Source: a virus. From it: 58,324 bases of DNA. Both the position numbers and the translations under genes were made by a program. This document shows, piece by piece, positions 1-58,324 of the stretch (the stretch's first letter is position 1; every line of letters starts with the position of its first letter). The stretch covers positions 1-58,324 of the IMG/VR virus record IMGVR_UViG_3300003886_000004; one strand, given 5' to 3'. The notes beneath the pieces are model-generated. The model saw only the letters and a list, made by a program, of their open reading frames with translations. It was not told the origin of the DNA and did not search any database.

Positions 1-477
1 CCCACGATATGTCAGGACTTGCTGTTGTAGGTGTGGTAGTCAATCGATCAAACAATAGATCAATATCACCTTGACTTAGTGCAGATTGGAATAATTTGAT
101 TTCGGCTAGGTCTCCATTAAAGTAGCCTGATGGCGTTGAGTCGTTGTACCGACCTATCGCAAAAGTATTTGAGGCCGCTGGAAACAGAACGCTTGAGCTA
201 TTTGTGCCTTCCGGTACACCATCGACATATAGTTCACGGTCAGTAGCACTGCGCCACACACCAACCACATGATGCCAATTTCCGTCGTTGATTAACGTCG
301 TACCTGTTATGTTTTGACTAGATCCATTCCTGGCCAACACCATGGCCTCGCCGTCACCTCTGATTAACAAACCACAGTAAGATGATGGTGCATTATTCCG
401 ACCCAGAAATGCAGCTACACCCGAACTTGTCGATGTTGTCCGTACCCACGCCGATATTGAAAATGGGTAGCTGTAGC
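1..477 (-). CDS. LamG (laminin-G/concanavalin-like) domain of the tail spike, displaced out of frame; continues past base 1
   Basis: Reading the minus strand with one copy of the nearby 34-bp duplication removed gives a continuous LamG fold. It follows the start FSISAWV with the typical landmarks NWHHVVGVW, ELYVDGV, FAIGRYN and GDLAEIKLF. The frame is open to base 1 and would continue at base 58324 into the beta-helix protein if the map is circular. As the sequence stands, this part is out of frame with the start codon at 782 and would not be translated as one protein. LamG domains bind carbohydrates or protein ligands, so a role in host-surface binding is likely (inference). Confidence 0.65.
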
Positions 478-782
478 ACCCACGCCGATATTGAAAATGG
501 GTAGCTGTAGCCCGATATTGGTGCATGGGCATAATCATTCGACCCATCAAAAGACAATATAGGCCTGTTAACAGCAACAGGGAAATTGTTATGGGGTAAT
601 AGTGATTCCAAAACAGGAATCCCATTCACCAAAGAGTTTTGATACTCGGTTTCATCAAGCACCCATTGAACAACTGATGGGATCTGATCGGGGTTGAATA
701 CTGGCGTGGATTCTTGATTTCCCCCAAATATGTGAGGTGAAGCAACTGATCTAGCTAACAGGTTTCCCAATAATTTAACCAT
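393..782 (-). CDS. N-terminal fragment of LamG/beta-helix tail spike, truncated by frameshift
   Basis: This 129-residue frame starts with ATG at 782, carries a phage-type N-terminal part and the beginning of a LamG domain (PILSFDGSNDYAHAP, FSISAWV), then leaves the LamG frame at a perfect 34-bp tandem duplication and stops at 393. Removing one copy (34 is not a multiple of 3) restores a frame through the rest of LamG and, across the probable circular join, through the beta-helix to 56895. That gives about 725 residues, and the base count is exactly divisible by three. Either the gene is genuinely broken or switchable, or the duplication is an assembly error. Confidence 0.7.
   Translation of the reverse strand: MVKLLGNLLARSVASPHIFGGNQESTPVFNPDQIPSVVQWVLDETEYQNSLVNGIPVLESLLPHNNFPVAVNRPILSFDGSNDYAHAPISGYSYPFSISAWVLQLPIFNIGVGTDNIDKFGCSCISGSE
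444..511. repeat. Perfect 34-bp tandem duplication (444-477 and 478-511)
   Basis: Two identical 34-bp units stand head to tail inside the spike gene. The unit contains ccgatattg, and a third copy of that short string follows directly at about 512-520, so slippage is easy. The extra copy shifts the reading frame by one base and inactivates the LamG part. Confidence 0.95.
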
Positions 783-784
783 GG

Positions 785-1114
785 TTATTTTTTAACCTGT
801 GGTTCTATGATAGCTGTTATTTGATCTATCAATGAATCCAATCCTTTTTGTAAAGTTTTGTATTCAGCTAAAGCCATATTATGTCTTTCATCTTCAGTAT
901 CCCCAGTTGAAGGGTTGATCCCTCTTACTTGTGCATCATGAAGTAGAAATTGTTTTTGAAATCCAATTAGAATCAGAGACACTACTTGCATTTGAATTGC
1001 TACCAATCTCAAATCGGCTGAAAACTTATTCAGAATCCAATAAAGAACGAATACAAAACAAGCTGCAATCAATCCGTTTTCTAAAACTTGGGTCAGCATA
1101 ATATCGAAAGACAT
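785..1114 (-). CDS. Putative holin, one transmembrane segment
   Basis: A 109-residue protein with one N-terminal membrane segment (about residues 11-29, GLIAACFVFVLYWIL) and a charged, helical cytoplasmic tail. This is the architecture of BhlA-type small holins. A good Shine-Dalgarno (AGGA) precedes the ATG. It lies directly downstream of a PKD/thioredoxin-like protein and a subtilisin-like protease, making a plausible lysis group. Holins form membrane lesions that release the lysin. The assignment rests on topology and context, and it could instead be a membrane anchor of unknown role. Confidence 0.5.
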   Translation of the reverse strand: MSFDIMLTQVLENGLIAACFVFVLYWILNKFSADLRLVAIQMQVVSLILIGFQKQFLLHDAQVRGINPSTGDTEDERHNMALAEYKTLQKGLDSLIDQITAIIEPQVKK

Positions 1115-1116
1115 TT

Positions 1117-2040
1117 TTAATTCCTGCTTAAAGAAGTAATTTCACTAGTTAAATTTTCCAAAGTTTGATAACCTTCCAAACTTGTAACCCCTCCAACTCC
1201 TGCAACCAAGAAGATGGGGTATTTTTCTCTGTGTGAAGAAGTAAAAATTTGAACAATCACACCGGAACTTAACAGTTTAGGTAACACTTGATCTTTCCAT
1301 TGATCACAAGGGACACAAGGAGAGTTAGATACAAAAGCTAACACAACTGGTTTACTTGACAATCCTGTAATAACAGATGAAATTACTGACATGTAATCTT
1401 TTGACGTAGTAATTTTGTATTGGTCTATTTCCTTGTTTACTGGAATTCTCCAAAGAGTTTTCCAATCATACCCACGTTGTTGACGTCCTCTGGAAAGTAG
1501 AACTTTTTCAATCTCAGAAAGAACTAGATATCGGGTCTCTGATAGATCTCCAGTATCTTTAATCTTGGCTAAAGCTTCAACTAACCTAACTGTAGTAATT
1601 TGATCACCTAATGTAACTTGACCTGACCTACTAGCTTTTTCTACTTCAATGAAATTATTTGTAGGAGGGTCAGGATTATCAGGGAGATCAGGATTATCAG
1701 GATTGGTTGGCGATGTCCCTGAAACCACAATTGTATGTGTTGCATGATTTATACTTTCAGCATCTACTGCTACATAGTCAAAATCGTAAACACCCGGAAT
1801 CATTATTGACGTAAAGAATGAAGTCCCACAATTAGCTCCTTGATCTTTCAGATTAGAAGGCATGATCCAGTGAAACCTATCACCAATAGAATCCATAGCA
1901 TTGAGAACTATGAATTGTCCTGGTACTACTTTCGTTGGTCCTGAGATGATCGCTTCTGCACTATGTACCTTCATGTTAGACAGAAGGATAAAAATCAAAA
2001 CACCTAAAACTATAACAAGCAGTTTGGGGGTTACAGCCAT
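1117..2040 (-). CDS. Exported PKD-like protein with C-terminal thioredoxin-like CxxC
   Basis: 307 residues. An N-terminal hydrophobic segment (about 7-22) acts as signal peptide or membrane anchor. It is followed by an Ig/PKD-like beta domain (about 30-107), a Pro/Asn/Asp-rich linker (about 109-128), and a C-terminal domain with CVPC at 242-245 set in a thioredoxin-like context (VVLAFVSNSPCVPCDQW). This suggests a periplasmic thiol-disulfide protein tethered outside the membrane. Its start overlaps the end of the subtilase gene by 10 bp. It could affect envelope disulfides, disable a surface layer, or be a structural spacer; no function is proven. Confidence 0.6.
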   Translation of the reverse strand: MAVTPKLLVIVLGVLIFILLSNMKVHSAEAIISGPTKVVPGQFIVLNAMDSIGDRFHWIMPSNLKDQGANCGTSFFTSIMIPGVYDFDYVAVDAESINHATHTIVVSGTSPTNPDNPDLPDNPDPPTNNFIEVEKASRSGQVTLGDQITTVRLVEALAKIKDTGDLSETRYLVLSEIEKVLLSRGRQQRGYDWKTLWRIPVNKEIDQYKITTSKDYMSVISSVITGLSSKPVVLAFVSNSPCVPCDQWKDQVLPKLLSSGVIVQIFTSSHREKYPIFLVAGVGGVTSLEGYQTLENLTSEITSLSRN

Positions 2041-2957
2041 TTTAGTTCCTTGTTCAAAAGGGTATTTATAATCTGGCCATAGATGGGGACACCATAACCG
2101 AATCTAGGGTCACGTCCAGGATCGCCTCGATCTTCAGCATTTAGTTTTATGAACTCTCGAAACGATTCGATTGCAGTCCATTGAACTCCTCCAGTACGTC
2201 TCATCAATTCTACTATCAAAGCTAGAACACCTGAACCGAAAGGGGTTGCCATACTTGTTCCTGACATTGAAGTGTAACCACCTCTATAAGAAGTAGACAC
2301 AATGTCTTGTCCAGGGGTTGCCCAGTCGATCTCTCGACCTCCTGAGGAGAAATTGGCAATTGATCCGTCCTTTCGAGTTGCACCGTTACAGATGCAATTA
2401 GGATACTTAGAAGGCCACCCAATAGTATTCCTACCATTGTATCCTGAGTTACCTGAAGCGGCGTTAACGATACAACCGTTTTCCCAAGCATAATCAATCC
2501 CTTCATTTGTAGGTCTGTAAGATGAACCCCCTCCAAGACTCATATTGATAATGTCTGCTCCTTCATCTACAGCCCAACGAATACCTTCAGCAATCCCCGA
2601 ACTACTACCTGATCCACTGTTTGAAAGAACCTTTCCAACTAATAGCTCAGCTTCCGGGGCTGTTCCAATTCCGTTACGTCCTAAAGCCGTACCTGCAACA
2701 TGTGTTCCGTGTCCGTTACCGTCATTGAAACTTTGACCCCTTATAAAGGATTTAGTTGATATCGGAGTAGGTAAATCAGTATGTGTATTCATTCCAGTAT
2801 CTAGGATAGCAATTTTGATTGTTTTTCCTGTGGCTACTTTCCATACATCCCCCCAGACATCTTTTGGTAGATGCCAGAGATTCGATACCATTGTAAATAT
2901 AATATCGTCTACAACTGTGTCTGGGGGAATTGAAATTGGGGGGTCAAAGTTATTCAT
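2031..2957 (-). CDS. Subtilisin-like serine protease (peptidase S8)
   Basis: 308 residues with the full S8 catalytic set: Asp53 in AILDTG, His83 in HGTHVAGT, oxyanion Asn170 in AASGN, and Ser235 in GTSMATP. There is no signal peptide and only about 45 residues before the catalytic domain, so it would need a holin or cell damage to reach the envelope. It sits between capsid genes and a holin candidate. No peptidoglycan hydrolase is recognisable in the window, so it may be the lysin for a protein-rich cell envelope, or a virion-maturation protease. Family assignment is certain; role is inferred. Confidence 0.93.
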   Translation of the reverse strand: MNNFDPPISIPPDTVVDDIIFTMVSNLWHLPKDVWGDVWKVATGKTIKIAILDTGMNTHTDLPTPISTKSFIRGQSFNDGNGHGTHVAGTALGRNGIGTAPEAELLVGKVLSNSGSGSSSGIAEGIRWAVDEGADIINMSLGGGSSYRPTNEGIDYAWENGCIVNAASGNSGYNGRNTIGWPSKYPNCICNGATRKDGSIANFSSGGREIDWATPGQDIVSTSYRGGYTSMSGTSMATPFGSGVLALIVELMRRTGGVQWTAIESFREFIKLNAEDRGDPGRDPRFGYGVPIYGQIINTLLNKELKWL

Positions 2958-3217
2958 CCAAACAGTCCAATCAATTTGACGATCAAAGGGAGAAGTCTTT
3001 CCAAGAATTCAATCAGACCGTCCCAATCGATTCGAGGGTCTCCTTCTTGAATGGTGATTACATCACTGTGATAAGCTTGTGCAATCACTTCATCCAGAAC
3101 CAACTCACGAACACGGGAACGTTTCAATTTTCTCAACATTCTTCGTTTTTTACGATTACTGTAATCGGAAGATTTGATTGTTTGTTCAACTCGCTTTAGT
3201 AGTTTTGCCTGGTCCAT
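2954..3217 (-). CDS. Small protein with basic N-terminal half and hydrophobic C-terminal tail
   Basis: 87 residues, unknown family. A Lys/Arg-rich helix (about 20-38) is followed by an acidic stretch and a hydrophobic, possibly amphipathic C-terminus (FLERLLPLIVKLIGLFG). Its stop overlaps the subtilase start by an ATGA-type junction, so the two are translationally coupled. The next upstream gene has a similar hydrophobic tail. It may be a second lysis factor or regulator, but nothing identifies it. Confidence 0.6.
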   Translation of the reverse strand: MDQAKLLKRVEQTIKSSDYSNRKKRRMLRKLKRSRVRELVLDEVIAQAYHSDVITIQEGDPRIDWDGLIEFLERLLPLIVKLIGLFG

Positions 3218-3226
3218 GTTAATTTA

Positions 3227-3565
3227 TCACTTCATCAAAAGGGAAAAGAGTCTAAACAACTTAATCAGCAACAAAGGATTGATTCCTTTAGTTGATACAT
3301 CTGAAGTTATTGATTCAAGTTGATTTTCACAAAGAACCAAAACTTCATTCGCTACAGAGGTTACAGTTTGGTTTTCAAGAATACCTACACTGCTTGTTGG
3401 TGGGGTGAATACTTCGATGGTTGATCCAGTAATCCAAAGAATCAATTTAATCGATTCAATCGATTCAGTTAGTATCTCACCGTTTTTAATGATTTCAATC
3501 AAACGTTTGACTGAATCCATCGGGAGTTCTACAGGAAAATTAGGTAAGGATGAATCGCTGTTCAT
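3227..3565 (-). CDS. Small protein with hydrophobic C-terminal tail, unknown
   Basis: 112 residues preceded by a clear GGAG ribosome-binding site. The body is mildly acidic with Thr/Ser/Val-rich stretches. The C-terminus (NPLLLIKLFRLFSLLMK) resembles in style the tail of the neighbouring 87-residue protein. No family is recognised. Confidence 0.6.
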   Translation of the reverse strand: MNSDSSLPNFPVELPMDSVKRLIEIIKNGEILTESIESIKLILWITGSTIEVFTPPTSSVGILENQTVTSVANEVLVLCENQLESITSDVSTKGINPLLLIKLFRLFSLLMK

Positions 3566-3596
3566 GGGTTCTCCAATGTAAGAAGGGGGAAATTCA

Positions 3597-4019
3597 TTAT
3601 TCGGTTACAGTTACCGAGGAAATGATATTTTCTACGATTTCAGATTTAGTGTCCTCATCAGAAATTACAACTTCTAGCTCTTTTGCATAGGATTGCAAAT
3701 CTACAAAAGACATTGCATCAAGTTCTTTTTGCAGATTTCTATCATCTTCAGACAAAGATACAGGTTCAGATTTCAAATCTTTACGTCGATTCAATTCCTC
3801 TTCCAAAGCATCATCAGACATACTAGAGAGTATATCAGTTCTTGGAATACCATTTGAAATATCCCGAAACTTTTCCGGGTATAGTTCTGATAGGTTTGTA
3901 TCTGATTCAAAGATCGTACCTTTGGTCAGTGTTTTACTTTCTGTTAAAACCTTACCAGTCTTATCCGTAGTAGCACCTACTCGGTGACATCCTCGCATTA
4001 GCTGAAGTTTGAAGTTCAT
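3597..4019 (-). CDS. Head-associated protein with SAP/HeH-like C-terminus
   Basis: The internal ATG at 4019 is preferred over the frame's first Met, giving 140 residues beginning MNFKLQLMRGCHRV. The C-terminal part (MSFVDLQSYAKELEV, then DTKSEIVENI) looks like a short SAP/HeH helix-extension-helix module, common in phage head-tail completion proteins. Placed immediately downstream of the major capsid gene, it may be a minor capsid or neck protein. Confidence 0.55.
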   Translation of the reverse strand: MNFKLQLMRGCHRVGATTDKTGKVLTESKTLTKGTIFESDTNLSELYPEKFRDISNGIPRTDILSSMSDDALEEELNRRKDLKSEPVSLSEDDRNLQKELDAMSFVDLQSYAKELEVVISDEDTKSEIVENIISSVTVTE

Positions 4020-4064
4020 TTTGTATCTTTCTGTGTGTAGTAAATAAGGGGGGTAAGGGATCAA

Positions 4065-5174
4065 CTAGGAAGTTGTTCCGTGTCCAATTCCAGTGTTACC
4101 GTTGTAATCAGAACGGAGTTGAGGGACTTGGATCGCCATAACCTTGAAATCCAAACGCATTCCACCCATCGTTGACCATTGTACAGTACGGATCTCCATA
4201 CCATTAACAGCCCGACAAACATCAGGAGTCATTTGAACCAACAGAATAGTAAACGTGTTAGGTAGAAAATCTAACCTAATAGGTTTGCCAATGATCTGGT
4301 CAAGTTTACCAATTCGATCACGTAAGGTGTTATCGCCTTTCTCAGCTGAATAGTCGATATCCATATGCTTCGACCAATCAGTACTGTGATAACATTTGAA
4401 TGGTCCGTAGAAATTGTTATCATTCAACGAATCAATCAGATCCAAGATATCATCAATTGCTTGTGCAGGGGTCCAACCCCCGGCAGTGGGTGCAGTGAAG
4501 TCAATCTTAGTAACTCGGTCAGGAAAGTTAGTGTAACCATAAACTTTAGGGACACTACCATACTCAGCTACCGAAGTAGGTGACAGAGAAGGACCAACAA
4601 GAGTCCCTAGAGTCATCTTCTCAATCTCCTCAGCTACTCTTCGTCCAGCAGATTCACCCATTGCAGTATCAATTGGGGTACCCAACTTCCTGGAGACAAG
4701 CAATCTACGACTTGAAAACCAAAAAGGTGAATGCACAATCGGAAGGGGTAACCCTTCTAGTTGGAACAGAGGGGCGTCCCTTCGTCCTTCAGTCATACCG
4801 TCAAAATCAACGAATGCTTCTCCTGGGTCACTCATAGTCTCATGTTCTAAGACCAGGGATGACATACCGTCGAATCCACCAAAGGTATTGGCGTTTCTCA
4901 AATCAGCATACGCCCTAAGACGTTGACGAGCCGCTCTAATGACTACCTTATCAAAAGAAGCCCATTCGTCTTTTCTTAGTGTAGCAGCGTTAGCAGTCAA
5001 TACAGCCTCTTCAATAGGTTTACCTTTAGCGTCGGTACCCGTATTGACAGAGATGTAGTTTTGATTGTCGTCCCCAATGTAAGGACGTAAAGCACGGTAG
5101 TCGCCTTCAGATTGTAGCAATCTACTTGCTACGTCTCCAAATGCTTGACCGTTATGGATAATGTCCAGTGGCAT
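4065..5174 (-). CDS. Major capsid protein (HK97 fold)
   Basis: 369 residues with the composition and order typical of encapsulin-like HK97-fold capsid subunits. There is an N-arm, the helical stretch LRKDEWASFDKVVIRAARQ, an A-domain region with YHSTDWSKHM, and late beta segments (GMEIRTVQWSTMGGMRLDF). It stands two genes after the DUF2213 protease and next to a decoration-like protein, the usual head-gene order. No delta-domain separate from the upstream scaffold candidate is obvious. Confidence 0.8.
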   Translation of the reverse strand: MPLDIIHNGQAFGDVASRLLQSEGDYRALRPYIGDDNQNYISVNTGTDAKGKPIEEAVLTANAATLRKDEWASFDKVVIRAARQRLRAYADLRNANTFGGFDGMSSLVLEHETMSDPGEAFVDFDGMTEGRRDAPLFQLEGLPLPIVHSPFWFSSRRLLVSRKLGTPIDTAMGESAGRRVAEEIEKMTLGTLVGPSLSPTSVAEYGSVPKVYGYTNFPDRVTKIDFTAPTAGGWTPAQAIDDILDLIDSLNDNNFYGPFKCYHSTDWSKHMDIDYSAEKGDNTLRDRIGKLDQIIGKPIRLDFLPNTFTILLVQMTPDVCRAVNGMEIRTVQWSTMGGMRLDFKVMAIQVPQLRSDYNGNTGIGHGTTS

Positions 5175-5216
5175 TGTGATTTCCTTTTTGTGATTAAAAT
5201 GAAGTAGTTAAAGTTC

Positions 5217-5660
5217 TTATCGACCAGTACATTCGACAAGGACTAAAGTATCAGTAGTTAGTGCTCCGGGAGTTTCCAAAATTGTAAACCCTTCGGATTC
5301 AACAGCACCTGTAGTTTCGATGAAGTTACCTTCACTGACATCACAGATAAGTTTATCACCAACTACAAGTGTATCTGCCGTTTCATCAGCTAATACTTGA
5401 ATCTCGTCTCCAGCTACTGGACAATAGACTCTCACCCTTGCCCCGGCTGCATAAGCGGTTAGTGTAGTCATGGATAGATTCGCATCTTCTATGACAATCA
5501 ACCAGGTTCCCCTTTCTCCATCAACCGCAGAGTTACCAACGATAAGCTCCCCGGCAGCATTACGTTGTACAGCCATTCCAGGTAGCAATACCGTAGATGC
5601 TTCTGCCATCACTTCTTTGCAGTGTCCTCTACCTTTCAGGACAATTACATTTCTAGCCAT
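5217..5660 (-). CDS. Capsid decoration protein candidate
   Basis: 147 residues from the ATG at 5660. This start is favoured because GAGG lies 9 bases upstream, and because the longer frame would run into a terminator hairpin at 5686-5731. The protein is beta-rich with many Gly/Thr/Val residues, and its position just before the major capsid gene fits a head decoration or stabilisation protein. Short DUF2190-like decoration proteins look similar; direct homology is not established here. Confidence 0.55.
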   Translation of the reverse strand: MARNVIVLKGRGHCKEVMAEASTVLLPGMAVQRNAAGELIVGNSAVDGERGTWLIVIEDANLSMTTLTAYAAGARVRVYCPVAGDEIQVLADETADTLVVGDKLICDVSEGNFIETTGAVESEGFTILETPGALTTDTLVLVECTGR

Positions 5661-5685
5661 TTCAGACATCCTCATAGTTACAGGT

Positions 5686-5731
5686 AAAAAACGGACCTCA
5701 GCCAAATCATTTCTAACCCAGCCGAGGTCCG
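5686..5731 (-). terminator. Intrinsic terminator/attenuator inside the head operon
   Basis: On the minus strand an 8-bp stem (CGGACCTC/GAGGTCCG) is followed at once by six T residues. It lies between the scaffold-like gene and the decoration and capsid genes. The loop is long (24 nt), so termination may be partial. This would let capsid-gene transcript levels differ from those of the protease and scaffold. Confidence 0.6.
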
Positions 5732-5759
5732 CACCCCCCTCTGAGCAGAAAGTGTAAGA

Positions 5760-6458
5760 TTAGTCGTTAGTGTTGATTGTAGAATAATCCAAATCTTCAC
5801 TAACCAAAGCAGTCTCTTTCTTGTTTCCTGTCACACGAACCCCTGATCGACCTTGGTAGTTCGGGAAGGTTCTTGACAAGTCTTGTGATTCTTGAACTTT
5901 TTCAGACTCTTCACAAAGAGAGGTAATGCCAGTCAATTGATTGATTGTCATTTTTTGAAGTTGATCTTCAGTAAAGATGTTTTTGTCGTTGTCAGTGATC
6001 TTTGCAACCATTTGATCACGTTGTGCATTTTCCCTTTGAATTGCATTTACAACTACCGATCGAATCTCTTCCGGTGCAGAAGCTAGCCATTCTTCATTAT
6101 CAAGTTCTGTTTCTTGATTAGCTGTAACTTTCTTTGTCCGTTTGTCCAATTCTTTCTTTAAGTGACTGGTAGAGTATTCTTTCAGATCACCTTCTTCGTC
6201 TTTTTCTGTTTCTTTCTTTTTACTCTTCATCCCTTTCAGTTTCTTTTTACCCTTCATTCCTTTTTTGTCTTTGTATTCCATATTGACTCCGAGGGTTTCT
6301 GAAAACTCTTCTCCTGCTAGATTGACCAACATTACGTCATCCATCTTTTCCAGAGTATCGAAATCATTTTCACCAAACATTGGTTCAGTCTCACAATCGC
6401 AGTTACCCACAAGATGATCCACAAGGGTCTCTCGTTGGTCTTCAGTTAGTTCTTCCAC
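5760..6458 (-). CDS. Scaffold-like acidic/lysine-rich head protein
   Basis: 232 residues starting with GTG, supported by GAGGAG six bases upstream. The N-terminal region is acidic, the middle (about 62-90) is a Lys/Met/Gly-rich block followed by Glu/Asp, and the rest is helical and Gln/Asn-rich. It lies between the DUF2213-type protease and the capsid gene, where a scaffold is expected, and its charge pattern and lack of a globular fold fit that role. No sequence family is recognised. Confidence 0.55.
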   Translation of the reverse strand: MEELTEDQRETLVDHLVGNCDCETEPMFGENDFDTLEKMDDVMLVNLAGEEFSETLGVNMEYKDKKGMKGKKKLKGMKSKKKETEKDEEGDLKEYSTSHLKKELDKRTKKVTANQETELDNEEWLASAPEEIRSVVVNAIQRENAQRDQMVAKITDNDKNIFTEDQLQKMTINQLTGITSLCEESEKVQESQDLSRTFPNYQGRSGVRVTGNKKETALVSEDLDYSTINTND

Positions 6459-6505
6459 AGTAATCTCCTCACAAGTAAAAATAGAAATTGTTCAACACAA
6501 ACAAT

Positions 6506-6904
6506 TCACGCAGTCGGGTCAAAGAGTGCTCTAATTTCTAATCGAGCTTCTCCAGTATTCGTAACGTACAAAGCTATAATATCTGTAGTTACGGGATTTG
6601 TAGGGCTATCTACCATTCCAGCACTCCAAATAATTGGTTTCCCATCAACCAAATCAAACACATTATCTGGAGTGATTGTATCATTAGTACCTACAGTCAT
6701 GTTCCCTCCAACACTCCAGATAGCAAATGATTTGCATTGACTTACATCCAGAGTAAACGCAACAAGTTGACTAAGGCTGTCAGTAATTGATTCACTGATT
6801 GATAACTCGCTTCCTGCAACTTGGGTATTCGTGGAAGCACGAGAAACATTTCCATTGCTATCTGTGTAGCTTGTGTTCTGTCTTACTGTGTGCGTGAACG
6901 ACAT
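6506..6904 (-). CDS. Virion-associated beta-rich protein, unknown
   Basis: 132 residues from the ATG at 6904; GAGG lies 9 bases upstream, and an in-frame TTG two codons earlier is less likely. Serine/threonine-rich with alternating hydrophobic strands. It overlaps the 3' end of the protease gene by 22 bp. Position and composition suggest a minor head or decoration protein. Confidence 0.55.
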   Translation of the reverse strand: MSFTHTVRQNTSYTDSNGNVSRASTNTQVAGSELSISESITDSLSQLVAFTLDVSQCKSFAIWSVGGNMTVGTNDTITPDNVFDLVDGKPIIWSAGMVDSPTNPVTTDIIALYVTNTGEARLEIRALFDPTA

Positions 6905-7818
6905 GGACAAATACCTCTGTGATTAGATGAATGGAGAATAGAGTTTATGTTTAGTCTGGATCCAACACAAGTAGAATTGTTTGTATTCACTACAGGTTCG
7001 TAAGATATCTTTGATACAACCTCAACAGGTTCACCAGAGACTTTAACCTTGTCGCCTTTCTTAGTGTAACTCAGTTCGTAAGCTACTCCGTTTTTTTCAT
7101 ACACGACAGATTTGTCAAACACCTCACGTACCCAAAGATCTATATTTGGATATGTATCAGGTTGACCTTTGGTAAGGAATTTTTTGATTGCATCAGCTAA
7201 TCGAACTCTGATATCGTTATGAGAAATCTTGTTAACAGTGAGTTCTTTGGTTTCGCCATTTTCATTGACCAGAACACCACAGCCATCTTCAAGACTACAA
7301 GCTCCCTCATCGTCTAATAGAATAGCCAAATGATCTGGATCAAAACTATTGACTACGTGAGTGTATTTTTTACCTTTGTATTTTCCAGATCTTTTAGAAG
7401 CTTTTACAAAACTTCCAGTAGACAGTTCTATGTTTTCATTGGCTTCAAGTTTTTCAATGATTCTAGGGTCAACCTCATTAGATTTTTCAACATCAAACCA
7501 GGCTTCACCACTGAGGGTCTTTCCACCTTTAACATTGAATACAAACCCAATTCCTTGATTGTTCAAAATCTTAGGGTCACGGGCAGAGATATACTCACCA
7601 GAAGAATTTTTAGGGTGATTAACTACCAGAGGCATTTGATTCCAACGATTGACTCGTTCGTTGATTCTACTTTTTGTGTACAGAGCGTTACCTTCACTTC
7701 CAGGTAACACACCAGGCACAATCATAGAGACAGGAGCAACCAGATACTCCTTACCATTCAAGGTTTCGGTTTTCACCTTACCTTGGGAGTTGGCGATCAA
7801 AAGTTGTAGTTTAGACAT
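6883..7818 (-). CDS. Prohead protease, DUF2213 type
   Basis: 311 residues. The stretches LVVNHPKNSSGEYISARDPK, GIGFVFNVKGG, ENIELSTGSFVKA and DHLAILLDDEGACSLEDGCG match the DUF2213 pattern of putative phage prohead proteases. It lies downstream of portal and minor head genes. It probably processes scaffold and capsid during head maturation. The C-terminal about 25 residues are Cys/His/Arg-rich and overlap the next gene. Confidence 0.75.
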   Translation of the reverse strand: MSKLQLLIANSQGKVKTETLNGKEYLVAPVSMIVPGVLPGSEGNALYTKSRINERVNRWNQMPLVVNHPKNSSGEYISARDPKILNNQGIGFVFNVKGGKTLSGEAWFDVEKSNEVDPRIIEKLEANENIELSTGSFVKASKRSGKYKGKKYTHVVNSFDPDHLAILLDDEGACSLEDGCGVLVNENGETKELTVNKISHNDIRVRLADAIKKFLTKGQPDTYPNIDLWVREVFDKSVVYEKNGVAYELSYTKKGDKVKVSGEPVEVVSKISYEPVVNTNNSTCVGSRLNINSILHSSNHRGICPCRSRTQ

Positions 7819-7921
7819 AGACGGCCTAGGATCGTTTCTAAGGAGTATTTGGGGTTCACGGGTAAATGAAGCCTAACCACCTAGAAACGTCCGTTACAAG
7901 TCGTTCTAGGCCGTTCTAACG
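7819..7921 (-). promoter_or_regulatory. Intergenic region with repeated CGTTCTA-type half-sites, possible control region for head genes
   Basis: This gap holds four related short elements in both orientations: cgtttctaagg, cctagaaacg, cgttctagg and cgttctaacg. A sequence sharing 18 of 19 bases with one of them recurs near 31548-31566. The gap precedes the protease/capsid group. No clear -35/-10 pair is visible, so operator or phage-specific promoter function is only a guess. Confidence 0.3.
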
Positions 7922-8167
7922 CTATTCCAAAGGATTCCCGATATTACGGGTTACCCGGTAGCGTGACTTGTACACCCCCAACCTTTCAGCATCTATTGAG
8001 TATCCAGAAGGGGCGATCTTCTTTCGGATATTCTTTATGTGGCACAGAACGGTATGCCAACTGTTAAAAGGTTGAGAAGCTTGAATCTCTGTTCTAAAAT
8101 GCCACTTACCATCTTCTAAAATAGCGTACACATCTTTTTCTGTTGCTGTCAATTCTACTTTAGTCAT
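7922..8167 (-). CDS. Small winged-helix DNA-binding protein
   Basis: 81 residues with a winged-helix pattern: ATEKDVYAILEDGKWHFRTEI (first helices), WHTVLCHIKNIRKKI (recognition helix) and a C-terminal wing (GVYKSRYRVT). Similar small HTH proteins occur among phage head genes. It may regulate late transcription from the adjacent downstream intergenic region. Confidence 0.65.
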   Translation of the reverse strand: MTKVELTATEKDVYAILEDGKWHFRTEIQASQPFNSWHTVLCHIKNIRKKIAPSGYSIDAERLGVYKSRYRVTRNIGNPLE

Positions 8168-8168
8168 T

Positions 8169-9020
8169 CTAGTTCCAAGTGTCTGATTTAGAGGATTTAG
8201 AGATTGATCGTTTGATTGATGCTTTCAGCTTCTTTCTATTGACCGCAGTAAATGCAGGAATAGGGCTACACCTACAGTTAGGATGTCTAGGAAATTTACC
8301 CCTAGCTTCCTGGAGTGGAAATACTAATCCTTCTAAGGGTTTACAGAGAGGGCAAACATGTGAGTCATTAGCAGTAGACCATTCAACCTCTACCCCGATG
8401 AATTCTACTCCCAGGTTCTCCATTGCATCTAATGCACCTTCAGCATGTGCTGTTATAATTGAAGTTCTGGCTAAAGTCTTTGCTCTTGTAATTCCGATCT
8501 TTTTGACTCTGTCTGATATGTTTTTTCCTATCTTGTTTGGTGATTGACCTTTTATCAGTCCCTCAGTCATTACCCTAAGTATTTGAGTTTCAGTTGCTTT
8601 AGTGATTCCCTCTAGGTCTGAGAATACTTGTTCTTGTAAGATCGCTAAAGTGTTTAAGTCAGTATTTCCAAATTGAGATTGGATAAATTCTTTCTTACTG
8701 ATGACAAAATCTTTCTGTTTCTTAATCCCTTTTCTCTTTGTCTGATCGTAAGCTTTTGAAACCCCGCTCAGGTATGCTTTCTCTACTGACTTAGGGATAT
8801 CAAGCTTACCTTGGGTTAACTGTTTCTTTAACCAAGATTGAACTCGACGTACTTTATCTGAGAATACTACATTTACCTGGACTTCATGGTCTGAATAATA
8901 ATCAACTTCTTTTTCAGTCAGTATTTCAATTAACTCTTTTTCTAAAATTTTGAAGGGTTTAGTCAAGTCCCTTACAAAAGCTCTTCTGAGTGTGGTTGTC
9001 CTGGTCGGATCATACATTAG
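8169..9020 (-). CDS. Minor head protein / head morphogenesis (SPP1 gp7 / Mu gpF type)
   Basis: 283 residues from the ATG at 9020, chosen because AAGGA lies just upstream; longer frames only extend into the portal gene. The C-terminus has the family hallmark CPLCKPLEGLVFPLQEA followed by FPRHPNCRCSPIP. Such proteins enter the procapsid with the portal and help assembly or DNA ejection. The start overlaps the portal stop by 11 bp. Confidence 0.85.
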   Translation of the reverse strand, partial: LMYDPTRTTTLRRAFVRDLTKPFKILEKELIEILTEKEVDYYSDHEVQVNVVFSDKVRRVQSWLKKQLTQGKLDIPKSVEKAYLSGVSKAYDQTKRKGIKKQKDFVISKKEFIQSQFGNTDLNTLAILQEQVFSDLEGITKATETQILRVMTEGLIKGQSPNKIGKNISDRVKKIGITRAKTLARTSIITAHAEGALDAMENLGVEFIGVEVEWSTANDSHVCPLCKPLEGLVFPLQEARGKFPRHPNCRCSPIPAFTAVNRKKLKASIKRSISKSSKSDTWN

Positions 9021-10632
9021 ATTTTCCTTTTGACTTTGTTGACTTCTTTTCTGAGTTGTCAGGAATCTTGTTTGTTGGTTTAGCTGTTCCGTCTTCTTTC
9101 TCAAAATCTAAAGATACTGAGGCTAAAATATCTTTTGCTGTATCTAAATCCATACCTAGAATTTTAGTAAGCCAATCTAAAGGATTGATGAAGTCTTGTA
9201 ACCCTCCTGATATGTACTTGACCATAGCATCAGTAATTGAATTAGCATAATTGACCTTTTCTTGTTTAGATCGATCATCTAAGTCAGGCCAGGTTACTTG
9301 GTACCCTTTATCACCTGGTTCTGGGAGTACACCTATTTGAATCAATCTGTCGATAAACGGGATAATTATTTTTGGGGTTATCTGTTTGTTTCTTCTAGCT
9401 ATTAACCGTTCATCCCAAGCTGACTTATCTTGTGCTGAAGAAAGTTCACCTCTTTCGGTTCCCATGAAGATTCGTTTAGGGCAACCTAAGAATATACAGA
9501 TAGCTTCGATCAGAGTATTAACCAGCGATGTAGGATCACTTACATTTGGGGCCAAGGTATCTATGTTCATTCCAGATAATGATAGATACTTTTGTAGAGA
9601 GTTGTGTAAATTACCTACAGCGTTACGTACCGAGTCTTGGTCTATCTTGACCCCTTTCTCGGTAGAGAACGTTAGAATTGGTGAGGCGGCTTGCCACAAC
9701 CCCTCAGCACCTCCCCCGTAAGCTTTGTAAAGATCCATCAACCGATTGACTACAACTTGCATTCTAGGCGTACCAAATATCTCAGAGGATCGAATGTTAT
9801 CAGCAATATGTATAATACGTGACCAATGAACAGTAGAGGTTGTTACGTCGGCTCCTGTACCTACTGCACTACTCGTTTGAATGTCATTCATAGTGATCGA
9901 GTAAGACAGAGGTGCCCCATACCTAGGTGAATTCATATCTGTATCGAATCTTTCGATTTCAATTGATGATTCATCGAATGCACGTAGGTAGATAAGTGTC
10001 CTGGTCTGTTTAGGTACTTCTTGTGTTGGTCCAGGTGAGGATACAATATCGGTTACTCTTGACTGTCCTGAGTTCAAGTATTCTTGTTCTGGGTCAACGT
10101 TTTCAAATCCGTCTATAGGTTCATTCAGAGGTTTACCGTCATCAACACCTAACAGAAGAACCCCAAAATGACCTACTCCTGATAACTTGTCAGCTAACTG
10201 TAGATGTTCCCAAATAGGGTTACCTTCGTTACCTTTGAACCAGGATTTACCTCTCAGGTTAGTAGATAAAGTTTCCCAAGCTTTTTCAAATTCCGATTTA
10301 CTCTCTTCTGGAGTCTCTTCAATTGTTGGGACTAACCCCCAACATTCTTCTGGGAATATCTCAACTACTCTAGCTGCTATAGGATCTCGATCATAATAGT
10401 CACGGTATTTTTCCGCAGTCAATTGATCTGTATGTATGTAACCACATTCTCCTGCAATATCCCTTCGAGGATCAAGGAGTTTTTCAAACATTGAATTACG
10501 AAACAGCATATTAGCTGTCATCGATTCAAGTAATTCTATTTGTTGATTTGCAGTTACGTTGTCTTGAGATTGTGAAGCTTCTACAGGATCGGATACTGGA
10601 GGTGTATCACGCATGGTAGGTTTATTTGTCAT
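9010..10632 (-). CDS. Portal protein (DUF1073-like)
   Basis: 540 residues, normal length for a portal. The segment IFLGCPKRIFMGTERGELSS and the downstream helix with WDERLIARRN are characteristic of DUF1073-type portals, and the gene stands between the large terminase and the minor head protein. The portal forms the dodecameric DNA channel and terminase docking site. The C-terminal 35 residues are Lys/Ser-rich and probably disordered. Confidence 0.85.
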   Translation of the reverse strand: MTNKPTMRDTPPVSDPVEASQSQDNVTANQQIELLESMTANMLFRNSMFEKLLDPRRDIAGECGYIHTDQLTAEKYRDYYDRDPIAARVVEIFPEECWGLVPTIEETPEESKSEFEKAWETLSTNLRGKSWFKGNEGNPIWEHLQLADKLSGVGHFGVLLLGVDDGKPLNEPIDGFENVDPEQEYLNSGQSRVTDIVSSPGPTQEVPKQTRTLIYLRAFDESSIEIERFDTDMNSPRYGAPLSYSITMNDIQTSSAVGTGADVTTSTVHWSRIIHIADNIRSSEIFGTPRMQVVVNRLMDLYKAYGGGAEGLWQAASPILTFSTEKGVKIDQDSVRNAVGNLHNSLQKYLSLSGMNIDTLAPNVSDPTSLVNTLIEAICIFLGCPKRIFMGTERGELSSAQDKSAWDERLIARRNKQITPKIIIPFIDRLIQIGVLPEPGDKGYQVTWPDLDDRSKQEKVNYANSITDAMVKYISGGLQDFINPLDWLTKILGMDLDTAKDILASVSLDFEKEDGTAKPTNKIPDNSEKKSTKSKGKSNV

Positions 10633-10861
10633 CTGTTGTAGTCCTTTTGATTAGTTTTCTTAGTTCACTAGGTTTGAAAAACGATCCGCATGTTGTCTTG
10701 TATAGAATTTGATCAGGTAAGATGCAAACAAATTCTACTCTGGTCTTTAACCTACATCCCCCTATTTTGGTTACAGTGATTACCTTATCACCAGGTTTAA
10801 GTGTTAACGTGGTTTTAATTCGATACAGGTCAAGTGATTCGATCTTTTTTGGTAGTGGCAT
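10622..10861 (-). CDS. Small basic protein between terminase and portal, unknown
   Basis: 79 residues, rich in Lys/Arg with a beta-strand pattern (DKVITVTKIGG, VEFVCILPDQILYKT) resembling a small SH3/KOW-like barrel. It overlaps the portal start by 11 bp and ends 2 bp from the terminase gene, so it belongs to the packaging operon. No family is recognised. Confidence 0.6.
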   Translation of the reverse strand: MPLPKKIESLDLYRIKTTLTLKPGDKVITVTKIGGCRLKTRVEFVCILPDQILYKTTCGSFFKPSELRKLIKRTTTDDK

Positions 10862-10863
10862 TT

Positions 10864-12402
10864 TTAACTCGCTGTTGCAATGAATTCAGTGATTGGATGT
10901 TGTAATCCGTAAACACCTAATACAAAACTATCAGCTTCATCAGGAGAACAACCAATCATTCCTTGGATTGTTTCACCTTTGTAATTGTCTGAGGGCTTTG
11001 ACTTAGGCGGTAAGTATATTCTACCTTCTTGATCGTATAACAAAGGCATAACAGCTAATTGCCTTCTTAACTCTCTAAGATTGGGGGATATTCCGAATAC
11101 AGTATCCCCTTGTTCCTCTCTTGAAGGGTTGAATAACAAAGAGGCTTTGTGGTACATTTCAGCACGTAGGTTCACATAGGCACTAGAAAAGTCACCTTCA
11201 TCCTCAGGAGGGGTCGGAGACGATGCAAAGGATACGTTTCTTACTTCATACCCTTGTCGTCTAAGAATGTCTGCATGTTGCTTACCTCCTCCCCCACTAT
11301 CAAATACAGTATTCAAATGTGAGATACCGTGTTGATTCATAAGTGCAATAGTCTTATTGGGAATCACTGAAGTGTCTGTTGTTGATTCGGTGTATTGAGC
11401 AATGATCCCTTTTGTATCTACTACAGTCCAAACAGTATTGTCCCCTCCTTCAGCGGTATCGATACCTAAAGCTTTTCCTTTCCTAACAAACTTTTTATTC
11501 TTTCTTTTGATTTTCAGTAAAGCTCTGATTATCTCTCTATGTGCTTCCTCCCCTTTGTTTAACCAGTCTGGAGGAAACAATAAGACCTCGACTCCAGTAT
11601 AGAACTCTGCGTCTAACCCAATACATTGCCTTACAGGATCCCACAACTTTCTACGTTTCATATACTCGTTGTAAGTCAGCACTCCATCAATTATATTTTT
11701 CCCTGTAGGTTTCTTCCCTTTACCTATTTGTGATTCAGCGAATCTAACGTTAGGGGAATCAGAACCTTTTATCTGGATCACTTTAGTATGTAACCCGTTA
11801 CCTATTTCCTTTTTTATGTCCCCGTCTTTTGAAGATCGAAAAAAGAAGTTACTACAAGGCAGAGGGTTTCCAATGATTAGTTTTCTATGTGCCCAAGTTT
11901 CTACTGCATCGTTGAATTCATCATTGATCCCACTCGCTTCATCAAACAGGGCTAAAGTTCTAGGTTCTTCGTTTGGTCCTTCAGCTAAGTGATGACCTTG
12001 CAAGTTCTCAGGAGCGTTTGTAACTATTCCCCTTACGTAGGATTTAGGATCAAGGATACCTGGAGAGGTTTCTTTTCTTAACAGTAAGTCATTAACAGTG
12101 AATGGAAAAGGGTACAGTGAAGTCATTAAAAAGTTAGACATTTCTCCCCAAAGAACTGATCTCAATTGTGATTGACCTGCACTTGAAGTGATAATCCTAC
12201 ACGGAGTTCGACTAGCAAAGAACCATATAACTGCAAGAGCGGCAATAAAGTCCTTACCTAATTTGTTTCCAGCATACACTACTGTCTCATCATTGTCTCT
12301 AAGTGAGTACAGAATATCAACTTGTTTATCATACAGAAGTATTTGAGGCCAACAAAAGGATACAAATTTCATCGGATCTTTCAACAGTGATAACTCATCC
12401 AT
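10864..12402 (-). CDS. terL: Terminase large subunit
   Basis: 512 residues. The ATPase domain has a deviant Walker A (AGNKLGKD, residues 44-51) and Walker B with catalytic Glu (LALFDEAS). The nuclease domain begins GIDTAEGGDNT and contains NTVFDSGGGG. It drives DNA packaging with the small subunit encoded upstream. Walker A deviations of this kind are common in large terminases. Confidence 0.93.
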   Translation of the reverse strand: MDELSLLKDPMKFVSFCWPQILLYDKQVDILYSLRDNDETVVYAGNKLGKDFIAALAVIWFFASRTPCRIITSSAGQSQLRSVLWGEMSNFLMTSLYPFPFTVNDLLLRKETSPGILDPKSYVRGIVTNAPENLQGHHLAEGPNEEPRTLALFDEASGINDEFNDAVETWAHRKLIIGNPLPCSNFFFRSSKDGDIKKEIGNGLHTKVIQIKGSDSPNVRFAESQIGKGKKPTGKNIIDGVLTYNEYMKRRKLWDPVRQCIGLDAEFYTGVEVLLFPPDWLNKGEEAHREIIRALLKIKRKNKKFVRKGKALGIDTAEGGDNTVWTVVDTKGIIAQYTESTTDTSVIPNKTIALMNQHGISHLNTVFDSGGGGKQHADILRRQGYEVRNVSFASSPTPPEDEGDFSSAYVNLRAEMYHKASLLFNPSREEQGDTVFGISPNLRELRRQLAVMPLLYDQEGRIYLPPKSKPSDNYKGETIQGMIGCSPDEADSFVLGVYGLQHPITEFIATAS

Positions 12403-12715
12403 AATTTTTCACTTTTAGTTTTATAATCTTTGCAGGTTTTTTACACGCTCTTAATTCATCCAGCATACCAGTTAAGTTAATATGGTAGTCTTGATCTGAT
12501 CCTTCAGTTAATTGAACCAAAGAACATCTAACTCTGAGATGAAAAACTACTAACTTTGATATTTCTTTTTTCAGATGAATCAGAAAAGTTTTAGTCTCTA
12601 AATCAACGTAAACTGTACTTGATTCATCTGGATAAATGAGAAGATTTGAGATACACTTGTTCAGGGTTGCTTGGATTGAATACATGTTTTGTCGTAGTTT
12701 ATCCAGATCACTCAT
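12395..12715 (-). CDS. Hypothetical protein in packaging operon
   Basis: 106 residues, start overlapping the gene upstream and end overlapping the terminase start by 8 bp. Helical N-terminus (DLDKLRQNMYSIQATL) and a basic C-terminus (KIIKLKVKNYG). No family recognised. It is possibly a terminase accessory protein by position. Confidence 0.55.
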   Translation of the reverse strand: MSDLDKLRQNMYSIQATLNKCISNLLIYPDESSTVYVDLETKTFLIHLKKEISKLVVFHLRVRCSLVQLTEGSDQDYHINLTGMLDELRACKKPAKIIKLKVKNYG

Positions 12716-13002
12716 TAAATTTCTTTATCCTCTAATTCAGTAAGATCTAAAATATCTTGTTTCATCTTTCTCAAAACACGTAACTCTTTTTTAACTGTTA
12801 ATTGGAGTAACAGTAATTTTATAAAGTTGTATTTTGAGACTCTAACTACTGACCAAATATACCCCTCAGTAATTGATCCATCAGAGATGGAGATAAACAC
12901 TTCCACTTTACTGGTTTCTTGATTCAATCTATAATAGACTGATTCTCCATCCTCTAAGTTATATGTTGACCTGTGTGAAGATTTTTTAATCAAAGGAATC
13001 AT
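12715..13002 (-). CDS. Hypothetical protein in packaging operon
   Basis: 95 residues between small and large terminase genes. An N-terminal beta-rich part (VYYRLNQETSKVEVFISI) is followed by a long C-terminal helix (LLLQLTVKKELRVLRKM). Unknown function; translationally coupled to the next gene by a one-base overlap. Confidence 0.55.
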   Translation of the reverse strand: MIPLIKKSSHRSTYNLEDGESVYYRLNQETSKVEVFISISDGSITEGYIWSVVRVSKYNFIKLLLLQLTVKKELRVLRKMKQDILDLTELEDKEI

Positions 13003-13012
13003 ATTCAGTTCT

Positions 13013-13612
13013 CTAGGCTAGGGATTCGATTGTTTTTGTGTCGAGAATTTTTGCTTGTACATCCTGTGCTTTTTCCATTAAAACCTGCAACAACTTACTT
13101 GCAGCTAATCTAGCTTCCTCTTCTTTACTTTCAGGATTTGCGTCTACGTCTAATCCAACATGACGATACAAAAGTTGTAGTGCTGAAAACTTATCCCAAA
13201 AATCTATGTGTGTTGTTGTGTTTCCGTGTGTATCAGTAGTTACTGAAATGTTTCTAATTGATGCTGCTACGTTATCAGGAAGATCAACAATATCTAGCAT
13301 CATTCCTGTTTCGGGATCGAGAAGGTTTTTTGGATTTTGAAGAGCGAGGGCTGTTATCTCTTCTAAGACTCTTTCAGCAGTTAGTTCAAACTTTTGTGCC
13401 CTCTTGTATAGAGCGTGTCCTATGGCCTTACTTATGTTTGGGTGAGCTAATAGCTTTGGTCCCATGTTCTTAGCGTAACCAGCACACTCAGCGGCCTTAG
13501 AGGCGTTCATTTCATTTTGGGCTAGGTAAGCATGAACGAACAACCACTGTTTGTCATTCAGCTTATTTTTGGTGATACCTCTTTTCTTTGGTTTGATTAG
13601 GGAACTACTCAT
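13013..13612 (-). CDS. terS: Terminase small subunit
   Basis: 199 residues with the Terminase_2 small-subunit pattern: LNDKQWLFVHAYLAQNEMNA, ASKAAECAGYA (HTH) and HPNISKAI. The C-terminal part (KFSALQLLYRHVGL) is also typical. It recognises the packaging site and recruits the large subunit. A strong AGG-rich ribosome-binding site precedes ATG, and the start overlaps the HNH gene stop by 4 bp. Confidence 0.9.
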   Translation of the reverse strand: MSSSLIKPKKRGITKNKLNDKQWLFVHAYLAQNEMNASKAAECAGYAKNMGPKLLAHPNISKAIGHALYKRAQKFELTAERVLEEITALALQNPKNLLDPETGMMLDIVDLPDNVAASIRNISVTTDTHGNTTTHIDFWDKFSALQLLYRHVGLDVDANPESKEEEARLAASKLLQVLMEKAQDVQAKILDTKTIESLA

Positions 13613-13983
13613 CCTGTTATCCTATCCTGATTATCTTGATTGAAGGTTTTGTTTTTACATTCAGCATTGTAGTCAGTAAATGTGGGAATAAAGAACCTCC
13701 AATGCTCTAACTGTTGTATGTCTCGAAAAGAGTTACCACTGTGTACGATGTGCATGTGACAGTTCATACATAAACAGATTCCATTTTTTAAGTCATAAGC
13801 AAGTTCAGGAAACTTACTCTTGGGAAATATGTGGTGTGCCTGTATTCGCCAAGAAGGGTGAGGAATACTACACATAGGACAGTAAGGGGATCTGATTGAT
13901 TTATCCCCTCTAACAATGAGAATTGAATCTCTGACTAACAGAAGTCTTCTCCATTTAGTTAACTTGTATCTGTTTAGTTTCAT
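13609..13983 (-). CDS. HNH endonuclease next to terminase
   Basis: 124 residues with the HNH/zinc pattern: CPMC, AHHIFPKSKFPELAYDLKNG and CLCMNCHMHIVHSG. GGAG precedes the start. HNH nucleases encoded directly upstream of terminase genes take part in cos-site cleavage in HK97-like phages (established for that group). Here this suggests, but does not prove, a cos-type packaging mechanism. A free-standing homing endonuclease is the alternative. Confidence 0.85.
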   Translation of the reverse strand: MKLNRYKLTKWRRLLLVRDSILIVRGDKSIRSPYCPMCSIPHPSWRIQAHHIFPKSKFPELAYDLKNGICLCMNCHMHIVHSGNSFRDIQQLEHWRFFIPTFTDYNAECKNKTFNQDNQDRITG

Positions 13984-14097
13984 CGTTTCTCCAAAATATA
14001 AAACAGGGGTAGTTGTGATGATCTCAACGTTTATCTACAGCTTGCAGCAATCTCAAGCTTACCCCAGATCCCACTACCAATAGGATAAGGTTGTGAA

Positions 14098-14301
14098 TCA
14101 TTTAGAGGCAGTCAACATATTGATGGGTTGACTTACTCCAATCATTCTGGTTTCTTTTCTAATTGTATTTTCGTAGCATTGATCACAAAACCAAAGGTTA
14201 ACAGGTCTACGTAAGTTGTGAAATGCCAGAGGGTAGTGGTACCCTTTATCAGTAGTACAAAAACACTCAGTACATACTAACTCTTGTTGTTCCTCTTCCA
14301 T
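14098..14301 (-). CDS. Small zinc-ribbon-like protein
   Basis: 67 residues with two Cys pairs (CTEC near the start and CDQC at about residues 39-42) that could bind one zinc. It overlaps the upstream gene by 25 bp. It may be a nucleic-acid- or protein-binding adaptor; no family assignment. Confidence 0.55.
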   Translation of the reverse strand: MEEEQQELVCTECFCTTDKGYHYPLAFHNLRRPVNLWFCDQCYENTIRKETRMIGVSQPINMLTASK

Positions 14302-14519
14302 TTTCTATTCCTTCCGTGTAACTCAGTAACAAACAAACGTGAATCCTCAGTTACCAGTTCCCATTGATAACCTAATAATTTTCTGTACCCTATTTTCAAT
14401 TGACAAAACCAGAGGTCTATTTCATCTAAGTAACCTTCTGAGGTTGAATCGAATTTTCTTTGATCAATTACAATTGTCTTCCCAGACGAGATAGAATGTT
14501 GCAGAACTTGATGATTCAT
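14277..14519 (-). CDS. Hypothetical protein
   Basis: 80 residues if started at the ATG at 14519, which forms an ATGA overlap with the stop of the methyltransferase gene; a GTG four codons upstream is possible. Strongly basic C-terminus. No recognised family. Confidence 0.5.
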   Translation of the reverse strand: MNHQVLQHSISSGKTIVIDQRKFDSTSEGYLDEIDLWFCQLKIGYRKLLGYQWELVTEDSRLFVTELHGRNRKWKRNNKS

Positions 14520-15382
14520 TTGATTTCCCACAGGTAGTAAGTGTTTCCATCTTCATTATACTTGGTTTGATCAACCTCAGGAATCCTATGGTTGTAAGAC
14601 AGAATCTTTGTACCTACTTTCAACTTTTTCAGTTTAGGTATCACCTCAGCCATCACTTGTGGGTACAGGAACATTGTTACCATTGTAGCTCTTGAAAGAT
14701 CCTGATACTTAATGTCCCCAGTAATCACAAATACCTTCTTAGGGCTTTCAGCTTTAACTCTTGCTCTAGCTTTATCAGCAGTGATTGGGTTAATCTCAAT
14801 TCCTATTCCACGACAGCCGTACTTAGATGCAGCAGTGATTAGTATCCTACCGTCACCACATCCTAGATCATACAGATAATCCTTAGAAGTAGGATTCAGT
14901 ATTCTTAACATCGTATCAACAGCCTTCTGAGGGGAAGGATCTAATTGATTCAAAACGTTGTCTGGGATTATTTGTTGTACGGGTACTGAATTATCAACCA
15001 CCAAATTAGACCGAATATGGTTGCCCATGACAGAGCGTCTAGTACGATCTTCAGGATTAGTGATGTCATTTGAGTAAACCTTTTGAGGTTGGGCTAGTTG
15101 TGGTAAGGGAACTCGATGATTAAGTACAGGACTAGACATATTAGGGACAACATGAAAAGATCTGTTAGGATTTGACTGAGGAAATCGTACATTAGGTATT
15201 CTCCTTTGTGGAGGCTGTGAATACATTGAACCAAATAAACGGTTACACATTGCACAGTTAAGGTTGTTGCAATATCGACCGTTACTGTTTTTGGTGTACC
15301 CTCTTCCGTTACGTCGAAGCCATTGAGCGTCTACTACAGAAGGAGTTAAAAGTAACCAGAAGGCTAGTAGTAAGTATCTCAT
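14516..15382 (-). CDS. SAM-dependent methyltransferase with signal peptide and Cys-rich N-domain
   Basis: 288 residues from the ATG at 15382 (AGGA six bases upstream). A classical signal peptide (MRYLLLAFWLLLTPSVVDA) leads to a Cys-rich segment with RYCNNLNCAMCNRLFG, a Pro/Arg-rich linker, then a class I methyltransferase domain with motif I YDLGCGDGRI and acidic motif II GIGIEIN. Export of a SAM enzyme is unusual because SAM is cytoplasmic, so the N-terminus may be an anchor, or the domain may have another use. Similar Cys-rich secreted segments occur, from memory, in planctomycete proteins (unverified). Confidence 0.75.
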   Translation of the reverse strand: MRYLLLAFWLLLTPSVVDAQWLRRNGRGYTKNSNGRYCNNLNCAMCNRLFGSMYSQPPQRRIPNVRFPQSNPNRSFHVVPNMSSPVLNHRVPLPQLAQPQKVYSNDITNPEDRTRRSVMGNHIRSNLVVDNSVPVQQIIPDNVLNQLDPSPQKAVDTMLRILNPTSKDYLYDLGCGDGRILITAASKYGCRGIGIEINPITADKARARVKAESPKKVFVITGDIKYQDLSRATMVTMFLYPQVMAEVIPKLKKLKVGTKILSYNHRIPEVDQTKYNEDGNTYYLWEIK

Positions 15383-15390
15383 CGTTTTTC

Positions 15391-16038
15391 CTATTTGTAA
15401 TGGGCTGACCAAAACCAGGCATCATTGACACCACGTACTCTAGCTCTAGCCACAAGTTGTGATTCAGGAAGTTCACCATACCAACAGTGATTGGGACGAT
15501 TGAAATCCCAAGAATATCCTGTCCCTGAGTATGTTGTTCCAGGTGCATTACCTAGAGGATGACCACCGTCTCGATGAAGGTGATAATCAGCACCTCTTTC
15601 AGCAATGATTGTTGCTTCACGTAAAGCATGTTGATAGGTGTCAGTCCCCTTACCTACAATGACAGTTAGAGTTTGAGAGGGTTGGGGGAGAATGTGGTAT
15701 TCTGTACCTTGTACTGATTGTAAATGTGGATGTTCTCTCTGTAGTGTTGGATCAATTTCTATGTTAGGTATTTCCTGCATCTCACAGTATTCAGGATTGT
15801 TTGGGTTTTCATGGAGAACCTCAGACACTTTATTTGTATCACCTAAAAACTTTACCCACAGTCTTCGTAGTTCTGGTGGAACGTAGATTGTTGGTTTTTC
15901 TTCTTTTGGCATCCAAGGATCAGATCGAGTTTGAGTCCAATGAACAGAAAAGATTTCCTTGCTTCGGGTAACCCAGACTTGATTGTTGTAATCGCCATCA
16001 TCCTTTGTCGCTTTTCTATCTGTTATCCAATCGCTCAT
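15391..16038 (-). CDS. Accessory protein of unknown function
   Basis: 215 residues, no signal peptide. It has an N-terminal WITDRKATKDDGDYNNQVWV stretch, and a C-terminal domain with ALREATIIAERGADYHLH, HPLGNAPGTTYSGTGYSW and HCWYGELP. His/Cys/Trp-rich conserved-looking motifs suggest a folded, perhaps enzymatic, domain. It is followed closely by the secreted methyltransferase gene. Not recognised. Confidence 0.6.
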   Translation of the reverse strand: MSDWITDRKATKDDGDYNNQVWVTRSKEIFSVHWTQTRSDPWMPKEEKPTIYVPPELRRLWVKFLGDTNKVSEVLHENPNNPEYCEMQEIPNIEIDPTLQREHPHLQSVQGTEYHILPQPSQTLTVIVGKGTDTYQHALREATIIAERGADYHLHRDGGHPLGNAPGTTYSGTGYSWDFNRPNHCWYGELPESQLVARARVRGVNDAWFWSAHYK

Positions 16039-16083
16039 AATTGTTTTGTTTGGTAAAGGGGGTTCAGGTTGGGTTAGTGTGGG

Positions 16084-16149
16084 TCAGTCATTTGTTAGAT
16101 ATTCCAAAACAAAAACAGAAAGTATCAAACAAAAAATAATTGTGAACAT
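16084..16149 (-). CDS. Possible 21-residue membrane micro-protein
   Basis: An ATG-started frame encodes MFTIIFCLILSVFVLEYL and three more residues, a single membrane helix. It lies alone in the gap between two accessory genes. The upstream ribosome-binding site is weak. It could be a real micro-protein or chance in AT-rich DNA. Confidence 0.25.
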   Translation of the reverse strand: MFTIIFCLILSVFVLEYLTND

Positions 16150-16245
16150 TCTAGTTTCTCTGAGATACACTCCTTGACTAAAAGAAAGGGCATTTCACCC
16201 TTATGCTGTTATCCGCAGTAGTACGGGTTACTTGTGTGGTTTGTG

Positions 16246-16602
16246 TTAACCTCGACAGCCACCACCAATAAGACCCCAACGAGTGCTACGTCTGGTATTC
16301 CAACGATCACGACGTCGTTCAATGCGGTCCCTACGTCGATCGTAACGAGCGTTTCGAGGAGTCGAGTAAATTACCCCCGAAGTATAGGAACCCCCACTAG
16401 AACCGTTGCTAGGGGCCACGTAACCACCTTGGCTACCGTAAGACACTACCGAGAGAGTAGGGTCAACTTGAACAGTTGTCTCAGTGATCACGGATTGAAC
16501 CTTCGTACAATTTGTACACTCTGCTTGAACATACCCTGTAGTCATCACAACTACAAACAGTGCAGCAATACCAAAACAGAGCCAATTGAAACGTTTAGAC
16601 AT
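16246..16602 (-). CDS. Small secreted protein, Gly/Ser- and Arg-rich
   Basis: 118 residues with a clear signal peptide (hydrophobic core about 8-24, cleavage near VQA-EC). The mature protein has a CTNC motif, a Gly/Ser/Tyr-rich middle and a strongly Arg-rich tail (RRDRIERRRDRWNTRRSTRW). It is likely exported to the periplasm or surface. With its neighbours it forms an envelope-directed accessory group, possibly for superinfection exclusion. Function unknown. Confidence 0.65.
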   Translation of the reverse strand: MSKRFNWLCFGIAALFVVVMTTGYVQAECTNCTKVQSVITETTVQVDPTLSVVSYGSQGGYVAPSNGSSGGSYTSGVIYSTPRNARYDRRRDRIERRRDRWNTRRSTRWGLIGGGCRG

Positions 16603-16630
16603 TTTCTTTTCCTCAGTTACAAGTAAGTTT

Positions 16631-16647
16631 CTCAGGTACTTCCTGAG
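16631..16647 (-). terminator. Short stem-loop downstream of tRNA-like genes
   Basis: A 6-bp perfect stem (CTCAGG/CCTGAG, 5-nt loop) follows the 3' end of the tRNA-like gene at 16654. No T-run follows, so it may be a processing signal or weak terminator. Confidence 0.3.
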
Positions 16648-16653
16648 ATAACA

Positions 16654-16760
16654 TGAACAGGGCAGGACTCGAACCTACAGTACCTTTGAGCACATGCCAG
16701 AAGAGGTGACGACACACCGCTTAAGCGTCTAATGCCAATTGCCAGCCTCTTCACCTGTTC
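16654..16760 (-). tRNA. tRNA-like gene (class II features), atypically long
   Basis: On the minus strand a perfect 7-bp acceptor (GAACAGG/CCTGTTC, then A) encloses a perfect-style T arm (GTAGG-TTCGAGT-CCTGC) and a variable-arm-like hairpin (GTGC/GTAC). The remaining part holds a Leu-like stretch (AATTGGCATTAGACGC) and TTAA. The molecule is 107 nt, about 20 nt longer than a normal Leu/Ser tRNA, and I cannot fit one canonical anticodon arm. It may be a tRNA with an insertion, a degenerate tRNA or a tRNA mimic. Confidence 0.45.
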
Positions 16761-16762
16761 AT

Positions 16763-16898
16763 TAAGCAAGGTAGAGATTTGCACTCTACAGCTTTAAGCC
16801 CCGAAGGAAAGAATCCCCTACACTTCACAATCTTGTTGCCAAGATAATCGTGTAGTTAACCCGGAGAACTTTGCGTTTACCTATTCCGCCACTTGCTT
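16763..16898 (-). tRNA. tRNA-like gene (Leu-like 5' half) with about 45-nt extra hairpin
   Basis: The 5' part on the minus strand is convincing: 7-bp acceptor AAGCAAG/CTTGCTT, then TGGCGGAATAGGTAAACGC, a textbook Leu-type D arm. A T-arm-like hairpin (TAGAG-TGCAAAT-CTCTA) lies near the 3' end. Between them sits an extra long hairpin (CTACAC/GTGTAG) capped by a GCAA tetraloop stem (ATCTTG/CAAGAT). Total 136 nt. The extra element could be an intron-like insertion. No canonical anticodon arm can be assigned. Confidence 0.4.
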
Positions 16899-17019
16899 AC
16901 TATCAGTCATCTAACGTCTTCTGAAATGATGGAACTAGCACTGATATACCAGAGATACCATTTTTTATCTTCCGTCTACGTTAGTGCCCTTGTATAGCCG
17001 AAGGGTATGCTTACTTTAT

Positions 17020-17074
17020 GTAAAGACCAGGAAAGGAATTGAACCTTTACTCTCAGCCACCAGGACTGGTCTAC
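17020..17074 (-). ncRNA. Truncated tRNA-like hairpin (acceptor plus T arm only)
   Basis: On the minus strand GACCAG and CTGGTC form an acceptor-like stem around a perfect T arm (AAAGG-TTCAATT-CCTTT). The space between 5' acceptor and T arm is only about 16 nt, too short for D and anticodon arms. It may be a tRNA remnant or a tRNA-like processing signal upstream of the two longer tRNA-like genes. Confidence 0.3.
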
Positions 17075-17090
17075 AACACCAAGAAACGAA

Positions 17091-17549
17091 TCAACAATCA
17101 GCAGTTTGTAAAGCACCCACTACCTTACCTTCTACTGATTCTTCACCGTTCTGGTATAACCAACTAGACTGAACCTTTTTCTTTGATGTAGGTTTACTGT
17201 ATTGAGACTTCTTTGTGTGTGCAGGTTTTGTACTTCTAGGGTACAGCAGTACGTTGGTTGCAAACCCGCAAAGAGTGATCACGTTCAAATGACTTGTGAT
17301 TTGAATATCTAACAGATCTTCAGAGAAATCTTCCTCTTCCAAAGTTTTCTCCCAATCACGTTGGGTCAGAGCTACCCCTTCATAGAATATTTTGTATACT
17401 AGGTGACCACGTCCAACCAGCATTTCTAGGAGAAACAGAGGGGCTACTTTGTTGCTTCCTTTCACGTGTCTAGGCTTCTGAGAACCCAGGGTTTTATCCC
17501 TGCATTCAAAGTACAATTCGTTGTGTTTTCTAATGATTCTGTATAACAC
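17091..17549 (-). CDS. Hypothetical protein with basic C-terminal tail
   Basis: 152 residues from the GTG at 17549, preferred because GAGGAA lies seven bases upstream; a longer ATG-started frame lacks this. N-terminal mixed alpha/beta region, then a Lys/Ser/Thr-rich tail (HTKKSQYSKPTSKKK). Unknown family, just upstream of the tRNA-like region. Confidence 0.5.
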   Translation of the reverse strand: MLYRIIRKHNELYFECRDKTLGSQKPRHVKGSNKVAPLFLLEMLVGRGHLVYKIFYEGVALTQRDWEKTLEEEDFSEDLLDIQITSHLNVITLCGFATNVLLYPRSTKPAHTKKSQYSKPTSKKKVQSSWLYQNGEESVEGKVVGALQTADC

Positions 17550-17617
17550 AGTAATTTCCTCAGTAAAAACTAACCAAAACATTCAATATCTATCTCAAAG
17601 ACAATTCAAGATAAACA

Positions 17618-17866
17618 CTAATACCCGCAACGTTCATTATACACGGTACCCAGAGGATCAAAATTATCTACAAAATCGGATTCATAATCTTGTACCACAG
17701 TAAAGTAATCCCCAGTTGTTCTAAGTGTATCACTTGTCACCTCAGTTATCCATGTAGAGATAATTTTCAAACTTTTCAGGGAATCTAAAAACTCTCGTTC
17801 AGCCAACACTATTTTCAGATTAGTATCAGGAGTAACTAATTGAATCTGTAACCTAACTTTGTTCAT
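17618..17866 (-). CDS. Hypothetical protein
   Basis: 82 residues, start coupled by an ATGA overlap to the PAPS-reductase-like gene. Beta-rich beginning (VRLQIQLVTP), acidic C-terminal half. No family recognised. Confidence 0.5.
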   Translation of the reverse strand: MNKVRLQIQLVTPDTNLKIVLAEREFLDSLKSLKIISTWITEVTSDTLRTTGDYFTVVQDYESDFVDNFDPLGTVYNERCGY

Positions 17867-18678
17867 CCTCCAGGTCTCCCTAATTTCTTTTTGTTCAACA
17901 TAGGATCCCCAGATCTTTTAGCAGCATGAAGGAGTCTAAATTGATGACGAGCTAACTTAGCTTCAATCAGAGGAAAGAATAATTTTACCCGTTCATAATC
18001 CTGGGGGAAAAGTTCTTTCATTTTCAAGAGTGTGCCTACCAGAGGCAACCCTTCTAAACTTGTCTTGTCCAACAGGTAATCCAAACTCAATGAGATATCA
18101 AACCTAGATATGTATTCAGTTACTTGTGTGGGTTTCCAGTCCCAGATTGGGTAAAAGATTTGTTTGTCGTCTTCTTGACCGAGACAGCGATTCATTTGAG
18201 TAATACGATTGACATTGTCAAACATACAAATTCCCTTAGCCAACCACACAGTATCCTCAGCCATCCCCAATGCTTCACCATGTAGGTCAGCAACATTGTC
18301 AATCGTGTAGTCCCAAAAATCAAGAGCGTCCAGTAATTCAAGATCTTGAAAGGGTTGATAGATTCGATTAGCAAGATTGTATTGATTTTCCCCTTGCAGA
18401 TATCTGTGTATTGAGGTTTCAAACCATTGTTCATAATACGTCAACCCTTTATCAACATATTGAATACCTGGGATTGCAGAACAATGAAAAGGTCTTATTG
18501 TGTCAAACCCACAATCAAGAAGATATAGCCAACAGGCTAAAGAATCTTTACCTCCAGAAAAGGCTAGAAGAGTTACGCCACCTAAATACTCACAGAGAGA
18601 CTCGCAAGTTTTCTTAGACGCAACAGTACCAGAGAATAATCCATTCTCATCAGTTAGAGGTTTTGGAACGTGTTTCAT
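17863..18678 (-). CDS. PAPS-reductase / PP-loop ATPase family protein
   Basis: 271 residues with the PP-loop SGGKDS at 41-46 and the family's later WDWKPTQVTEYI. Phage members of this family are often linked to sulfur or nucleotide chemistry and, as DndC-like proteins, to DNA modification; no dnd partners are present here. The residues after the PP-loop (FHCSAIPGIQYVDKGLTYYE) match the phage PAPS-reductase-like pattern. Substrate unknown. It could activate a nucleotide, RNA or DNA base. Confidence 0.75.
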   Translation of the reverse strand: MKHVPKPLTDENGLFSGTVASKKTCESLCEYLGGVTLLAFSGGKDSLACWLYLLDCGFDTIRPFHCSAIPGIQYVDKGLTYYEQWFETSIHRYLQGENQYNLANRIYQPFQDLELLDALDFWDYTIDNVADLHGEALGMAEDTVWLAKGICMFDNVNRITQMNRCLGQEDDKQIFYPIWDWKPTQVTEYISRFDISLSLDYLLDKTSLEGLPLVGTLLKMKELFPQDYERVKLFFPLIEAKLARHQFRLLHAAKRSGDPMLNKKKLGRPGG

Positions 18679-18698
18679 TCATCAATTCCTGGTAGTGG

Positions 18699-18735
18699 AA
18701 AATAAAAGGGTATACAGCGGTTAAACTGTATACCC
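18699..18735 (-). terminator. Rho-independent terminator after the KA-rich micro-gene
   Basis: On the minus strand a 10-bp perfect stem (GGGTATACAG/CTGTATACCC, 8-nt loop) is followed by TTTTATTTT. It ends the transcription unit of the 39-residue lysine/alanine-rich protein just upstream. Confidence 0.8.
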
Positions 18736-18752
18736 CGTGTAAAAGAGTTAGA

Positions 18753-18872
18753 TCAACCAGAACCTTTTCCAGAAGATTTACCGCCTTTCTTCTTTGCTTT
18801 TCTTTTTGCTTTCTTAGCAGCTTTCTTTCTTGTTTTCTTCTTTGCTTTCTTAGCAGCTTTCTTCTTTGCCAC
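18753..18872 (-). CDS. Lysine/alanine-rich histone-H1-like micro-protein (39 aa)
   Basis: A GTG start with upstream GAGG opens a 39-residue frame made almost only of Lys, Ala, Arg and Gly (MAKKKAAKKAKKKTRKK, then AAKKAKRKAKKK and a GGKSSGKGSG tail). An overlapping longer frame exists but gives a less sensible protein. The composition is that of bacterial H1-like/AlgP-type DNA-binding tails. Own terminator downstream; next to primase-helicase genes. It may neutralise or condense DNA, bind RNA, or target host chromatin. Confidence 0.75.
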   Translation of the reverse strand: MAKKKAAKKAKKKTRKKAAKKAKRKAKKKGGKSSGKGSG

Positions 18873-18921
18873 AATAACACCTCATGTTAATCGAGAAACA
18901 AACACAGTAAATTGATTTCAG

Positions 18922-19368
18922 TTAAAGTTGAACATCTACATCGTTAATCACCTCCCTATCAACCATATCAGCCAACTTCTGACTAAATCCTAGTTTGTGA
19001 GATGGTAACTCACAAGGGGTAACAGACAATCCAACCTTTTCCGCAAATCCTTCTCCATCGTAATAGTCACCGTAAGCATTTGCAATACCTTCGAGTTGTT
19101 CAGTGAATTCTAGCTTCTGAGAATAGGTTTGAAATACAACCACCACATAGTGATCTACTTCAATTTTATCGTTTTGCCTGTCAGCATCTACTTTCCTCTT
19201 GGCTCGAAGTCTTTCCTTTTCTAATTCTACCATACGTAGATTCTCGGCTAAAGCAACATCAGACAAGGTTATCTCACTTGCTTCAGGGATCTTGGGAATA
19301 CTTGCCCCCGTATGTGTTTTACGTGTTTTTGACTTAGGGCTAGAAGTTGTACTTTTCTTATTTGTCAC
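18922..19368 (-). CDS. Conserved-looking phage protein, unknown
   Basis: 148 residues with GTG start (AAGGA upstream). A Lys/Ser/Thr-rich disordered N-terminus (about 1-30), a charged helix (VELEKERLRAKRKVDADRQN), then an alpha/beta domain with HYVVVVFQTYSQKLEFTEQL that resembles small phage proteins adjacent to replication genes. Lies directly downstream of the primase-helicase. Function unknown. Confidence 0.6.
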   Translation of the reverse strand: MTNKKSTTSSPKSKTRKTHTGASIPKIPEASEITLSDVALAENLRMVELEKERLRAKRKVDADRQNDKIEVDHYVVVVFQTYSQKLEFTEQLEGIANAYGDYYDGEGFAEKVGLSVTPCELPSHKLGFSQKLADMVDREVINDVDVQL

Positions 19369-19404
19369 AGTAATCGTTCCTTTCTGTAAGTTAACTAAAT
19401 GGTA

Positions 19405-21582
19405 TCAGGTTTCGTATTCTTCCACGGATTGATAGAGGTTGTGTAGAGAATCTGAAAGAGTGTAGTATTTAACCTGAATCCTCCCACGTAGTATAGTTTT
19501 TGATTGAACTGCTTTCATTCCAACCAAGAAAGATATCAACATTTCAACCTCATTTATTGAATGGTTAGATCGTTTGGCTAATTCTTTTTCAGACAATCCC
19601 ACCTCAACATCAGATCGGTACAGAGTTCTCACTAGATCCAACGTAATCCCTTTGGCCGTATCTGAAGCTACTTTACTTGTACGTTGCATCACCTCTTGGG
19701 TTAATTTTGATTGATTCAATACAAGAGCAACAGACAGAGCCAGTTTTGTTATTTGCCCAGTTAGTCTTGGATTCATCTCTCGATCACCCCCACCCTTATC
19801 CTTTGGTCCCATACTAGGTCTAGCTCTAAGGTATGAAACAAACGTAGCAAAATCAATCAGTTTAGATTCTAGTCTTTTTGTTTCTCTTGGACGACGTTGT
19901 AAGTTTTTTTGTAAGGTTGTATATAGTTGATCTGAGTTATCACGTAAGTATTCTAAATACCCAGCAGTAGTCCCCATAGCTAAGACCATTTCAGGACTGT
20001 AATTTGAATTCATGTCCCCGTCTTTAGGTTTTCTGTGTATGTTTCCAATCACTCCTGATGCTTTTGTTTTTCCTATTTTACGTTCAATAGTATCGTCGAT
20101 ATCTTCCATGATCACACAATCTAAAAATCTCTCACCTAGTTCTGAACTATCAATTTCCCTAATTGTTTTAGTTCCTGCAATTATCCAAGTCATACGTTTC
20201 CCAGTATAGTTGTGGGCTTTGCCTGTTCTATATTGAGTACGTGATACCGTATCGTAAATATCTCTTGCTTCAGAAAATATCTGAGAACAGTGAGGGGATT
20301 TCATTAGTGTGTCAGCGTCTTTAGTGATTAACGTTTTACCACCAGCTTGTGCTATCAATGATCTATCTTCATCGTTACTACCCGAACCACTATGGAATCC
20401 AGTAATCACTGATCTAGCTAAAACGTATTTTGAAGAGACAGACAGAGCTTCACATAATGTACTCTTTCCTGATGAAGGAGGGGATATGATTTTTATCCAC
20501 AATTGATCATCTACTGTTTGTGTGCTAACACAACAGGCAAGCATAACACACAACGCTTGTTCAAGTCCGTCAGTCCATTCTAAAGCAAACCCCCAAACTT
20601 CTATCAGATCTTTCCAATTATCGCAATGAACGATTGGGATATCCGTACCATTGCTACGAAGCCCCCTAACCCGGTCTAACGTCCATTCTTGGGGTACGGG
20701 CGTAATCCGTCCTAGAATACGTGAAATCGCCTTAGATCGATTGTGAGACGTCCTTAGAGAAGAACCGCTAGGTAAGTGTAGTCCCCCTAAATAATCCCGC
20801 AAATCCATCTTGTGTGGAAGAGTCTTGTCATAACCTTCTGGACCCCACATCAAATAGCTGATAGATTTAGGAGAATCACCGAGAGTAGCTGAAATTGTTT
20901 TTGTGTTTTCATATCCGGCTGAAGGTTTTGTTTTCTTAGTCCCTTTTACTCTTTTCGGATGATCATTGTCGAACAAGATGGCAATATCACGATTAGCAAA
21001 CAAGGTCAACCAATCGTCAAAAAATACACTACACCCAGGAAGAGAGATTATGGAACCTTCAACTACTTCATCTAAAGCTACACCGTCCCAAAATCCTTCA
21101 GTGATAAAAATGGTATCATTTTCGTTAATCATTTGCAAACCTTGCAAATAATGTCCGATCCCTGGAGTAGGGAATAATTTATCCCCCCACAAATATAGAG
21201 TTTTCAATTCACCTTGAACATTGTATCCAGGGATTAACCAATTTCCAGTGATCATTGATTTAGCAGGTGCCCATTTTTTTAACGTCAAATGAGATCTGTA
21301 ACCTCTTTGACGTGCAAGAGATTTATAATCACGATCAGTTGTTTCTTGTAAACTCTCACTGTAAAGGAGTTTTACAAATTGAGAAGCATTTCCTGTTTCG
21401 GTACAAACAAAACAACGGTACTTTCCAGTTGATATTTGAATAGAGAATTTTCTTTCTCGATTACAAAATGGACATTCTCCTGTTGCATCTTTTGATCTTT
21501 CACTGTAGGTTAAATCTATACCGTGAATCAAGTAAGGCCTTAAAAATTCAGGCTCGTTTACAGTTGTCTTAACTCTCATCAA
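19405..21582 (-). CDS. Primase-helicase (zinc finger, TOPRIM, SF3/D5-like ATPase)
   Basis: 725 residues. N-terminal zinc finger Cys37, Cys40, Cys57, Cys60; TOPRIM motif EGFWD (162-166) with later DNDH (205-208). The C-terminal ATPase has Walker A PPSSGKST (368-375) and the downstream motor stretch MTWIIAGTKTIREI with an arginine-containing SELGERFLD. This is the standard fused primase-helicase of phages that lack separate DnaB and DnaG. It would lay primers and unwind DNA for the family A polymerase. Confidence 0.88.
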   Translation of the reverse strand: MMRVKTTVNEPEFLRPYLIHGIDLTYSERSKDATGECPFCNRERKFSIQISTGKYRCFVCTETGNASQFVKLLYSESLQETTDRDYKSLARQRGYRSHLTLKKWAPAKSMITGNWLIPGYNVQGELKTLYLWGDKLFPTPGIGHYLQGLQMINENDTIFITEGFWDGVALDEVVEGSIISLPGCSVFFDDWLTLFANRDIAILFDNDHPKRVKGTKKTKPSAGYENTKTISATLGDSPKSISYLMWGPEGYDKTLPHKMDLRDYLGGLHLPSGSSLRTSHNRSKAISRILGRITPVPQEWTLDRVRGLRSNGTDIPIVHCDNWKDLIEVWGFALEWTDGLEQALCVMLACCVSTQTVDDQLWIKIISPPSSGKSTLCEALSVSSKYVLARSVITGFHSGSGSNDEDRSLIAQAGGKTLITKDADTLMKSPHCSQIFSEARDIYDTVSRTQYRTGKAHNYTGKRMTWIIAGTKTIREIDSSELGERFLDCVIMEDIDDTIERKIGKTKASGVIGNIHRKPKDGDMNSNYSPEMVLAMGTTAGYLEYLRDNSDQLYTTLQKNLQRRPRETKRLESKLIDFATFVSYLRARPSMGPKDKGGGDREMNPRLTGQITKLALSVALVLNQSKLTQEVMQRTSKVASDTAKGITLDLVRTLYRSDVEVGLSEKELAKRSNHSINEVEMLISFLVGMKAVQSKTILRGRIQVKYYTLSDSLHNLYQSVEEYET

Positions 21583-21643
21583 TAATCTAACAGTCTTTCA
21601 AGAATGTTGCTTTGTAAGGTTACACACTTCAACGTTGGTAATA

Positions 21644-22201
21644 TCAATCTTCATTCATTGCATCAGCTTCAGATTGTCGATCTCTATTTGATTCGTCTTC
21701 TTGTGTGAATTTGTGAGGGTATCTAATTTTCAACTTATCAATGTTGCACGTTAATACATCACTGACAGAAAAACCATTTAGATTACAAAGATCACCGAGA
21801 CTATGGTAGATTCTGATTAAAGAACCTACAATTTCCTTATCAGTAAATTCTTTATCGTGCCCATAATAATATCTTTTTTCAATGAGAGAAGAGAATAAAG
21901 AAATCTCTTTAATCAATCTAAAGCTCGGGTCTCCTGGTTGATACGTCCTAAGTATCGACCCTCGAAAATTCATTGCATTCATTGCTTCAGCAACATACCA
22001 AAACATATCACCTAATTCCTCTTTTTTATTTGTAACAGAAGTAGCACTTTGTAATTCAAATAAATCACCCTGCATCCCAATACAAGCATGTAACAACCTT
22101 ACCCCTCTGAATGGAAAATCAACATCTGTTATTCTCGATAATGAATCTACTTGGTTACATTCAGTACGTTGAACCAAAAATTGGTATTCTAAATGATTCA
22201 T
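21644..22201 (-). CDS. MazG-like nucleotide pyrophosphohydrolase
   Basis: 185 residues from the ATG at 22201; the longer frame upstream overlaps another gene. It has the MazG metal-binding pattern: GDLFELQSAT followed by KKEELGDMFWYVAEAM. Such enzymes hydrolyse non-wanted (d)NTPs to the monophosphate. In this gene neighbourhood a likely role is removing dTTP or dUTP so that 5-hmdUTP is incorporated (inference). Confidence 0.75.
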   Translation of the reverse strand: MNHLEYQFLVQRTECNQVDSLSRITDVDFPFRGVRLLHACIGMQGDLFELQSATSVTNKKEELGDMFWYVAEAMNAMNFRGSILRTYQPGDPSFRLIKEISLFSSLIEKRYYYGHDKEFTDKEIVGSLIRIYHSLGDLCNLNGFSVSDVLTCNIDKLKIRYPHKFTQEDESNRDRQSEADAMNED

Positions 22202-22202
22202 C

Positions 22203-22391
22203 TTAATTCTTTCTTTGTACAGGACATAGATCAGGGTTAGGTAGTAAAGCGATAACTGGAATGATCGAGTACAATTTTGGTCCTGCACTACTAACCATGA
22301 TTCTGGAAATCACTACATTTTGTCCGATTGAATACGAACTATTTTCTATTGCTTCTTCTGGTGTATCAGCTTCAACTAATTCATAAATCAT
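22203..22391 (-). CDS. Small hypothetical protein
   Basis: 62 residues beginning MIYELVEADTPEEAIE, a pattern common in small phage proteins that fold as compact alpha/beta units. Its stop is immediately before the MazG start. Unknown function. Confidence 0.55.
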   Translation of the reverse strand: MIYELVEADTPEEAIENSSYSIGQNVVISRIMVSSAGPKLYSIIPVIALLPNPDLCPVQRKN

Positions 22392-22445
22392 AACTACCTC
22401 TTTGGTAACATTGAAAATGGTAACGTGTAAAAATGGTATCTGTAT

Positions 22446-23009
22446 CTAGTACATTCTAACCTCCCAGAATACTGTATTGAAATTTGGTAAAGTTCCCCAG
22501 TAACTCGAATAGGTTGAAAATTCAATTACATGATCTGGATAACGATCTAACAATTCACGTAACCAATCTTGTGAATTCGGACACAGGTAGGTATCTAACA
22601 AACACCTTGCAAAGATACCATGAACATAGTTAGACTGTTTTGCTAAAGCATCCCGCATAGGTAGAGCAATCGAACTATACGTAACCAACAATCCTTTAGA
22701 AGACAAAGCAACCTCACCTTGAATGAGTGTATCTTTTGTCGGAGCCATTTCTGAAACATAAAAAGTCTCTAGTGATTCTTCTGAATATCTAAGCCTGATC
22801 GATTCAAATGTTTGATTGTAATGAGTATCCCCACCAATTATTTTGTTTCTCAGATGAAATAAAGATTTTGAAGGTGGGAATTCAAATTTGAAATCATCTA
22901 AAAATACAGAAACAGATTCCCAAGTAGGTCCAGCATTCCCAAATTCACCTAGATTGTACCTACGAACAAAATCCAATTTAGTGGTTACTGGCGGAAAAGA
23001 TTCATTCAT
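22446..23009 (-). CDS. Unknown protein coupled to dUMP-hydroxymethylase-like gene
   Basis: 187 residues overlapping the thymidylate-synthase-like gene by 8 bp. Conserved-looking blocks: RYNLGEFGNAGPTWES, FHLRNKIIGGDTHYNQ and, near the C-terminus, LLDRYPDHVIEFSTYSSYWG followed by NTVFWEVR. The coupling and the cluster suggest a role in hmdU nucleotide metabolism or DNA modification. No family name can be given from memory. Confidence 0.65.
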   Translation of the reverse strand: MNESFPPVTTKLDFVRRYNLGEFGNAGPTWESVSVFLDDFKFEFPPSKSLFHLRNKIIGGDTHYNQTFESIRLRYSEESLETFYVSEMAPTKDTLIQGEVALSSKGLLVTYSSIALPMRDALAKQSNYVHGIFARCLLDTYLCPNSQDWLRELLDRYPDHVIEFSTYSSYWGTLPNFNTVFWEVRMY

Positions 23010-24126
23010 CAGTATATCCTGTTTGTTTACGTTCGTGGGATAATCTTCTTTTTTCCATCCAGGTTACCCCTACATATTTCAGATCACACCAATCAGGTAA
23101 TTTATACAAGTGCTCAAAAGCTGTTGGGAATACTTTTCTTTTGTAAGCGAGATAAGCTAAACACATTGGAGCAGCTACCTCACGTAAAAATTTTGAATCC
23201 CAATTTTGGTGCATTCTCCAATGATCTGTATTTACAAACCTTGTACATTCATCAAGAAAACTTAGATAGCTTGAATTTACACAGATTGGGCGTAAATAAA
23301 TTCCTGTTTTATCAGAAATATAAAGATCTCTACTTGGATCTGAATATATTTTAGTCGGTGTTAAGTATTCTAACCCTTTATCTTTTTCTGTGTAGATATG
23401 TAGATTGTTAGTTATCTGGTGATAAACACCTAAATCAACTTTCAACATATCAGCTATAAATTCCTGGAGAAAAGAAAAATGGAATACATTGGCTCCCAGC
23501 ATCCCCCAGATTAGGTCATTGCTCCTATTGAATACAGTCATGTTCAATTTGTTGTCTAGGATTTCAAACACTGCACTTAGGTTACAAGGTATGTCTTTTC
23601 CTCCTCGGTATCCGGTTTCCAGATCATTAAACCCGTATTCGTTTCTTTCTTCTTGTTGTTCATCTGTTAACTTACCAAATTCTTCAATCGAATGACGGTT
23701 TGAACTATCCCACATTTGTAATACTGCTCTTCGATCATTTTTATTTTCACGTAAAACATCTACAATTCCTGAGATCTGGTCAAACCCTAAACCAGTCCTC
23801 CAACGATGGCCATAAGCCCCGTGAAAAGTTTTTCCATCGTCACTGTAATTCTGGATATTACTATTGTAGTAGCTTAATGCTCTTACATCGTTACTACCTG
23901 CCAACATCCAAAGAGACTCAAAGAGGTGAAAGAAAGGATTACAGTCTCGAATAGGATTAAACAGTACTCTCTCTCTAGGTTTTTCAAACGTAACGATCAC
24001 TGGACCATTAACACGTATAACAGAACCATTCCTAGAATCACTTTTTGTTGTTGGAATATCCCCGTCAGCAATCCTTTGGATTAGACCGTTGAAAGCTTGA
24101 TTGACATTTCTGTAGGTTAAGTGCAT
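23002..24126 (-). CDS. Thymidylate-synthase homologue, probable dUMP hydroxymethylase
   Basis: 374 residues with the thymidylate synthase fold landmarks: catalytic Cys181 in DIPCN, RSND at 201-204 binding nucleotide phosphate, Asn213 in WGMLGANVF at the position that selects dUMP over dCMP, and a late HIY motif. A divergent sequence and the adjacent 5-hmdU kinase argue for a dUMP hydroxymethylase, as in 5-hmdU phages (established for SPO1-like and ViI/M6-like phages), rather than an ordinary thymidylate synthase. Sequence alone cannot separate the two with certainty. Confidence 0.8.
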   Translation of the reverse strand: MHLTYRNVNQAFNGLIQRIADGDIPTTKSDSRNGSVIRVNGPVIVTFEKPRERVLFNPIRDCNPFFHLFESLWMLAGSNDVRALSYYNSNIQNYSDDGKTFHGAYGHRWRTGLGFDQISGIVDVLRENKNDRRAVLQMWDSSNRHSIEEFGKLTDEQQEERNEYGFNDLETGYRGGKDIPCNLSAVFEILDNKLNMTVFNRSNDLIWGMLGANVFHFSFLQEFIADMLKVDLGVYHQITNNLHIYTEKDKGLEYLTPTKIYSDPSRDLYISDKTGIYLRPICVNSSYLSFLDECTRFVNTDHWRMHQNWDSKFLREVAAPMCLAYLAYKRKVFPTAFEHLYKLPDWCDLKYVGVTWMEKRRLSHERKQTGYTDE

Positions 24127-24127
24127 C

Positions 24128-24715
24128 TTAATTTTCCTTGACGATTTCAGTTAATTCTTGTTTCAGTATTTCAAAAGATTTTGATGCTAATTCATATCTG
24201 TGATTTCCTTGGTGAGGGAGTAAAATACTTTTACCTGGTGATTGGGTTCCTAAAAACGCAGAAGTGTTAGAGATTGAATCATCGATCAACACCGTACCTG
24301 GCTTTGAAAACAAGTATTTATGTTCCGTGATTATCAATCGTCTAGTAAAGTCTGAATCAATGTTTCTTTTGTACCACTCTATTTTTCCTTGGAAACAATC
24401 AACAGTAGGAAAAGGTTTAGTCAGAATAAACCAGTCATGCCCTAACTCAGTTATTAAAGAAAGGATCTTATCACAATCAGGAAGAGGATTCAGATTACGC
24501 CAAAATCCATTTCCTAGATCATTGATAACAGATATCATTTCTTCTCTCGTATATCTATCATCTGTTCTCCCAAACAAACTATCTAAAGCCTCAACAATAC
24601 TCCAGGTTCCTAGGGATCTAAATGTTTCCAAAGTTTTTCGGTTGATACCATAAAGATCACAAACCCCCCCGGTAAAATCACAAATCACCTCGTCCATATC
24701 CACATAGATAATCAT
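24128..24715 (-). CDS. HAD-family 5'(3')-deoxyribonucleotidase
   Basis: 195 residues from ATG at 24715 (AAGGAG upstream). N-terminal HAD motif YVDMDEV with Asp6 and Asp8, later FILTKPF (motif II Thr), KTRK-like basic region, and the DDS motif near LIDDSISN. It matches NT5C-type deoxynucleotidases. Next to the hydroxymethylase it probably dephosphorylates dTMP and so keeps thymine out of phage DNA (inference). Confidence 0.8.
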   Translation of the reverse strand: MIIYVDMDEVICDFTGGVCDLYGINRKTLETFRSLGTWSIVEALDSLFGRTDDRYTREEMISVINDLGNGFWRNLNPLPDCDKILSLITELGHDWFILTKPFPTVDCFQGKIEWYKRNIDSDFTRRLIITEHKYLFSKPGTVLIDDSISNTSAFLGTQSPGKSILLPHQGNHRYELASKSFEILKQELTEIVKEN

Positions 24716-24790
24716 TACACTCTCTCCTTTTACGAACAATTTTAGGGTATCGGTTGGAAGTTGTATTTGTTAGAATACCTCACCTCTCAA

Positions 24791-24796
24791 ATTATA
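24791..24796 (-). promoter_or_regulatory. Candidate -10 element for the nucleotide-metabolism operon
   Basis: A perfect TATAAT lies on the minus strand in the only divergent gap of this region (24716-24812), upstream of the deoxynucleotidase gene. No good -35 is seen at 17 bp, so this is tentative. Confidence 0.35.
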
Positions 24797-24812
24797 CCCA
24801 CTGGAAAAACAA

Positions 24813-25130
24813 ATGAAATTGAGAAAACCGCAACATCGAATCCTACAGTTTATGGTTCGCCATTATCAGGTAACAAGAAAACAGATATCGACCAACGCAA
24901 AAGTTGATTATGCAATGTTGACAGAATATCTTGGGGGTCAGGATAAAGAGAAAAGATTGTCGGTTGCCAAAAAGATTGGATTTGAATCATTGATTGATCT
25001 TGATCTAATAGTTGCTGAAAGATTAGAAATTAAAAATCGTTATGTTGTCCATTACAGTTTGTCTAAGTCTGGGAAAGATCTAGCAACTTCCCTTTTCGAC
25101 AAGCAGACAACAAATGTTGAGCAGTCTTAG
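24813..25130 (+). CDS. Small HTH-like protein on the opposite strand
   Basis: 105 residues. The first part (KPQHRILQFMVRHYQVTRKQ, then DYAMLTEYLGG) looks like a winged-helix DNA-binding domain, and a C-terminal wing (YVVHYSLSKSGKDL) fits. It is the only plus-strand gene between 16 and 36 kb, divergent from the nucleotide operon and convergent, with 68 bp of overlap, to the transferase gene. It may be a local regulator of both operons. Confidence 0.6.
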   Translation: MKLRKPQHRILQFMVRHYQVTRKQISTNAKVDYAMLTEYLGGQDKEKRLSVAKKIGFESLIDLDLIVAERLEIKNRYVVHYSLSKSGKDLATSLFDKQTTNVEQS

Positions 25131-25860
25131 ACGTTTTGAATCTTTTGAGACTTTTGTACAGTTTGTTTGTGTCATCACCAATTTGATATCTCTCGTTCAA
25201 ATGTGATTTCCATTTACATAAAACTGTTTCCACTTCTTGGACCCCCACCATTCTTTTGTATCCAGGGGGAGCATAGTAACGATTCAATTCTTCTGAGATT
25301 GTTTCAACTGCCCACTCACTCAACTCTACATTGTTATACACAGGAACGTCTAATTCTTCAGCTAGTCGTCTAGCCCCTTCTAAAGGTGAACTAAATAAGA
25401 ATACGTTCTCAACTGAAAATTCGATATTGACTATTTGTAAACACTCTAGCATATCTGCGATCTTGAATCCGATCCAAGGTCCAAACCCAACCCAACCTAC
25501 TACAGTATTCATAACCTGTTGATAAGTTAACCTATCATTTTCAATGAAAGGAGAAACCAATCTATCTAGTCCTACCGAGGTCAAGTAGTCGATTGAGTTA
25601 GTAGCTAGGTCACCCCGAAAGTGTCTACGTTCGACCCCACGGGGCACCCACGTTGTTTGTGCAGCCCTTTTCATGGTCTCCCAATACTTTGGAGAGTCTA
25701 CTATCCAACAAGCCGTACCAGAGTCGTAGAAACACCAATAAGCAAGCAACCAACGGTACAACTTGAACCCTTTCAAATTTGATTCAAACAGCATTACATA
25801 GATTGGATCTAAATCGTTTGAATCTAATAAATCTTTTCCAAATTCACCACAACTAGACAT
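25063..25860 (-). CDS. Amino-acid:DNA transferase / aGPT-Pplase-like protein
   Basis: 265 residues with DPIYVMLFE, YRWLLAYWCFYDSG, WVPRGVERRHFRGD and WVGFGPWIGFKIADML. These match the DNA-glycosylase-like helical enzymes (alpha-glutamyl/putrescinyl-thymine pyrophosphorylase family) that displace the phosphate from phospho-5-hmdU in DNA and attach an amino acid. The gene overlaps the flavin enzyme by 8 bp. The attached amino acid cannot be read from sequence. The 3' end overlaps a plus-strand gene. Confidence 0.7.
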   Translation of the reverse strand: MSSCGEFGKDLLDSNDLDPIYVMLFESNLKGFKLYRWLLAYWCFYDSGTACWIVDSPKYWETMKRAAQTTWVPRGVERRHFRGDLATNSIDYLTSVGLDRLVSPFIENDRLTYQQVMNTVVGWVGFGPWIGFKIADMLECLQIVNIEFSVENVFLFSSPLEGARRLAEELDVPVYNNVELSEWAVETISEELNRYYAPPGYKRMVGVQEVETVLCKWKSHLNERYQIGDDTNKLYKSLKRFKTSKTAQHLLSACRKGKLLDLSQT

Positions 25861-26704
25861 GTTCTGTTTCGATCCTTATTTTATTTGCTGACCATCCGGC
25901 AGCAATCGTTCCAAGTTTTCCAGAACCGGTAGCTACCCAGATATTCTTATGCAGTTCAACACACAAACAAGGATCGTCACCAGTTGGACAATATGGGCGT
26001 AAGCCGACCTTAGTTTTCTTTGGTGGATTTTTGAATCCTAAAGCTGTTTTACATCTGTCTTCACATTCTCTGGTTTTTGCTCTCGTCCAATTTGCCTCTA
26101 AGATAGCTGTACCGTCTCCGATCCAAATATCTCTACCTTGTTGGTGAGCTACAATCTGTTTGTAAGGTGCCCAATGTTTAATGAATGCTGATTTTATTTT
26201 TCCCCGAAAACGAAAACTTACTCCCTTTTTTTGTTTAATGATTACAGGTAAATCAAGAATACTTGGACTCCATACCCCCGCTGCAACAATAACTAATTTT
26301 GTACGTACCTCTTTGATTATTCCTTGATCGCTGTACAAAACAACAGGACAATTAGAATCTCTTGCTACAACATCAGTAACCTTGCCAGAGGTGATATATT
26401 TTGAGAGGTTTCTTTTTATTGAATCAGGATTAACTCTGGATACGTAAGTAGTCCCACCTAAAGGTTTTAATCTGTGTTCTTCTTCAACTACTCCCCATAG
26501 ATCATTTAAGGTTTCCACAGAATCCTCATAATCATCAGAACGCATACTGCTAACCCAAGAAGGTTTGAAGTGGCCACCACTAGCGTTAGATCCTGATTGC
26601 TCTTGTTGATCATCTAACAGTAAAACTTTTCTACCTTGGGTTAACAAGGATTTGAAAATCGTACCTCCAACTATTCCAGCACCAACTACTACTGCATCAT
26701 ACAT
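25853..26704 (-). CDS. FAD-dependent amine oxidase/lyase (DAO family)
   Basis: 283 residues with Rossmann GAGIVGG (8-14), a DD pair that binds ribose, and a late FAD-binding GSGKLGTIAAGWSAN. It resembles D-amino-acid/glycine oxidases. In thymidine-hypermodifying phages flavin-dependent lyases trim the amino acid already attached to the base (established knowledge). Sandwiched by overlaps between transferase and kinase genes, it is best read as part of that pathway. Confidence 0.8.
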   Translation of the reverse strand: MYDAVVVGAGIVGGTIFKSLLTQGRKVLLLDDQQEQSGSNASGGHFKPSWVSSMRSDDYEDSVETLNDLWGVVEEEHRLKPLGGTTYVSRVNPDSIKRNLSKYITSGKVTDVVARDSNCPVVLYSDQGIIKEVRTKLVIVAAGVWSPSILDLPVIIKQKKGVSFRFRGKIKSAFIKHWAPYKQIVAHQQGRDIWIGDGTAILEANWTRAKTRECEDRCKTALGFKNPPKKTKVGLRPYCPTGDDPCLCVELHKNIWVATGSGKLGTIAAGWSANKIRIETEHV

Positions 26705-27263
26705 TGTGATTCCCTAATAATCGACGTACTATTTTTTTAGTTGCTTGATTCTGTGATACACGATAACAATGTACAGGTGTAAATTCAAATTTAGTTCTGG
26801 TTCTTTCTATCACACCAAACCTACGACGTGTGTTTCCTTCATCTAAAGGTTTATCATTTCCCTTTTCCTCTCTTCTTTTTTTGATTCTGTCAATACACAC
26901 TTCAATATCTGTTGTGAGATAATAAAGGTGTGTGATGGTTTCAGTTAATTTAGAAGTCCATTTCACATCTTCAGAAAGCATCAATCCTTCACAGAGAATA
27001 TCATACTTTCTCAGATCTAACATTTCGAGAATCTCATAAACTATTCGAGAACTACCTAGAACATCACAACCAGCACAAGGGGATTCGTAGTGAGACAACA
27101 CCACGATAGGTCGGGTTCCTTCTAAAGAAGGTCTGAGATACCAAACAGGATTTTTACGTCCTTTGAAATATCTTGGTTCAAATTCCCCTAGTTTCTCCAT
27201 TACTGATTTCATTACAGTGGATTTCCCTGCTCCACTTGTTCCTCTGATTTGTACAATCATCAA
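26697..27263 (-). CDS. DNA 5-hydroxymethyluridine kinase (P-loop)
   Basis: 188 residues with Walker A GTSGAGKST (8-16). Further features are KGRKNPVWYLRP and YDILCEGLMLSEDV, then a lid region with DRIKKRREEKGN. The family phosphorylates 5-hmdU within DNA, activating it for displacement. Position directly between flavin enzyme and helical protein supports this over a metabolic kinase. Confidence 0.78.
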   Translation of the reverse strand: MMIVQIRGTSGAGKSTVMKSVMEKLGEFEPRYFKGRKNPVWYLRPSLEGTRPIVVLSHYESPCAGCDVLGSSRIVYEILEMLDLRKYDILCEGLMLSEDVKWTSKLTETITHLYYLTTDIEVCIDRIKKRREEKGNDKPLDEGNTRRRFGVIERTRTKFEFTPVHCYRVSQNQATKKIVRRLLGNHNV

Positions 27264-28154
27264 TCAAACCCCTTTGTATTTTCGTTTCGATCTACCTTGA
27301 TCCCAGAGAACCCTTTCATATTTATCCCACTCACACAGAGAATGTTCAATTTCTCTTAGCTCAAAGATTGGAAGATCCCACAGTGACTTAGACGAATTAG
27401 CTTGATCTAATAAATCTGTGATAAAATCTAATTCATTTTCCAGAGGAGGAAGTTGGTATGAATTTGAGTCAGTATCGAAAGGAACTTCATGAATCCTATA
27501 CAACCCTCTCGTTGCTCCTGGTCCAACATTGCACCACGTATTGACATCATAAGCATCTTTCAAAATATCAGTATGCCTCAGGTCACATACAATTTCGTAA
27601 GCCATGAAAGATCCGAGACCGTCAAATTGTACAAACGTATCTTGGAAATTTTCAAGAGAACAATCAGCACCTAATTCTCCCATCATCCAGTGTCTATTGT
27701 TCCACACTTCAGTCAATCTATCACAGATGTTAACGTACTTAGGAACTCCCTGGGAAGAAGCAATCATGTATGCCCCTGTAAACAGTCTATCCCCTCGATC
27801 TTTGAGACTCTTCAGCAATTGCTTAGCGTTAGCCTCATTCCATTTTACAGTTAACCCTTCACATACTAGCATTTCACCAGTAGGATGAGGTAGGTTAAAC
27901 CAACGAAAACAGATTGTAGCAAATACAACTTTAGGACTATCTTTCAGTGGATCACGTATGTACTTGCGAAACCACTGAGTAGTCTTATCGTTCTCTCGGT
28001 ATGGGTTAGTGAAAAAGTTATTCTGTAAAACTTCATCGTCAGTCCAAGGTTTGATTATCCCTTTCTTTCTTTTCAGATAGATCTTGTTCCTTTCCTTTAT
28101 CCAATAAAAGAACCTGTCAATAGGTTTCATCTTTTTGACTTTGCTAGTTAACAT
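27264..28154 (-). CDS. 5-hmdU DNA kinase helical-domain protein (HMUDK_hel/aGPT-Pplase fold)
   Basis: 296 residues; GGAG supports the start at 28154. Features FFYWIKERNKIYLKRKKG, KPWTDDEVLQNNFFTNPYRE and DKTTQWF are the family signature, followed by the helix-hairpin-helix-like FDGLGSFMAYEIVCDL and the GPGATRGL loop. It is related in fold to amino-acid:DNA transferases and is usually found fused to or beside the 5-hmdU kinase. It could guide substrate recognition or be a second transferase. Confidence 0.75.
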   Translation of the reverse strand: MLTSKVKKMKPIDRFFYWIKERNKIYLKRKKGIIKPWTDDEVLQNNFFTNPYRENDKTTQWFRKYIRDPLKDSPKVVFATICFRWFNLPHPTGEMLVCEGLTVKWNEANAKQLLKSLKDRGDRLFTGAYMIASSQGVPKYVNICDRLTEVWNNRHWMMGELGADCSLENFQDTFVQFDGLGSFMAYEIVCDLRHTDILKDAYDVNTWCNVGPGATRGLYRIHEVPFDTDSNSYQLPPLENELDFITDLLDQANSSKSLWDLPIFELREIEHSLCEWDKYERVLWDQGRSKRKYKGV

Positions 28155-28380
28155 CAGTAGTCTCCAATCCTTGTGCGTACTTCACATGGTGGGGATAATT
28201 TTTACTCCACGATTGTTGAAGGAGCCAGAACCAATAAGTGTCAGGGATATCTTTTAACTTATAACCTTTGTAAGTTCCCCAGGTCATAATTGATTGATCA
28301 TGTAACAGAATAACGTTACTCTGTTTGATGGTTTCGTTTTGTTCAAGTAGTTTGTTTCGATTTAGATTACAGTGTGGCAT
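28144..28380 (-). CDS. DUF3820-like small protein
   Basis: 78 residues from the ATG at 28380 (GGGGAG upstream, overlapping the polymerase stop). The motif TWGTYKGYKLKDIPDTYWFWLL is split here for quoting: TWGTYKGYKLKDIP then DTYWFWLLQQSW. It matches the small DUF3820 domain also found at the ends of nucleases and polymerases. Role unknown. Confidence 0.65.
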   Translation of the reverse strand: MPHCNLNRNKLLEQNETIKQSNVILLHDQSIMTWGTYKGYKLKDIPDTYWFWLLQQSWSKNYPHHVKYAQGLETTDVN

Positions 28381-30472
28381 TTTCTCCCCAACTAGTTTCG
28401 TGGTAGTCAATTCCTACAGTTAAAGGAACATTGATATCGTTCCCTATATTTTCCATTATACTCTGAATCATTTTTACCTTTCCTAAGTTACGTTTGTTAG
28501 GTCGATACGGAAAATCTAAAACAAGTTCATCGTGTACCTGCATAACAATGTGGTAGTCGAGCAGATCTTTAAGATACTCATACACGTCTACCATAGCTCG
28601 AACCATGACCCAACATGCTGTACCTTGAACGTGATAGTTCAAAGGGATTGTAGGTGATATTTTCCCCCAAGAAGTTGTAGCACAGTAGAGAGGGTATCCT
28701 TGATCCCCTACAGATGAATCAGGAATAGTTTCTACGTAACCGTGTTCATTGGCAAAGTTTATCCAATACTGGTTTAACTTCTCTTGTTTCTTGAATCTGG
28801 CTTTTAATAATCTGTAACACCCTAATCTACGGAAAGTAGCATTTGCTGTAGCTTCTTGTGCCCCGTATTGAATAGCAAACCCTCCATTTTTACACCACTG
28901 ATACCAAGTAGATTTGTATAGATCTTTTATCAGAGTACCTATTTGTTGGGGTCCAACGTCTTGTAAATGTTTGTTCCAAATATCAGGATAGATTGTAGAA
29001 AAGTTCAAAAGATGAACAGAACCAAAATAAGGAGGTTTGTCGGAATATTCAAATAAGTCTACTAATTCAGATTCTTTTGATTCGTAAGCAGGAATACGTA
29101 ACTCGATGTTGTTGTAATCTAATGACCACCACTCTCTACCTGGACTAGGTCCAAATGCGTATCTAAGATTTTTACCCTGTTCATCTTTTTGTTTTGAAAT
29201 AACCTGTTGACTGGGGTTCTTAGATGACCAACGAAGTGTACTTGTTCCTGTCGGGTTTAATGACGGATGCAGACAAAACCAACCTTTATCAGAAGTTTCT
29301 TTCCAAAATCTTACATAACTTTCCATGTAGTTACAAGAGACGTCTAATTTTCGTTTGATCTCTAGGCCAGTAAAAAACGTTTTTGCCAGTGATCGAGTTC
29401 GTGAAGTATCTTTGTACTTGCTTACTACTTCTTTAGTTAAAGATGGGTTACCAGTAGGTGTGTATTCCAGTGGTACCATATTGAGTAGATCGTGATGTGT
29501 TTCAGAACTATCTGTATACCCAAAAACAAAATTTAAGAGAGAATTGTTATTCCCTGATTTTGGTAATTCTAAATCGTACCCAAATGAAGCTGCTAGGTTT
29601 TTACATATTCTACCTTGTTTGTTTGATTCTTTCTGATACGTGTAATACAGTTCATCTAACTTATCTCTAGACAAAGTTATTCCATAATTCTGCATATCTG
29701 AAACTATATGCAGTAACTTGTTTCTGTATAAATACAAATCAGTTAAGTTTAATTCCTCTAATTTTTTACAGACCAATTGATAGAGGATCATTGTAGAAGC
29801 TGAATCAACGTTTGCATACGTAGAACAAAGATTGTACCAGGGGTGAAGTTTAGAAGACATTCCCTGTGTCCAATTTTTGTCTTGATCCGTATCCTCTTCA
29901 TCAATTTCAGGTAATAATTCAGGAGCTAATTTACACAAAGCTCGAAGCAACCACATATCCGATTTCCAAGGTTTCCCCTTTAATGAGGGCATCTGTGGAT
30001 CTGTTATAGTTGATATCCACCAATCAGGTAAAGAACGTCTAACAATGTTTCTTGCTTTTTTTGTTGCCTCTTTCAACACAGTCTCATACTGACGTATATT
30101 GATTCCAAGGTGGACCAAAACCATTGTAGCCAGATCTTTTGGCTGAGAAGAATTTAATAAATGTCCCCCTAACATCGTGTCTCTAGTTTTTCCCCAATCC
30201 CAATTATCTGTCCATCTTCTGTACTTCAAAGTTTTCAACATCGTTACATCAAATACAACATTGTGACCTACGGTAGTTTTAGCTTTTCTAAACTGTCTGT
30301 CTATTTGGGTTAAATGATGGTTTGGAATTTTAGGTATTCTTGTCAAAGGGTCAACATCCCATTCCCAAATATACTGGTTTTCCTGGTCATCACAAATTGT
30401 TACGATATAAGGCATTGAATTATGGTAAGGATCTAATCCAGTACATTCAGTATCAAAAGCTATATCAACCAT
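28367..30472 (-). CDS. polA: DNA polymerase I (family A) with 3'-5' exonuclease
   Basis: 701 residues from the ATG at 30472, which overlaps the upstream stop (TAATG); an upstream TTG is possible. The exonuclease domain starts DIAFDTECTG (Asp7, Glu9) with HNVVFDVTML. The polymerase has motif A WWSLDYNNIELRI (NN in place of the usual SQ), motif B KNGGFAIQYG (keeping Lys and Phe), and motif C QVHDELVLDF. No 5'-nuclease domain. This is the replicative polymerase. Confidence 0.95.
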   Translation of the reverse strand: MVDIAFDTECTGLDPYHNSMPYIVTICDDQENQYIWEWDVDPLTRIPKIPNHHLTQIDRQFRKAKTTVGHNVVFDVTMLKTLKYRRWTDNWDWGKTRDTMLGGHLLNSSQPKDLATMVLVHLGINIRQYETVLKEATKKARNIVRRSLPDWWISTITDPQMPSLKGKPWKSDMWLLRALCKLAPELLPEIDEEDTDQDKNWTQGMSSKLHPWYNLCSTYANVDSASTMILYQLVCKKLEELNLTDLYLYRNKLLHIVSDMQNYGITLSRDKLDELYYTYQKESNKQGRICKNLAASFGYDLELPKSGNNNSLLNFVFGYTDSSETHHDLLNMVPLEYTPTGNPSLTKEVVSKYKDTSRTRSLAKTFFTGLEIKRKLDVSCNYMESYVRFWKETSDKGWFCLHPSLNPTGTSTLRWSSKNPSQQVISKQKDEQGKNLRYAFGPSPGREWWSLDYNNIELRIPAYESKESELVDLFEYSDKPPYFGSVHLLNFSTIYPDIWNKHLQDVGPQQIGTLIKDLYKSTWYQWCKNGGFAIQYGAQEATANATFRRLGCYRLLKARFKKQEKLNQYWINFANEHGYVETIPDSSVGDQGYPLYCATTSWGKISPTIPLNYHVQGTACWVMVRAMVDVYEYLKDLLDYHIVMQVHDELVLDFPYRPNKRNLGKVKMIQSIMENIGNDINVPLTVGIDYHETSWGENATL

Positions 30473-31056
30473 TAAAGACTTTTCCAAATTGAAGACAGTT
30501 CAGTATTCCAACGATCAATGTAATCTTGTGCTGTGGTGTAAGGTGAAGAGTATTCTGTGCCTTGGATGGATAATTTCCAATCTGTCCAAGAAGCGTATTC
30601 ACCTAGAATGATTTTAGTTTCAACAAACTTATCCCTTTCTAATTTTGATTTCCTAACTAACCTGGCCTGGGACAAAACTTGATCCCCATGATCGATAATT
30701 GCAGCATACCTAGAGTGACTTAACTCATTCTTGGTCAATTGTGCCCGCAACCTACCATCGTGAATATAGCAATGACAGGCATGACAGAGAGGAACAGTCT
30801 CTAGGTATTCCATTATCCCTAGTTCATAATCAATTTGGTAGAGTTCATGACCTTCCAGATGATGATGAAATTTAGCCTTTAATTTATGTACACCACAGGA
30901 TGCACATCTGTAATTAGTTGAAGCGTATGCTTCTCCTCTGGTTTTATTCCACCACTTAGAACCTAATACTGTTCTAGGATTCATCCCGTGTAAAGGGAGA
31001 GGAATGTTTTCACTCAACAATACAGAAGGATTTAATTTCCAATCAGACATAGACAT
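30472..31056 (-). CDS. HNH-like zinc protein beside DNA polymerase
   Basis: 194 residues with CASCGVHKLKAKFHHHLEGH and LCHACHCYIHDGR, i.e. two CxxC pairs around a His cluster. This is the typical layout of HNH endonucleases. C-terminal half is helical and basic. It may be a repair or recombination nuclease, or a homing-type nuclease inserted upstream of polA. The catalytic Asn is not obvious. Confidence 0.65.
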   Translation of the reverse strand: MSMSDWKLNPSVLLSENIPLPLHGMNPRTVLGSKWWNKTRGEAYASTNYRCASCGVHKLKAKFHHHLEGHELYQIDYELGIMEYLETVPLCHACHCYIHDGRLRAQLTKNELSHSRYAAIIDHGDQVLSQARLVRKSKLERDKFVETKIILGEYASWTDWKLSIQGTEYSSPYTTAQDYIDRWNTELSSIWKSL

Positions 31057-31059
31057 TAG

Positions 31060-31503
31060 TTACTCATCAACTCCGTCAAGTCTGTTTAAGTCTAATCTCC
31101 AACCTCTATTTCCTGAACCAAGAGTACAATGAAAAACTTGACATGTTTCAGGTCTATCCTTGTAAATTTTACATGATCGAGTTGTCCGATCTAAACAAGC
31201 ACACCAAGAATCAGAAGATCTGACCATTTCCAACCCCTCCTCTTCATCATCTTTGACAACGACCGGAAGTTGTAGTTTCGGTTTAACCTTTCTAGCTGCT
31301 TTCTCTATTCCTTCTCTTTCGTTTTCCTTTACGGAAATGTCTGAAAGACTACAACAAGCTGATTTACAAAAAGGGAGAGCGTCTTTACAATCACATTCGT
31401 ATCTGAGATATACTCCATCAGATCCGGTTTCAATTACAATTGGACCTGAAGGGGTAATCTTCAATACTGAACGATTCGGAACGCTTGGAAAACTTTCATT
31501 CAT
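31060..31503 (-). CDS. YkgJ-like Cys-cluster protein
   Basis: 147 residues with CDCKDALPFCKSACCSL near residue 35 and later CACLDRTTRSCKIY then RPETCQVFHC. This is the YkgJ/UPF0153 pattern of clustered cysteines thought to bind zinc or iron. Its start overlaps the stop of the zinc-finger gene upstream. Function unknown. Confidence 0.7.
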   Translation of the reverse strand: MNESFPSVPNRSVLKITPSGPIVIETGSDGVYLRYECDCKDALPFCKSACCSLSDISVKENEREGIEKAARKVKPKLQLPVVVKDDEEEGLEMVRSSDSWCACLDRTTRSCKIYKDRPETCQVFHCTLGSGNRGWRLDLNRLDGVDE

Positions 31504-31708
31504 TCGGAAAACCTTTAACGTAGCTAGGGAGGGAAATAAGAGGCCTAGGATCGATTCTAACGCACTTTTTGAGGATTGGCCTAGACTTTACCCTTTTTTG
31601 TGTCAAACGCTTCCCCGTACCCTTACACGGGACGCATGGGAAACCTTTTGTAGATGTACCACTACCAAGGCAAGCGATACAAAGTATTTTAGGTTTGAAA
31701 ACAGGCAA
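31496..31708 (-). CDS. DnaJ-type zinc-finger mini-protein
   Basis: 70 residues containing one DnaJ-like double CxxCxGxG unit: CIACLGSGTSTKGF and CVPCKGTGK. Such small phage zinc proteins often bind nucleic acid or unfolded protein. A terminator lies just upstream, so it may head a transcript. Confidence 0.65.
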   Translation of the reverse strand: MPVFKPKILCIACLGSGTSTKGFPCVPCKGTGKRLTQKRVKSRPILKKCVRIDPRPLISLPSYVKGFPNE

Positions 31709-31723
31709 GGATTATCCAAAGGT

Positions 31724-31758
31724 AAAAAATAAACCTACCCTATATTTCAAGGGTAGGT
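31724..31758 (-). terminator. Rho-independent terminator
   Basis: On the minus strand a 9-bp perfect stem (ACCTACCCT/AGGGTAGGT, 8-nt loop) is followed by TTATTTTTT. It ends the recombination operon after the acidic putative SSB gene. Confidence 0.85.
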
Positions 31759-31786
31759 CTGGTTAAAGAAAAAACAGGAACGTAAT

Positions 31787-32929
31787 CTAGCCTTCCAGAT
31801 CATCCCAGGAAACAGACTTGTAAACTTCTGCATTGTCGAGATTTTTGAGATTACAAGTTTCTTTGGTTTTGAATACCGCAGTTACTTGACACTCAACTGC
31901 TTTTTTCTTACTTGGTGCTTTGTACAAAACCACGTCATCTTTTTCAGGGATGTATGATTCTTCATCATCCTCTTCACCCTCTTCATCTTCACTATCCTCT
32001 GATTCCCCTTCATCCAGGAACCCACCTAAAGAAACCCAATCTTCATAATCGTTAGGATCGATTCCACGAGACTCAGATTCATCAGTCAAAGAGGTGATTG
32101 CATCTTCATCGTCCAAATCAGCATCAACTCCTAGAGCAGCGAATGTTGCCTCTTCCTCTTCCTCTTCCTCTTCCTCTTCCTCTTCCTCTTCCTCTTCAGA
32201 CAAAACTTCAACTAAGTCTGCCCAAGTTTCATATTCATCAGGATCCAAATCTGATTCAAGAGCGAGTTTGGTCAACTCAGCTTGTGATTCTTCATCTTCT
32301 CCATCCGCTGATTCTCCCAAAGCGACCAAATCAACATCGTCACTTTCTTCCTCTGCTTCTTCAACATCGTCACTTTCTTCGGGTTCGTAACCTTCAGCTA
32401 CCCCATACCAAACACTCTGTACTCTTGGATTAGGGTACTCTTTAGTTCCTTCTCCTATCCAGGTTCGGAAACTAAAACAAGGAGCTTCTTCAAGCAGTTC
32501 CTTACAAGCTGTTTCCAAATCATCAAATTCCAACTCAGAAGTATCTAATCCTAGAAGTTGAAGATTGTTCACCATCGATTTCAAGTGTTCATCAAGAGTC
32601 TTCTTTTTACCTCCTGAATTTGGGGTATCACAAAGAGGTTCTCGAACAAGGAAAACACTTTCCCCGGCTGTTTGAACTTCAACTCCATCGACTTCAACTG
32701 AGGTTGGTTCAAGACACGTACCACGAGCAAAGAAGTAAACTTCCCCTTTCAAGTCACCATCTTCGTAGGTATCGAACCCACAATCAACCAGTTGTGCCAC
32801 ACCGTTACGAATACCAGGAGGAAGACCTCCGCCACCAGGTAATTCAGTATCGTTGTCTTTATTGGAGTTAAATGACTTCTTTCCTTTTGCAGACAATTTA
32901 GACAACACACTTTTCGATCTTCTTACCAT
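31787..32929 (-). CDS. Acidic repeat protein, putative single-strand DNA-binding protein
   Basis: 380 residues. N-terminal basic segment, then a compact domain (about 40-185) with GVAQLVDCGFDTYEDGD, GEVYFFARGTCLEP and VFLVREPLCD, resembling phage SSB-like proteins. Then a very acidic region with two 45-residue internal repeats (pattern L..LG..AD...DE, DP..YE.W..L) separated by 16 consecutive Glu, and a small C-terminal beta domain. Next to Sak4 and CsrA. Acidic tails in SSBs recruit partners. Family assignment is inference. Confidence 0.55.
   Translation of the reverse strand: MVRRSKSVLSKLSAKGKKSFNSNKDNDTELPGGGGLPPGIRNGVAQLVDCGFDTYEDGDLKGEVYFFARGTCLEPTSVEVDGVEVQTAGESVFLVREPLCDTPNSGGKKKTLDEHLKSMVNNLQLLGLDTSELEFDDLETACKELLEEAPCFSFRTWIGEGTKEYPNPRVQSVWYGVAEGYEPEESDDVEEAEEESDDVDLVALGESADGEDEESQAELTKLALESDLDPDEYETWADLVEVLSEEEEEEEEEEEEEEEEATFAALGVDADLDDEDAITSLTDESESRGIDPNDYEDWVSLGGFLDEGESEDSEDEEGEEDDEESYIPEKDDVVLYKAPSKKKAVECQVTAVFKTKETCNLKNLDNAEVYKSVSWDDLEG
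32149..32196. repeat. Hexanucleotide microsatellite (8 units) encoding poly-Glu
   Basis: Eight perfect head-to-tail copies of a 6-bp CT-rich unit on the plus strand encode 16 glutamates (about residues 245-260) on the minus strand. Unit length keeps frame, so slippage would change tail length without frameshift. Confidence 0.95.
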
Positions 32930-32972
32930 TACAAAACTTTCAAAACTGAGAAACTAATTAACAAAACTACAA

Positions 32973-33167
32973 CTACACAGAATCTTTTTCTATTTCAGAA
33001 CCTCCAATCAATTTATCACGTAAGATCAATTTTTCACGTAAAATGATCTTGTCCTTCGGTGCTTCTATTCCAATTTTAGCACGACCCCTTGAATAACCTA
33101 AAATCTGAATTTTGATTTCATTATCGATCATCACTGACTCACCCTTTTTTACAGTCAAAACTAACAC
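32973..33167 (-). CDS. csrA: CsrA/RsmA-family RNA-binding regulator
   Basis: 64 residues from a GTG at 33167, giving the canonical opening MLVLTVKKGESVMIDN; GGAGGAA lies six bases before it, inside the end of the Sak4-like gene. Later AKIGIEAPKDKIILREKL has the RNA-contacting Arg44 at the usual position. CsrA dimers bind GGA motifs in mRNA leaders and alter translation. A phage copy could reprogramme host metabolism or order phage translation. Confidence 0.92.
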   Translation of the reverse strand: MLVLTVKKGESVMIDNEIKIQILGYSRGRAKIGIEAPKDKIILREKLILRDKLIGGSEIEKDSV

Positions 33168-33168
33168 G

Positions 33169-33987
33169 TCAATTTCCTCCAATCAAATGAACTATTTTTT
33201 TGTATGTTGGATCAACAATAACTTCTGGAAGATCTTGAGAAGATCTAGGACGACGGAACTTTGTTTTGTATACTGCATTCGGTCCAATCCTCAAACAGTA
33301 ATCAACTCCCGGAACTGATTTGATTTTAGTTTTCAATTTTCCCCTGATCTTAACCTTCACCTCTTTTGTTTTTGTACGTAGGAAAGTATGCCCTATGTAA
33401 TCAGCTTCTGGGTTTAACCAACTAGCTATAGAAGGACTTACCGCAGGACCAACAAAAGGTACTACAATTTCACTATCTTCAGTCACATCGAATTCACGCT
33501 CTTGGGCAATAATAACTCTGTGTGCATGTTTTTGACCCATGATCAATCTCAAATACTCTTTGACTTGGATACCAACTTGCATCCAATCAGAACGGGTCGC
33601 CATACCCCAAGTATTTTGAATAGGTATTTCATCTAATCCCAGAATCTCTTTTAACACTAAAGACTGAAGACTTGAAACACCGTCAAGAATTATGGTTTCA
33701 TACTCAGAGAATTTTGGAGCGAGGTCTGTAACTATTTGAATTGATTTATCGATCTCTGCATAATAAAGACCTTTAGTATCAAACACACTCAGAGTACCAT
33801 CTTCAACACAGACGATCAAAGCTTTCTTGGGAAACGTACTAGCTAAGGTAGTTTTACCACTCGCACTACTCCCGTAAAGCACCATTGAGATTTTCCGGTT
33901 ACCACGACTAACAGGACGAATAACAGCAGAGCTAAAACTTTTTCTCACTTTTGCAGGTTTTCTTCTTTTCTTTTTGACAACAACCAT
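33169..33987 (-). CDS. Sak4-like RecA-fold ATPase (AAA_24)
   Basis: 272 residues with a basic N-terminal 30-residue extension, Walker A GSSASGKTT (39-47), Walker B ETIILDGVSSL and a sensor-like RVIIAQERE. This is the phage single-strand annealing/recombination ATPase type found with an SSB and a Cas4-like nuclease, both present here. The last bases carry the ribosome-binding site of csrA. Confidence 0.85.
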   Translation of the reverse strand: MVVVKKKRRKPAKVRKSFSSAVIRPVSRGNRKISMVLYGSSASGKTTLASTFPKKALIVCVEDGTLSVFDTKGLYYAEIDKSIQIVTDLAPKFSEYETIILDGVSSLQSLVLKEILGLDEIPIQNTWGMATRSDWMQVGIQVKEYLRLIMGQKHAHRVIIAQEREFDVTEDSEIVVPFVGPAVSPSIASWLNPEADYIGHTFLRTKTKEVKVKIRGKLKTKIKSVPGVDYCLRIGPNAVYKTKFRRPRSSQDLPEVIVDPTYKKIVHLIGGN

Positions 33988-34067
33988 AAACTACAACTTT
34001 TGATTCAAAGTAAATTTGACCTTATTCACATGTATTCAACTACACCGCCGATCCAATACCTAGTATA

Positions 34068-35225
34068 TCACACGTTTGAAAGTTCAGGAAACATCTCAGT
34101 AGTTCTCACTAACCCAGTAGAATTGTTTGTAGCTAAGTAGTGATCAAGATCACCTGTAACTTTCTGAGAGATAGTATTCCAAATACCATAAGGGGTTCGA
34201 TAATGTCTTCTCTGGTGTTCAGGAAACTCTTTAGCTCGAACACTAAAATCGAAAGGACTGATTCCTTTGTTTTTTATACAGTATTCCCACCAAACAAAAT
34301 CATCACATAAGTTTCCCAAAATAGGATTTAGACATTGTTCTTCAAACTTATCTAAATCTGAATCAGTGATTCCCATATCCCAACGCATAAAAAAATAATC
34401 CTTATCATCTTCTATGATCTTTCTCAATCGATCGTGGTATTCCTTTTCGGTTTCAGGAGGTACATTTTTTGATCCTTTCAATTGTCTGATCGATCCTCGT
34501 CCACCTGATAAAGGACGTCTGACAACATTGTAATTGACCCCTTTTATTTTAGCTGTATTAGGTACCCCCTTAATCTGATTAGTCTTCATGTACTTTCTCA
34601 ATGCAACCAGATACGTACCTACTTGTAAATCAAACGATAAATTCAAAGATATTGAATCTTCGTCAATTGTTCCTTTGCTTTTGTTTTCAGTTAAGTAGAC
34701 TCCATCCCGTTTCCAATAATCAACCGCGTCCCATTTTCCCCGAAGTACAACTTCCAATCCCCCGATCGGATAATCAATTTTGAACTCCTTTTCTTGAAAC
34801 ATCGGAACCCTAGATTTTGAAGTATCTTCTTTCCAAACAGTTTCATAGATCGAAAATTGTAGTGTGCAGATCTTGAACCATTTATCAATCTGTTCTTGTT
34901 GATAAGGGTACTCAGTACATAACTCTGTGACAAACTTTTTTAGTTGTGGTTTCCAACTTTCACTACGTTTCAAACATTCTTCACAAAGATGCCACATCTG
35001 CCCGTATTCAATAGCATGATTGAATCCTCCTTGCTCTTTCAAGCCTTCAACAAACGTGATTCTAAATCTTTCAGGACAAACAAAATACTGACCTAGAATC
35101 GATTGAGTTACACCGTCTGTCAACGGACCTTTCCAAGCAGGAGTAAGGTATTCAGGGAGTAACTTGGCCCTTTTTGTTTTCTTCTTTAGTAGTTTAGACA
35201 GCTTTGACATGTGTGACCAGTTCAC
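34068..35225 (-). CDS. PD-(D/E)XK nuclease, Cas4/RecB-like
   Basis: 385 residues if started at the GTG at 35225; the ATG at 35210 (MSKLSKLL) is as likely. Motifs: early SILGQYFVCPERFRI, Asp in GKWDAVDYW, ENKSKGT (E-x-K), and QxxxY in FDLQVGTYLVAL. It probably processes ends for Sak4-mediated recombination. Overlaps the uracil-DNA glycosylase gene. Confidence 0.85.
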   Translation of the reverse strand: MNWSHMSKLSKLLKKKTKRAKLLPEYLTPAWKGPLTDGVTQSILGQYFVCPERFRITFVEGLKEQGGFNHAIEYGQMWHLCEECLKRSESWKPQLKKFVTELCTEYPYQQEQIDKWFKICTLQFSIYETVWKEDTSKSRVPMFQEKEFKIDYPIGGLEVVLRGKWDAVDYWKRDGVYLTENKSKGTIDEDSISLNLSFDLQVGTYLVALRKYMKTNQIKGVPNTAKIKGVNYNVVRRPLSGGRGSIRQLKGSKNVPPETEKEYHDRLRKIIEDDKDYFFMRWDMGITDSDLDKFEEQCLNPILGNLCDDFVWWEYCIKNKGISPFDFSVRAKEFPEHQRRHYRTPYGIWNTISQKVTGDLDHYLATNNSTGLVRTTEMFPELSNV

Positions 35226-35745
35226 TTAGAGATTCGATTGTTTCTTGCACGTAGGTACCTTGGTTCATTTTATCCATTCTCAATAGTGAGGCAGGATGAA
35301 TCAAGTTACACCAAATATATCTGTCTTTTGAACACTGTAAAGATTTTTGAGTTAATTTTTGAGAAAGCTTACCCACACAAACAATAACTGTTGGATCTGC
35401 CATATCAACAAGTTCTCTGAGTCTAGGCGAACACGACAAAACATCTTCTTCATCAGGTTTGTGTATTCCTTGATCTTTGTTATCCTTTGGGATACAGGCA
35501 ACTAGATTAGTAAACAGTAATTTGTACTTGTTCAATCCGCTCAGATTGATTAGTTTAGTCAAAAGATTACCAGCGGGACCAACAAAAGGCTTACCAATCA
35601 CATTTTCAGATAAACCAGGAGCTTCACCAACAAATAACACGTCGCAGGGGATCGAACCTCTAGCAAGTACAACTTTCATTCTTTGTTTGTACAACTTACA
35701 AAGTTTACAGGATTTCCAGTTATTCTTGTGTTGAATGTATTTCAT
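35194..35745 (-). CDS. Uracil-DNA glycosylase, family 4
   Basis: 183 residues. FVGEAPGLSENVIGKPF and GPAGNLL form the uracil-binding and water-activating region, HPASLL is the late motif, and Cys13, Cys16, Cys84 and Cys105 match the 4Fe-4S ligand spacing. In a genome predicted to carry hmdU it would remove misincorporated dU. Start overlaps the RuvC-like stop by 4 bp. Confidence 0.9.
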   Translation of the reverse strand: MKYIQHKNNWKSCKLCKLYKQRMKVVLARGSIPCDVLFVGEAPGLSENVIGKPFVGPAGNLLTKLINLSGLNKYKLLFTNLVACIPKDNKDQGIHKPDEEDVLSCSPRLRELVDMADPTVIVCVGKLSQKLTQKSLQCSKDRYIWCNLIHPASLLRMDKMNQGTYVQETIESLSELVTHVKAV

Positions 35746-36293
35746 TTTCTTTTTCGTTTGGGTATCTTGGCAGGTTTTGATTGGTTCATTCTTCTAATAT
35801 ACTCTGCAATCAAAAGAGCGTCACAAAGTTGTAGTTGTGAATTTACAGAAAGATTCCACATTTCCAGATTAGGGAATAAAATCTCAGCAACATCACGTAA
35901 CCTCAATTTATATTCAGAAGAAGTTTCAATAAATTTCCTACCTTGTTTCATCCTGGGAGGAATGTTCAACCCTTTTTGCCACTCTTTAGGTTGTACCTTT
36001 GTGTGATCGATTCCCTGAATACACAAACAGCCTTCGAGGATACCTACTTGTTTACCAAAATTGAAGGTGCCTTTTGCTGAACTACCATAAATAGCGTGAA
36101 CATCTTCCATATAAACAAAAAATTGAGTGTTCCATTTTGGCAATCCCTTTATTAAACTTCTAACTGTGAGTTTTGTTTCCTTAAAAAATACAAATCCTTC
36201 AACAGTCAACTCACCTTCAGACCTCGCCAATTTAACTATTGCACCCTTTTGACCAGGATCAATACCAATAAAATACTCAGTAACAACAGTCAT
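35742..36293 (-). CDS. RuvC-like Holliday-junction resolvase
   Basis: 183 residues. RNase-H fold with Asp12 in GIDPGQKGAIV, Glu in YMEDVHAIYG, family segment NFGKQVGILEGCL, and C-terminal acidic site LQLCDALLIAEY. It resolves branched DNA before packaging. First gene of the minus-strand replication operon. Basic C-terminal tail. Confidence 0.9.
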   Translation of the reverse strand: MTVVTEYFIGIDPGQKGAIVKLARSEGELTVEGFVFFKETKLTVRSLIKGLPKWNTQFFVYMEDVHAIYGSSAKGTFNFGKQVGILEGCLCIQGIDHTKVQPKEWQKGLNIPPRMKQGRKFIETSSEYKLRLRDVAEILFPNLEMWNLSVNSQLQLCDALLIAEYIRRMNQSKPAKIPKRKRK

Positions 36294-36354
36294 ATATATC
36301 TCTCCTCAGGGGTACAGTAAGTGTGTATACAGTAACAGTAGAACTTTACCTTTG

Positions 36355-36408
36355 GTAGACTGAGTATCCCCAGTACTGCTTAATAATAAAACAGTACTCA
36401 GGGTCTAC
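36355..36408. promoter_or_regulatory. Large hairpin in the divergent region
   Basis: GTAGACTGAGTA pairs with TACTCA-GG-GTCTAC (12 bp with a 2-nt bulge). Inside, AGTACTG and CAGTACT offer an alternative 7-bp hairpin, so two structures are possible. It stands about 60 bp upstream of the resolvase gene and may work as attenuator or protein-binding site. Confidence 0.45.
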
Positions 36409-36656
36409 GGTAAATTTTACCTTTAGCTACTTATCTTTAGACAGCAACCTTGTCCTCTACTATCGAGCCTTACTAAAGCGACCCCGTACCACCCTTAGGA
36501 CTTTGACCTAGGTTGTCGGTTTGGTACGTTCCCCCTTGTACCGACGTTGTGTGATCATACCAAGCGATTCATTGGACGCCATACGATCTATATCTAGTAT
36601 ACCATTCGATGGAGAAACTCTTTTTTAATTGTGGTAGGGAGTGGTCATTTATGGGG

Positions 36657-36685
36657 TTTACACGTAAGTTGATGAGAGGTATAAC
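36657..36685 (+). promoter_or_regulatory. Sigma70-like promoter for the plus-strand module
   Basis: TTTACA and TATAAC are separated by exactly 17 bp and lie about 70 bp before the first plus-strand gene. This is the best sigma70-like pair I found in the window. It would transcribe the DGQHR-AAA-VWA module. Confidence 0.6.
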
Positions 36686-36756
36686 CTTGCATCGATTCGA
36701 CCTTTGACGTTGTGTTAAAGGTCAAACATCCCTCAGTTGTTGAAAGGATTATCCAA

Positions 36757-36981
36757 ATGAGTTTACATGTTTACACGTTTGTTGGTGAAGGGGTAGCTTT
36801 ACCTTCAGTAGTCGTAATCGTAGCACCTACTGTATCTTTAGCCTTAGCTAGGGCTGTAACTTGGTACCTTGCTCACGACCTTAATTCTGAGTCCATAAAG
36901 TTGAAAGAATCACAAGTTTTGGCTATTGAGTCATCTGTTGATGGTTCAACAGTAATTTACGGTTGGAACGGTGACTACTAA
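36757..36981 (+). CDS. Small early protein, unknown
   Basis: 74 residues from the ATG at 36757 (AAAGGA eight bases upstream); an earlier in-frame start lacks a ribosome-binding site. Hydrophobic N-terminal half (VVVIVAPTVSLALARAVTWY) may be a membrane or buried helix. First gene of the plus module. Confidence 0.55.
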   Translation: MSLHVYTFVGEGVALPSVVVIVAPTVSLALARAVTWYLAHDLNSESIKLKESQVLAIESSVDGSTVIYGWNGDY

Positions 36982-36999
36982 TAATCAGGGAAGATTGAC

Positions 37000-37188
37000 A
37001 TGTGTAAAATTATCTCTACAGAAATGTTATCGAAAGACTCTTTTTCTTTTGGTGAATTAGCTGACGGAATCGTGTTAGATCGTGATTCTTCTCGATTGGA
37101 TTATTTTGAAGTTGCTCCTGATCCTCTTGTTTCAGTAGCTTCTAAAATCGTTTTCAAATCTCTCTTAACCCTCAAATCAGGAAACTAA
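37000..37188 (+). CDS. Small early protein, unknown
   Basis: 62 residues, acidic, with FSFGELADGIVLDRDSSRLD. Good ribosome-binding site (GGGAAG). No family recognised; between another unknown and the DGQHR-like gene. Confidence 0.5.
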   Translation: MCKIISTEMLSKDSFSFGELADGIVLDRDSSRLDYFEVAPDPLVSVASKIVFKSLLTLKSGN

Positions 37189-37190
37189 CA

Positions 37191-38486
37191 ATGGTCAAAG
37201 TACCAAACACAACAGAATCTGTTCCAACAAAAAAGAAAGCAACCAAAAAAAGATCGACTAAAAAGAAAGCAACTAAAAAGAAATCTGTGAAAAGCAAAAA
37301 GAAAGAGGTACAGGAAGAAAAAGTTGAAGAGTTGAAAAGTGATCCTAGTCGGGATGCTGTTTCCGAGGCTGGATCAAAACGTCCTATCGTTTACCCTAAA
37401 GTAGACGCAATGATCTTTAACTTTGACGATGGTAGTGGATTGACTGAAGAGACTGCTAAGAAGTTTTTAGGTTGGACGGTACCAAAGAATAAAGACAAAC
37501 CTTTCAAAGATCCTACGTTTGTTGATCGGGAGGGGGTGACTGTAGTTTGTACTAACAATGCTGCAAACCGATTCTTTTATACTCGGTTAGCTGAACGTTG
37601 GATGTGGGAAATGCTTCTCAACAACTGGAAACAAAACGGTCAAACTTTTACGATCGGTAAAACTGGTTTAACTATCGACTGTCAACATCGATTGGTTGGA
37701 TTAGTTTGGGCTTGTCAAGAATACCGTCTAAATCCTGATAAATATCCTAACCTTGAAGCCCCTCCCAACATTGAAGCAATCGTGGTTGTTGGAATTGATG
37801 AAACCAGAGAAGTTGTCAATACAATCAACACCGGGAAAGAAAGGACTGTATCTGATGCAATATATTCTAGTGGATTGTTTTCAGGAGAAACCAAGAAAAC
37901 GATTAAAACGTTGTCTAGGTTTACTGCACAAGCAACTCAATTGATTTGGAAACGGGTTGAAGAATCTGAATCTTCTCTTTGTCCTAACATTGAGAATCAT
38001 AATATCATTGAGTTCATCGAAAGGCATCCAAGAATTTTAGACTCTGTTAAGTTTATCTATGAAGAGGATTCAGAAAGTTCTTTATCTTCTTTACACCCTG
38101 CCGGATATTGTGCCGGGCTTCACTACTTGATGAGTGTTTCAACCTCAAATCCTAGTAAGTACCTCGAAACACGAACTGAAGGATGTTTGTCTTTTGCCAA
38201 TGACGAAAGAGCTAACAGGTATTGGATCAACTTAGCTGACAATCATCAATGGTTTATTCCTTTGGTGACCAAGTTTAACAAATTCAATGCAAGGGATGGA
38301 GGTTCTACTATTCAAGAAAGAGAAGCTGTGATCTGTAAGTCCTGGAAAGTTTGGGCTGCAAAAGGTTCACGTTCGCTTAGCAATAAGGATATCTCTCTTC
38401 AGTATTACACCATGGAAGATGGGATTCGAGAGTTGAGCCAATACCCTCGAATCAGAGGGATTGACACGTTCAACCCGTTAGCTTGA
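37191..38486 (+). CDS. DGQHR/ParB-like domain protein with histone-like N-terminus
   Basis: 431 residues. The first about 55 are Lys/Thr/Ala-rich (KKKATKKRSTKKKATKKKS), disordered and DNA-binding-like. The rest contains TIDCQHRLVGLVWACQ and VVVGIDETREVVNTINTGKE then RTVSDAIYS, the layout of phage ParB/DGQHR-like proteins. These may bind or nick DNA or sense nucleotides; function here is unknown. AGGA precedes ATG. Confidence 0.65.
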   Translation: MVKVPNTTESVPTKKKATKKRSTKKKATKKKSVKSKKKEVQEEKVEELKSDPSRDAVSEAGSKRPIVYPKVDAMIFNFDDGSGLTEETAKKFLGWTVPKNKDKPFKDPTFVDREGVTVVCTNNAANRFFYTRLAERWMWEMLLNNWKQNGQTFTIGKTGLTIDCQHRLVGLVWACQEYRLNPDKYPNLEAPPNIEAIVVVGIDETREVVNTINTGKERTVSDAIYSSGLFSGETKKTIKTLSRFTAQATQLIWKRVEESESSLCPNIENHNIIEFIERHPRILDSVKFIYEEDSESSLSSLHPAGYCAGLHYLMSVSTSNPSKYLETRTEGCLSFANDERANRYWINLADNHQWFIPLVTKFNKFNARDGGSTIQEREAVICKSWKVWAAKGSRSLSNKDISLQYYTMEDGIRELSQYPRIRGIDTFNPLA

Positions 38487-38827
38487 CTCATTCTCGGTCT
38501 TAGAAGCCCCTAGACCTCTTCTAGTCGCTTTGGATAACGTAGCCGCTTCGTTTACCCTTATTCTCGGTTCTCTCGTTAGAGGGAATTGTGGGGGATATTG
38601 AGCGGTTACGTTTTATTTTGGTGTTTTTGGTCTAGGGGGGCGTATTGGGTATTGCTTGGGGGGCTTATTGACGATACAATTTGGGTATCACCTTCGGGTG
38701 ATGTTGATCTTTCTCACTTCGGTAAAACCACCCCTACACTTTGTAGCGTACGCTCGGTGAACGGTTAGGGACTAATGAGTAGGTTGAAACGGATTTTCGT
38801 TTCACTACCTTTATGGAGACTAACACA
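38487..38827 (+). promoter_or_regulatory. Non-coding leader with candidate promoter and hairpins
   Basis: No supported gene. A TTGCTT-17 bp-TACAAT pair (38652-38680) could be a promoter. A 6-bp stem with UUCG loop lies at 38687-38702, GGTCT/AGACC near the start may end the previous transcript, and TGAAACG/CGTTTCA forms a hairpin just before the next gene. Confidence 0.4.
38687..38702 (+). promoter_or_regulatory. UUCG-tetraloop hairpin
   Basis: ATCACC-TTCG-GGTGAT, a very stable RNA hairpin just after the candidate promoter. No T-run follows, so it is more likely a stability or attenuation element than a terminator. Confidence 0.5.
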
Positions 38828-39112
38828 ATGTCAAAATTCCCTAAAATCGATCAAGGTTCGATTTCCGATTGTCTATCACACTACAACGAAGCCAAAACCA
38901 AATTGGCGGTGATGCAAGATTGCTTATTGAATTGCTTTAATTTTACCGACATCGAAGAGTACAACGGGCAAATTGCCGTACTCGGTGCGGCGGAGCAAGA
39001 ATTCCTTTTCGCTTTTCATTGTTACAAAAAGAAAGGGGAATCCCCTAAGCTATCGCCGATCAAGACAAGAGGGACGATCGAGTTTGATGCGTTGATTGTG
39101 ATTATCGACTAA
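38828..39112 (+). CDS. Small helical protein, unknown
   Basis: 94 residues from the ATG at 38828 (GGAG nine bases upstream; the ATG 15 bases earlier has none). Mostly helical with Cys/Phe-rich core (MQDCLLNCFNFTDIEEYNG). Base composition looks more GC-rich than its neighbours. Single-gene unit between two hairpins. Not recognised. Confidence 0.5.
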   Translation: MSKFPKIDQGSISDCLSHYNEAKTKLAVMQDCLLNCFNFTDIEEYNGQIAVLGAAEQEFLFAFHCYKKKGESPKLSPIKTRGTIEFDALIVIID

Positions 39113-39119
39113 CCCTAGT

Positions 39120-39142
39120 GACCTTTGCAAATTGCGAAGGTC
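39120..39142 (+). terminator. Stem-loop after the 94-residue gene
   Basis: A 10-bp stem with 3-nt loop (gacctttgca/tgcgaaggtc, one G-T pair) starts 8 bases after the stop codon. Only a weak T-rich tail follows (cgtttcatcct). Confidence 0.55.
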
Positions 39143-39212
39143 CGTTTCATCCTACTTAATTCGATTCAATGGAAAAGCTCTACACAGTCCTAATCCACGA
39201 ATGAACGTTTCG

Positions 39213-39347
39213 ATATAGCTCTGGGTGCGTAGGTCACCGCTATATGCTAAAGAGAGTACCAAGCCTGTATACAGGCGATTGAATCAACTCTAAGTAGTTC
39301 CAGTACTTAGTGGGTTACACGGCATTGGTAGCCGTGTCTGAAGAGTT
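39213..39347 (+). ncRNA. Putative structured RNA/leader with a series of stem-loops
   Basis: In a 266-bp non-coding gap there are ATATAGC/GCTATAT (39213-39245) with inner GGTG/CACC and 7-nt loop, the palindrome GCCTGTATACAGGC (39263-39276), CTAAGTA/TACTTAG (39290-39310, 7-nt loop), and ACACGGC/GCCGTGT (39317-39337, 7-nt loop). AACTCT/AGAGTT (39286-39347) closes the last two into a three-way junction. It directly precedes the SAP-AAA-VWA genes. Riboswitch-like leader, small RNA or origin structure are all possible. Confidence 0.45.
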
Positions 39348-39378
39348 ACCACGAAACCCATGTAAGGAGAAACTGAAA

Positions 39379-39591
39379 ATGAGTGAGTACAGAAAGTCAC
39401 AAAAGAAAGGTAAAAACCTTTCCAAGGAAATTGATAAGTATCTGACTTTGGGAATATCCCCTGAGCACGCTTTATCCGATTTGAGTAGTCAGTGTTTGAA
39501 AGACCTGTGTGGGTTTTTTGATATCACTGTACCAAATACTAAATCTGGTCAATACGAACGATTAGTCCACTACTATAGAACTGGAGAGTGA
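39379..39591 (+). CDS. SAP-like small protein
   Basis: 70 residues from the ATG at 39379 (AAGGAG upstream; the longer frame runs into the structured leader). The C-terminal SQCLKDLCGFFDITVPNTKS and QYERLVHYY resemble a SAP/HeH nucleic-acid-binding helix pair. Basic N-terminus. Followed within 3 bp by the AAA ATPase gene. Confidence 0.55.
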   Translation: MSEYRKSQKKGKNLSKEIDKYLTLGISPEHALSDLSSQCLKDLCGFFDITVPNTKSGQYERLVHYYRTGE

Positions 39592-39593
39592 TA

Positions 39594-40862
39594 ATGATTA
39601 CTGGAATCTGGAAAGATAAAATTTCAAAGTTGTGTCTGTACTATCTTAAAACCGATCCTGATAATTGGTGGGAATTGTCTAGGTTGTCTGAATTGATTCT
39701 TCCTGAAATCCAAAATGATGGGTTCATAGGGGACACCCCTGAGATTAAAAAGTTTCTGAAGCAAATAGCCTCTCTCTCTGATAAGTTAGAAGTGTCATCT
39801 GAAGATGATGATTACATAAGTCTTTCTGAAAGTGAACAAGATGGAACGAATAACTTAAACTCTAAAGTAAAGCTGTTGAATATCCAAATCAAAACGTTAC
39901 AGAAATCAATAACCAATTTGAAAGAGGATTCTGAGCAATCGATCAAAATGATTAAGGTTGCAACTGACGAAGCTAAAAAGTACAAAAAGTTATCCGAAAC
40001 TGCTAAAGGGAGAATCATTGAGGTTCGGGTAAAAAAGGGAGCTAAGATTGTCCGACGTATGAAAGAATCGTTTCATCATACGTTCCCTAAACTTTTGTCA
40101 TTGATCCAAGAACGAAAACATACAATGCTGTATGGCCCTACTGGATCTGGAAAGACACATATCTGTATGTCTCTAGCAAAAGCCATCGATTCAAGAAAGT
40201 TTGGGTTTCTATCTTGTTCTGCAGGAATGAGTGAATCCAAAATTCTCGGAACAACAGGGATTGCCAAGAGCGGTGAATTTGAATACCGTATTTCAGACTT
40301 CATTGACATATTTGAGAATGGAGGATTATTCCTGTTTGACGAAATGGACAGGGCTGATTCCAATGTTCTTATGGTTATCAATGCTGCATTAGCAAATGGA
40401 ATCATTCCTGTTTCATCACGTACTGATCAACCTTACGCTACCAAGCATTCCAATTTTGTTTGTGTCTGTGCAACTAATACCGTTGGATCGGGTGGGGATC
40501 GAACCTATACGGCAGCCAATCGATTAGATATGAGTACGTTGAATCGGTTTTGGAAAATCAAGATAGGGTATGATCTTGCAGTTGAAAAAGTTCTATGTCC
40601 TGACGAAGAACTCCAATCGTACTGTTGGGCTATTCGTCACGGAATCGAAGTGAACCGACTTGAACAGGTTATGTCTACCCGAACGATGAAAGAGGCATAC
40701 GAGTTGAAGTTTGGAAAGTCCGACTTTTCTTGGACACAGAAAGAGATTGACCTATCTTACTTCTCTGGTTGGCCGCAAGACCAATTTGAGAAAGTGAAAT
40801 CGTCCTGCTACGGAAAAGGGGTAACTCTTTCACTAGACTGGAATGAACTGCAAGCCGTTTGA
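39594..40862 (+). CDS. AAA+ ATPase, MoxR/CobS-like
   Basis: 422 residues from the ATG at 39594 (GGAG). N-terminal helical and coiled region (about 85-145), then AAA domain: Walker A GPTGSGKT (181-188), Walker B GGLFLFDEMDRADS, sensor-1 FVCVCATNT and arginine-bearing LNRFWKIKIG. CobS/MoxR ATPases act as chaperones with VWA partners, and the next gene encodes one. Confidence 0.85.
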   Translation: MITGIWKDKISKLCLYYLKTDPDNWWELSRLSELILPEIQNDGFIGDTPEIKKFLKQIASLSDKLEVSSEDDDYISLSESEQDGTNNLNSKVKLLNIQIKTLQKSITNLKEDSEQSIKMIKVATDEAKKYKKLSETAKGRIIEVRVKKGAKIVRRMKESFHHTFPKLLSLIQERKHTMLYGPTGSGKTHICMSLAKAIDSRKFGFLSCSAGMSESKILGTTGIAKSGEFEYRISDFIDIFENGGLFLFDEMDRADSNVLMVINAALANGIIPVSSRTDQPYATKHSNFVCVCATNTVGSGGDRTYTAANRLDMSTLNRFWKIKIGYDLAVEKVLCPDEELQSYCWAIRHGIEVNRLEQVMSTRTMKEAYELKFGKSDFSWTQKEIDLSYFSGWPQDQFEKVKSSCYGKGVTLSLDWNELQAV

Positions 40863-40913
40863 ACCTGTTGAAGATTAATCACTACCACTACCATCATTAC
40901 TGAGGAACTAATT

Positions 40914-41771
40914 ATGACTATGCGAACTGATCTCTCGTTAGAAGACAACTTACTGTACATCTTTGACTCGATGACTGAAATGGTTGAGTTTACTGACTCT
41001 AAATTTTTCTCATCTCGATCAGGAGAATGGGTAGGTGAAGAATTCCAGTCTTGGGAAGATGTTGAAACCAGATGTAAGAAAAATTGGGACTACGGAACAG
41101 ACGTAGTCGATTCCTTTGTTGACCGTCTGTACAAAGAAGAGGTGATTGTTACCAAACACCTGAAATCAAAAAAGAGAAAATCGTCTTACAACGATGAAGG
41201 GGAGGGGGAAATGGAATGGGAAAGAATGATGAACGGTGAAGCTTTCTGGAGGGAAACAAAGAAAGAGTCTACTGAAGGACCAGGAGAGATGACAATCATC
41301 GTTGACACCTCTACCTCTTACGATAAGGAATCTGAAGATATCCTATGGCGTGGTGGGGCCGCTCTTGCGTTGGTCAAGATTCTTGAAGAACGATCTTACA
41401 AAGTTGAATTGTGGGCAACCAACGGATCTCAATTGTTTTCTGGTTCCACTAATTCGGTGATAACTGCTTGTTGTTTGAAACGAGCTTCTGACCCGTTGGA
41501 TATGACCACGTTGACCAACACTCTAGCTGGATGGTTTTACCGTTCTTCAACGTTCGCATTGCTAGACACAATTTGTGAACATGCTCACCGTACAGCAAGA
41601 TCTGGATACGGAAATGTCTGTCCTCCTAACCAAGTGGATTTGGATTGCCTGACAACCGATCAGCATCGAATCTACGTATCGGGGGTGTACTCATTCTCGG
41701 CGGCAGCTTCCGTAGTCATGCGTGAGATTGAACGAGTTGCGGTATCCGCTGGGTGGTCAAAAGGTAAATAG
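40914..41771 (+). CDS. VWA-type partner protein of the AAA ATPase
   Basis: 285 residues. After a charged linker a metal-binding MIDAS motif DTSTS (131-135) follows IIV, then a Rossmann-like VWA core (GGAALALVKILEERSYKVEL) and a late DQHRIYVSG. Comparable phage proteins are annotated as DUF7192/CobT-like (from memory). The pair probably remodels a protein or nucleoprotein target. Confidence 0.7.
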   Translation: MTMRTDLSLEDNLLYIFDSMTEMVEFTDSKFFSSRSGEWVGEEFQSWEDVETRCKKNWDYGTDVVDSFVDRLYKEEVIVTKHLKSKKRKSSYNDEGEGEMEWERMMNGEAFWRETKKESTEGPGEMTIIVDTSTSYDKESEDILWRGGAALALVKILEERSYKVELWATNGSQLFSGSTNSVITACCLKRASDPLDMTTLTNTLAGWFYRSSTFALLDTICEHAHRTARSGYGNVCPPNQVDLDCLTTDQHRIYVSGVYSFSAAASVVMREIERVAVSAGWSKGK

Positions 41772-41801
41772 TCGTTTCTATAAGACTCACAAGCTAGGTT
41801 T

Positions 41802-41825
41802 GGTCCCCTACTTTTCTAGGGGACC
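41802..41825 (+). terminator. Perfect 9-bp stem-loop after the VWA gene
   Basis: GGTCCCCTA-cttttc-TAGGGGACC. No T-run follows, so transcription may pass; it could protect the upstream 3' end. Confidence 0.5.
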
Positions 41826-41847
41826 GTTACGTTGATAAAGGAATCCT

Positions 41848-42060
41848 ATGGGACGATTAAATACAAGAGAAGCAGCTAAAGTGATCGGGTGTAGTATCTC
41901 GAATGTTCGTTATCTTTGCAGAACCAATAAAATGAGAAGCAAACTGCACACACGACCAGACAAAACAAATTACTACACAATCCTTGACAGTGAAGTAACC
42001 CGATACAGAGACATCCAATCGTCTAAGGGGGGTTGGCCAAGAGGAAAACCTAGAAGATGA
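41848..42060 (+). CDS. Excisionase/MerR-like HTH protein
   Basis: 70 residues: LNTREAAKVIGCSISNVRYL is the helix-turn-helix, followed by a wing and EVTRYRDIQ helix, as in excisionase-family DNA-binding proteins. AAGGA five bases before ATG. No integrase exists here, so it is likely a transcription regulator. Confidence 0.75.
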   Translation: MGRLNTREAAKVIGCSISNVRYLCRTNKMRSKLHTRPDKTNYYTILDSEVTRYRDIQSSKGGWPRGKPRR

Positions 42061-42100
42061 TCAAGCAGTACCAACCACATCAACCAGTTGAAAGTATAAC

Positions 42101-42370
42101 ATGACTACACTCACAGGACCAAGTGACTCACACGAACCAATACCTAAACCTAGTAAAAGGAAAACCAGGAAACCCAAAGTTACGATTGAAAAGTCATCGA
42201 GGGAATACCCTTTACCTGGAAAGAACCCACTTATGGTTCAGGCTAAGATCTGGACACGTGAGAAGTGGGCGACTCACAAAGGGAAAAAGGTTAACTTCGA
42301 TAATATCCTGGATGCGAGAGAGTTTTCCCTCCAGAATGGTTATGATGGAATCAGGATTGAATTGAATTAA
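42101..42370 (+). CDS. Basic hypothetical protein
   Basis: 89 residues, Lys/Pro/Ser-rich N-terminus (PIPKPSKRKTRKPKVTI), then a small alpha/beta part (NFDNILDAREFSLQNGYDGI). An overlapping frame 22 bp downstream is less plausible. Unknown. Confidence 0.5.
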   Translation: MTTLTGPSDSHEPIPKPSKRKTRKPKVTIEKSSREYPLPGKNPLMVQAKIWTREKWATHKGKKVNFDNILDAREFSLQNGYDGIRIELN

Positions 42371-42415
42371 CCCTGACTTAACTACATACTTACTGTTTCA
42401 ATAAAGGATAAAGCT

Positions 42416-42769
42416 GTGACTGATTTTCAACTCGACCAAAATAGACCAAGTGATTCAGATTTGTTTTCCATTCTAGTCAGTGTTCATTTGGAGAAGATAA
42501 CTACTGGTAATTACATAACTGAAGAGTTCATGTTTTTAGGGATGAAGAGTATAGGATTTTCAAAGGATGATTCTGTAGCCTTGTACAAATACTGTTTGGA
42601 TGCTCTGTATTTACTCCGTAAAGATGAAAAGGTTATCCTGACAAATGTTGGTGTTGATGCTACAATTGATATTTACACTGACCCTAAAAATGATTTTGAT
42701 CTTTCTACTGGGGTAGTAGTTCAAGATGCTTCTTCAATTGACCCTTACCCAAAACCGTCAATGAACTAG
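42416..42769 (+). CDS. Hypothetical helical protein
   Basis: 117 residues with GTG start (AAGGA upstream). Helical, with IGFSKDDSVALYKYCLDALY; acidic C-terminus. No family recognised. Confidence 0.5.
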   Translation: MTDFQLDQNRPSDSDLFSILVSVHLEKITTGNYITEEFMFLGMKSIGFSKDDSVALYKYCLDALYLLRKDEKVILTNVGVDATIDIYTDPKNDFDLSTGVVVQDASSIDPYPKPSMN

Positions 42770-42778
42770 GTGATCATA

Positions 42779-42943
42779 ATGAGAAGAAAAATGACTCTGA
42801 ATAAAACCAGGGGGTTTCTTTACACGTTGGCTAAACTCCTCGGTGATGTTCAAGCGGTACGGAAGGGAAGAATGGGTCGTCGTATTGGACGTCGGTTAGC
42901 CGGGAAGGTGACCGGACGTTGGCTAGGCCGACTCTTCAAGTAA
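42779..42943 (+). CDS. Basic 54-residue protein
   Basis: ATG with AGGTG upstream opens MRRKMTLNKTRGFLYTLAKL, then LLGDVQAVRKG and a basic end RRLAGKVTGRWLGRLFK. This resembles a widespread small uncharacterised protein (RG-LY-LAKLLGDV-AV--G---RRI-RR--GK--GR). Last gene before the terminator. It could bind RNA or DNA. Confidence 0.65.
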   Translation: MRRKMTLNKTRGFLYTLAKLLGDVQAVRKGRMGRRIGRRLAGKVTGRWLGRLFK

Positions 42944-42975
42944 CCCCTCCATGACCCCCTACGGTTCCCCTTATT

Positions 42976-43012
42976 GCCCCCTACGGTCTCAATCGAGATT
43001 GTGGGGGGTTTC
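42976..43012 (+). terminator. Terminator at the end of the plus-strand module
   Basis: CCCCC...GGGGGG stem with inner TCTC/GAGA, followed by TTTCTT. It sits between the convergent plus module and tail operon. The stem could also act for the minus-strand transcript. The remaining gap to 43163 shows only short repeats such as GTTAGAAGGG/TTTAGAAGGG. Confidence 0.7.
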
Positions 43013-43163
43013 TTCGTGTTCAAATTTAGAGGCTCTAGGGAGGCTTGTAAGGGGGTTTATAGGGTTAGGCTTGTGATCACACTCAAATGTAGAGAATGGA
43101 CGTTAGAAGGGTTGTGAGAGGGTTTAGAAGGGACTCACTAGGATAACGTTAGGTATTGGGTAA

Positions 43164-45644
43164 TCAAAGGGTTGAAGGTGGGATTGGTTCGATAAGAGTG
43201 TCAGGGGGATGAGGTAGCCCGCTTTTATTGGGGTCGGCTGGGACCAGGTTTACGACAAAATCTTTAACATCCAAGACTTTCTCAGTAACGTCTGTATTGA
43301 TTTGAGCAGTACTAGAGATTTTGTAACCAGCCCCAGAGGTTAGTATAGTCTCTTCATTAAGAGCATCGTACCCTTCATACTCAGCAAGGGGTTGAGCAGG
43401 AGGAATGATCCCCGCTGAGATAATAGCTAGTTGGTCACCCACAGTATTGTGTACTACGTCAATAGCCATAGAGATGGAACCGCTTGGGGTTAATTTAATT
43501 GAGGTGAATAGGGGACGATCTTTGAATTCTTGGATTGGGTCATCCCAGTCGTTAGTGTCCTCTCTTTGGTATATTCTGTCTTCAAGAAAGCTAGAAGTTA
43601 CACGAATTGATTGTAAATCATCTTTGTCTACAGTTATGTTAGGTGGTTCTCCTACCCACTCAGGCAATGTAACTTCGTAAGTTAATATTACTGAGGTCCA
43701 AGTTATTTTAGGGGCTGCTCCTATCAGATTGATAATTAAACAAGCAGATGACAAAGGAAAATCATCAGGTAATGGGTATAATCCTATCCCCTGATTATTG
43801 ACGGTAGATGACCCAAGATAACTATAGAGATACGTTTCCCCTGAAGCATGTGTAGCAGCTATTCCTGGGAGAAACCCAAAGCCAATAACATTGTTAACAA
43901 ACGTATTGTTAAGATTATTGAGAGATCCTGAGTAAGGATTCAAGATGGAACCGTATTCAAATTCAACCTTAACCTGATATCTATTCTCTAAAGGAACTGA
44001 TAAAAATGAGTGTATATTCTGTACTCTGACATTTACCTGTTGGTAGTGTTCAGTATTTTGTAGGGTTCCTCCTCCTTGTAATGAGTGGGACTTAACCAAA
44101 CTTGTGGTTTCAGATAGCCAAGCATTGTATCCTGGATCTAATGCGGGTTCGATCCAAATTGCTCTATTGCCTGGAAAACCACCGGTTCTGAGTCTGTTTT
44201 TTCTTCCTCCCATAGTTCTAGATATAAAGCTGAGATCAGACCAGATCCTAAAAGAAGAGGGGGCTTCGTCATCGTTATAGTCTCCTTGAAGCGAACCACC
44301 TGAAAGACTACCGTACCCACGGTAGACATTTATTGGTTGATTAGTTCCTGCGTCAATCCAGTACATAGATAACTTACGTAACTCATCATTGTGAAGTTTT
44401 TTAGTGTTGTAGTAAGTCGATACGTGAGATGAACAACTTCCTGTAGCTCGATTAAAACCTTCTGGGCTAATATTATTTATTCCTTCAGCAACCTCAGCTG
44501 CCCAAACAAGTTCATCAAATTTAATATCATAAGGGAAATTAGTATTTGCAGGTGGACCTACTCTGATTCGATCTATATTTCCATATACTGGAGTAGCGTC
44601 AAAAACGTCGAGTGCTGTAAAGTTAATTACTTTGAAGGTATACGAGGTAGTTGAAGTATTGATACCTACTAAGTCCCACCTGGCTACGTCGTAGTAGGGA
44701 TAGTTTAATACACAGGATCGGCCCCATTGACAGCCGGGTCTAACTCGTTTATAAAATTCTCCAGGTTCTCCGAGAGGTTCAGCAATATATTGAGCACGAC
44801 CAACTTGGACTCTGAGTCTATGGTTTGGTGAAGTGTTGAAGTTAGGAGTAAATTTTAATGAGGCCCATTCATGTGCTGGGAATAAACTTCTCGGAATCAT
44901 TGGAGAATAGTACATGTCCGAAGACATCCATTTGTAACTGTTATGTAAGTAAATCCCATTCACTGTCCCAGGTCTACCAGTTGTAATGTTACCTGGATTT
45001 TTTAGAGTTTGTCTTGCTTGTGTAGCTTGAGTATAATAATCATACGAAATTGGGTTTAATCCTAGATTATGTGAAAAGACCCCGTAATTTGATATTGACA
45101 GAAAAAATGTTGTTTCATCTGGAAATTCTCTATCTTGAGTACCCAGTAATCTTTCAGTATTTCCTGTACGAATAAAATCATAAACAGGTTCTGCTTCATG
45201 GGTTTGAATACTAGCTAACATTGAATTATCATGTAACCAAACAGGATGTTTATAAATGGGATATGTGACTGTTCCCATTGCTAAGGTTTGAGCAGGTACC
45301 GCTACTGGTAGAGTTTTAACTTTGTAATTGACTGAGATGACGTCAGTATTATCGTTAGGTAAGTGATCGTAATTAAACAGATTTTTAGGGTTAAGCTCTC
45401 GGAAGTAAAAATAAGAAGTGTTTGAAGAGATCTTAGATTTTACTGTTATCTCCCCTGTGTCTTCATCTACTGTAAGTTTACTTCTTATCTCATTTCGATT
45501 CAATAGATCGAAGTCAGCAACGGGATCTGGATCTTCGGGTTCTGGTTCCATTGGGGAAGTGATGATATCTATGTAATCGTCGTCTAAGATTACGTCCAGA
45601 ATCACACAACCACAACAACATCTTGATAAGGTATCACCCATCAC
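43164..45644 (-). CDS. Large virion protein, probable tail-tip/adhesin
   Basis: 826 residues, last gene of the tail operon. Cys-rich N-terminus (LSRCCCGCVI), acidic Pro-rich linker, then a long beta-rich body with many Tyr, Asn and Gly, and a Pro-rich C-terminus. Position after the tape measure and two tail proteins suggests a baseplate or receptor-binding component. No domain recognised. Confidence 0.6.
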   Translation of the reverse strand: MMGDTLSRCCCGCVILDVILDDDYIDIITSPMEPEPEDPDPVADFDLLNRNEIRSKLTVDEDTGEITVKSKISSNTSYFYFRELNPKNLFNYDHLPNDNTDVISVNYKVKTLPVAVPAQTLAMGTVTYPIYKHPVWLHDNSMLASIQTHEAEPVYDFIRTGNTERLLGTQDREFPDETTFFLSISNYGVFSHNLGLNPISYDYYTQATQARQTLKNPGNITTGRPGTVNGIYLHNSYKWMSSDMYYSPMIPRSLFPAHEWASLKFTPNFNTSPNHRLRVQVGRAQYIAEPLGEPGEFYKRVRPGCQWGRSCVLNYPYYDVARWDLVGINTSTTSYTFKVINFTALDVFDATPVYGNIDRIRVGPPANTNFPYDIKFDELVWAAEVAEGINNISPEGFNRATGSCSSHVSTYYNTKKLHNDELRKLSMYWIDAGTNQPINVYRGYGSLSGGSLQGDYNDDEAPSSFRIWSDLSFISRTMGGRKNRLRTGGFPGNRAIWIEPALDPGYNAWLSETTSLVKSHSLQGGGTLQNTEHYQQVNVRVQNIHSFLSVPLENRYQVKVEFEYGSILNPYSGSLNNLNNTFVNNVIGFGFLPGIAATHASGETYLYSYLGSSTVNNQGIGLYPLPDDFPLSSACLIINLIGAAPKITWTSVILTYEVTLPEWVGEPPNITVDKDDLQSIRVTSSFLEDRIYQREDTNDWDDPIQEFKDRPLFTSIKLTPSGSISMAIDVVHNTVGDQLAIISAGIIPPAQPLAEYEGYDALNEETILTSGAGYKISSTAQINTDVTEKVLDVKDFVVNLVPADPNKSGLPHPPDTLIEPIPPSTL

Positions 45645-46353
45645 ATTGCACTACAATCAAACCCCACGAGCCGTCAGGTTTAAGGAGGATAGAAACTTCA
45701 TCACCTGTTGAGATAGTAAATGCTAACCGCTGAATTACTTCGACTATCTCTCCACTGGGCATCAGTTTAGGCGGATCAATGCGTTTAGAGATATCTTCAT
45801 CTTCAGTATGACTGCCTTCTTCTTGTAATTCTTCCATGTACAGTTCAACTTTGAAAGTCAGATACTTGACTCTTTTACTAGATCCTGATCCAGTTATCAC
45901 TGCTCCTGTACATCCTTGAGTTACAAATCCTTCAGCATATCTGATAACTGGTTCAATGAAATAAGTGTTACCAATCGGTATGAGACGTACAATCGTTTCT
46001 TTAGGAAGTAATCCCATAGGTTTGTAGAGTATCCCTAGTACGACTACAGGAGGATCAGATACTTCAAATTCTAAGTCTTGTTTTCCTGGGGTTAAGTGTG
46101 CGATATGCAGATCTTCGCCTATTTTGAATTTACCGATGGCTATTTCGTAAACATTTGATTCTTTGTCTGTGGGGTATTCATTCTCTTCTGTTTTCGTGGT
46201 CCATCCCCATTTGATTGAGTTGTCCCAAGTTCTGATTGAAGGTTGAGATACTATCTTTCTCGTTTCTATCACATTTAGAGTAGCCCTACGATGCTGAGAA
46301 AGTTCTTCAGCTAATTCAGGACTAAGGGTAGTTAGTTTATTTTTGTCAGGCAT
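45634..46353 (-). CDS. Tail-associated protein
   Basis: 239 residues, beta-rich middle and acidic C-terminal third (EDEDISKRIDPPKLMPSGEI). Overlaps the 826-residue gene by 11 bp. Likely a tail-tip structural protein by position. Confidence 0.5.
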   Translation of the reverse strand: MPDKNKLTTLSPELAEELSQHRRATLNVIETRKIVSQPSIRTWDNSIKWGWTTKTEENEYPTDKESNVYEIAIGKFKIGEDLHIAHLTPGKQDLEFEVSDPPVVVLGILYKPMGLLPKETIVRLIPIGNTYFIEPVIRYAEGFVTQGCTGAVITGSGSSKRVKYLTFKVELYMEELQEEGSHTEDEDISKRIDPPKLMPSGEIVEVIQRLAFTISTGDEVSILLKPDGSWGLIVVQCDG

Positions 46354-46363
46354 AGGAGATCAA

Positions 46364-47344
46364 TCAGAAGGTAAATGGTCCAGATAGATTTCTAGGAACC
46401 CCTGGAATAGATCTGAGGTTAGCTTCTTCTTCTAAAGCAAATCTGATATGGGTTGGATTCTTAGATACTTTTCCATCTTTATCCAAGTATACGGGTTCCG
46501 GTTCGGCTATCCCGCCAATGGACCCAATAGGTACTCGTGTGGCTCCGCTGGGCACGCCTACGGCGTTTCTTTCACCGGAGGGTAAATCCCCTTCGGGGTC
46601 GGTTGGGATCAATTCGTGAAGGCTCTTGTTCGGGATAGTGGTATACCAACCAATCACAGGGCCATCGTTAAACACGTCTGGTTTGTGTTCTTCGTAACTG
46701 ATGACAAAATCAAGGGTGTTTTTAACGTACTCTAAATCACCAGCATACCCTATTTGCCATCTCCAGGTATCCAGTTTCAATTGTCTTTTAGCTAATCCCC
46801 ACATCGGAAACTGATTAACCTTTTTACGCATTCTAGCACGATAACTTAGATTGATAGTTGCTGTATTAACTTCAATGCTGAGTGTATCATATTGATCTGA
46901 AACTGGTTGACTGGGTAACTCACTAAATGCTGTATTGACTAAGGGGCGTCCGTCTTTGTCTCTTGAAACGTTTTTGGACACACTTGTAAATGATCCAGTT
47001 ATCTTTGCCGGAATGTCTAAAGGGTTGTCGAGATCTTCTTGTGCTTGATTAGAGTTAAAGTCAGTTGAAAAAATAACAGTGACAAAATACCTAAAACAAG
47101 CTATTCCTCTGTATTTACAAGATACTGGGGAGCCAACAGTATACTTTCTTGAAAAGGCCCAAAAATCTGTAAAAGTTCCCCATTTATAACTTGTGTTGTA
47201 AAAAGGTAAATTTCCTGCACTTCCTACGTCATAAGGGCTTTCATCTTGGGTAGCGATAACCTGATACACATTGGTATATGTCCGGTTGAATTTTTCATCT
47301 ACACTAAGAATGGTTGTTTTTTCTTCTGCATTGTAAACAGTCAT
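46364..47344 (-). CDS. Distal tail/tail-tip protein candidate
   Basis: 326 residues beginning directly at the tape-measure stop (GGAG present). Beta-rich; aromatic-rich stretches (YKWGTFTDFWAFSRKYTVG). The gene after the tape measure usually encodes the distal tail protein, but no signature confirms this. Confidence 0.5.
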   Translation of the reverse strand: MTVYNAEEKTTILSVDEKFNRTYTNVYQVIATQDESPYDVGSAGNLPFYNTSYKWGTFTDFWAFSRKYTVGSPVSCKYRGIACFRYFVTVIFSTDFNSNQAQEDLDNPLDIPAKITGSFTSVSKNVSRDKDGRPLVNTAFSELPSQPVSDQYDTLSIEVNTATINLSYRARMRKKVNQFPMWGLAKRQLKLDTWRWQIGYAGDLEYVKNTLDFVISYEEHKPDVFNDGPVIGWYTTIPNKSLHELIPTDPEGDLPSGERNAVGVPSGATRVPIGSIGGIAEPEPVYLDKDGKVSKNPTHIRFALEEEANLRSIPGVPRNLSGPFTF

Positions 47345-50028
47345 TATGCTCCAGTAACCTCATTAGTTTCTAAGACGATAGTTGGTTGCATATTACCAGA
47401 TAACCAAGTTTCAATAAACCCTGATAAAGTGGTCATACTGTCGGATAACTCTTCAACCCCTTTATTCAAAATCTCTTTATTTTGTTTAGGTGGTGCTATG
47501 TTACCGCCGATGGTCACCGATCCTTCTTGACTGAGATCTATTGGGACAGTTCCGATTTCATTTTGCATTCGAGCTATGTCTTCAGCTAAGTTGAATTGGG
47601 TAGAGTCATAAGCTTCTCCAGATAATACATCTTTCAATTCTCTGGTTGCTTTAGTTACTGCTTGGATATTTCCTTTTGCATCTTTCATAGCGTCATTGAA
47701 AGTGGTTTGATTGATGTAACCTTTGTTTAACAGTGTAGTCAATTCTTTTTCAACTCTCAGTAATTTTTCTTTATCACTTATGTATTGTTCTGTGATTGAT
47801 TTTCCACGTTCTAACAGAGAGTTTTCTTTTTTCAGTGTTTCAAGAAGCCCAACTTTTTTGGTTAGATCTTTGAATTCAGTTGAATCCTTTTTTAATCCTT
47901 GATCATTTAATCCAGATAAAAGTTTTTCTCCTTCTGTCTGTGAAGCAATTGATTCTTTGTTGTCAATCGAATCTTGGTAAAGTTTTATCTGTTTATCAAG
48001 ATCTATATTAGTTTCTTTGATGGTTGAAGCTAGTTTCTTTTCTTCATTAGCAGCTTTTGCCATTGCAACTGACTTAGCTTCTAAAGCGTCGATCGATTCT
48101 AACGTAGCTTTTGTTTCTTCGATGATTGCATCTGATACGAATTTGTTTTCTAGTGCTTCAATTGTCAGATCATTGTTAGTCATTTTTAGATTGACTTGTT
48201 TGTCTAACAGAGTAAGTTGATCTCTCAGTACTTTCAATGATGCTTCAGCTTCCTCAGTATCTTCTTGTTTAGCAATTGGAGAACCTTTTTCATCTAACAG
48301 GGAAGAGAGAGATTTGTATTGTTCAAAAAGTCTGTCTCTCTCTTTTATCGCAGCTTCCAATTTTTGATTAGATTTTGCTAATGCCCCACCAGTTCCAAGT
48401 GCATTTTCAGTGAAACCTAAAAAGTTTAATAGTCCTGCTTTAGAGTCACTAAGAAAATTATTGAAGCCAGTATTTTTTCCTTCAATAGAATTGATTTCTT
48501 TATTGAGAGCAGATACTTGAAGGGAAGCTGATCTGAATTGTTTTTTGTATTCATCCATTTTAGATGAAATTCTATCATTATTATTCTGGTTAGTTTCTTT
48601 TGTTCCTTGTCCTCTTGCACCAGTTACTTCAGTTAAAAATTTGTTAGCTACTTTTGTTCGTCGGTCAGAAACTGCATCCAATCTGATTTTTGTTTCTTGT
48701 AATTCTCTGTTGACTTTTTTCCAATGTAATTGGTAAAGTGCTATAGCAGCTAGTATTGGGGCAGCAATATTCATCGACATAGCTGCATTGACAGCGGTCC
48801 AAGCTGCTACGTTGCTCCAAAGAGTTACTGTCATTGTTTTTATCCCTAACACTAGACCCCCGTGAGAAACAATCAATGCTGCATAACTTGAGGTCAAAGT
48901 TCCAGCTACAATCACTAATGTACCTAGAACGGTTAATACAGTACCTGAAGCTATACCTAAAAAGATCATTCCTGCAGCTAGATTTTTTACCCAAGCAGGA
49001 GAACTTCTAATCCACTCGGCTGTTTCTATTGCGATACCTAAAAATACTTTAGCTGTAGGGAGTAATTTTTCACCTATCGCTCTTGCAGTTAATCCCACGG
49101 TATCAGTAAAAGTGGACCACATACCTTGGTAAGTTTTAGCTTGTTTCTCCATCATGTTAGCAAACTTACCTCCATCACTGGTCATATTTTTTAGGATAGC
49201 TCTGACATCTTTGAATCCAACTTTACCACTACTGATGAATTCCTGTGCTTGACTCGTAGCTATTCCAAAGTGTTTAGCGATGTCTTGTAAAGAGAGTACA
49301 CCACGGGTAGACAATTGTCTAAAGTCCTGAGTGAGTAATTTACCTACTCCTCGAATCTGATTGTAGATGAGTCCAATCATACCTAAACTGGAAGATGTGG
49401 CACTAGCTGCATCACCTAAAATCTTCAAAGTGTCTAAAACCTCTTCTTGGGATTCCCCAAATTGAATCAACCCTCTAGCGGTTTGTTGGAGTTCAGGCAT
49501 CTCGAAAGGAGTTAATGCTGCAAAGGTTGTCAAGTCCTCTAGTAGACTTTTTGCTTTAGTAGCTGATCCAAGCATTGTTTCAAACGCTACTGTAGTTTGT
49601 TCAAACTCTCCTGCCGAACGTAATGCACCAATTCCTATAGCTGTTGAAGAAGCTAAAAGAATACTTCCTGCTAAAGCTAATCGTTTACCTGTTGTGATTA
49701 GTTTAGTTCCTAAAGTAGCATAACTTTCTGAAGATCTCACATTAGCTTTGATAGCTGCTTCGGTATTCCGAATATACTTATCAACCGATTTAGCAGCTTT
49801 ATCATACCCAGGTGAAGTTTTATCTAAACTGTTTCTCAAAGTTTCAAGTGAAGTTTTTGTAGATGCTGATCCAACCTTTGTCGATTTTACTATCTTATCA
49901 GCTGCTTTCTCAACTCTGGTTAATTCTTTCTCGGCGATGTTTGCTTGTTTGATAGCATTTTTTATCATCCCCTCAAACTGTCCAGCATCACCAACTAGTT
50001 TTACCAGTAACTCATCTACTTCAGACAT
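47344..50028 (-). CDS. Tape measure protein
   Basis: 894 residues. N-terminal coiled helices, the tape-measure core (FEQTTVAFETMLGSATKAKS, LTTFAALTPFEMPELQ), hydrophobic segments around 350-440, and long coiled-coil repeats after. It sets tail length and helps DNA passage; a tail of roughly 130 nm would follow from the usual 0.15 nm per residue rule. Confidence 0.92.
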   Translation of the reverse strand: MSEVDELLVKLVGDAGQFEGMIKNAIKQANIAEKELTRVEKAADKIVKSTKVGSASTKTSLETLRNSLDKTSPGYDKAAKSVDKYIRNTEAAIKANVRSSESYATLGTKLITTGKRLALAGSILLASSTAIGIGALRSAGEFEQTTVAFETMLGSATKAKSLLEDLTTFAALTPFEMPELQQTARGLIQFGESQEEVLDTLKILGDAASATSSSLGMIGLIYNQIRGVGKLLTQDFRQLSTRGVLSLQDIAKHFGIATSQAQEFISSGKVGFKDVRAILKNMTSDGGKFANMMEKQAKTYQGMWSTFTDTVGLTARAIGEKLLPTAKVFLGIAIETAEWIRSSPAWVKNLAAGMIFLGIASGTVLTVLGTLVIVAGTLTSSYAALIVSHGGLVLGIKTMTVTLWSNVAAWTAVNAAMSMNIAAPILAAIALYQLHWKKVNRELQETKIRLDAVSDRRTKVANKFLTEVTGARGQGTKETNQNNNDRISSKMDEYKKQFRSASLQVSALNKEINSIEGKNTGFNNFLSDSKAGLLNFLGFTENALGTGGALAKSNQKLEAAIKERDRLFEQYKSLSSLLDEKGSPIAKQEDTEEAEASLKVLRDQLTLLDKQVNLKMTNNDLTIEALENKFVSDAIIEETKATLESIDALEAKSVAMAKAANEEKKLASTIKETNIDLDKQIKLYQDSIDNKESIASQTEGEKLLSGLNDQGLKKDSTEFKDLTKKVGLLETLKKENSLLERGKSITEQYISDKEKLLRVEKELTTLLNKGYINQTTFNDAMKDAKGNIQAVTKATRELKDVLSGEAYDSTQFNLAEDIARMQNEIGTVPIDLSQEGSVTIGGNIAPPKQNKEILNKGVEELSDSMTTLSGFIETWLSGNMQPTIVLETNEVTGA

Positions 50029-50029
50029 C

Positions 50030-50374
50030 TTATTTACCCTTGGGTATTTTTGCAGGCTTCACAATCTTTTCTTTTGGTGCAGTTTTTAACCAACCTAACA
50101 AAGAACCTAACATGTGTTTTGAAGCTTTCTTCTTTTCCTCTTCAATAGTTTTCTTGTTCTTTTGTTTTTCAAACAGTCCAAATTTAAGTTTGAAATCAGA
50201 AAGTTTTATTCTTTTCGGTTCCTTACTTAATACTCTGGCTACTTGTTGGGCAATTTGCATCAAGTAGTAATCAGATCGATTAGGAACATCATACTGTTGA
50301 TTTATCCAAATGAACCAAGCAAGTATTTCATCCTCTGTATGTGTTTCTGTTAGAGATACAATAGACACTTTCAA
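50030..50374 (-). CDS. Tail assembly chaperone, gpT-like part of frameshift product
   Basis: 114 residues from the internal TTG shown here, but the frame is open upstream to the slippery site at 50416-50422. The real product is probably a 296-residue fusion made by -1 frameshifting at the end of the gpG-like gene. EILAWFIWINQQYDVPNRSD and YLMQIAQQVARVL are typical of this partner. Confidence 0.8.
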   Translation of the reverse strand: MKVSIVSLTETHTEDEILAWFIWINQQYDVPNRSDYYLMQIAQQVARVLSKEPKRIKLSDFKLKFGLFEKQKNKKTIEEEKKKASKHMLGSLLGWLKTAPKEKIVKPAKIPKGK

Positions 50375-50412
50375 TCTATCAGCTACAGTAAAGTAGATAT
50401 TGAATCTCTTGA

Positions 50413-50919
50413 TTAGTTTTTTGCTCGTTCCTCAGCAACTTCCTGGAAGAAAGATAAGAATGATTCAGGTAACTCCTTCTTTACTGATTCTTCATTGACC
50501 CAAGATTTCAATACTTCAAAGTCAACAGGAGAACTATGATCATTGAAAACCTCTTCAACCTTCTTGAGTGTCTGTTCGTCGTTGTCAGTATCAATGTTAC
50601 AAAGGATCTTGGCTTCCTCAAACAGTGTATCAATCATTTCAGAAGGCCAAGACTTTAGTACCGAGTTGGCTACTGACTTATTTGTCTTTTGAAGAGTTAG
50701 ACATGATTCAAGTAAAATGAATGGTAGTTCTCCTGAGTCTAAGATTCTTTTTGATCCGTCTGAATTAAATTGAATCGATTTCAATCGTGCATCATTGAAT
50801 CGAGAGATTGGTCCAGCGGTTGACTTTTTCAATGTGTACTTGTTGTTCTCGTAATTGACTTCGATTTCAGGGCGAGTACAGGATTCAAAGTCTAAAGTTT
50901 TGATTGTGTTGTTTGGCAT
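50413..50919 (-). CDS. Tail assembly chaperone, gpG-like
   Basis: 168 residues, between major tail protein and tape measure. Acidic, helical. Ends EERAKN with A AAA AAC immediately before TAA. Standard function: binds the tape measure during tail assembly. Confidence 0.8.
   Translation of the reverse strand: MPNNTIKTLDFESCTRPEIEVNYENNKYTLKKSTAGPISRFNDARLKSIQFNSDGSKRILDSGELPFILLESCLTLQKTNKSVANSVLKSWPSEMIDTLFEEAKILCNIDTDNDEQTLKKVEEVFNDHSSPVDFEVLKSWVNEESVKKELPESFLSFFQEVAEERAKN
50416..50422 (-). other. -1 ribosomal frameshift site A AAA AAC
   Basis: A perfect slippery heptamer in the zero frame (GCA AAA AAC TAA) directly before the stop. The -1 frame (CTA ATC AAG AGA ...) is open through the gpT-like frame to 50030. 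Confidence 0.88.
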
Positions 50920-50972
50920 CGTACGTATCTCAGTAAATGTATGTAAGAAATAGGGGGGTAATCGATTTGTAG

Positions 50973-51395
50973 TTATGCTACTACAGGAGCGGTTTCAACT
51001 GGTGGATCAGCGTCATTCAAATTGGTAGGTGAAAAAACTATATCCGCTTCAGGACGTTCACCCATTGTAAAGTCTCCTGGTTCAAAGATTTTTAGAAATC
51101 CCCAAAAGGTTACAGTTGATTCATCTGGTAACGTAAATACAATTTCTTGATTTACATTTATTTGACTTTGGATAGATCCTATAAGAGCTGAATCATATGC
51201 AACCCGAAGAGTAGCATCTGTAGTATCAACTAGAGTCTGAGAAGCGTAAGTCTTCAACAGTGTATTTCTCATTGTTGATAGATCAATCTTGTCTCCTCCG
51301 TCAAATCCTCCTGGTTTACCGGAAACTTCATGAAAAGTTACTCCAGACCCTGGAAAAGTAATTAAGAGCTTAAACCCATCTTGCAGTAGTGCCAT
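50973..51395 (-). CDS. Major tail (tube) protein
   Basis: 140 residues, AAGGA before ATG. Beta-rich with FHEVSGKPGGFDGGDKIDLS and VTFWGFLKIFEPGDFTMGER, fitting a siphovirus tail tube subunit. Located between tail terminator and chaperones as expected. Confidence 0.75.
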   Translation of the reverse strand: MALLQDGFKLLITFPGSGVTFHEVSGKPGGFDGGDKIDLSTMRNTLLKTYASQTLVDTTDATLRVAYDSALIGSIQSQINVNQEIVFTLPDESTVTFWGFLKIFEPGDFTMGERPEADIVFSPTNLNDADPPVETAPVVA

Positions 51396-51406
51396 TGTTA
51401 TGGTCC

Positions 51407-51859
51407 TTATACCCTGTTAAGGGTTACGAGAAAGTTGCAAGTAAAAACATGGACGTCGTATTCAGGAGGTTTTCTACCTAACCTGATAACCGTAGTTGTA
51501 TTCACAATACTGTGTACGGTGTAACTAGTTAAAGAGAGAGTTACCTGAGTTAAATTGGTTGGAGTCAGTGATTCTAAAATTCGAGTACATAGATCAAGTG
51601 CTGTTGTAGGGTTTGGTCCTTCTACCCTTAATTGGACTCCGTGCTTAGTGAATCCTGTTCCGGTTCTCATACTCCTTGAACCCACTGTACCGGTTGTATC
51701 GAATAAAGAGACTTGTTCCTTTACCTGAGTTGAAACATAGTTGTAGAAGAGTGGCCAAGGTGAAACTACTGGAGGTGTTTCAGGAACTTGCATAGGGTTA
51801 CGTCCTAGATTGGCAGTCTCTAAGATCGCACCTAATATGTGGACAGGGGAGTAGATCAT
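51407..51859 (-). CDS. Tail terminator/neck protein
   Basis: 150 residues. NPTTALDLCTRILESLT and the beta-rich C-terminus resemble minor capsid/tail completion proteins. Gene order (connector, gp10-like, this, tube) fits tail terminator. Confidence 0.6.
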   Translation of the reverse strand: MIYSPVHILGAILETANLGRNPMQVPETPPVVSPWPLFYNYVSTQVKEQVSLFDTTGTVGSRSMRTGTGFTKHGVQLRVEGPNPTTALDLCTRILESLTPTNLTQVTLSLTSYTVHSIVNTTTVIRLGRKPPEYDVHVFTCNFLVTLNRV

Positions 51860-52203
51860 CGTTTGGCCTCATTCTTAATGATTTGGGCAATCTCTTTCTT
51901 TTTTGTTCTTGCAGGTTCCTCTAAAAACTTAGCTTGTCCACCGTTAGGGTGATTTGCTGTAAGATCTTCATGAACATAGATTGCATACTCAGTTCCGTAG
52001 GACACCTCTACTTTTGGGTGTGTATCGTTTGTAGTTACGTCAGTTGTTCTTGCACTAGCTTTCAAGGTACCTAGATCAACTGGTACAAGTTTTTGACTTT
52101 CTCTTTGTAGGTAAAGTCCTGCTTTGACTAATCCTCTACGCATTGATTCTTTGTGTTTCTTTTCTTTTCTTTTCAGAGTGGCTACTAATTTGTCTACTTT
52201 CAT
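51856..52203 (-). CDS. HK97 gp10-like neck protein
   Basis: 115 residues. AGLYLQRESQKLVPVDLGTL and VEVSYGTEYAIYVHEDLTAN are hallmarks of the HK97-gp10_like family. Basic N-terminus. Overlaps its neighbours by 1-4 bp. Confidence 0.85.
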   Translation of the reverse strand: MKVDKLVATLKRKEKKHKESMRRGLVKAGLYLQRESQKLVPVDLGTLKASARTTDVTTNDTHPKVEVSYGTEYAIYVHEDLTANHPNGGQAKFLEEPARTKKKEIAQIIKNEAKR

Positions 52204-52523
52204 TAGAATACTCCTCTATATAGAGTTTCTTTAGTAGATACTGAATCACCACGTTCTGAAACTAGAATTCTTTTTGTATCTATTCTAGGGATACTGATAT
52301 CTATTCCCTGAGTGACACAAGAGTTTCTTTTCAATTCTTGGGTAGTTAGAATAGTTCCGTTAGTTCCAGTTTGTTGTCCGTCAGCATCGACTATGACGTT
52401 GTTTGATTCTTGAATTCGACAGTTAAGAACAATAGGATTTTCATAGATTGGATTACCTTCTCGATCTTCACTTTTGAATTCCCAATAAACACATTTTTGA
52501 TTCAGTAATCTTTTAAGCATCAT
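52203..52523 (-). CDS. Head-closure/connector protein
   Basis: 106-107 residues from the ATG ATG at 52523/52520; the longer frame only extends into the fibre gene. KCVYWEFKSEDREGNPIYEN and RILVSERGD fit head-closure proteins placed before gp10-like genes. Confidence 0.6.
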   Translation of the reverse strand: MMLKRLLNQKCVYWEFKSEDREGNPIYENPIVLNCRIQESNNVIVDADGQQTGTNGTILTTQELKRNSCVTQGIDISIPRIDTKRILVSERGDSVSTKETLYRGVF

Positions 52524-54822
52524 GATTACCCATTGATTTAAGGACAGTACAGGTACCATTGAGGAACGTTCTAACTCTACTTCCTGGGAATAGGGCTTCT
52601 ACGTCCCATCCGTACAGACCATGCTCTACGACTAATTCTTCATTGGTGATTTCTATGACAACGTTATATTCATTGAGAGTGCCTGTAGGTGTGGCGGTTG
52701 CTGTTCCCTCGAAAGCTATGTTATCTTTAAACCTATCTGTTCCGGTATTCCTTGTGGCTCCAAAGCGTATAGATACAGCTTCAGTTAGGTCTATCTCGGT
52801 GATGACTATGATTGGTCCGATTGGTCCTGCTTCCGAACCCACACTGTAGTCATCGCTTTGGGTTATCTCAAAGTATGGTCCTGTTTCAATTTCGGGAAAT
52901 TGAGACGACAACACAACAACATCGTTCGTAGGTGTGTTTGTCAGTGAATCACTTGTAAAGACATACACAGAAGCGACTAGATCAGTTAAATCATCGAGAA
53001 TTGTATTTGAGATAATGAGATTAGTTAACACTTCACCTACTGTAGATGCCCCTAAAATTTGGGTTAAGTCCAGTCCCATTGTTCCTTGTGCTGACACGTC
53101 TAAGTCTTCAAAATTAACAGGCAATGAAGCTGCATACGCTACACTGGTTAAAAGAGATGATATGTCGGTTTGAGAAGCAATTCTCGAAGGTGTGTCAGTT
53201 TCTACTTCTTCAGTTAATCCTCTAGTTGAGTATTCCCAAATTGCTTGAGGAGTTAATGCAGCTCCAGCAACTCCAACATCTTCTATAGTTTTGGTTGGGG
53301 TAACTACATCAAAGAAGTAGTCAAATCCAGAAGGTACATTATTTGACAGTGTAGTTCCTCCAATAGCTATGAGGTTTACATCTAACCCATTAGCAGTGTA
53401 AGACATTTGATCAGTATTGACTTTAATCGCGTTTATATCAATTGTGTGGTCTATGTATCCAATGGTGGGTAGTCGAGTAGATACAGCTACGTCTAAGAAA
53501 TTCAGCGTAGAGGCCATATTTACAGGGATTCTATTTTCTAAGTCATCGACAAAATTGATGACCATATCCAATTTACTCACAGCAACATTTTCAGTGTAGT
53601 CTCGGTGAGCTTCTTGTGAATCGTTTGATTCTGAGTAAGCTCCCCCACTGATGTTTATCTCTGTTAGTGCGGTTGCATTTGCTGTATCCTTTCTTACGAA
53701 TGAACGAAGCCAAGAGGCTAGGCTAGTGATACCTGAAAGGATCGTTTCGATTGCTGTTACTCTTGTGAGTGTAGTAGCTGGATTCGTTTGAAACTTGATG
53801 TCTGTTAGAGATCCGTTAGTGATTGCACTGCTTGTGATTGAGTTGGTGGCAAACGAGGCGGAAACGATCCCATCAGCAATGATTGTTACCCCAGTAGATG
53901 ATGGATCAAACGTAGATGTGTTGCTTAGGACTTCGTCTATTGATCCAGCCGACGGCGGTCCTGCCGAAGGTGCTAGCTTCATTGCGTCACGCAATTGTTG
54001 ATCAGTTAAACCCCCTCCGCTTGAAGGAGCTTCATTCAACGCAGCCGCTGTGAAACGATACGTCCCAGCATTGTCTTCCAGTGTGTCGTCTAGTTTTTCA
54101 CTTGTAGTGGTGAGTGTATCCATGTCAGTGATCAACGAATCAATGAGTAAATCTATTCGCCCTCCGTCTTCTAAATCATCTTGTACTAGACTGATAGAAG
54201 TTAGAGATACTTGCAAAAGGGTACTATGGCCACTCACTATGGTTTCCGTACTATCTAATTGCGTAGCTATAACTGTTAGGTCAGACCATTCGGGATCGGC
54301 TTTCAATGCTGTGATGATGGCAGTGAAGAAGGCAGGTGAAAAATGTGTGTCAGTAATACCTAAGTTGGCAATCGTATCGAAATCAATTATACCAGGATTC
54401 ATGGATCCAACAGTTACTGGATCATTATCCGGGTCAAATTGAGATACGGCAGACAATCCAAGTACAGTGTTGTCTGTAGGATCATAAGCGATTACTGGAT
54501 GAGGCACCCCCTCAATTACTCCTCCTGTGTAACTGCCTTTGACACTTATCGATGGTACTTGTGTAGTGGTAACTGAATCAGGTAGATCGAGTGTGTATAG
54601 ATTGCCGGACACCTGACGTATTGCACCGTTGGAGTGCGGGGAGTTATCTGCTACCTTAGCTGATAATGTGATGCCTGAGATTTCAACGGCACCAACTCGA
54701 AACACTGTGATTGCAATACCTGCTTCGTTGAAAACCAAGTTGGTCTTTGCTGTACCGTCATCCTCGAAAGCTCGGAAAAAAGCTATTTGATCTGGAACGG
54801 ATACTCGTAATGCGTGGCTCAT
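52513..54822 (-). CDS. Long virion fibre (head or neck fibre candidate)
   Basis: 769 residues with strong AGGAGGAG site. N-terminal beta domain (VSVPDQIAFFRAFEDDG), long helical/coiled middle with Ala/Asp/Thr repeats (WLRSFVRKDTANATALTEI, IWEYSTRGLTEE), and a C-terminal Ig-like domain (VRFGATRN-like SIRFGATRN, HGLYGWDVEALFPG, VRTFLNGTCTVL). Unusual position between connectors suggests a neck or head fibre. Confidence 0.6.
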   Translation of the reverse strand: MSHALRVSVPDQIAFFRAFEDDGTAKTNLVFNEAGIAITVFRVGAVEISGITLSAKVADNSPHSNGAIRQVSGNLYTLDLPDSVTTTQVPSISVKGSYTGGVIEGVPHPVIAYDPTDNTVLGLSAVSQFDPDNDPVTVGSMNPGIIDFDTIANLGITDTHFSPAFFTAIITALKADPEWSDLTVIATQLDSTETIVSGHSTLLQVSLTSISLVQDDLEDGGRIDLLIDSLITDMDTLTTTSEKLDDTLEDNAGTYRFTAAALNEAPSSGGGLTDQQLRDAMKLAPSAGPPSAGSIDEVLSNTSTFDPSSTGVTIIADGIVSASFATNSITSSAITNGSLTDIKFQTNPATTLTRVTAIETILSGITSLASWLRSFVRKDTANATALTEINISGGAYSESNDSQEAHRDYTENVAVSKLDMVINFVDDLENRIPVNMASTLNFLDVAVSTRLPTIGYIDHTIDINAIKVNTDQMSYTANGLDVNLIAIGGTTLSNNVPSGFDYFFDVVTPTKTIEDVGVAGAALTPQAIWEYSTRGLTEEVETDTPSRIASQTDISSLLTSVAYAASLPVNFEDLDVSAQGTMGLDLTQILGASTVGEVLTNLIISNTILDDLTDLVASVYVFTSDSLTNTPTNDVVVLSSQFPEIETGPYFEITQSDDYSVGSEAGPIGPIIVITEIDLTEAVSIRFGATRNTGTDRFKDNIAFEGTATATPTGTLNEYNVVIEITNEELVVEHGLYGWDVEALFPGSRVRTFLNGTCTVLKSMGNHDA

Positions 54823-55355
54823 AGCACTCCTCCTGCTTGTGATTGACGACGTCGCCGAGAATCAGTAGATGGTGGTCTGTAATAGAAGTTGGCTCGAATA
54901 GAACTGACAAAAGCGGTGACTTCTTCTTTGATTTCTGAGTTAGCAATTATCTCAACGGTTAGCAATGCGAGAGAAGCCTCTGTTAGCCCGACGAGTCCTG
55001 CTGTGTTTGTGGGTCCGCCATAAATAATGACTTCACTACTGGTTCCCCAATCAGGTACTTTGGCCATGTTTAAGGAAAACGTACCTCCAATCCTCAATCG
55101 GATTGTGTTGTCTACTACCCCGATTACTGATGCGTATCGAATGACTTCGATTTCAACACCAATAACGGATGACTCTTCTACAATGGGATTTCCGTAGTCG
55201 CTGGCCCATAATCGATCTGATGCAACTACTTTATCGAAAAACGATGTGGATTCACCACTGACTTGCCCAACATTTTCGGGATTGGCCCATGGATCTACAA
55301 ATCCATTATCCTCGGAAGTTTGAGACAGCGAGTATAGATAACCAGTGTTAGGCAT
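54819..55355 (-). CDS. Virion structural protein
   Basis: 178 residues, beta-rich, with a C-terminal Arg/Ser-rich end (RRRRQSQAGG). GAGG before ATG. It overlaps the fibre start by 4 bp and may be its attachment partner. Confidence 0.5.
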   Translation of the reverse strand: MPNTGYLYSLSQTSEDNGFVDPWANPENVGQVSGESTSFFDKVVASDRLWASDYGNPIVEESSVIGVEIEVIRYASVIGVVDNTIRLRIGGTFSLNMAKVPDWGTSSEVIIYGGPTNTAGLVGLTEASLALLTVEIIANSEIKEEVTAFVSSIRANFYYRPPSTDSRRRRQSQAGGVL

Positions 55356-55788
55356 CTTTGTCCCTCGTTATTGATTGCAAATCAAAATCAGGAACTTCAC
55401 TCGCAGCCTCGATTAAAATTGAATCTTCTTTGGGGGTTAAAGTAGTACATCGTAAGTACAGCCGTGCCGACTGTCGTGGACATAGTGCAGTTACGTTCCG
55501 TGTTAATATGTCATTCAATTTCTGATTCATGAATTCTCCACATACAACACGTAGGATACAAGACCAGAGAGGTGGGTGATCTCTCAGGTTTGTCCAAGCA
55601 TCAATAAGTGATAAGTTTCGTTTCTGACCACCCCACGAAGCGAATTGACAGGGTTTTACTAAGCAATTTTCGTACGCCGTTCCAGAGGTTAGTGCATCTA
55701 AATCAAGGTTGTTTTCATATAATTCAGCGGAAAACCTATCGTCGCGAATGAATGTACCTAGTATATCAGTTTGAACGTAGATTTTCAT
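55348..55788 (-). CDS. Neck-region protein, unknown
   Basis: 146 residues with six or more Cys, mixed fold. Overlaps both neighbours by 4-8 bp. Role unknown; likely neck or fibre assembly. Confidence 0.5.
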   Translation of the reverse strand: MKIYVQTDILGTFIRDDRFSAELYENNLDLDALTSGTAYENCLVKPCQFASWGGQKRNLSLIDAWTNLRDHPPLWSCILRVVCGEFMNQKLNDILTRNVTALCPRQSARLYLRCTTLTPKEDSILIEAASEVPDFDLQSITRDKDA

Positions 55789-56180
55789 ATTGATCCTGAC
55801 TTGTAATTGTTAGTTTTAGGTGAAGTGCCAACCCAATCGATCGTTGATGCTCCTTTAGCTTGGTTAGCTAGAGACCCCGTAGAATCCAATATAAGGGCTT
55901 GTTGACCGTATAGGGTTGCTTCTAGTCCCGTTCCCACGGAACCCGTTAGAAGGCTTTGTGAAGCCCCTAAAACGCTTTCACTAGATACTTGTGGGTTCCG
56001 TATGGTGTAAAAGTGAGCGGATAGCCATCGTTCGATTAATTCCAAGGTTATACTGTCATCCTTTGATCCTCCAGTTACTAACCTGGTAACTAATACATTT
56101 GCAGTAGCTATAGCAGTTGATACACTAGCTTCAGGATCTTCCAAGAGATCTTTGACTTGGGATTCAGTAGTTCTCGACAT
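55785..56180 (-). CDS. Head-tail adaptor
   Basis: 131 residues from ATG at 56180 (AGGA upstream; the longer frame overlaps the next gene). ELIERWLSAHFYTIRNPQ and GLEATLYGQQALILDSTGSL fit phage head-completion adaptors with a helical fold. Confidence 0.65.
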   Translation of the reverse strand: MSRTTESQVKDLLEDPEASVSTAIATANVLVTRLVTGGSKDDSITLELIERWLSAHFYTIRNPQVSSESVLGASQSLLTGSVGTGLEATLYGQQALILDSTGSLANQAKGASTIDWVGTSPKTNNYKSGSI

Positions 56181-56184
56181 CAAA

Positions 56185-56493
56185 CTATCCTGTAAAAAGT
56201 TGAAAGAGTAAATTTGAACTACCTGAGAAACTAGACGTAACTGCTCGATACAATAACCCTGAAGAAACTTGAACTCCTCCATTAGCTGTAAATACAACTT
56301 GGGTAGTTTGATTTCCTATAGTGACAGGGAACCAATTTATTCCATCTAAAGAAGCCTCTAATAATACTTGCGTTGAACCTCCCCATACAGTAGCAACTAC
56401 TACTGCGTTCAAAAGTTTAGAGGTTCTGTTTTTCTCAACCTCTCCAAGAGAAGTTGAATTGCCGGCAGTTAAAATTGTTTGTTCATATCTCAT
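56185..56493 (-). CDS. Small beta-rich virion protein
   Basis: 102 residues; VLLEASLDGINWFPVTIG is typical of small neck or decoration proteins that form beta-sandwiches. ATG overlaps the TGA of a tiny upstream frame. Confidence 0.6.
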   Translation of the reverse strand: MRYEQTILTAGNSTSLGEVEKNRTSKLLNAVVVATVWGGSTQVLLEASLDGINWFPVTIGNQTTQVVFTANGGVQVSSGLLYRAVTSSFSGSSNLLFQLFTG

Positions 56494-56579
56494 CAGGTAT
56501 CTTTCGTTGTTACTACTGTTACGTTTTTCACATCAACATATCTTGGTGGGTTAGTACCTTGTACATCAGTGTTGCTCAT
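56493..56579 (-). CDS. Possible 28-residue peptide
   Basis: ATG frame MSNTDVQGTNPPRYVDVKNV and eight more residues; stop overlaps the next start (TGATG). Could couple translation of the following gene. Confidence 0.3.
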   Translation of the reverse strand: MSNTDVQGTNPPRYVDVKNVTVVTTKDT

Positions 56580-56590
56580 TTTGGTCTGTT

Positions 56591-56662
56591 TTATCTAGCA
56601 GCAATTATCGCAATAATCATAGCAACAATAGCAACGGAGACCGAAAAAATTGAAATTATCAT
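56591..56662 (-). CDS. 23-residue transmembrane micro-protein
   Basis: MIISIFSVSVAIVAMIIAII-AAR: one complete membrane helix. Starts directly after the stop of the 45-residue coil gene (TAGATG). Together they look like the coil and membrane halves of an XhlA-like holin-associated protein. Confidence 0.45.
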   Translation of the reverse strand: MIISIFSVSVAIVAMIIAIIAAR

Positions 56663-56800
56663 CTACAAGTTATCCTGTTTTGTTTTTTCGTTGCGTTCGA
56701 GAATACTTACCTTAGTCAGCAATCCGTTTTTTCCATTTCCATAGACAGCCTCTGTATTACGGGAAACTCTTTTTGATATCGATTCAATCGAGTCTGTCAT
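56663..56800 (-). CDS. 45-residue coil protein, XhlA-like head part
   Basis: ATG with GGAG seven bases upstream. MTDSIESISKRVSRNTEAVY, then NGLLTKVSILERNEKTKQDNL: a short charged coil. Adjacent to the membrane micro-protein. Confidence 0.5.
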   Translation of the reverse strand: MTDSIESISKRVSRNTEAVYGNGKNGLLTKVSILERNEKTKQDNL

Positions 56801-56894
56801 CCCGTTACTCCGTTTCTGTAGTAACATTTTTCCCGTCAATATAGTCAGGCAAATCGTTGTTTATCACTTTGATACTTATCCCTGTTCATTAGTT

Positions 56895-58324
56895 TCACGA
56901 GGATGAAATAACCGACTGCGTATCGCTCCGCAACCAGCTTACCCCATCACAAAATGCCAATATTGGTGACCCCGCTGCCCCGTCCTGGACATACTTTGTG
57001 TCGCCCCGGTGTCCAATTGGATCAGGCAGGTCGGCAACGAGCACACCCGCCACTTGAGTGATCGTTCCGCCTCCAACAATTGATTTGAATCCAGGTAAGT
57101 CGTTACCCGATGCAGACAGTGTTTGCATGCTACCAGAATCAGCATAAATCAAGGCATGATCCTCGCCACCAACCAAGGGTAATGAACCCGGTTCGATCCA
57201 AAACTCACGACCCACATACACGTTGGCAATGTTTTCAAAAACAGTTACCCGCTGGTAGACGTCTTCTCCGCCGTCATCTATGAGCACGCTTTTCTCGTGG
57301 TCACCATCCACTGTTAATACTTCACTATTGTTTCCGTCAGTCAATATGATTTTGGCACCATCAAGAAGTCGATGCACCAATCCACGAAACTCTGGATGTT
57401 CCCACCCATCTAGGTCGATGAATTGATCGTTGATTGAAATGTCATGATCGATCCTTCCCCAGCCAATTCGCTTGTTCGATCCTAGATCGCAGTTGCGGAT
57501 GTTGATCTCCGCAGGATTGGCTGTGTCGGAAGTTTTATTGCTAATGATGACGCCAATGTTTTCGTTGAACTTGCAGTGATCTAGATTTACTTGATTAGTT
57601 CCAACCGAGACAGGGAATGTCTTGCGTAGACGGATAGCCGCATTGTCGCCGATATTAGTTCCCCCAGTACGACTGCATTTGAACTGGTCATTTTGGAAAT
57701 CAACTTGGCTGTTAATCACACTCACAAATGACCCGATTAGAGTGTTGTCTGAAAACCTAACGTTTGTAGAGTTTTCAATTTCCGCCATTTGACGAGGTTG
57801 ACCATCTTCGTCGTAGCACATGATGGTGTTATTGCTAATAATTACACCGTCGGCACTACGAATTCGGAGACCTTCGGGTGATGCTCCGTTGTAGTAATTG
57901 GAGATCGTGTAGATTGTGTTTCCATTGATCAGAGTATCTTGTACGGCACCATGGCGATTCTCATATCCGTTATTCTGCCAATCCATTCCGGCAGCTGATT
58001 GCAATGCTATTGCGTTGTAGCAGTTGTAAAATGTATTTGCTGAAATCGTAACACTCTGTCCGTGGCATTTAATTCCACTAGCTCTTGTTACTCCTGTGGC
58101 TCCACATCTGACAAATACATTTCCGGTTATCGTACTTCCGTAAGCAAATGCGTTCAGAGCAATTCCATCATCACCACTGTCCTCGCAATAGTTACCAATG
58201 TAACTGGTCAGTCTGTTTCCATTGCCTGAACAACAACCACGACCTGTTCTTTTGAATACATTATCTCGGAACATCATATGATTCGTTCCGGCGAAGGTAG
58301 CAATCCCAACAGTCGGGGAATCGT
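56895..58324 (-). CDS. Right-handed beta-helix tail spike (C-terminal part), 5' end beyond window
   Basis: The frame is open to base 58324; the first internal ATG is at 58277. Repeated rungs (SGDDGIALNAFAYGSTITGN, SGIKCHGQSVTISANTFYN, RIRSADGVIISNNTIM) show a pectate-lyase-like parallel beta helix of about 300 residues, then a beta C-terminal part. Such spikes bind or cut surface polysaccharide. Joined in frame to the LamG part across the ends. Confidence 0.8.
   Translation of the reverse strand, partial: DSPTVGIATFAGTNHMMFRDNVFKRTGRGCCSGNGNRLTSYIGNYCEDSGDDGIALNAFAYGSTITGNVFVRCGATGVTRASGIKCHGQSVTISANTFYNCYNAIALQSAAGMDWQNNGYENRHGAVQDTLINGNTIYTISNYYNGASPEGLRIRSADGVIISNNTIMCYDEDGQPRQMAEIENSTNVRFSDNTLIGSFVSVINSQVDFQNDQFKCSRTGGTNIGDNAAIRLRKTFPVSVGTNQVNLDHCKFNENIGVIISNKTSDTANPAEINIRNCDLGSNKRIGWGRIDHDISINDQFIDLDGWEHPEFRGLVHRLLDGAKIILTDGNNSEVLTVDGDHEKSVLIDDGGEDVYQRVTVFENIANVYVGREFWIEPGSLPLVGGEDHALIYADSGSMQTLSASGNDLPGFKSIVGGGTITQVAGVLVADLPDPIGHRGDTKYVQDGAAGSPILAFCDGVSWLRSDTQSVISSS

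Follow-up and report, generated by a model that had tools for sequence, protein, structure and literature searches.

Phages are already known to carry csrA. The gene has been listed in 30 of 2517 phages (PMC7366521), and a survey of IMG/VR found that its presence in phage and in host is significantly correlated, an anti-CRISPR role having been put forward for the phage copy (PMC8450108). Knock-down of csrA in phage PTXU04 leads to smaller plaques (PMC11879866). The present work concerns the single CsrA gene of the virus record IMGVR_UViG_3300003886_000004, whose 58,324 nucleotides are called the window here. The gene lies in a phage genome, which also carries Sak4, PolA, 5-hmdU kinase and HNH genes and a large-terminase-like gene at 10864-12402.

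The csrA reading frame runs from 33167 to 32973 on the minus strand, an orientation that the preliminary description had not given, with a GTG start, a TAG stop and the product MLVLTVKKGESVMIDNEIKIQILGYSRGRAKIGIEAPKDKIILREKLILRDKLIGGSEIEKDSV. This protein matches the Pfam CsrA family PF02599 (57.9 bits, E 9.7e-16, with a cut-off of 27) and the PHROG 9500 family 'CsrA-like regulator' (E 3.7e-10), far above chance, and a PDB profile search returned CsrA/RsmA family entries only. Arg44 is present, and it is kept in 22 of 22 aligned relatives and in 27 of the 29 sequences of a wider set, where an automatic alignment placed a Lys in one of the others and a gap in the second. The earlier claim that a complete CsrA with Arg44 is encoded here is therefore borne out, with two departures. 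Position 6 is Val, where 26 of 29 relatives have Arg and where Met and Leu also occur. In the CsrA/RsmA family, Arg6 of the first strand, a residue implicated in RNA binding by the E. coli protein, is a supporting rather than a defining feature. The second departure is a C-terminal hexapeptide duplication, in which ILREKL reappears as ILRDKL; the 18-bp repeat behind it (1.9 copies, 94% match, TRF score 63) is absent from the aligned relatives.

An AF2 model, predicted as a monomer from a 22-sequence alignment, reached a pLDDT of 81.5 overall and of 91-95 over residues 1-40. Foldseek matched it to RsmE in complex with the hcnA Shine-Dalgarno RNA (2jpp, TM 0.89 by target) and also to the CsrA-CesT complex (5z38), with a probability of 1.00 to RsmE/CsrA, and the modelled protein shows the CsrA fold. 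Judged from its sequence, the gene is a real and probably functional CsrA. A passenger drifting towards loss of function in this phage would be in keeping with the divergence of the window copy (33% identity to E. coli CsrA), with Val6 and with the tandem duplication, and another member of the Sak4 clade described below has, between sak4 and the downstream gene (4807-5043 of locus L109), a relic-like ORF with a faint, barely recognisable CsrA resemblance (score 5.7). However, the window frame is intact, its ribosome-binding site is good, Arg44, Gly33, Ala36 and Pro37 are retained and the core of the model is confident, so that we regard decay as improbable.

The start of csrA and its upstream neighbour also agree with the preliminary description, which had placed the gene just after a recombination ATPase, with a GTG start and a ribosome-binding site in the previous gene. 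Both Pfam and PHROG identify the preceding product as a Sak4-like AAA_24 ATPase. The sak4 stop codon TGA (33171-33169) lies one base before the csrA GTG, and the GGAGG at 33180-33176, with a spacing of 8 nt, therefore falls within sak4. In relatives a csrA site of the same type, CAAGGAGG, encodes the C-terminal QGG of Sak4, so the tight sak4-csrA coupling is common to them, and csrA is probably coupled translationally to the sak4 upstream of it. A longer ORF starting at a TTG (33182) was rejected, the TTG overlapping the ribosome-binding site and the relatives beginning at the GTG position.

The surrounding genes are ordered RuvC, UDG, PD-(D/E)XK exonuclease, Sak4, CsrA, acidic protein, HNH and PolA (Table 1), which includes the exonuclease, Sak4 ATPase and SSB-like succession of a Sak4 recombination operon, with synteny in four relatives. 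The relatives, found via the 5-hmdU kinase protein, the acidic protein and Sak4, share this order at a protein identity of roughly 40-50%. The acidic protein matched no Pfam or PHROG family. Its AF2 model (pLDDT 85) was matched by Foldseek to a Serratia phage Serbin protein (E 1.7e-7) and more weakly to DUF669/SSB entries, and because of these matches we consider it probably the single-stranded-DNA-binding protein (SSB) of the module. Its C-terminus has a weak Tudor-like domain match (E 0.05), and 8.2 perfect copies of CCTCTT at 32149-32197 correspond to a poly-Glu run in it.

Table 1. Features of csrA and of the operon that contains it, in window coordinates.
Feature	Position	Strand	Basis
RuvC-like Holliday junction resolvase, first operon gene	35742..36293	-	phrog_1770 72.4 bits
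Uracil-DNA glycosylase-superfamily protein, same operon	35194..35745	-	PF03167 87.4 bits
PD-(D/E)XK exonuclease, same operon	34068..35225	-	PF12705 46.4 bits; phrog_1218
Sak4-like recombination ATPase (AAA_24)	33169..33987	-	PF13479 61.8 bits; phrog_124 Sak4-like 98.5 bits
csrA ribosome-binding site GGAGG	33176..33180	-	inside sak4 3' end, 8 nt before GTG
csrA, 64 aa, CsrA/RsmA-family RNA-binding protein	32973..33167	-	PF02599, phrog_9500, AF2, Foldseek
18-bp tandem repeat in csrA, duplicates Arg44 segment ILREKL/ILRDKL	33007..33041	-	TRF
Acidic protein directly downstream of csrA, probable DUF669/SSB-like	31787..32929	-	AF2 + Foldseek
HNH endonuclease, downstream, kept in relatives	30472..31056	-	phrog_5200 79.8 bits
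Family A DNA polymerase, downstream, kept in relatives	28367..30487	-	PF00476 100.7 bits

Other parts of the window carry a hypermodified-thymidine gene set (22446-28154, minus strand) comprising a thymidylate-synthase-like protein (PF00303), a 5-hmdU kinase helical protein (PF18723, 156 bits), a kinase-like protein, an amino acid:DNA transferase ADDT (PF18724) and a DAO oxidase (PF01266). In one relative (L090, 13097-14904) the 5-hmdU kinase helical protein occurs in two tandem copies, which suggests two substrates or a split function. The window also encodes a subtilase near the contig end (2031-2957, minus strand; PF00082, 160.7 bits) and, on the strand opposite to most genes, a MoxR-like AAA ATPase adjoining a DUF7192 protein (39588-41771, plus strand). 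A planctomycete host, an idea based on the motif YCNNLNCAMCNRLFG, is unsupported because searches of genome contigs by Sak4 or by the methyltransferase at 14516-15412 confirmed nothing and a plasmid search for a host link gave generic methyltransferases only.

The distribution of csrA was followed with a 20-sequence Sak4 profile, which yielded 80 loci and, with the window, 68 distinct phages at 95% identity. An acidic SSB-like family comes right after sak4 in 40 of these 68, which form one clade in a quick Sak4 tree (SH-aLRT 100). Within this clade of uncultured phages with a DUF669/SSB-like downstream protein, csrA was found in 31 of 40; in 29 it lies on the same strand at a distance of up to about 3 kb, both counts being lower bounds because many contigs are fragmentary. 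Its place in those 29 is between sak4 and the SSB-like gene (22 phages), just before sak4 (2) or further upstream (5), and in two more clade phages it lies elsewhere on the contig, beyond the 3-kb region. No csrA was found anywhere on the contig in the 28 phages without the SSB-like family; the Fisher p of 1.9e-10 for csrA by clade membership is descriptive only, being inflated by common descent because the compared groups are two clades. By the gene order of these contigs, csrA is a conserved part of the recombination operon in many distantly related phages.

Distances between Sak4 proteins correlate with those between SSB-like proteins (r 0.49, p 0.0005). No such correlation was seen for Sak4 and CsrA (Mantel r 0.13, p 0.18), which lends no support to strict vertical co-inheritance; the absent co-divergence may reflect a short, saturated protein or replacement of csrA. 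As far as these comparisons reach, the place of csrA is conserved more strictly than its descent is traceable. A search for close relatives by CsrA itself returned a single near-identical contig fragment. A general link between viral CsrA and Sak4 was rejected, a Sak4 match lying within 3 kb in 7 of the closest 80 canonical viral csrA loci, one of them at 16 bits only. Four canonical viral csrA loci (L244, L251, L252 and L254) have a UDG relative nearby and no Sak4 match, so that phage csrA has a second setting linked to DNA metabolism.

Because csrA sits between the ATPase and the SSB-like gene and, among the 68 Sak4 loci, is confined to phages that carry this SSB-like family, its product could be imagined as a non-regulatory partner, a small beta-barrel dimer that would serve the Sak4/SSB machinery as a nucleic-acid-binding accessory or be carried in the virion, for which Burkholderia phage JC1 offers a possible virion CsrA, represented by one peptide (PMC9144972). 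We give this reading little credence, as Arg44, the residue that binds GGA RNA, is retained together with the core of the family. Moreover, csrA was not found in 9 of the 40 clade members, all with Sak4 and SSB-like genes, so the machinery seemingly does not need it.

We know of no mapped targets of a phage CsrA. The preliminary description had raised redirected host carbon metabolism or phage mRNA use as possibilities, and a self-regulatory version of the second idea is that CsrA binds the leaders of the phage's own recombination and replication mRNAs, its own GGAGGA site included, and thereby controls the relative amounts, or the timing, of Sak4, the SSB-like protein and the polymerase. That csrA keeps to one region of the operon in 29 of 40 phages, though at varying places (after sak4, before sak4, before the exonuclease), would suit such a loop, as would the GGAGGA of its own ribosome-binding site. 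However, among csrA carriers GGA was not in excess in hairpin loops of the sak4 leaders (0.22 vs 0.18 shuffled) or of the SSB leaders (0.14 vs 0.17 shuffled), the window's own leaders showed no excess of GGA hairpins, the csrA-SSB gap in the window has no GGA and the window's distal leaders fall below coding GGA density. Nor did we find a CsrB/RsmZ-like sponge RNA in the window, by Rfam match or as a GGA-enriched intergenic stretch, a result with which a host-encoded sponge RNA may be compatible. Phage mRNA use is thus left without sequence support, and we judge self-regulation unlikely; the null result is weak evidence against it, since GGA is itself part of Shine-Dalgarno sites and so conceals an autoregulatory site.

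The explanation that we favour, with modest confidence, is that CsrA acts mainly on the host. The protein would most likely fold as the usual domain-swapped dimer, bind GGA motifs in mRNA leaders via its Arg44 surface and repress or re-tune their translation. Because the gene shares an operon with the phage recombination and replication genes and its ribosome-binding site is internal to sak4, CsrA would be made together with their products, and its main job would probably be to re-set translation of host mRNAs (metabolism, motility, possibly defence) during phage DNA replication. The negative phage-leader and sponge-RNA searches point to host mRNAs as the principal targets. The PF02599 score, the RsmE/CsrA model match, Arg44, the gene order of the clade and the literature argue for this explanation; Val6 at the usual Arg6 and the uncorrelated Sak4-CsrA distances count against it. 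A tentative alternative, which we hold to be the less probable course, is that CsrA in this large group of related uncultured phages functions within the Sak4/SSB module, controlling its translation or participating in it, and not a free-standing host-takeover gene. With csrA integrated into a single operon, and with members that have naturally lost it, moved it or carry a diverged copy, this clade offers a defined set for distinguishing host takeover from self-regulation.

The closest known systems frame these results. Bacterial CsrA, RsmA and RsmE (PF02599; 1y00, 2jpp, 5z38) resemble the window CsrA in length and fold and share with it Leu4, Gly33, Ala36, Pro37, Lys38, Arg44 and Glu45, whereas their Arg6 and His43 are replaced by Val6 and Leu43. 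Unlike them, the window protein has a hexapeptide duplicated after Arg44, and its gene belongs to a phage operon. The modules of Brevundimonas phage Polewnik and Desulfofustis phage LS06-2018-MD02, two isolates whose Sak4 is more distant, have the exonuclease, Sak4 and acidic downstream protein in the same order as the window but without csrA between the last two. We found no paper naming both CsrA and Sak4, and the sak4-csrA-SSB-like setting is apparently undescribed, although phage csrA itself is already known: like the window, the genomes of tailed phages such as the Pseudomonas RsmM phages, Vibrio phage 1.232.O, Burkholderia phages DC1/JC1 and E. coli phage PTXU04 carry a CsrA gene (PMC7366521, PMC8450108, PMC9144972, PMC11879866). 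The surroundings are unrelated in the examples inspected, the Vibrio phages having small hypothetical genes next to it and JC1 portal/capsid genes (PMC9144972), whereas in the window csrA is flanked by sak4 and the SSB-like gene.
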